The translations under genes and the position numbers were made by a program. From the IMG/VR virus record IMGVR_UViG_3300009320_000568, positions 1 to 22,524 of that record: 22,524 nt of DNA; one strand, written 5' to 3'. Below the pieces are notes generated by a model. It saw only the letters and a program-made list of their open reading frames with translations, did not search any database and was not told the DNA's origin. Origin of the DNA: a virus. Positions 1 to 22,524 of this stretch are shown here, piece after piece; within the stretch, counting starts at the first letter, position 1; the number at the start of each line of letters is the position of its first letter.

Positions 1-351
1 TGCTGTTCCATCATGAGCAGCTTCAAATCCAGGAATTCCTGTAAATGATGTGCCATTATAATATTTCGGAACTAATGCCCCAGCAGCAATAGCATCCACT
101 CCTCCCCCTTGTAAATATTTTATTCTGGCAAAAGGAGTAGTCTGGCCCACATATATTTTGTCTGGTGAATCTACCCAAAAGTTTCCTGTATAACTTGTAT
201 CATCAGCATAGGCTTCAGCCGTTTTGTCAGTAAATGTGGGACCACTTTGATCCCAAACATAGACAGACATATTAGCCTGTGCTCCTTTTGCTATTCTCTC
301 GGCCCCATCGAATATTCGTAATGTTCCGTCTCGTGCAGTAAACTTTCTCAT
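1..351 (-). CDS. Tail-associated virion protein, probable major tail protein (partial, 3' end outside window)
   Basis: The ATG at 351-349 opens a frame that stays open for 117 codons to the window edge, so the C-terminus is missing. A GGAG site (AAGGAGACAATGAA before the ATG) supports this start; an ATG five bases upstream runs into a stop after two codons. The N-terminus reads MRKFTARDGTLRIFDG, a form I associate with phage structural proteins, and the visible part is rich in Gly, Thr, Tyr and Asp, as expected of a beta-rich virion protein. No signal peptide or membrane segment is seen. Position directly after the tail terminator-like gene is where siphovirus maps usually place the major tail (tube) protein. 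That assignment rests mainly on gene order; a fibre or decoration protein is the alternative. Confidence 0.6.
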   Translation of the reverse strand, partial: MRKFTARDGTLRIFDGAERIAKGAQANMSVYVWDQSGPTFTDKTAEAYADDTSYTGNFWVDSPDKIYVGQTTPFARIKYLQGGGVDAIAAGALVPKYYNGTSFTGIPGFEAAHDGTA

Positions 352-363
352 TTCATTGTCTCC

Positions 364-798
364 TTATGCTTGGTGCAAGGCATCTGCATGTATCACAACT
401 CGTACGTATCCAGTCCCCAATAATACTTCCATTTCTGATTCAAATGTCAGATCAGTTACCAATTCATTTAATTGTTCATCTGCTAATATTGCCACCCTTA
501 TATCAGACAGTATCTTATTTGCATCTCCTGCTGGGTCTTCTACGTTCTGAACATAGGCCCAAATCTCCCACCTCATGGGAAGCTCAAAATCAGTCCTCCA
601 TTTTGGATCAGCAGGAAGTTGCCTTTGTGATCCCATGACAATAACCCTGTCTGATGTAGCCTGCTCTGGAGGAATGAACTCAGTATCAAAAACAAAGTCA
701 TTCCCTATATCAAAATTAAAGTTACCAGTCCCATCAATCCCCTGAAGATCATCAACTATCCTATCATATACTGATTTTTCTACATTCTTAACTGCCAT
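364..798 (-). CDS. Tail terminator / tail completion-like protein
   Basis: A 144-aa soluble protein. It starts at an ATG that overlaps the stop of the upstream gp10-like gene by one base (TAATG), with AGAGGA as ribosome binding site. The size and the alternating hydrophobic pattern, with a central RWEIWAYVQN strand and an N-terminal helix (EKSVYDRIVDDL), fit the small alpha/beta terminator and completion proteins that cap the tail tube at the head-tail junction. There is no diagnostic catalytic motif. The order connector, gp10-like, this gene, tail protein is the conserved HK97/lambda-type order, and that is the main support. I did not recognise a specific family from sequence alone. Confidence 0.6.
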   Translation of the reverse strand: MAVKNVEKSVYDRIVDDLQGIDGTGNFNFDIGNDFVFDTEFIPPEQATSDRVIVMGSQRQLPADPKWRTDFELPMRWEIWAYVQNVEDPAGDANKILSDIRVAILADEQLNELVTDLTFESEMEVLLGTGYVRVVIHADALHQA

Positions 799-1259
799 TA
801 TCCAGTCCTCTGTAAATGCATTCCAAACTTCTGAAATAACTTGCTTATATAATCTTCTGAATCTTCTAACCCTGGCTTGAGAAATGGTCTCTTTGGGTAA
901 TTATGAACTGCTCCTGCCAATGGGCCACTTGCCATTTTAAAGTCTCCACCTTCTTCATGCAACTTTCCATACCATACATCAGTCCCAATCTCCCCTTTTA
1001 TAAATCTTTTATTTACTGTTGTTATTTTGTAATGAATACTTGATCTCAATCTACCAGTCACTACTCCAAGCTTCTCCGGTCTTGGACCTGTTAGGTATTC
1101 AGTGGTGATTTTCCTCCTTGCAAACTCTAATCCTTTATGAAGCTGTTTCGCCAGTAGATTAGGAACTTCATTTCGTGCCTGTCTAAATTCTTTATACCAT
1201 TTCTCCCAATCTCTGGCTATCCACTTCTCAGAACCAGCAGGGACTATTTTGTACTTCAT
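798..1259 (-). CDS. HK97 gp10-like head-tail junction protein
   Basis: A 153-aa protein of the HK97 gp10-like family of neck or minor tail components. Seen in the sequence are VVTGRLRSSI (66-75), IGTDVWYGKLHEEGG (91-105) and YPKRPFLKPGL (121-131). These match the family's usual sequence: TG.LR.SI, then a glycine/aromatic strand preceding 'Y...E.G', then R.fl.Pal. The N-terminal 50 residues are helical and basic. The ATG overlaps the connector stop (TAATG), with AAAGGA upstream. Proteins of this type act in joining tail to head during assembly; no enzymatic role is expected. Placement between connector and terminator supports the call. Confidence 0.8.
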   Translation of the reverse strand: MKYKIVPAGSEKWIARDWEKWYKEFRQARNEVPNLLAKQLHKGLEFARRKITTEYLTGPRPEKLGVVTGRLRSSIHYKITTVNKRFIKGEIGTDVWYGKLHEEGGDFKMASGPLAGAVHNYPKRPFLKPGLEDSEDYISKLFQKFGMHLQRTG

Positions 1260-1834
1260 TATATTAACATATTCCTTTCAACTAATAATTCAAAGTCAGG
1301 CAGTAAATTAGTTTTCAAATCCTTATAATTTATTGTGCCTGCACCCACTGTTTTTCCTCCAATATTCCAGGCTTTCTCCTTTGATTGCAACCACCAATGA
1401 GCACCTTGTCTTGATAAAGCATTTTTCAACCATGCTGGTACATTCGTATCTGTATAGCCAGCCACATAAACAATCTTCACTCCAAACATACTTTCGTAGA
1501 ACTCCGAATCATAAGTCACCATCCCGGACTTCCCATCTCCATATCCATAATCATCAGAACTGATTAATGTATCGCTTTCATAATCTCTTTCAGGATCATC
1601 ATGAATACTTGTTATACTCGTAATAGGGCAATTCTTCAATATCAGAAGTGACTGGTGTTTCCTTGGACTATAATACTCCGTATGGGTGGTACTTGCCCAA
1701 GTTCTGTTTGTCAACTCATCCCAAAGAGATAATACATATGTGGCCAATGCAGTTATATAAGTGTCCCAAGTAGTTCCAATAGCTTCCTTAGGATCAATCT
1801 CATTTTTAATATCAGTTTTGTCAATAAAAGCCAT
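1259..1834 (-). CDS. Head-tail connector protein (gp6/gp15-type)
   Basis: A 191-aa protein probably forming the connector ring under the portal. Its N-terminus (AFIDKTDIKNEI) and helical segment with DTYITALATYVLSLWDEL resemble the first helices of gp6-type adaptors. The middle is beta-rich, and the C-terminal VPAWLKNALSRQGAHWW is like the 'vP..lk.Al...a..w' helix typical of this family. It starts with a strong AAGGAGG site, and its ATG overlaps the stop of the last glycan-island gene by one base. It is the first structural gene after the island and would normally follow the major capsid gene directly. The family is well supported by order and moderately by sequence. Confidence 0.75.
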   Translation of the reverse strand: MAFIDKTDIKNEIDPKEAIGTTWDTYITALATYVLSLWDELTNRTWASTTHTEYYSPRKHQSLLILKNCPITSITSIHDDPERDYESDTLISSDDYGYGDGKSGMVTYDSEFYESMFGVKIVYVAGYTDTNVPAWLKNALSRQGAHWWLQSKEKAWNIGGKTVGAGTINYKDLKTNLLPDFELLVERNMLI

Positions 1835-3651
1835 TATTCTGCCTCCTTGTATTCTACTTCCTTAAATTCAGCAAATTCTATTTTCACATCTCCTGCCCAC
1901 ACTTTGTTGAACTGATCCTTTGCATGATCTTTGTCAAACCTACCACCTTCTGCTCCAATGTTCTGAGTCCTCCCAAGCATCGGTCTAACCTCATCCTTTT
2001 CACCCCTCAGAACATGATTCATATACTCATCCCAGGAAAGTTTATCCCCATTCTTGTGCCAGTCAGGCTCGATAAACTTTTCCCACCTGTCCTTCCATGT
2101 TCCCCATCCCCAGGGAGTGAACCACTTTTTCCTGAAGCACATATGATAATCCTTCTGGTCAATCTTCTCCATTGGATATTTGTTATATGCACATATTGTC
2201 AACACATCTTTATCCACCTCATAAAGAGTTTTCATCTGGTACATATAAACCAGGAAATCTGGTGATGGCACAGTATCATCCTCTATATGAATCACAAAAT
2301 CTGATTCCTGGAATCCATGAGTCAAAGCCCTAAAAGTGTTCTCATTAATATCCCACCTTATATTATTGATTGAATAGTCACATTCCATAAAATCCACAGC
2401 CTTGATCATCTCAATTACTTCCTCATTCCCAGGCTCCACATGAGGCATCAGTACAAATTCCTTGATCCCTTCACAGTTCTTCAATCCATCCAAAACCCTC
2501 TTTGTATATTCCGGCCTCTTATAAGCTGTCATAGTGATTACTTTTTTCTTGGTTTTTACTTTCTTCAACTCTGTTTCCTTCAGCTTGATATTAGTCCTTT
2601 TCAATCCTCCATGCTCCTTTATTACATTGACCAATATCTCAGCCGATCTCTCCCAAGTAAAGCAATGGCTTATCAACTCACTGGCTAACTTTCCTTTTGC
2701 CAAAGCTTGATCATAATTTGCCTTTATATAAACCATAGCATCAAATAACGCTGTTACATCTGGCATAGCCATTTCTGTGATATAAGTTCTTTCTCCTTTT
2801 CTTCCACCTTTGAAGGTCATTGACCCTTTGCCCATTTCATAAGGCAAGCTATAACCAACACTATCATCAAAAAAATCAGTGAGTCCTGAGTACAGAGTTG
2901 AAATACATGGCAGACCTGTTCGCATAGCTTCTGCAAGTGTAAGTCCAAAGCCCTCTCCTCTCGTTGGGAATACAAAGCAATGAGCAGAGTGATAAAGTTC
3001 AATTAATTCCTTTTTTGGAATATCCCTCTTGTCTAATATTATATTACCCTGCTTTGTCCCTACTATCCTTTCATCTGGATCTCTCAAATTAATCCTTGAT
3101 ATTCCATCCCCAAGTTTACCACTCTCAGCTTTTGTGGTCTTCAGATATAATTCCACCTCTGGATTATGCATAAACAATTGAGCCCAGACAGCCATAATCT
3201 CATTCCACCCTTTTCTTGGATTTGGAGCACCCACCCAAAGATATCTGAATGGTCTCCAATGTGGGTATTTCCTTTCATGATAAGTATAATCTTCTGAGGC
3301 TGCCTCCTGTACTGTGAATATTCTCTTGGGATCAAAATACTTTTTGAACAATTCAGTCACCCAGATTGAAGGTGTCAAAATGAAATCCGCTTTCTGGATG
3401 GATTTTGCATAAATACCTGGAAGCTCTGTGCCTTCAAACATTGTAAAAAGCCAGTTTACTTTGTTTGGAATCCTATGATAATAAAACTCAGGACTTGTTA
3501 TTATCACAGAGTCCTCAGCATCAGGAGTCAAATCAGCAATCTTGGAAACATATTCCTTCATGCTATTGCTATGGGATTTATACCCATATCCATTACCTTT
3601 TAGTTCTGGACTGATATCCACTGCCCAATGAATTTTTATCTTGTTACTCAC
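1834..3651 (-). CDS. Bifunctional glycosyltransferase: GT4-like GT-B domain plus GT-A domain with EDD motif
   Basis: A 605-aa two-domain enzyme. Residues about 1-345 are a GT-B fold of the GT4 type: WVGAPNPRKGWNE (139-151) at the start of the nucleotide-binding half, and GEGFGLTLAEAM with the E-x7-E pair at E233/E241. After a lysine-rich linker (356-370), residues 370-605 form a GT-A domain opening with VITMTAYKRPEYTKRVLDGL. It has a metal-binding IHIEDDTVPSPDF (455-465, EDD 457-459) and a GWGTW acceptor-side motif (515-519), recalling GNT-I/GT13-like and GT2-like folds. Such proteins transfer two sugars in sequence. The start is GTG at 3651 with AAAGGA six bases away, which overlaps the stop of the upstream gene. 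Sugar donors and acceptor cannot be read from sequence. Confidence 0.85.
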   Translation of the reverse strand: MSNKIKIHWAVDISPELKGNGYGYKSHSNSMKEYVSKIADLTPDAEDSVIITSPEFYYHRIPNKVNWLFTMFEGTELPGIYAKSIQKADFILTPSIWVTELFKKYFDPKRIFTVQEAASEDYTYHERKYPHWRPFRYLWVGAPNPRKGWNEIMAVWAQLFMHNPEVELYLKTTKAESGKLGDGISRINLRDPDERIVGTKQGNIILDKRDIPKKELIELYHSAHCFVFPTRGEGFGLTLAEAMRTGLPCISTLYSGLTDFFDDSVGYSLPYEMGKGSMTFKGGRKGERTYITEMAMPDVTALFDAMVYIKANYDQALAKGKLASELISHCFTWERSAEILVNVIKEHGGLKRTNIKLKETELKKVKTKKKVITMTAYKRPEYTKRVLDGLKNCEGIKEFVLMPHVEPGNEEVIEMIKAVDFMECDYSINNIRWDINENTFRALTHGFQESDFVIHIEDDTVPSPDFLVYMYQMKTLYEVDKDVLTICAYNKYPMEKIDQKDYHMCFRKKWFTPWGWGTWKDRWEKFIEPDWHKNGDKLSWDEYMNHVLRGEKDEVRPMLGRTQNIGAEGGRFDKDHAKDQFNKVWAGDVKIEFAEFKEVEYKEAE

Positions 3652-3656
3652 CTGGT

Positions 3657-3662
3657 TCCTTT
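3657..3662 (-). promoter_or_regulatory. Ribosome binding site deciding a GTG start
   Basis: AAAGGA lies five bases upstream of GTG 3651 and includes part of the upstream TAA stop. No ATG is available near it in this frame, so the glycosyltransferase starts at GTG. Confidence 0.6.
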
Positions 3663-4908
3663 ATCTTTTCATCCTCCATACCATCCTCGGTGATCTGTCC
3701 TCTATTATACCCAAGCATTCAACCTCACAGTCAAGGTCATTTATTATCTTTATTATATCTACTACATGACCTGTTTTCTCTCCATCTGGGGCATTGTGAC
3801 TTTCCAGATAACAAACTTTCCAGTTGATTTCCTCCAAAAGCTTTATGAAGCACCCTCTTGGGATATGCTTGTAAATACTCAGAGCAAACAGAATATCAAT
3901 ACCTTCTTTGTAATACCCATTCAGATACTCAATCACTTTCTCACTGTCTGTCAAGTCCATCTGTAAAAGATTGATCTGGAAATTGTTTACCCTCGCCAAG
4001 TCTCTGGCACAATCTACATAATCTGTCTCATACTCCAAGCCAGTCACTTTCCTAGCTCCTCGCCTGTAGCATTCCATAGCCATACTTCCAAGCTGACATC
4101 CCAGATCAACAACAGTCTTACCAGACAAATCCAGTTCCACTTTCATTTCCATCATCCTGTAAATCGTATTTCTGCTTCCTTCCTCATAATGGTCAATCAG
4201 ATAGTAAGACTGGTAATTTTGCTTTCTCTCCTTGTGTGGAAATTGGGAGAGGTTTTGAATTCTTTCTATTAGCAACAATATATCCGTACTTCCATTATAA
4301 TTAAATTCAGACTGATCAACAGGATCTTCTTCACCATTCCACTCCATCATATCCCAAATCGTCTTCCTCACATCCACCAAATACCCATTCACTGTATTAG
4401 CTGGTTTTGCCAAATCACCCCTTGCTCCATCTGAGGCTACAATCAACCCAGTATCCAAAAACACCTTTTTAAACTCATCATAAGAATATTTCCCTTTTTC
4501 CAGTTTATTTGCATCCTTAATAAAATATCCATATGCTCCCTGACAGTCACAATTTCTCACTCCATCTGGATACTCTGAAATCAAACTCTGTATATAAAAG
4601 TAGTCATTGACCGGAGGAGCCATTCCATGATTACTCAACTCGTTTAATATTTTATATTCAGATATTATGCTTGTTATTGACTCCTCCTTCCACCCTTCAT
4701 TTTCATTGAAGGTATGGCTCTTGATAACCTCATTATGCCTTCCCTTGTCCCATTCCTTGAGGGATTCTATTTTCCCATTAAAGCTCCAAATGATTTTCAT
4801 CTCTAAATGGGGAATCCAAATACAGTGCTTCCCTCTGATTACTGGATAAGCTTTGTGATCAATCCTTATTTCATCACCTTTGATTTCTGCTTGTTTGAAT
4901 ATCTTCAT
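3661..4908 (-). CDS. Kinase-like domain fused to SAM-dependent methyltransferase
   Basis: A 415-aa protein. The C-terminal half (about 240-415) is a class I SAM methyltransferase with motif I VVDLGCQLG (266-274), an acidic residue after the second strand (GLEYETD, near 290-296), and MDLTD later. The N-terminal 1-215 looks like a degenerate protein-kinase-like fold. EVIKSH (K63) could be the ATP lysine, ISEYKILNEL (E84) the helix-C glutamate, RGDLAKPAN (D165, N171) the catalytic loop, and GYLVDVRK (D179) the metal aspartate. The kinase reading is inference from motif spacing; the methyltransferase is secure. The first ATG overlaps the upstream stop (ATGA), with AAAGGA as ribosome site. In a glycan island such a protein could phosphorylate and methylate a sugar, in the manner of chain-terminating methyltransferase-kinases. 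It might equally be a methyltransferase with an inert binding domain. Confidence 0.7.
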   Translation of the reverse strand: MKIFKQAEIKGDEIRIDHKAYPVIRGKHCIWIPHLEMKIIWSFNGKIESLKEWDKGRHNEVIKSHTFNENEGWKEESITSIISEYKILNELSNHGMAPPVNDYFYIQSLISEYPDGVRNCDCQGAYGYFIKDANKLEKGKYSYDEFKKVFLDTGLIVASDGARGDLAKPANTVNGYLVDVRKTIWDMMEWNGEEDPVDQSEFNYNGSTDILLLIERIQNLSQFPHKERKQNYQSYYLIDHYEEGSRNTIYRMMEMKVELDLSGKTVVDLGCQLGSMAMECYRRGARKVTGLEYETDYVDCARDLARVNNFQINLLQMDLTDSEKVIEYLNGYYKEGIDILFALSIYKHIPRGCFIKLLEEINWKVCYLESHNAPDGEKTGHVVDIIKIINDLDCEVECLGIIEDRSPRMVWRMKR

Positions 4909-5870
4909 TCTGGCAAATCCTTTAAATATATTCTATTGGTCACTTCTTTACCCTCAGCAATATCCATAGCAAACTTTACTCTTTCCTTTGTGCTGTGATA
5001 ATTCTGACAAAACCGCCTTCCCTGCAATCTGATCTTTTCCCCTTCCTCTGGGTGCTCCTCTACATAGTATTTGTATTTCGTTATAAAATCTTCAACACTG
5101 CCAGTCCTATAACTTACATAATGGTAATCAGGTTTGAATACCCTGTCCATCGCTTCACATCTATCCTGGAAATATAATGCCCCAGATCCTATATATTGGA
5201 ATGGCCGAACATCCAAGTAGCCATTTATCTGTGGTTCCATCTGGACTCCTAATACACACCCAGCAGACATGGATACATCAGCAGTCATAAATCTTGTATT
5301 ACCCACTTGGCTATTAGGGAAAGTTGTCACTTCAATTTCTTTTCTCAATTTTTCAATAAATATTTTCCTTGCTCCATGATATTTTCCATCATCCAAACTA
5401 CCAGTAAAAACCACCTTCTTTTCAAACTCAGCTTTCTTCTCCCCTCCATTTTGCTGGAAACACATATAGGGCCAATGATGACAAGGCACTCCCCAAGCCT
5501 TTTCTATCTCCTGATAATTGGTATGATTGACCAAAGCAAAATCTACGAACTTCGAAATATCATCCGGGAACTTGGAAACTATTTTTGCATCACCCATATG
5601 ATAAGCCACTTTTGTTCCCATCTCTCTAATTCTTCCCAACATCTTCAAAAGCTGCCTTGGCTCATGCGGCCTCTTGTTAAAATACATATGCCCAATAATC
5701 AGGTGAGGTCTGAACCATCTTATCTGCATCTCTATCTCATCCAACCCCTGGAATAAATATACAGGTCTGAACCATCCCCTATTCCTTATTGTGCCTTCCA
5801 GAATACCATGAAGAAAGTGGGAATAATACCCATGCCAATCACCCAATCCTACTATCCTATATTGTTTCAT
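4905..5870 (-). CDS. CgeB-like GT-B glycosyltransferase (paralogue of 9672-10640)
   Basis: A 321-aa GT-B-type protein. It opens with RIVGLGDWHGYYSHFLHGILEG, and the nucleotide-binding half carries KKVVFTGSLDDGKYHGAR (151-168) and VRPFQYIGSGAL (221-232). The latter is the 'RpFeaiGaGa' signature of CgeB-like and Glyco_trans_1_2 glycosyltransferases. I chose M at 5870 rather than the upstream ATG at 5924, because 5870 has GGGGAGAAG upstream, gives a length matching its 322-aa paralogue, and avoids a long overlap with the upstream gene. It is about as long as its paralogue, and both share G-DWH-Y-SHFLHG, the FQQ segment and the RPFQYIG motif, so they arose by duplication. Its role is transfer of an unidentified sugar. 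Confidence 0.8.
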   Translation of the reverse strand: MKQYRIVGLGDWHGYYSHFLHGILEGTIRNRGWFRPVYLFQGLDEIEMQIRWFRPHLIIGHMYFNKRPHEPRQLLKMLGRIREMGTKVAYHMGDAKIVSKFPDDISKFVDFALVNHTNYQEIEKAWGVPCHHWPYMCFQQNGGEKKAEFEKKVVFTGSLDDGKYHGARKIFIEKLRKEIEVTTFPNSQVGNTRFMTADVSMSAGCVLGVQMEPQINGYLDVRPFQYIGSGALYFQDRCEAMDRVFKPDYHYVSYRTGSVEDFITKYKYYVEEHPEEGEKIRLQGRRFCQNYHSTKERVKFAMDIAEGKEVTNRIYLKDLPE

Positions 5871-6504
5871 TTGCTGACTTCTCCCCAATATGTTTAATGA
5901 ATTCTCCCTGTCCGTATCCACCATAGAAATAGGTTCCCATATTTTCCTTTACCCATTCAGGACTTCTTTGTTTCCATCCTCTCAATACTCTCCTGATATC
6001 ATCTGGATTCTCAGTCACCTTGAATCTTGGCTTTATATAATCAGCCCTCCAGACACTTGGAGCAACCACCCAATCATAGCAGAATAATAGTTTCTTCCCA
6101 TTTATCACAGTCTCTTTATATCCATGATACGGATTATTCAAGCTCTTATTGAAAGCTATCATATTCACATCATCTCTGTACTCAAAGAAGCTAATCACAT
6201 CATCCAAATCTATATCCTTCAGGAGTAACCAGTCATCCTCCCAAAATACTACATATTTTGTAGTGGAATGATTAAGCAAAGTTTGGATGGCCTTTGATTC
6301 TCCTTCAGCTGGACGAGTCAATAATGTTTTGTTTATTCTCCATATCTTAGCCAAACTGAGAACATAATATGAATCATTATTTCTTATATCATCATGCAAA
6401 ATAAAATTCAAATTACCAGAATATTTCAAATGATCCCTCAAAGAAAATATCACACGCTTCAAATATTCCGATCTTGAAGAAGATGTAATCAATACATCAA
6501 TCAT
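5857..6504 (-). CDS. GT-A-like glycosyltransferase with WEDDW motif (paralogue of 7813-8625)
   Basis: A 215-aa protein with a GT-A-like N-terminus (IDVLITSSSRSEYLKRVIFS, resembling the first beta strand and helix of GT2 enzymes). It has a metal/nucleotide motif VVFWEDDW (85-92), MIAFNKS (115-121), and SVWRADYIKPRFK (150-162). The last three motifs recur in the 270-aa protein at 7813-8625, so the two are related. It is shorter than typical GT2 enzymes (about 230-300 aa) but looks intact, with an aromatic/glycine C-terminus (YFYGGYGQGEF). The ATG overlaps the upstream methyltransferase stop by four bases (ATGA), with AGAGG as ribosome site. Glycosyltransferase activity is inferred from the fold pattern and the EDD motif. 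Donor is unknown. Confidence 0.65.
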   Translation of the reverse strand: MIDVLITSSSRSEYLKRVIFSLRDHLKYSGNLNFILHDDIRNNDSYYVLSLAKIWRINKTLLTRPAEGESKAIQTLLNHSTTKYVVFWEDDWLLLKDIDLDDVISFFEYRDDVNMIAFNKSLNNPYHGYKETVINGKKLLFCYDWVVAPSVWRADYIKPRFKVTENPDDIRRVLRGWKQRSPEWVKENMGTYFYGGYGQGEFIKHIGEKSANETI

Positions 6505-7133
6505 TTTAACCTCTCGAATAATAACATCTGTTGTCCATATGCTGCATCAGAACCAATCCACTTTCCAATAGAAGTGAACTTACAAAGCCCTTTACAAATC
6601 TCTTCATAAAAAGAATAGGGTTGAGTACTTCTCAAAAAGAACCCATCTGGATTATCATCAAACCCAGTTAAAGAATCCTCTTTGTAAATTGTAGCAAAGA
6701 ACTTTCCATTCTCTTTTAATACGGAAACTGTATTACTGATACACAACATTATAGCTTTCGGATGAAGATGAGTGAAAATTGAATTGGCAAAAGCAAAATC
6801 AAACTCCTGGCTAAATTTTTGAGCATCAAAATATTTCTCTACTGCCAATGTAGGATTCTTTCCCTCCAATCCATATTTTGCAATCCCAGTAAAACCAAGC
6901 TCTATATCTGCAAGAGAATAATCATATCCAAAGAATCTATCCTTATCCAGATACTTAATACAATCAATTCCACATCTCAGCCAACCAGTTCCAATATCCA
7001 AAAGATGATGATTTGGCTCCATCCCATTAGCTATCAGAAAATTAATCTCATTCATCCTATTGAGCCAATCCCCTTCTGTCTCTTTATTCTCCCAAGTTGG
7101 ATAACTAAATTTTGCCTTTTCTATTATTTTCAT
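6501..7133 (-). CDS. SAM-dependent methyltransferase
   Basis: A 210-aa class I methyltransferase. LLDIGTGWLRCG (44-55) is motif I, FFGYDYS (67-73) supplies the acidic residue binding the SAM ribose, and FDFAFANSIFTHLHP (111-125) matches motif IV/post-IV of Methyltransf_11/25-type enzymes. A further segment, LKENGKFFATIY, matches the late beta strand. It starts at an ATG overlapping the formyltransferase stop by four bases; the ribosome site is weak, so translational coupling is likely. It is AT-rich compared with the glycosyltransferase genes beside it. A small-molecule or glycan O-methyltransferase is most likely. The substrate is unknown, and a protein target cannot be excluded. Confidence 0.8.
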   Translation of the reverse strand: MKIIEKAKFSYPTWENKETEGDWLNRMNEINFLIANGMEPNHHLLDIGTGWLRCGIDCIKYLDKDRFFGYDYSLADIELGFTGIAKYGLEGKNPTLAVEKYFDAQKFSQEFDFAFANSIFTHLHPKAIMLCISNTVSVLKENGKFFATIYKEDSLTGFDDNPDGFFLRSTQPYSFYEEICKGLCKFTSIGKWIGSDAAYGQQMLLFERLK

Positions 7134-7816
7134 CTTGATTGCCTGCTTATCTTCAATTCATCAAACCTCTTCACCATTATTATTTCCTGCCAATGTTTCA
7201 TTCTTTTATGAACAATCCCTTCTGGTTCCAAAATATCATCCTGTATATTTCTTCCTGCCCAATCTTTTCGTTTATGAATAGCTCTTACCAACATATCAAT
7301 TTCCAAATCAAAATGTTTTATTGCAAAAGAATGAAATGAATCCAAAGGCTTTGGAAAAGTCCAACACCGTTCAATTAGTATTCCTGTATCTGCTTCTGCT
7401 CCTATTATATAAGAAGTTACTCCAATTTCTTCACCATTATATATAGCCCATTTCAAAGCATCTAACCCTCTTGTTCTTGGAAGATACCCAGGATGAGAAT
7501 TTATGATCTTTGTACTATTCACCACTTCTTCTGTCAAAATACCTGCTCCACCAATAAGAGCATAATCAAACTGGCTCAGGCACTTTGCCAAATCATCTGG
7601 CATCATCACATCATATGAAAAATTCAGAGCAAACTCCTGAATTGGAATATCGAAAGCCTTCAAGAACCTATGTGGATATAACGGTATATGTCCTTTCCTA
7701 TCTACCCAAGGAGTCACTATAACAGTTGCTTCCCCATATCCATTTGCCTTCATCCTCATGATCAATTCCTGAGTCTTCCTGTGAGGATGGTCATATGTCA
7801 AGATTGCAATATTCAT
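7130..7816 (-). CDS. Formyltransferase-family enzyme (PF00551 type), probable sugar N-formyltransferase
   Basis: A 228-aa protein of the 10-formyltetrahydrofolate-dependent formyltransferase family. Seen are FDYALIGGAGIL (83-94), IINSHPGYLPRTRG (104-117) with the catalytic N106 and H108, and TSYIIGAEADTGILIE (134-149) with the catalytic Asp at D143. This is the N-H-D triad used in methionyl-tRNA, GAR and amino-sugar formyltransferases. It lacks the C-terminal domain of tRNA formyltransferase. Its place among glycosyltransferases points to formylation of an amino sugar. The start chosen is ATG 7816, overlapping the upstream stop by four bases (ATGA) with AAGGAG upstream; a longer frame from 7900 has no supporting site. 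Substrate identity is inference. Confidence 0.8.
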   Translation of the reverse strand: MNIAILTYDHPHRKTQELIMRMKANGYGEATVIVTPWVDRKGHIPLYPHRFLKAFDIPIQEFALNFSYDVMMPDDLAKCLSQFDYALIGGAGILTEEVVNSTKIINSHPGYLPRTRGLDALKWAIYNGEEIGVTSYIIGAEADTGILIERCWTFPKPLDSFHSFAIKHFDLEIDMLVRAIHKRKDWAGRNIQDDILEPEGIVHKRMKHWQEIIMVKRFDELKISRQSR

Positions 7817-8625
7817 ACCCCTATGATCTCCTTTCCTTCTGCCTTTAGTTTCTCCTGCATTTCCCCAGCCCACCAACTCACTCCTCCACCAGCATGCCAA
7901 GCCATTCTTTCATCACCCGTTTTCCCATAAATATAACAGCCAACTGATTTTTCCATATCAGATGCTGTATAATCATATTTTCCTGCCTCCTTTCTTATCA
8001 TCGGAATAATGACTTCATCATTAAACGTATTATGAGTATTCACTTCCCACCATCTGAATATAGGCTTTATGAAATCTATTCTCCAAAGGGAAGCTCCAAA
8101 CCACCATTTCTCCTTGCAAACTAAAGGGATAAGAAACTTTGCTTCAATTCCTCCTATTAGTTCAGTCCAGCCCAATACCCTCTGTTCCTTCTCCCATTCA
8201 TATCTTGTACCATCCTGCAAAGAGCACCATTTAGCCTTCATCGTTTCCCTCTTATTGAAACAAATCTGATTGATATGATTATAATTCTCCATTACTCGAA
8301 TACAATCATCAAGAGGGATTACCTTTTCAGCCTGAAAGTCATCCTCCCACTTCAGTCCATATTTACAATCTGCCACCTCATTAAGATAATACCATACTGC
8401 ATACCCCTGCCCTTTCGCTGGATTAATCACATGAACTTTATAATCATGATTTTTTCCCCAAGCAATACATTCCTCAGAAGCTTCCTTATATCTCACGCTC
8501 TCAATAAGATGATATTCCAACTCTCCTGAGTACTGGAGATTCTTCAATAATGTAGGATGTGATGCTTCCAGTTGCTCTGGCCTCCCACAGCTCATTCTCC
8601 ATACTTCAATTTTTGGCCAATTCAT
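7813..8625 (-). CDS. GT-A-like glycosyltransferase with WEDDF motif
   Basis: A 270-aa protein related to the 215-aa protein at 5857-6504. Shared blocks are LQYSGELEY / LKYSGNLNF, LKWEDDF / VFWEDDW, ICFNKR / IAFNKS, SLWRIDFIKPIF / SVWRADYIKPRF, and a YIYG...G..WH / YFYG...G tail. The EDD motif (94-96) following a hydrophobic strand is typical of metal-dependent GT-A glycosyltransferases. It is rich in Trp and ends in a lysine-rich helix. I place the start at ATG 8625, because AAGGAGGG sits just upstream; a TTG at 8640 opens the same frame but would contain that site inside its own codons. A family name cannot be assigned with confidence, and the sugar is unknown. Confidence 0.65.
   Translation of the reverse strand: MNWPKIEVWRMSCGRPEQLEASHPTLLKNLQYSGELEYHLIESVRYKEASEECIAWGKNHDYKVHVINPAKGQGYAVWYYLNEVADCKYGLKWEDDFQAEKVIPLDDCIRVMENYNHINQICFNKRETMKAKWCSLQDGTRYEWEKEQRVLGWTELIGGIEAKFLIPLVCKEKWWFGASLWRIDFIKPIFRWWEVNTHNTFNDEVIIPMIRKEAGKYDYTASDMEKSVGCYIYGKTGDERMAWHAGGGVSWWAGEMQEKLKAEGKEIIGV
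7828..7833 (-). promoter_or_regulatory. Ribosome binding site for the formyltransferase start
   Basis: AAGGAG lies 11 bases upstream of ATG 7816, inside the end of the previous gene. It supports starting the formyltransferase at 7816 instead of 7900. Confidence 0.5.
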
Positions 8626-8629
8626 TTTA

Positions 8630-8637
8630 CCCTCCTT
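8630..8637 (-). promoter_or_regulatory. Ribosome binding site choosing ATG 8625
   Basis: AAGGAGGG stands four bases before ATG 8625 and overlaps the stop of the upstream GT2 gene by one base. It excludes the in-frame TTG at 8640 as the main start. Confidence 0.7.
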
Positions 8638-9620
8638 CAATCTAATACCCGAACTTTATTTATGGTACTTTGAATCTCACCAAATGGGCTTTTGTAATCT
8701 TCTTTCAGCTTCTTCACATACTCATCATAATCCATATCAATTATATACCTGCCCATGTGCCAGCTCTCAAATGAACCATGCAATCTTCTTGGGCCATATG
8801 GAGCAACAAAGTCCCTGCAAAATCCATATACATATTTCCCACCAGGACTCCTCTTTACAAACCCTCCTCCAAGATGAATCATTTTCCCAGCACTAAACAC
8901 TGGATAGTTCATCGTCTGGAATCCCTTTTCATAAAGGTATTCATGGAAGAAATTCAGAGCTGAGGTGGTCACCTTTTCATCTTCCCGTTTAAAATGATTT
9001 GGACGCACCACATAAATATCGTGTTCCTTCCAGGCAGAAGTCCTCAGAGCAGAAGCACATTGAGAAACGTACCCACCTCCACCAACTGATCGCCCTCTGG
9101 AATTCCACTTAAATCTATCCCCAAATATCACAATATCATTTGTCCTTGTCCCTGTTGCCTGACCAATGCCTAATACCTTTTCATTCTCCTCGAATAACTT
9201 TGCGATCTCAAATAACATGTCCTTTGAATCTTCCATAAAAATACAATCGCAGTCTGCCTGAAACACATAGTCAGTTTCTACATATTTCATCACTTCATTG
9301 AGAGAATAAGCATGCCCCATATTGGCCTTGTCAGAATCATAATCCCTATAATCAAAACTGCCATTCACCACCTTATTCTTGAACTCTTTATATTTATACA
9401 TATGAGGATATCTATACTCATCATGTAATATTACCCTTACCTTATCCACTTCAGTATTCAAATACTTTTCATACTCCCTCAGCGTCCCATTTTTATTTGA
9501 ATAATCATCCATCACAATCAGCTCTTTGTAAGAATCAGGATTTACATTATTCAGAACAGACTCCACAAACTGCCTCAAAAGCTCATAATCATTATAAGTA
9601 GTTGTGACTATTGAGAACAC
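8637..9620 (-). CDS. GT2-family glycosyltransferase
   Basis: A 327-aa GT-A glycosyltransferase of the GT2 type. FSIVTTTYNDYELLRQFVES (2-21) is the standard nucleotide-binding start, LIVMDDYSN (34-42) the second strand with its aspartates, and YVFQADCDCIF (118-128) contains the DCD metal motif (123-125). Residues 170-300 form the acceptor half, with many Gly, Tyr and Trp. It starts at GTG 9620, supported by GGGAGG seven bases upstream; no ATG is placed as well. A 51-base gap separates it from the upstream CgeB-like gene. No membrane segment is seen, so it is a soluble cytoplasmic enzyme. Sugar donor and acceptor are unknown. Confidence 0.85.
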   Translation of the reverse strand: MFSIVTTTYNDYELLRQFVESVLNNVNPDSYKELIVMDDYSNKNGTLREYEKYLNTEVDKVRVILHDEYRYPHMYKYKEFKNKVVNGSFDYRDYDSDKANMGHAYSLNEVMKYVETDYVFQADCDCIFMEDSKDMLFEIAKLFEENEKVLGIGQATGTRTNDIVIFGDRFKWNSRGRSVGGGGYVSQCASALRTSAWKEHDIYVVRPNHFKREDEKVTTSALNFFHEYLYEKGFQTMNYPVFSAGKMIHLGGGFVKRSPGGKYVYGFCRDFVAPYGPRRLHGSFESWHMGRYIIDMDYDEYVKKLKEDYKSPFGEIQSTINKVRVLD

Positions 9621-9627
9621 TTTTGAA

Positions 9628-9633
9628 CCTCCC
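9628..9633 (-). promoter_or_regulatory. Ribosome binding site deciding a GTG start
   Basis: GGGAGG lies seven bases upstream of GTG 9620, in the short gap after the CgeB-like gene, and supports GTG as the initiation codon. Confidence 0.7.
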
Positions 9634-9671
9634 AGTTTTCATCCTCACCGACATCTGGCTTCCATAACTTA

Positions 9672-10640
9672 TCATCTGGGCCATCTGAAATCCTCCAGTA
9701 AATAGCGCACCCGTTTTCTCTTTCCTGTAAACACATCCATTATATCCTTCATCCTTACTCTGTAAGTATGATTCTTTTGGCAATACTCAAACCCAGCCAT
9801 CCTGATTTTATTCCTCTGATCTGGGCAAGTCTCTACATAATATTTATATAAATCCACCACCTCCTTCATATCAAATTCATTAAATACCACATGATGAATT
9901 TTATCTGTGAATACCGTCTCAATGCCCTTTGAATACTTATTGATGCAAAACGCTCCTGCTCCGATATACTGAAACGGCCTGATTGAAAAATACATATTTA
10001 TATCATGCCTACCACAAATGTTTATTACTGCTCTGGTAATAGATGCAAGCTCATCTGTGGAGAATGTAGTATTCTTATGATAATTCTTGTTTGGAATTAC
10101 TGTCAACTTCTTCCATTCCTTTATCAGCTTCTTCAAAAAAATTGTTCTATCCTGATAAAGGTAACCACCAGAAAGATTACCAGTAAAAACCAAATCAAAT
10201 CGGCATTCCCTCTCTTCGACTTTATCCTGCTGGAAACATCCATACGGCCAATAATAAAGAGGCACTTTCCAGTTCTGAAATCCATCCCAATCCATACCAC
10301 CTATCAACACCCCATTCACCACTCCTGAAATATCTTCATCACATCTGGGAATTATTCTTGGGTCAGCCATATGATAATATATCCTGGTCCTGCCCTTCTT
10401 CTTTATTTCCTGAACCATTCCCATCTTTTCTGCTCTCTTGTTTCCTTGATCTGAGAAAAGCATATGACAGAAAATGTAATCAGGATCATAATCAGAAATA
10501 GTCTTCTTTACCTTGAGCAAATCCACATTAATATAATCCACCCCCATAGCATGCCAGCCATTCTGGATTGATCCCTCCACCACTCCATGAAGAAAATGTG
10601 AATTGTAACTATGCCAATCTCCAAGTGCCACTATCTTCAT
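9672..10640 (-). CDS. CgeB-like GT-B glycosyltransferase
   Basis: A 322-aa GT-B protein and paralogue of 4905-5870. Shared features are the N-terminal LGDWHSYNSHFLHG (6-19), FCHMLF near 57-62, YHMADPRI near 89-96, the WPYGCFQQ segment (131-138), FDLVFTGNLSGG (148-159), and SIRPFQYIGAGAF (219-231). The last motif is the donor-binding 'RPF.yiGaGa' of CgeB/Glyco_trans_1_2 proteins. The C-terminal helices carry VDLYKYYVETCP, equivalent to TKYKYYVEEHP in the paralogue. The ATG overlaps the upstream methyltransferase stop by four bases (ATGA) with GTGGAG upstream. Its role is cytoplasmic sugar transfer in the island's pathway; specificity is unknown. Confidence 0.8.
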   Translation of the reverse strand: MKIVALGDWHSYNSHFLHGVVEGSIQNGWHAMGVDYINVDLLKVKKTISDYDPDYIFCHMLFSDQGNKRAEKMGMVQEIKKKGRTRIYYHMADPRIIPRCDEDISGVVNGVLIGGMDWDGFQNWKVPLYYWPYGCFQQDKVEERECRFDLVFTGNLSGGYLYQDRTIFLKKLIKEWKKLTVIPNKNYHKNTTFSTDELASITRAVINICGRHDINMYFSIRPFQYIGAGAFCINKYSKGIETVFTDKIHHVVFNEFDMKEVVDLYKYYVETCPDQRNKIRMAGFEYCQKNHTYRVRMKDIMDVFTGKRKRVRYLLEDFRWPR

Positions 10641-11170
10641 ATTTTCTCCACATAAATGCCCATGCCGTACATCTCTTTATTATTCATAAACTCTTTTTCC
10701 TCTAATTCCATTATCCTATCATTACCGGGATCATTAAATCTACCAAAAAAAGTATATCTCCTTCCAATACCCAAAGATTCCAATAGTAATGAGCAAAATT
10801 CATGTGGTTCATAATGCCAGTTTCTATTAATCACAAATTTATTTGGAGTAGTAAAAAACAAACCTTCTTCCCATAAGCCAAAACAATCATAAAGAAAAGA
10901 ATCTACTTTTGCAACATGCTCAATTACATCAAATGCAGTAACTATATCATAACCTTCAGGAATATCCTCCAAATTACAAATTATATCCACATTGTCCATC
11001 ATAGCCCTATTAATATCATGAGTAGTCACCTTGTTCCCATTCTTCTGCATCCTCTCTTTACTCAATCCATTCCCTGCTCCAATATCAAGGATGGTTTTCC
11101 CTTTGAAAAAGTTCCCTGCCCATTCATGCCATACCTTTTGACAATCTGCTGGGGGTTCATTCACCCACAT
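10637..11170 (-). CDS. SAM-dependent methyltransferase (Methyltransf_11/23-like)
   Basis: A 177-aa class I methyltransferase. TILDIGAGNGLSKERM (26-41) is motif I, THDINRAMM (50-58) gives the acidic residue, and YDIVTAFDVIEHV (74-86) is the motif found in UbiE/UbiG-like and sugar methyltransferases. LFFTTPNK (104-111) and NWHYEPHEF (117-125) are the downstream blocks of the Methyltransf_23 type. It is short but complete. Start ATG 11170 has GGAGG seven bases upstream and overlaps the preceding methyltransferase by 14 bases. It probably methylates a glycan hydroxyl or carboxyl; the target is inferred from location only. Confidence 0.85.
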   Translation of the reverse strand: MWVNEPPADCQKVWHEWAGNFFKGKTILDIGAGNGLSKERMQKNGNKVTTHDINRAMMDNVDIICNLEDIPEGYDIVTAFDVIEHVAKVDSFLYDCFGLWEEGLFFTTPNKFVINRNWHYEPHEFCSLLLESLGIGRRYTFFGRFNDPGNDRIMELEEKEFMNNKEMYGMGIYVEKI

Positions 11171-11840
11171 ATGTATCCTCCTTTTTTGGAAATTGGTCTT
11201 CTACTTTACCATACTGTGATGTCTGTACCTTCCTAAATATTCCCAACCCATAACAATAAGGAAGACTAACATATTCAACATCAGCCCAATCAATAGTATC
11301 AACAACCCCAGTAACTTTATACTCATTATAAACATCATGAACCACTATAATTCCATTTTGCTTTAAATAAGAAAGACAATTTTGTAATTCCTTGCAAACA
11401 AAACTTTCACTTATATTCTTATCTCCAAAGTAATCCAAGAAAGCAAAATCCAATCCATGCTCTCTCTTATCCAAATAGTCCCAAGCCAAATTTGATTTCC
11501 CATGAAGGTAAGTGACCACTTCTCTCTCTGCCTCCGATAAAAGATATTGGAATCCTTCATTATTCCCAACTCCCTTTTTATCACAACAAATCAAATGTCC
11601 ACCTGTCTCTTTTATAGCTTTCATCAATACAAATGAACTTCTTCCAAAACCAATCTCCAATACATTCTGAGCATTCAATCCTCTTACAATTGAATATAAA
11701 GTCAATAAATGTTTTGATGTAGAATACCCCTCTTCAAACCAAGCTACCATCATTTGGTTGGATAAAAAAGCATTGAAGTTTCTACCCATATTTAAATCCC
11801 TTTCAAGCTCATCATGGCAATGCATCACAGCTTTAGACAT
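11157..11840 (-). CDS. SAM-dependent methyltransferase (Methyltransf_24-like)
   Basis: A 227-aa class I methyltransferase. NVLEIGFGRSSFVLMKAI (59-76) is motif I, LICCDKK (83-89) follows, LDFAFLDYFGD (130-140) is the motif IV region, and GIIVVHDVYNEY (163-174) matches the conserved His-Asp of Methyltransf_24/cephalosporin-hydroxylase-like enzymes. I set the start at ATG 11840, which has GGGAGG six bases upstream and overlaps the previous gene by 8 bases; the frame is open to 11939 but that would overlap by more than 100 bases. The N-terminal helix region (1-45) is rich in Met and His. It probably acts on a sugar or peptide group in the same pathway. Confidence 0.8.
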   Translation of the reverse strand: MSKAVMHCHDELERDLNMGRNFNAFLSNQMMVAWFEEGYSTSKHLLTLYSIVRGLNAQNVLEIGFGRSSFVLMKAIKETGGHLICCDKKGVGNNEGFQYLLSEAEREVVTYLHGKSNLAWDYLDKREHGLDFAFLDYFGDKNISESFVCKELQNCLSYLKQNGIIVVHDVYNEYKVTGVVDTIDWADVEYVSLPYCYGLGIFRKVQTSQYGKVEDQFPKKEDTYVGE

Positions 11841-13728
11841 CCAACACCTCCCTGAACATCTGCCTGTAATTCTCTGCCTGGATCTTCCAAGTCCAGTTTC
11901 TCTCCACCTCATTTCTCGCCTCAACTCCCATCTTGGCACATTTGGAACGATACTCTTTCAAATGAACCAACTTCTCGGCATAGGCATCTATGTCATCCCT
12001 ATCATCAATAATAAATCCATTCTCTTTATTGTAGAACTCAGGCACATTCCCTATTTTGTTCCCAATGAACGTTCTGCCTGTTGCTGCTCCTTCCAGAAGC
12101 ATATTTGGAGTTCCATCCATCACAGAAGCAATCAGAATTACATCCACTTGTTTATAAAGCAAGGGCATATCCTTATGTTTTGTTACATTCTTATCATTCA
12201 CTCTGGAAGTCTTGAACTTCAAATCCACCTTGGCCTTCTTGCAAGCTGGATGAAGAGTATTCTTCAATCCCTTGTAGTCATTATCCTTCCCAACAAAACC
12301 AGCTGCAAATTGATCCTTTATATCCCTTTTAAAATATTTGAACATCTTCTCATTCACTCCATTTGGCACATAATAATGGTTTTCATTGAACCCTTTTATC
12401 TCCTCATATAGCATCATACTATTGCCATGAATGGCTGTTGCCTCTGTCAATATCTTCTCATAATCCCTCATATTGACATATGTATGAGCTGTCACTCCTG
12501 TTATTATCTTCTGTTCCTTCCATTGTTTATTATTGACCCTACGATAAAAATCTACTTCATAAGTGAAATATATATCATGCCCACCTGGAGTTGATGGCTT
12601 ATTAGAAAAATACTCCACTGTGAAATCAAACTCATCAGACAAATGCTTCACAAGTTCATTTGTTTTATTGTCCCATGCCCACCCAGGACAGTCAACAAGT
12701 ATATATATCTTTGGCTTTTTCTTGCTTCTTCTTTTGACAACTTTCTTTTCTTCAACTTTTTTCTCTTCAATTTCTTTCGGCACATTATTATATGAAAAAT
12801 AGTCCTTCCAAATACTCAGGAACATCTTTTTGCTTGTAGCTTTTGTTCTCTCCACATCAAAATCATTTTGCTGATTCGTAGTGATACCTGAAACATGCTC
12901 CACCCCATGATTAGGAAGCATCCCAAGAGTATATCCCTGCACTTTTGCCCTGAAAGAAAAATCCACATCTTCATACCAGCATGGTGCATACCTCTCATCA
13001 AATCCACCAATAGACATAAAATGCTTTTTCTTTATAAGTAATCCACCTGCTCCAATATAAGAATATGCAGATGGAGTTCCTTTTCCCCCTCTGCAATTCC
13101 CTTCATGATCTATCTCCCAATTCTCTACACCTACCAAATCTGCCTTTACCTCAAGCAATCTCTCTATAATATCCTCAGGAACATATTGGTCGTTGTCTAA
13201 GAAAAATAAGTATTTCGTCTGGGCCCTCTTTGCTCCCTGGTTTCTTGCAATTCCACATCCTAAATTATACTGATTTCTAATATAGACAAAGTCCATACTC
13301 TCTGCCCATTCCTTTGTTCTATCAGTACTATTATTATCTACCAATATAATCTTGAATACACTTGTCTTTGATAATTTCTTAATACACTTTTGAGTATACT
13401 TCAGTTGATCATGACAGACCACAATAGCTGTCACAGGATTCTCAGGATCTTCTTTTTCAACTTCTTCCTTCTTAATTGAAGGAATGAATACTGAAGGCTG
13501 GGCTTTTGGGTTGATTATGAAATTGCTCTTAAAACAGCATAATGCCTCAAAACGAGCACCTTCATCAACTCTCCGAAACTCTAAACATTTCCCACATCTT
13601 AATATTGTATCCTGCCCAAATATAACAACTTGATTCCCACAAACCTGACAGGAAATGTTAGTCAGAACTCCCTCATTGAATTCTTTCTCCTTACCACATT
13701 TTGCACACTTAACTTTTACTAAACCCAT
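11833..13728 (-). CDS. Zinc-ribbon + GT2 + GT4-like bifunctional glycosyltransferase
   Basis: A 631-aa protein with three parts. Residues 1-70 carry paired cysteines (C8/C11 and C27/C30; C45/C48 and C64/C65), which look like one or two zinc ribbons. Residues 97-310 are a GT2 domain: VTAIVVCHDQLKYTQKCI, ILVDNNSTD (128-136), FFLDNDQYVP with DND 178-180, and WYEDVDFSFR (251-260). After a Lys/Glu-rich linker (316-340) comes a GT-B domain (345-630) with PNGV (455-458), FVGKDNDYKG, and an E-x-rich donor site, MLLEGAATG...NVPE (E546, E564). The start has AAAAGGAG seven bases away. It is the first gene of the island, just after the capsid hairpin. It probably makes two linkages, and the zinc ribbon may bind the acceptor or DNA. 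Confidence 0.85.
   Translation of the reverse strand: MGLVKVKCAKCGKEKEFNEGVLTNISCQVCGNQVVIFGQDTILRCGKCLEFRRVDEGARFEALCCFKSNFIINPKAQPSVFIPSIKKEEVEKEDPENPVTAIVVCHDQLKYTQKCIKKLSKTSVFKIILVDNNSTDRTKEWAESMDFVYIRNQYNLGCGIARNQGAKRAQTKYLFFLDNDQYVPEDIIERLLEVKADLVGVENWEIDHEGNCRGGKGTPSAYSYIGAGGLLIKKKHFMSIGGFDERYAPCWYEDVDFSFRAKVQGYTLGMLPNHGVEHVSGITTNQQNDFDVERTKATSKKMFLSIWKDYFSYNNVPKEIEEKKVEEKKVVKRRSKKKPKIYILVDCPGWAWDNKTNELVKHLSDEFDFTVEYFSNKPSTPGGHDIYFTYEVDFYRRVNNKQWKEQKIITGVTAHTYVNMRDYEKILTEATAIHGNSMMLYEEIKGFNENHYYVPNGVNEKMFKYFKRDIKDQFAAGFVGKDNDYKGLKNTLHPACKKAKVDLKFKTSRVNDKNVTKHKDMPLLYKQVDVILIASVMDGTPNMLLEGAATGRTFIGNKIGNVPEFYNKENGFIIDDRDDIDAYAEKLVHLKEYRSKCAKMGVEARNEVERNWTWKIQAENYRQMFREVLDV
11847..11852 (-). 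promoter_or_regulatory. Ribosome binding site inside the end of the upstream gene
   Basis: GGGAGG lies six bases upstream of ATG 11840 within the last codons of the two-domain glycosyltransferase. It fixes the start of the 227-aa methyltransferase. Confidence 0.65.
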
Positions 13729-13749
13729 TTGACTCTCCTTTTAATTTTA

Positions 13750-13776
13750 GGAGGGGAGAATTTTCATCCCCCCTCC
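13750..13776 (-). terminator. GC-rich hairpin after the major capsid gene
   Basis: Read on the minus strand, GGAGGGG...CCCCTCC pairs, and the stem extends inward by G-T, G-C and A-T pairs to about 10 bp with a 7-base loop. It begins nine bases after the capsid stop. No clean U-run follows (the 3' flank is TAAAATTAAAA), so it may be a partial terminator or an RNA-stabilising or processing hairpin that lowers expression of the island relative to the capsid gene. Confidence 0.5.
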
Positions 13777-13785
13777 ATCAATCAG

Positions 13786-15123
13786 TTACGCAGCAGCCGT
13801 TATCAATCTCACAAAACCCTGAGCAAGACCAATCACCAACGCCCACCTCTGATAAATCTTGAATCGTGTTCTATTGGTAGCCCACAATCCCCACGGATCA
13901 ACCTGCAAGGAAGTAGAGCCCAGCCTATTACCCACAAGGAAATATCTTAAATTCCCAAATGTTATAAAAGGCTGGTTCGCTGAGGTATCAGTCGGCATTT
14001 GGGTATTCTCCCTGAAAGGATACCCCCAAATATTACCTCCCTGTGCCCCAGAAACATTGGGCTGAAAGATAAGACTTCCATTATCATCCTTTAATGTTCG
14101 AACGAAATGAAACACATTACCTCTCATATAAAAAGCTGCCCCATCTTTCCTGAGCCCATCCAGCTTTCCAATCATCTCGGAAAGGTAGTCAGCAGTGACA
14201 TGGGAAAATGCAATTGAACCAGTTCCCATTGTAACTGAGTACCCACAAGCAGCTGTAAGCAAACCAGAAACAGGATCACCTGTTCCCTCAAACATCTGAC
14301 TATCCAATTCCAGACCAGCAGCCTCAACCATCTCCGAAGTAATCCAGGAAACCACATCAGAAACAGTATCAGCCAGGGTGGTATCACGGACAACCATATA
14401 TGCCGAAAGTTCCTGAGCAGAAAGCTCAACCTCAGTCACAGTCGCATCACTCTGGGAAGTTGTATTTCCCCAAGTGACTGACGAAGTTGCACTCTCAGCA
14501 TTCCAGGACTTCTTCTCACTTGTCATCGGAACCACTCTGGCATACTGAAGAGCATGTGACTTTTCTCTCATAAAAGCCAGAATTTCAGCTTCGATGATAT
14601 CAGGTAACTGCATAGTATTCCCAGTATCACCAAGAGCCGTCTTCACCTTCCCAGGGCCATACAAATCGTAAAACTTCTGGACATCCTTGGGATTCGGTGT
14701 CGCAAGATTGGCCTTGATAAAAGCGCACATATACCTGGAAAGTGCGATTCTCGCTTCCTCAGTCATAGGCTCCTTATTGGGATGAAGAAATTTATCCTGC
14801 AAAGCCTTTCCCTGCATAGCCATATTATATCCTGCATAAATCTCATCCTGTTCCTCAGGAGTTGCATCGGCATCTGCATCAGGTATGGGAAAACCACGTC
14901 TTGCAAATTCCTTATAGGCTGCCAATTGAGCTTCCAATTCATCCGCCCTTTCCTTGACAGCATTGTTCCCGCCTTCAAACTTATTTGCCAGCTCCCTCAC
15001 GACCCCAGATAATTCCTTCACAGGATCATCATCCACATTCATGTGAACAGCAGGAGCTTCAGGAGCAACCACAGGTTCCTTCACTTCTACAAATTCACCT
15101 TTCTCATTCTTCTCGTACAACAT
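13786..15123 (-). CDS. Major capsid protein, HK97 fold
   Basis: A 445-aa HK97-type (Phage_capsid family) coat protein. Residues 33-78 form a charged helical region like the delta/scaffold segment of HK97-type precursors. The shell domain begins around 165 (GNTMQLPDIIEAEIL). Typical blocks include AFMREKSHALQYARVVPM, VTEVELSAQELSAYMVV, a spine-helix region DVVSWITSEMVEAAGLELDS, FEGTGDPVSGLLTA, and LRKDGAAFYMRGNVFHFVRTLKD (P-domain). QVDPWGLWATNRTRFKIYQRWALV follows near the C-terminus. A cleavage site around 155-170 is likely but not proven. The strong TAAGGAGG ribosome site overlaps the protease stop codon. Its GC content is visibly higher than that of the island genes. Confidence 0.95.
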   Translation of the reverse strand: MLYEKNEKGEFVEVKEPVVAPEAPAVHMNVDDDPVKELSGVVRELANKFEGGNNAVKERADELEAQLAAYKEFARRGFPIPDADADATPEEQDEIYAGYNMAMQGKALQDKFLHPNKEPMTEEARIALSRYMCAFIKANLATPNPKDVQKFYDLYGPGKVKTALGDTGNTMQLPDIIEAEILAFMREKSHALQYARVVPMTSEKKSWNAESATSSVTWGNTTSQSDATVTEVELSAQELSAYMVVRDTTLADTVSDVVSWITSEMVEAAGLELDSQMFEGTGDPVSGLLTAACGYSVTMGTGSIAFSHVTADYLSEMIGKLDGLRKDGAAFYMRGNVFHFVRTLKDDNGSLIFQPNVSGAQGGNIWGYPFRENTQMPTDTSANQPFITFGNLRYFLVGNRLGSTSLQVDPWGLWATNRTRFKIYQRWALVIGLAQGFVRLITAAA

Positions 15124-15130
15124 AATCTAA

Positions 15131-15138
15131 CCTCCTTA
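15131..15138 (-). promoter_or_regulatory. Very strong ribosome binding site of the capsid gene
   Basis: TAAGGAGG, a near-complete match to the anti-Shine-Dalgarno sequence, stands seven bases before ATG 15123. Its TAA is the stop of the protease gene. High translation of the coat protein is expected. Confidence 0.75.
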
Positions 15139-16275
15139 TTCCTTCGGCATCAACTCAATAAGCCGCTTCAGTTCTTTTGTCAGTTCCTTAATCGCTTCCA
15201 TATCGTACCCAGTAGAACTCTTTGCCTGCCCATTGTCTGTTTGACTGGGAGGTGTTAATATTTCATCGTACTTATTCTTTACTCCTTGAGTCCCCTCTGT
15301 GGAGTTTTCCTCCAAGGGAACAGGAGTGATTTCTAATTCATTTACAAAACTTACATAAGAGTCAAGAAGTTTTTTATAATCTTCTAATATCTCTTTGTAT
15401 TGTTCTAATTCAGTTTTAACCTCCTCAAATTTTGCATCTGGATCAGTAACAAATTCCTCTGTCAAAGTAGTATGCTCCATCGTTGCATCTTCCTTTGGTT
15501 CTCTCCTCTTTACCGGAGGTCTGTCAGCCTTTACTGTCTCAAATACTTCCTCCACATCCTCATCCTTTAATCCATTTACCACAATCTGAGTTTTCTTATT
15601 TTCATCAATAAACTCAATGCCCTTTTTCACTTTCTCCAACTCCTCCAGAATATCATCCTTATGACTCGGCTCTGGAATCTCTACATTCTGCATAGTGATT
15701 AATTTCTCAAAGTCCTGGTCAAAGGATTTCATTGCCTCCTGCAAAGCATTCGGATTGCAAGGAACAGCACAACCGGAAAGTTCTAAAAGGATTTGCTTCA
15801 GGAATCTTCTGCCCACATATATATCTTCATCACCTTCATCCTTTTCCAAAGGCTCCGACTTCTTAGGAATAAACCCAACACTTGAAGCGTTGATAATATC
15901 CTCATTGTAAAGAGCCAATATCTGATCAGCAAAAGGATACAAGCCCTCAGTGGGAAAAACTTCAACAAATTTCATCCTTGTAGGATTCCTCATCTTGATC
16001 ACCTTGCTGGCTGCTGCCAATGGGACTGAAGAATAATTATGCGCCCATAAGAACACAGGATTGTTCAAAAAGTCCTTTATGTCCCACCCCTTCATCATTA
16101 TTATATCACCATCTCTGTCCTTGGTTTCGTCCGTACCCACAATAGTCAATTTTCTTGCCTTCATGTCCACTGATTTCACAATCTTAATCCCTGGTGTAAA
16201 GTATGAAGCAAACGCCTCATCTTTACCATTCCACAATACAGGATTCCCACTCTTGTCAAGTATCTTGTTAGCCAT
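15136..16275 (-). CDS. HK97-type prohead protease (U35) with C-terminal scaffold-like extension
   Basis: A 379-aa protein. The N-terminal 1-195 is a U35 prohead serine protease: DRDGDIIMMKGWDIKDF, then NNPVFLWAHNYSSVPLA with the catalytic His at H79, INASSVGFIP with the probable nucleophile S132, and LLELSGCAVPCNPNA with E165. The remaining 180 residues are acidic and form long charged helices (206-230 and 280-320), unlike a bare protease of about 200-220 aa. This is a protease-scaffold fusion, the usual arrangement in phages lacking a separate scaffold gene. It cleaves itself and the capsid delta segment during maturation. Start ATG 16275 has GGAG upstream and lies two bases after the previous stop. 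Confidence 0.9.
   Translation of the reverse strand: MANKILDKSGNPVLWNGKDEAFASYFTPGIKIVKSVDMKARKLTIVGTDETKDRDGDIIMMKGWDIKDFLNNPVFLWAHNYSSVPLAAASKVIKMRNPTRMKFVEVFPTEGLYPFADQILALYNEDIINASSVGFIPKKSEPLEKDEGDEDIYVGRRFLKQILLELSGCAVPCNPNALQEAMKSFDQDFEKLITMQNVEIPEPSHKDDILEELEKVKKGIEFIDENKKTQIVVNGLKDEDVEEVFETVKADRPPVKRREPKEDATMEHTTLTEEFVTDPDAKFEEVKTELEQYKEILEDYKKLLDSYVSFVNELEITPVPLEENSTEGTQGVKNKYDEILTPPSQTDNGQAKSSTGYDMEAIKELTKELKRLIELMPKE
15489..15496 (-). promoter_or_regulatory. Possible internal ribosome site for a nested scaffold product
   Basis: AAAGGAAG precedes an in-frame ATG at 15480 (Met266 of the protease). Initiation here would yield a 114-aa acidic coiled-coil product, like nested scaffold genes in some phages. 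The spacing is acceptable but not ideal, so this is only a possibility. Confidence 0.25.
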
Positions 16276-16277
16276 TT

Positions 16278-16526
16278 TCAGTCTCCTTCCATGATATCAG
16301 ATGCTCGAATGTAACTCCCACTAAAATCATACTTTAAGTATTTTAAAAATTTTAATCCATCTTTCGGAAAATAAAATTTGCCCTTATAAAAAATACCATT
16401 CTTTTTTACGTTTTTAGCAAAGTTATTAAGTCTACTACTCCAAGTAATAACTTTACCATCATAAAAAAACTTGCCCAAAAGTTTCTGTTTTCCATCATTG
16501 ATATTATAAATTTCTACATATTCCAT
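16278..16526 (-). CDS. Small AT-rich protein of unknown function after the portal-kinase fusion
   Basis: An 82-aa protein I do not recognise. It is basic and rich in Lys, Phe and Tyr, with short beta-like segments (YVEIYNI, LLGKFFYDGKVITW, GIFYKGKFYF) and a C-terminal SGSYIRASDIMEGD. There are no membrane segments and no cysteines. The start is supported by AGGAG eight bases upstream. It lies 14 bases after the portal fusion and two before the protease. By hand count, 54 of 240 bases in 16321-16560 are G or C (about 22%), far below the capsid gene. Its place directly downstream of a MuF fusion carrying a kinase-like domain makes a partner or immunity role imaginable, but nothing in the sequence proves it. 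Confidence 0.75.
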   Translation of the reverse strand: MEYVEIYNINDGKQKLLGKFFYDGKVITWSSRLNNFAKNVKKNGIFYKGKFYFPKDGLKFLKYLKYDFSGSYIRASDIMEGD

Positions 16527-16540
16527 AGATACTCCTATAA

Positions 16541-19423
16541 TTATAAACTATAATAATAATAATTGTTAAATAAATATCCAATTTCATTTTGCTCAATACT
16601 AAAAAGAAGCATTTCCTGCCTTGCCTTAAATCCAGCTATTTCTCCTTTTGATATATGCATCCCTTTAGCTAAATCCTCAATATCAATTTTCCGTATTCTA
16701 TCAACTAATTTTCTTTTTACAGCATCAGGAATAAGATCATCAAATGCTTCATCCGCTCCACCATATAGAGAGGCTATATCATCAACAAGTGAGCACCTAA
16801 ATTCTGACAAACCAGCCCAATCATCTAAATCATCTATATATTTTGGAAAACTATAACCATGATCAATCAAAACTGGTTTTGGAGTATCTACTATTTTCAT
16901 CCAATTACTACTATGTCTATCAGTATTTCCAATCAAATAATCATAAACTCCTATCCTATATCTATCTACATCAGATATAGTATGAAACGGATCTGGGCTT
17001 TCTGCAAATGTTTTAGCATTATCTACAAATTTTTGACAAGAACCCTTATATGTTAAATCATCTATCTTTGTAGTTCTCATTACAGTTGTTGGGACCATAT
17101 CATCCATATCAATCTCTTTTGCCACTCTATAAGCCAGAACCTCCCTGTCTGCAAGAGTGAATTTTTTATTAGTAATTGATTTGAAGTCTTTTCGCATCCC
17201 TTCAAACTCTTCCCCACTAATAGGTTTAAATACCCCTTTTCCTTTTCCTTCACCAAAATCTAATACAAAAGATTCATTAACACCACCACCAAGATTACTT
17301 GAACTACTTACAGGAGAATCTCTCAAAACAGATTCTTCTTCCATCGCTTCTGTAGGTCTTTCTTCCCCTGGCTTATCAATTGGCCCTTCATCACTGGCAA
17401 CCTCAATACATCTGCATTGTATCACCTGATGAGCTGGTCCAAGAAAGTCACCAGGATATCTCAATGTAGTTCCATCTGACATAATCCAATCTTCTTTCAT
17501 CCCTACTCTTTTCCCATGCATAATCACATGGTTAGCTTCTGCATTATGACCATCCCTTACCTTCTTATCTAATGAAGTGAACCATTCTTTGAAAGCAAAT
17601 CCACTTTCGGTCAATGATGCATGCCTTCCAAAATTACTCGCCCCTACCACTTCTGTCCGGGCAATCACTTTGGCCCTTTTCGCTCCATTCTTAAATAATA
17701 CTTTAAATCTATCTGCAATCTGATCAATACTTTCTCCATTTGCTGCTCCAGCATGAAGGGCAGCCCTTATCTTTTCCTTCATAGTTTCAGTTACAACTTT
17801 TGCTATTTCAATTTCCTTTGCTGCAAGATAATCCAAAGCTGCCGGATCTGTCAAGCTGAAACTTATATCAATTCCCATCTCCTCTTTAATAGATGCAATT
17901 CCAGCCTTGATTGAATCTTCATAAAATGGCCTGGAATGTTTTTGCAATAGCTCTCCATACTTTTCAAAATCCTCTGTTATGACATCTGAATAAGACTTGT
18001 CATCCAAATATAGAAGTCTCAAAGTTTCCTTTCTCATCTCAAAGAATACCCTCTGTACCTTCTTTTCAAATCCCTTTTCCAGTGGGATGGTCTTCGCTAT
18101 AAAGTTTCTCCATATATGCTCTTTCCTTGTCTCTGCCAAATCCTTTTTATCAGGAACAGGAGCTTTTGTCTCAATCACCTTCCCTTCAATTTTTCTCACC
18201 CCAGTAGAAACCAATTCCTCTAATACATCCGGCTCCATTGAAAGTTCATTTGCAGGAGTCAAATTGAGAGGAGCCAAACCCACATCTCCCCATTCCACAG
18301 GACCAATACCCAAATCCAATATCTGGTCAATCAGATTGATGGGATATGTCATACTGAAAAGTTTTGCAGCCATATCAATTTTATTCTTCATTTCTTCTTC
18401 AAGAGCTTCAATCTTGGTGATATCAAATATCACCCTCATCCCTGTATTGACTCCAAAGAAGACCTGATTCATTGAATCTGTAATAATCCTCATTATTGGA
18501 AGATTCGTAAACTGCCACCATTCTTTCCTCTGCTCCCTGCTTGTGGCATAATTCACATCCTCAATAACTGACAGGACGGCTTTCTTCATCCCAAACACCT
18601 GGAACAACTCATCCCTGCTATATTGCCTTAACTGAATAAATCCCATGTCACTCTGAGTCAATCCTATTGGATCTGCCTTCATTGAGCCTTCCAGTAAAAG
18701 GAATCTGTGTGACTTTCTGTAGCCCTCATGGTTACTTCTTATACGCTCCATAAACTGGTCTCTCTGTTCAGTCCCCAAATTCTTCTCAGTAGAAAATACA
18801 GTCCCAGGAACAGCCCCATTCTCAAAGAACTTATTATTATACACAGAGGACTTAAAATCACCTTCCAATGGTAATTTACCAGCAACCAATGGAGCCTGCC
18901 CAAATACAGGATCAGTTGGATTGAAAAACTTCGCCTGAACTACTTCATCAAAATAAAGTGTATATCCATCTTTCCCTTCCTGGGGCTTGTATATCCAGTA
19001 AATGGGTTGATTGTTATTGTCCTTCTTCACCTCCATTGAACTTCTTTTTATCACCCACATAGAAGCTGGTATAATCTTCTTTGAAGGTGGAAAAGGAATC
19101 GCCCATACATTACCATCCAATAAAAGATATCCAACCAAAGCCTCAACAAACTGTGATCCTGTCATCATCTCATTTGGGTACATAAATAGCTGTTGCCAAG
19201 GATCATCTATCTTGACATTCTGCCAAATCTTCCCGTTATACTTCTGGACAATTAGTGGGATCTGACTAATTGCCCTCCCTGTAGTCGATATGATAGAATA
19301 TGCAAGGGCAGATTTCTTGTAAGGATCATTTACCACCCCCAAAGAGTCATCAAGATCCATATTCTTAATGAAAGCTTGCTCCCAGTTCTTTGTTCTTCCA
19401 AATAACAGGTCAAATTTATTCAT
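16541..19423 (-). CDS. Portal - MuF - kinase-like fusion protein
   Basis: A 960-aa protein. Residues 1-400 are an HK97-type portal: YSIISTTGRAISQIPLIV (42-59), GYLLLDGNVWAIPFP (98-112), FGMKKAVLSV near 277-286, and NYATSREQRKEWWQFTNLPI (291-310). Residues about 520-675 are a MuF domain: AKVIARTEVVGASNFGR (584-600), DKKVRDGHNAEAN (619-631), GPAHQVIQCRC (662-672). After a Ser/Glu-rich linker (676-715), residues 716-935 look like a kinase of the HipA/PI3K-like type: Gly-rich GEGKGKGVFKP with K733, E761 in helix C, GNTDRHSSN (D835, H837, N840), and LIDHGYSF (D854). Portal docks DNA packaging; MuF proteins enter the capsid and can be injected. The ATG overlaps the stop of a 49-aa gene (ATGA). Confidence 0.9.
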   Translation of the reverse strand: MNKFDLLFGRTKNWEQAFIKNMDLDDSLGVVNDPYKKSALAYSIISTTGRAISQIPLIVQKYNGKIWQNVKIDDPWQQLFMYPNEMMTGSQFVEALVGYLLLDGNVWAIPFPPSKKIIPASMWVIKRSSMEVKKDNNNQPIYWIYKPQEGKDGYTLYFDEVVQAKFFNPTDPVFGQAPLVAGKLPLEGDFKSSVYNNKFFENGAVPGTVFSTEKNLGTEQRDQFMERIRSNHEGYRKSHRFLLLEGSMKADPIGLTQSDMGFIQLRQYSRDELFQVFGMKKAVLSVIEDVNYATSREQRKEWWQFTNLPIMRIITDSMNQVFFGVNTGMRVIFDITKIEALEEEMKNKIDMAAKLFSMTYPINLIDQILDLGIGPVEWGDVGLAPLNLTPANELSMEPDVLEELVSTGVRKIEGKVIETKAPVPDKKDLAETRKEHIWRNFIAKTIPLEKGFEKKVQRVFFEMRKETLRLLYLDDKSYSDVITEDFEKYGELLQKHSRPFYEDSIKAGIASIKEEMGIDISFSLTDPAALDYLAAKEIEIAKVVTETMKEKIRAALHAGAANGESIDQIADRFKVLFKNGAKRAKVIARTEVVGASNFGRHASLTESGFAFKEWFTSLDKKVRDGHNAEANHVIMHGKRVGMKEDWIMSDGTTLRYPGDFLGPAHQVIQCRCIEVASDEGPIDKPGEERPTEAMEEESVLRDSPVSSSSNLGGGVNESFVLDFGEGKGKGVFKPISGEEFEGMRKDFKSITNKKFTLADREVLAYRVAKEIDMDDMVPTTVMRTTKIDDLTYKGSCQKFVDNAKTFAESPDPFHTISDVDRYRIGVYDYLIGNTDRHSSNWMKIVDTPKPVLIDHGYSFPKYIDDLDDWAGLSEFRCSLVDDIASLYGGADEAFDDLIPDAVKRKLVDRIRKIDIEDLAKGMHISKGEIAGFKARQEMLLFSIEQNEIGYLFNNYYYYSL

Positions 19424-19569
19424 TTTTCAGTGTCCTTTTTCGGTTCCAGTTCCTTGGCAAAATCATTAGTCACTCTAATCGCAATATATCCAATAGCAGA
19501 AATAATCCCGACCCATTTGATCATTATGAATATTTGATGTGCAAAATCTTTTATTAATTCCTCTATCAT
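19420..19569 (-). CDS. Small single-span membrane peptide upstream of portal
   Basis: A 49-aa ORF starting at ATG 19569 with a GAAGAG-type site. One hydrophobic helix (about residues 13-32, IFIMIKWVGIISAIGYIAIR) is followed by a charged tail ending KELEPKKDTEK. Its TGA overlaps the portal ATG by four bases, and its ATG overlaps the stop of the Cys-rich frame by four, so it is translationally coupled on both sides; its tail also supplies AAGGA for the portal. Function is unknown. It could be a membrane anchor, a holin-like or antiholin peptide, or a conserved phage ORF of no known role. Confidence 0.65.
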   Translation of the reverse strand: MIEELIKDFAHQIFIMIKWVGIISAIGYIAIRVTNDFAKELEPKKDTEK

Positions 19570-19785
19570 TTACACTCTTCAAAATATCTACACTCCCACA
19601 TCGGAGTAGTGATTTCATATTTCACACAATTCTCATAAATAGCTTGTGCAATTCTACAATTATTGAGAGTATTAGGCTTAAATAATTTGCAAGAATGGCA
19701 TAAACAATATTCTCTATGCTTTTCCTTTTAAATCTTCTCTCACGAAAACAATACTCCCATGATGTTCATAAGTAATATAATTCAT
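19566..19785 (-). pseudogene. Cys-rich small protein gene split by a single-base insertion
   Basis: Two frames here make one protein if one A is removed. The first frame, from ATG 19785 (GGGAG upstream, ATG overlapping the phosphoesterase stop), reads MNYITYEHHGSIVFVREDLKGKA and stops at 19714. The next frame continues from GKHREYCLCHSCKLFKP to its TGA at 19566-19568, overlapping the next ATG. Dropping one A from the AAAA run of GGAAAAGCAT (about 19720-19723) restores GKHREYCLC and a 72-aa protein with seven cysteines, including CLCHSC. It carries an NCRIAQAIYENCV...TPMWEC pattern, which I recall from small phage Cys proteins. The second frame has no good start of its own. A sequencing or assembly indel, a real mutation, or programmed frameshifting are all possible. 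Confidence 0.7.
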
Positions 19786-20651
19786 TATATTTCTCCCTTC
19801 AACGTTCTCGTAAATGGAACAATACTAATAGTTGCACTCCCAAGATGAGTGGGTTTATAACCTCTTTGCTCCCCATAAGTCGTAACTCCCTGGGCATATG
19901 TTTTCAAATAGCTCCCTGAAATAACTCCAATCTTTTCTTTATGTGTCAACTCAGTACAAGTTGTATTTGCTCCAATAGTTGACTGTCTCCTGCCAACCTG
20001 GTCATGTACATGGGCTACCATATAAATATCTGCGTCAAAAGATTCCATAAATTGAATTAATCTATTCAACTTTCCTCCACTTGTCTGAGCAAACCCAGCC
20101 CCATGATGTACATAAAACCTGAAGCTCTGAGATTCTCTCCTATCATTATCCTCTGGACTCTCATTCATCAATTCAGGGATTCTTGATCCTTTTCCTCTTG
20201 CAAAAATCAAATCAAATAAAGCAGAATATTCCAGATTAGGAACTCCTAATTCAGTGCATAACCAAGCATGAAGATGCGATTGCTCTTTTTCCGTCTGATA
20301 TTTTTTTTCATGATTTCCCAAAAGCAACCCCAAACATTTATCTTTAATCGGACTAAATAAATCCTTTATTTCACTGACCTGAACTTTTCCAGACTTGCCC
20401 AAATCCTCCACCTTAATTCTGTCAGGTACACAATCTGGATCAAACCTCTTATCTGTATACCCAATATAATCAGCATAATCACCTCCACCTACCCAAAAGG
20501 AAAATGGATCATTCTGAATAGTTCTTATGTCTCTTTTTATTCCTTTCACATCACAAGCCTTATTCCACCAATGCAAATCAGCCAAGTTCCAAATTGTAAA
20601 CTCATCTTTCTTGCTATTGTGTATTATATATCTTTTACCCGCAGCTTCCAT
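19785..20651 (-). CDS. Calcineurin-like metallophosphoesterase
   Basis: A 288-aa metallophosphoesterase with the full motif set: NLADLHWWN (D25, H27), GGGDYADY (D58), LGNHEKKY (N113, H114), VHHGAG (H182, H183), and MVAHVHD (H214, H216). These coordinate two metal ions, as in calcineurin-like phosphatases, nucleases and cyclic nucleotide phosphodiesterases. No signal peptide is seen, so it is cytoplasmic. Start ATG 20651 has AGGGGG upstream and lies nine bases after the preceding stop. It sits in a run of small lysis-like and accessory genes just before the portal. The substrate is unknown; DNA end or nucleotide processing during packaging or takeover is a guess. Confidence 0.85.
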   Translation of the reverse strand: MEAAGKRYIIHNSKKDEFTIWNLADLHWWNKACDVKGIKRDIRTIQNDPFSFWVGGGDYADYIGYTDKRFDPDCVPDRIKVEDLGKSGKVQVSEIKDLFSPIKDKCLGLLLGNHEKKYQTEKEQSHLHAWLCTELGVPNLEYSALFDLIFARGKGSRIPELMNESPEDNDRRESQSFRFYVHHGAGFAQTSGGKLNRLIQFMESFDADIYMVAHVHDQVGRRQSTIGANTTCTELTHKEKIGVISGSYLKTYAQGVTTYGEQRGYKPTHLGSATISIVPFTRTLKGEI

Positions 20652-20660
20652 TTTGTCCCC

Positions 20661-20891
20661 CTAATTACCCAGTTGAATCTCAAGAAGTTTATTTACAGTA
20701 TCTTTCACATCATTAATATTGCCACTCATAGATTCCATCTGAGTTTTCAATCCGCCTTGAGTTACGACACAAGTTTCTTTCAAAACATATTTCTTTGTTC
20801 CATTTCCATTTTTTGTCTTGATCACTGTGATTGCAACAGCAGCAAAGGCAACCATAGTTCCAGCAATAGCAGCACCTGATCCAATATCCAT
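20661..20891 (-). CDS. Small one-TM membrane protein
   Basis: A 76-aa protein with an N-terminal hydrophobic helix (about 6-24, AAIAGTMVAFAAVAITVI), a short basic stretch (KTKNGNGTKK), then a region with one Cys and a heptad-like tail MSGNINDVKDTVNKLLEIQL likely to form a short coiled coil. I chose ATG 20891, which has AAGGAG eight bases upstream; the open frame extends to 21014 but would overlap the upstream gene by over 120 bases. Function is unrecognised. Its place beside holin-like genes suggests a membrane role, for instance a lysis accessory. Confidence 0.65.
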   Translation of the reverse strand: MDIGSGAAIAGTMVAFAAVAITVIKTKNGNGTKKYVLKETCVVTQGGLKTQMESMSGNINDVKDTVNKLLEIQLGN

Positions 20892-20892
20892 A

Positions 20893-21219
20893 TTAGTCTC
20901 CTTTTTGATTCTCTCCCTTATCTTGTTCTCCGCTTCCAGTTTCTTTGTCTGGTACAATTTCTTTAGGTTTTGTCTTTTTAGATTCTGGTTCTTTGGCATC
21001 TTTGTATTTCCCATTCTTTATAGTTTCAAGTTCAATCATCCTTCCATTATTCACCTTCGCCTGATTCATCAACTCCTGTATCCTATTATTGATCTGATCC
21101 CTTGTCTGGATTGCCTGATTAATACTGGCCTCAATATTCTTCTGAGTCTTCATTATGCCATCATAAGTTTTTTCTACATAATCCTGCAAACCCATAAAAT
21201 CCATTTCTTTCTTACCCAT
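20893..21219 (-). CDS. Coiled-coil protein of unknown function
   Basis: A 108-aa hydrophilic protein. Residues 10-60 are helical with heptad-like spacing (YVEKTYDGIMKTQKNIEA, INQAIQTRDQINNRIQEL), suggesting a coiled coil. Residues 68-108 are an unstructured Lys/Glu/Gly/Pro tail. I set the start at ATG 21219, with GGAGG eight bases upstream; an ATG 15 bases earlier overlaps the holin stop (TAATG) but lacks a ribosome site. It has no transmembrane segment. It could be a Rz-like accessory or a virion component. I do not recognise a family. Confidence 0.65.
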   Translation of the reverse strand: MGKKEMDFMGLQDYVEKTYDGIMKTQKNIEASINQAIQTRDQINNRIQELMNQAKVNNGRMIELETIKNGKYKDAKEPESKKTKPKEIVPDKETGSGEQDKGENQKGD

Positions 21220-21233
21220 TGTTATTTCCTCCA

Positions 21234-21644
21234 TTAATTTGTAATACCCTGTTTCTTGTCATAAGACCTGATTCCTGCTACCCCAAGAAGTACAGTAGCC
21301 AATCCAATTGCTTCTTGAACTTCAATCGCTGGCAGTTCAACTGTTTTTCCTACCATTATCAATACTGACTGGACTATCGGTCGCAATATCCAACCCCACC
21401 CAAGAGACAAAGCACATATCCAACCAATCATAGGTCTCCAGCCAGCAACAAAAAGCGATCTATGTCCTGCTTCTATCTTATTAACTTCCACTTGCCACTT
21501 AGCAGCGTTTTGAGCCATTTTGACTTTTAAAAGTTCTGCTGCTCTTTTCTCGTCTGGTGTTTCCACAAAACGATCAATAGCTCCGCCAATACCATTGGCA
21601 AGCTCTTTTACTCCACCACCCAATAACTTTGAGAGTATTCCCAT
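21234..21644 (-). CDS. Holin of the GTA 3TM type
   Basis: A 136-aa protein. It has an N-terminal amphipathic GILSKLLGGGVKELANGIG, a helical linker, then HRSLFVAGWRPMIGWICALS (61-80), the hallmark of GTA_holin_3TM family proteins. Hydrophobic helices lie at about 69-98 and 108-126, and a basic tail (SYDKKQG) ends it. Holins of this type permeabilise the inner membrane to release endolysin. No endolysin is seen in the window. The ATG overlaps the upstream TAA by one base. The family call is fairly firm; the role as functional holin is from family knowledge. Confidence 0.8.
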   Translation of the reverse strand: MGILSKLLGGGVKELANGIGGAIDRFVETPDEKRAAELLKVKMAQNAAKWQVEVNKIEAGHRSLFVAGWRPMIGWICALSLGWGWILRPIVQSVLIMVGKTVELPAIEVQEAIGLATVLLGVAGIRSYDKKQGITN

Positions 21645-21865
21645 TATCTGCCACTCCCTCTCCTGGTTGTACTCTCAGCAGGAGTTTGCTTTGGCTCTAC
21701 ATCCATCAGTTTCTGGAATGATCCAAAATCATCTCTGGACAGTTTGAAACCATCGCAACCGGTTTTCTCCAACTTATGCTCAAGAAACTGGATTCCAGTC
21801 CTGTCCACTTTCACCTGAAGGATATGACCTATTGACCCACATGCACAGAAAAATTTCTTTTCCAT
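21644..21865 (-). CDS. Small Cys-containing protein of unknown function
   Basis: A 73-aa soluble protein with a CxC pair near the start (C8, C10) and a further Cys at 37 (TGCDGFKL). It has a basic end, STTRRGSGR. The start is supported by GAAGGAGT upstream, lying within the last codons of the preceding gene. The CxC may bind metal, but with only three cysteines a complete zinc site is not obvious, unless His13 takes part. I do not recognise it. It sits between two membrane-protein genes of a presumed lysis block. Confidence 0.6.
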   Translation of the reverse strand: MEKKFFCACGSIGHILQVKVDRTGIQFLEHKLEKTGCDGFKLSRDDFGSFQKLMDVEPKQTPAESTTRRGSGR

Positions 21866-21868
21866 TTT

Positions 21869-22123
21869 TTACTCCTTCACAAGTAAAGCTTTCCAAGAAT
21901 TATAGGCGACTTGAGATGCTCCGAATACAACTGCAATTAGCTTAATGATATTGATGAATACAAATGGCTCACCTAATACCAATGCAGCAACCACTCCTGT
22001 TACTCCTGACAGAACCAAAGCAATCAAATATCTTGCCTGCTTGCTTTCCACCTTCTTCTTCAAAAACTGAATCACAAATGGTGAAATTACACCCAATACT
22101 GTTGCTACGATTTCCGGTAACAT
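21869..22123 (-). CDS. Small holin-like membrane protein
   Basis: An 84-aa protein with hydrophobic segments at about 3-19 (PEIVATVLGVISPFVIQ), 32-50 (YLIALVLSGVTGVVAALVL) and 55-72 (INIIKLIAVVFGASQVAY), separated by a KKKVESKQAR loop and ended by KE. The size and two-to-three-span topology fit phage holin-like or antiholin proteins. The start is ATG 22123, with AAAGGAGG seven bases upstream; a longer frame from 22192 overlaps the neighbouring gene and has no site. It shares a cluster with a 3TM holin, so one may regulate the other. The family is not certain. Confidence 0.7.
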   Translation of the reverse strand: MLPEIVATVLGVISPFVIQFLKKKVESKQARYLIALVLSGVTGVVAALVLGEPFVFINIIKLIAVVFGASQVAYNSWKALLVKE

Positions 22124-22142
22124 TTTGTACCTCCTTTTTAAA

Positions 22143-22523
22143 TTATTGACTAAACAAAATCCCCATAAACCAACAACCCGGATCATTGCCACTATCCACT
22201 ACATCAGCTTCAACTCTCCATGCTATCGGATTAACTCCACTCAAAGTCCCGGCATCAATAATACCTGCTGCTGTTTTTTGGATAACATAGGGAGTATCAT
22301 TCTCATTGTCTTCAGCTATCACAGTATCAAGAGCAGTCGCTGGTGCAGTTAATACACCAGATTCAAATGCATCTTGATCATAAGTGACAACCCAAGTGAC
22401 ACCATTAGCAGTAGTACCATCAATAGGACACCAGACTATTTGAACATTTATATCTTTATTAATATCAAAATCAAAATACTCAAAAGGTTTATATGATAAT
22501 GTGCTTAACTCCCCATCGGTCAT
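22143..22523 (-). CDS. Probable beta-rich virion protein (start at or beyond window edge)
   Basis: At least 126 aa. The ATG at 22523 is one base from the window end, so the true start may lie upstream. The sequence is acidic and beta-strand-like, with MTDGELSTLSYKPFEYFDFD, VTWVVTYDQDAF, LDTVIAEDNENDTPY and ITAAGIIDAGTL-type segments (IQKTAAGIIDAGTL), ending in GCWFMGILFSQ. This resembles small phage surface or appendage proteins that I have seen described only as hypothetical. No enzyme motif or membrane segment is visible. A role on the virion surface is inference. Confidence 0.55.
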   Translation of the reverse strand: MTDGELSTLSYKPFEYFDFDINKDINVQIVWCPIDGTTANGVTWVVTYDQDAFESGVLTAPATALDTVIAEDNENDTPYVIQKTAAGIIDAGTLSGVNPIAWRVEADVVDSGNDPGCWFMGILFSQ

Positions 22524-22524
22524 G

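What the first reader, a model, noticed from the sequence alone, without database searches (positions are those of the whole stretch)
16541..18000. Kinase-like domain fused to the C-terminus of a portal-MuF protein
Beyond the portal and MuF parts, residues 716-935 show a Gly-rich loop with lysine (VFKP), a helix-C glutamate, GNTDRHSSN and LIDHG, the order and spacing of HipA/PI3K-like/actin-fragmin-kinase-like folds. MuF proteins are known carriers of C-terminal toxin domains. An injected or capsid-borne kinase could act on the host early in infection, or on virion proteins.
Basis: partly seen in the sequence, partly recalled or inferred. Interest (0 to 1): 0.75.

Follow-up and report, generated by a model that had tools for sequence, protein, structure and literature searches.

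The report
Phage head protein carrying a kinase
This virus has fused an enzyme of the kinase type to the protein that forms the DNA gateway of its head, and the gene right behind it encodes a small partner protein that follows this kinase in dozens of unrelated viruses, which suggests a toxin-like effector carried in the virus particle together with its own antidote.

Summary
The 960-aa gene (16541-19423, minus strand) is portal + MuF + a C-terminal kinase domain (about residues 691-956). Pfam PI3_PI4_kinase passes its curated cut-off. A confident AlphaFold2 model (pLDDT 90, pTM 0.91) matches type II PI 4-kinases best, then CtkA, Fam20 and HipT/HipA. The catalytic residues K733, E761, D835, N840 and D854 are kept across the family.

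The fusion is not unique. About 49 non-redundant viral genes carry this domain at the C-terminus, mostly on MuF proteins but also on Mu-like and lambda-like portals. tblastn of 50,697 deposited phage records gave at most two remote matches.

New here: the 82-aa gene directly downstream (16278-16526) belongs to an unannotated family. It follows 38 of 49 viral kinase genes, against 2 of 457 other long ORFs. In whole-record and p82-first searches it was almost always beside a kinase. Actinobacterial, apparently secreted polymorphic-toxin genes with the same kinase have a similar downstream gene.

Best reading: a MuF-type phage polymorphic toxin whose toxin is a PI4KII-like, probably protein Ser/Thr, kinase with a cognate immunity protein. 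Kinase fold and partner linkage are shown; packaging, delivery, toxicity, substrate and inhibition are inferred.

The parts
16541..19423 (-). 960-aa gene: portal-MuF-kinase fusion
   Evidence: ORF and translation; Pfam and PHROG domains
18353..19300 (-). HK97-type portal domain, residues 42-357
   Evidence: PF04860, E 6e-51; phrog_2662 portal with MuF, E 6e-79 over residues 29-682
17408..17773 (-). MuF (head morphogenesis) domain, residues 551-672
   Evidence: PF04233, 40.7 bits, cut-off 29.6
17354..17407 (-). Pro/acidic linker between MuF and kinase, residues 673-690
   Evidence: read from the translation; in the listed matches among 939 deposited phage records homology ends at or before about residue 692
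16556..17353 (-). PI4KII-like kinase domain, residues 691-956
   Evidence: PF00454 37.5 bits, cut-off 27.1; AlphaFold2 pLDDT 90.2, pTM 0.91; PI4KII Z 22.9 over 243 residues
17225..17227 (-). K733 (VFKP), ATP-binding lysine
   Evidence: invariant in alignments A1 and A2; not part of the search motif
17141..17143 (-). E761, helix-C glutamate
   Evidence: invariant in A1, 90% or more in A2
16919..16921 (-). D835 (GNTDRH), predicted catalytic aspartate
   Evidence: kept in members found without the GNTDRH search pattern
16904..16906 (-). N840, metal-binding asparagine
16862..16864 (-). D854 (LIDHG), DFG-like metal-binding aspartate
   Evidence: invariant in A1 and A2
16532..16536 (-). AGGAG ribosome-binding-site-like motif of the 82-aa gene, 4 nt after the kinase stop codon
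   Evidence: sequence
16278..16526 (-). 82-aa partner protein 'p82', predicted immunity protein or regulator of the kinase
   Evidence: family conserved directly downstream of kinase genes; model pLDDT 94.6; no Pfam or PHROG family
15136..16275 (-). prohead protease with a scaffold-like coil; candidate enzyme for releasing the kinase
   Evidence: phrog_80 head maturation protease E 5e-16; its role here is inferred
13786..15123 (-). major capsid protein, HK97 family
   Evidence: PF05065 E 4e-38

Best explanation
The gene is a MuF-type phage polymorphic toxin. The portal-MuF part builds the protein into the head at the DNA gateway (inferred from homology). The C-terminal domain is a complete, apparently active PI4KII-like kinase (fold and catalytic residues shown by prediction and alignment). 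After head assembly the kinase is probably cut loose, for instance by the phage's own prohead protease at the Pro-rich linker, and leaves with the DNA (inferred). In the infected cell it most likely phosphorylates host proteins on Ser/Thr and slows or redirects host functions (inferred). The 82-aa protein made from the next, closely spaced gene binds and silences the kinase in the cell that makes the virions, and in lysogens (tight genetic linkage shown; binding and inhibition inferred).
For: Kinase: Pfam above cut-off; model pLDDT 90, pTM 0.91; PI4KII Z 22.9, 3.1 A over 243 residues; sequence profile E 1.6e-15; K, E, D, N, D kept even in members found without the motif search. Virion link: 23 of 44 family proteins carry a MuF domain and four carry a Pfam portal domain; all 44 match PI3_PI4_kinase. 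Recruitment: portal fusions need 3 changes on the domain tree, at least 2 forced by well-supported branches. Partner: p82 starts 11-78 nt after 37 kinase genes and 332 nt after one; 38/49 kinase ORFs against 2/457 other ORFs, Fisher p 8e-45; in whole viral records all strong p82 matches sit beside a kinase, and the single hit in a 7.3-Mb Micromonospora genome does too; a p82-first motif scan found a new contig with MuF-kinase directly upstream. [quoted passage not shown] a MuF nucleotide kinase toxin with immunity proteins has been tested (PMC12226406). The kinase domain also ends actinobacterial polymorphic-toxin-like genes, one ORF also ending in an EndoU nuclease. Plant type II PI4Ks act as protein kinases and do not make PI4P (PMC4986951).
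Against: No experiment: neither virion location, release, toxicity, substrate nor inhibition is shown. In several phages p82 is the N-terminal domain of the next head protein (L048, L025, L008), which fits an antidote less easily. A portal stays with the emptied head, so delivery needs a cut that was not shown. Lifestyle of this phage (temperate or not) is unknown, and MuF toxins were reported only from temperate phages. p82 has no detectable similarity to known antitoxins such as the HipS part of HipA.
Confidence: 0.55

Rival explanations
1. p82 is not an antidote but an activator, chaperone or docking subunit that loads the kinase into the head or completes its fold; the pair works as a virion-borne regulatory kinase rather than a toxin.
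For: p82 is fused to the N-terminus of other head or polyvalent proteins in L048, L025, L008, L042, L034, L006; almost strict 1:1 pairing with the kinase; tandem pairs in L077 and L204.
Against: In most genomes p82 is a free small protein directly downstream, the arrangement of immunity genes; similar downstream genes follow the kinase in actinobacterial toxin-like genes with no phage head.
Confidence: 0.25
2. The kinase acts inside the capsid or during assembly, phosphorylating portal, scaffold or capsid proteins, and is never delivered.
For: It is fused to the portal, which is not ejected; the family also joins Mu-like and lambda-like portals.
Against: The same domain occurs in bacterial toxin-like proteins without a head and in polyvalent proteins; none of 939 deposited phage records with a related portal or portal-MuF matches 80% or more of the protein, so head building does not need the kinase.
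Confidence: 0.12
3. It is a true lipid kinase that phosphorylates phosphatidylinositol or another lipid of the host membrane.
For: Closest fold and sequence relatives are type II PI 4-kinases; several family members lie in actinobacterial genomes, and such hosts contain PI (own knowledge).
Against: In the profile alignment the stretch of PI4KII between the lysine and helix C that carries its palmitoylation loop is missing in the phage family; most bacteria lack PI (own knowledge); plant type II PI4Ks do not make PI4P and phosphorylate proteins.
Confidence: 0.08

Closest known systems
MuF polymorphic toxins of temperate phages (Jamet et al. 2017, PMC5576092)
   Same: MuF head domain, C-terminal effector shared with other toxin families, small gene directly downstream
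   Different: The toxin is a PI4KII-like kinase (the word kinase does not occur in that paper); here portal and MuF are one gene; the partner family is undescribed; lifestyle unknown
Apk2 MuF toxins (PMC12226406)
   Same: MuF toxin with an ATP-using C-terminal domain and tested immunity proteins
   Different: Adenosine 3'-pyrophosphokinase that makes (p)ppApp, an unrelated fold
Type II phosphatidylinositol 4-kinases
   Same: Fold (Z 22.9), whole-domain sequence similarity including IDNGLAFP
   Different: No palmitoylation-loop region; fused to phage head proteins; paired with p82
HipBST / HipA toxin-antitoxin kinases (PMC9325769, PMC8262856)
   Same: Atypical kinase with DRHxxN-type active site and a small partner gene
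   Different: HipA_C and HipA_2 below Pfam cut-off; order is kinase then partner; p82 shows no detectable HipS-type similarity; no HTH partner seen
Polyvalent-protein kinases of phages and conjugative elements (Iyer et al. 2017, PMC5512222)
   Same: Kinase domains in injected multidomain phage proteins
   Different: Those lost the C-terminal subdomain and have an insert between H and D; here the C-lobe is complete
Phage database entries such as A0A6J5S481 ('Phage portal protein, HK97', 1201 aa) and HSTV-2 L7TJZ0
   Same: Phage proteins with a PI3K/PI4K-like fold, one annotated as a portal
   Different: Only machine annotation; no partner gene or function noted there

Membership tests
MuF polymorphic toxin | MuF domain in the N-terminal part | tested here: met
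   PF04233 40.7 bits, cut-off 29.6
MuF polymorphic toxin | C-terminal extension of 100 aa or more with an effector domain shared with other toxin families | tested here: met
   270-aa kinase; same domain in actinobacterial toxin-like ORFs; that these are secreted toxins is inferred from the sequence, no Pfam or PDB match of the N-terminal parts
MuF polymorphic toxin | small (<150 aa) gene directly downstream | tested here: met
   82-aa gene starting 14 nt after the stop codon
MuF polymorphic toxin | temperate phage | tested here: inconclusive
   22.5-kb fragment; no integrase or repressor found among the ORFs examined; record completeness not estimated
MuF polymorphic toxin | toxicity and neutralisation | not testable with these tools
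   needs expression assays
Type II PI 4-kinase | fold and sequence profile | tested here: met
   Z 22.9; E 1.6e-15
Type II PI 4-kinase | Cys-rich palmitoylation loop between lysine and helix C | tested here: not met
   region absent in the phage family in the profile alignment with 4hnd; location of the loop from own knowledge
Type II PI 4-kinase | PI 4-kinase activity | not testable with these tools
   needs biochemistry
HipA/HipT | HipA_C profile above cut-off | tested here: not met
   13.6 bits against 30.5
HipA/HipT | HipS-type partner | tested here: inconclusive
   hhalign of p82 profile with single HipA N-terminus: probability 0.2%; no PDB fold match for p82
Fam20C | Fam20C profile above cut-off | tested here: not met
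   19.6 bits against 26.8
SCO1664 family (TIGR03843) | NCBIfam cut-off | tested here: not met
   33.3 bits against 172.4; distant relative only
Polyvalent-protein kinases (Iyer 2017) | loss of the C-terminal subdomain | tested here: not met
   model has a full helical C-lobe; definition

The most novel reading that the evidence does not exclude
A previously undescribed two-gene module, PI4KII-like kinase plus p82, is a mobile toxin/immunity (or kinase/regulator) cassette that viruses have repeatedly fused to the portal vertex (MuF, Mu-like and lambda-like portals) and that actinobacterial toxin genes share, so some tailed phages deliver a protein kinase with their DNA.
Probability: 0.5. Interest if true: 0.75.

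Novelty: new variant of a known kind. Interest (0 to 1): 0.62.

Why it matters
MuF toxins are known mainly as nucleases, peptidases, ADP-ribosyltransferases and alarmone synthetases. A PI4KII-like kinase with its own conserved partner adds an effector class and names a candidate immunity family that can be tested directly. It was easy to miss because tblastn of 50,697 deposited phage records finds at most two remote relatives. The close likeness to eukaryotic type II PI 4-kinases also bears on where that enzyme family came from.

Tried and rejected
Single-protein scans of viral contigs with the window kinase, the whole protein, p82 and a p82 consensus found no relatives; a GNTDRH motif scan and the profile did. 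p82 as a HipS/HipA N-subdomain: suggested by a look at the strand order, but hhalign gave 0.2% and no HipA or HipS structure appeared among the fold matches, so it is not claimed. p82 as phosphorylation target via GSY: rejected, the S and Y are not conserved. Invariance of GNTDRH is partly circular because that motif was the search pattern; members found otherwise (L231, L077, L171, L204, L207) keep D-R-H/N and N with changed neighbours. PADLOC hits touch only the DRH motif. Window chimerism: GC content and skew are even. A PDB sequence search of the Micromonospora N-terminal domain gave nothing, so its secretion route is inferred from sequence patterns only. Literature searches found no report of this kinase in phages, within an open-access library. 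tblastn of p82 and its consensus against deposited phages gave nothing.

Full report
WHAT IS THERE. The minus-strand ORF 16541-19423 encodes 960 residues. Pfam places an HK97-type portal at residues 42-357, a MuF domain at 551-672 and PI3_PI4_kinase in the C-terminal part; the isolated C-terminal 269 residues score 37.5 bits against a curated cut-off of 27.1, while Fam20C, HipA_C and HipA_2 stay below theirs. NCBIfam shows a distant hit to the SCO1664 family, 33 bits against a cut-off of 172. PHROG models of portal proteins that include MuF cover residues 29-682. Downstream lie an 82-aa gene, a prohead protease (phrog_80) and the major capsid protein. GC content and skew are even across the window, so there is no sign of a chimera. 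The record is a 22,524-base virus contig with no completeness estimate.

THE DOMAIN IS A KINASE. AlphaFold2 on a 23-sequence alignment of relatives gives pLDDT 90.2 and pTM 0.91 with a beta-rich N-lobe and a helical C-lobe. Foldseek and VIA rank type II PI 4-kinases first (Z 22.9, 3.1 A, 243 residues), then Helicobacter CtkA (16), Fam20 (15), HipT (about 13) and HipA (about 12). By sequence alone the family profile matches PI4KII-alpha at E 1.6e-15, from the VFKP lysine through RExxA, VPxT, GSxQxF and NTDRxxxNW to IDNGLAFP. K733, E761, D835, N840 and D854 are invariant or nearly so in 23 and in 44 proteins. The GNTDRH motif had been used to collect most of them, so its invariance is partly circular; members found without it (L231, the first kinase of L077, L171, L204, L207) still keep K, E, D-R-H, N and D-x-G or close variants. 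The enzyme is therefore probably active. This part is prediction, but strong.

IT IS A FAMILY ATTACHED TO HEAD PROTEINS. A motif scan and a profile scan of 2.9 million viral contigs gave 49 non-redundant viral ORFs with this domain at 95 bits or more, nearly always at the C-terminus. Of 44 full-length proteins scanned, all 44 match PI3_PI4_kinase, 23 carry MuF, two a Mu-type portal, one a lambda-type portal, and one (the window) an HK97-type portal; single members also carry zeta toxin, 2H phosphoesterase or acetyltransferase domains, the repertoire known from polyvalent proteins. On the domain tree portal fusions need three changes, at least two forced by well-supported branches; the window falls in a supported clade with MuF kinases, so the simplest history is a MuF-kinase whose MuF was already one gene with the portal. 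In 50,697 deposited phage records tblastn finds nothing with the window domain and at most two remote relatives with other family queries; related portal and portal-MuF proteins occur in 939 such records, none matching 80% or more of the query, and the listed ones stop before the kinase. The domain is thus an accessory. Some predicted viral proteins in BFVD share the fold, one named 'Phage portal protein, HK97'.

THE PARTNER GENE. The 82-aa gene begins 14 nt after the kinase stop codon, behind an AGGAG motif. It has no Pfam or PHROG family. Homologues lie directly downstream of kinase genes in other contigs: the start falls 11-78 nt after the stop codon in 37 of 46 cases with room, and 332 nt in one. 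38 of 49 kinase ORFs but 2 of 457 other long ORFs in the same loci have it downstream (Fisher p 8e-45; relatedness of the sequences makes the p-value optimistic). Because those loci were centred on kinases, two further tests were run. In nine whole viral records (20-120 kb) every strong p82 match lies beside a kinase, and the only match in a 7.3-Mb Micromonospora genome lies about 100 nt downstream of one of its kinase genes. p82 motif scans of the viral collection that knew nothing of the kinase hit six contigs; all have the kinase directly upstream, one of them (L231) new (L025, L048, L054 and L074 or its duplicates). Several kinase genes without a profile match still have a small p82-like ORF at the same place (L050, L195, L089, L088, by eye). 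p82 folds confidently (pLDDT 94.6, pTM 0.82) but resembles nothing significant in the PDB. It can also be the N-terminal domain of the next head or polyvalent protein (L048, L025, L008, L042), and kinase-p82 pairs occur in tandem (L077, L204).

HOW IT PROBABLY WORKS. MuF toxins are held to ride in the head and be delivered with DNA; [quoted passage not shown] MuF Apk2 toxins with immunity proteins have been tested (PMC12226406). This locus fits that pattern: MuF, a C-terminal enzyme and a small gene directly behind it. The same kinase, with p82-like downstream genes, ends actinobacterial ORFs that look like secreted polymorphic toxins, one with a second EndoU nuclease domain (the secretion route is my reading of the sequence, not a database match). 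I therefore favour a virion-borne toxin-like kinase with a cognate inhibitor. Protein Ser/Thr phosphorylation is more likely than lipid phosphorylation: the palmitoylation-loop region of PI4KII is missing, most bacteria lack phosphatidylinositol (own knowledge), HipT is a Ser/Thr kinase and plant type II PI4Ks phosphorylate proteins and do not make PI4P (PMC4986951). Since portals are not ejected, delivery would need a cut between MuF and kinase; the Pro/acidic linker and the neighbouring prohead protease make this possible but do not show it.

WHAT IT IS NOT. It fails the curated cut-offs of HipA_C, Fam20C and SCO1664, and it is not the C-lobe-less kinase of polyvalent proteins. p82 cannot be assigned to HipS.

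LIMITS. No wet-lab evidence; single-chain predictions only; lifestyle and host unknown; literature limited to open-access text.

Noticed in passing
1834-13728: About 12 kb of glycosyltransferase and methyltransferase genes (plus a formyltransferase-like gene) sit between the major capsid gene and tail-completion genes, on the same strand; possible virion or host-surface glycosylation cassette.
   Followed up: partly
19785-20651: A metallophosphoesterase (phrog_7339, DNA repair exonuclease-like) is the first gene upstream of the portal fusion, where a terminase would be expected.
   Followed up: no
21234-21644: GTA-type three-TM holin gene upstream of the head genes, an unusual place for lysis.
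   Followed up: no
L092 1-8805: Giant open frame in Actinophytocola algeriensis with two kinase domains of this family and a C-terminal EndoU nuclease; a weak p82 match lies between the two kinases in another reading frame.
   Followed up: partly
L077 1469-5159; L204 4123-6872; L171 and L207: Tandem arrays of kinase and p82 genes, up to two pairs in a row.
   Followed up: partly
L226 4846-6771: Myxococcus phage Mx1, a named phage record, encodes a distant member annotated 'kinase' (WNM70334.1) without a recognisable p82.
   Followed up: partly
L227, L228 and plasmid hits H44-H59: Mostly actinobacterial plasmids carry distant relatives of the kinase, nearly all annotated hypothetical.
   Followed up: no
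alignment A1 (kinase of window 16544-17353) against PDB sequences: The phage family is closer in sequence to eukaryotic type II PI 4-kinases than to any bacterial kinase of known structure, a possible lead on the origin of that enzyme family.
   Followed up: no
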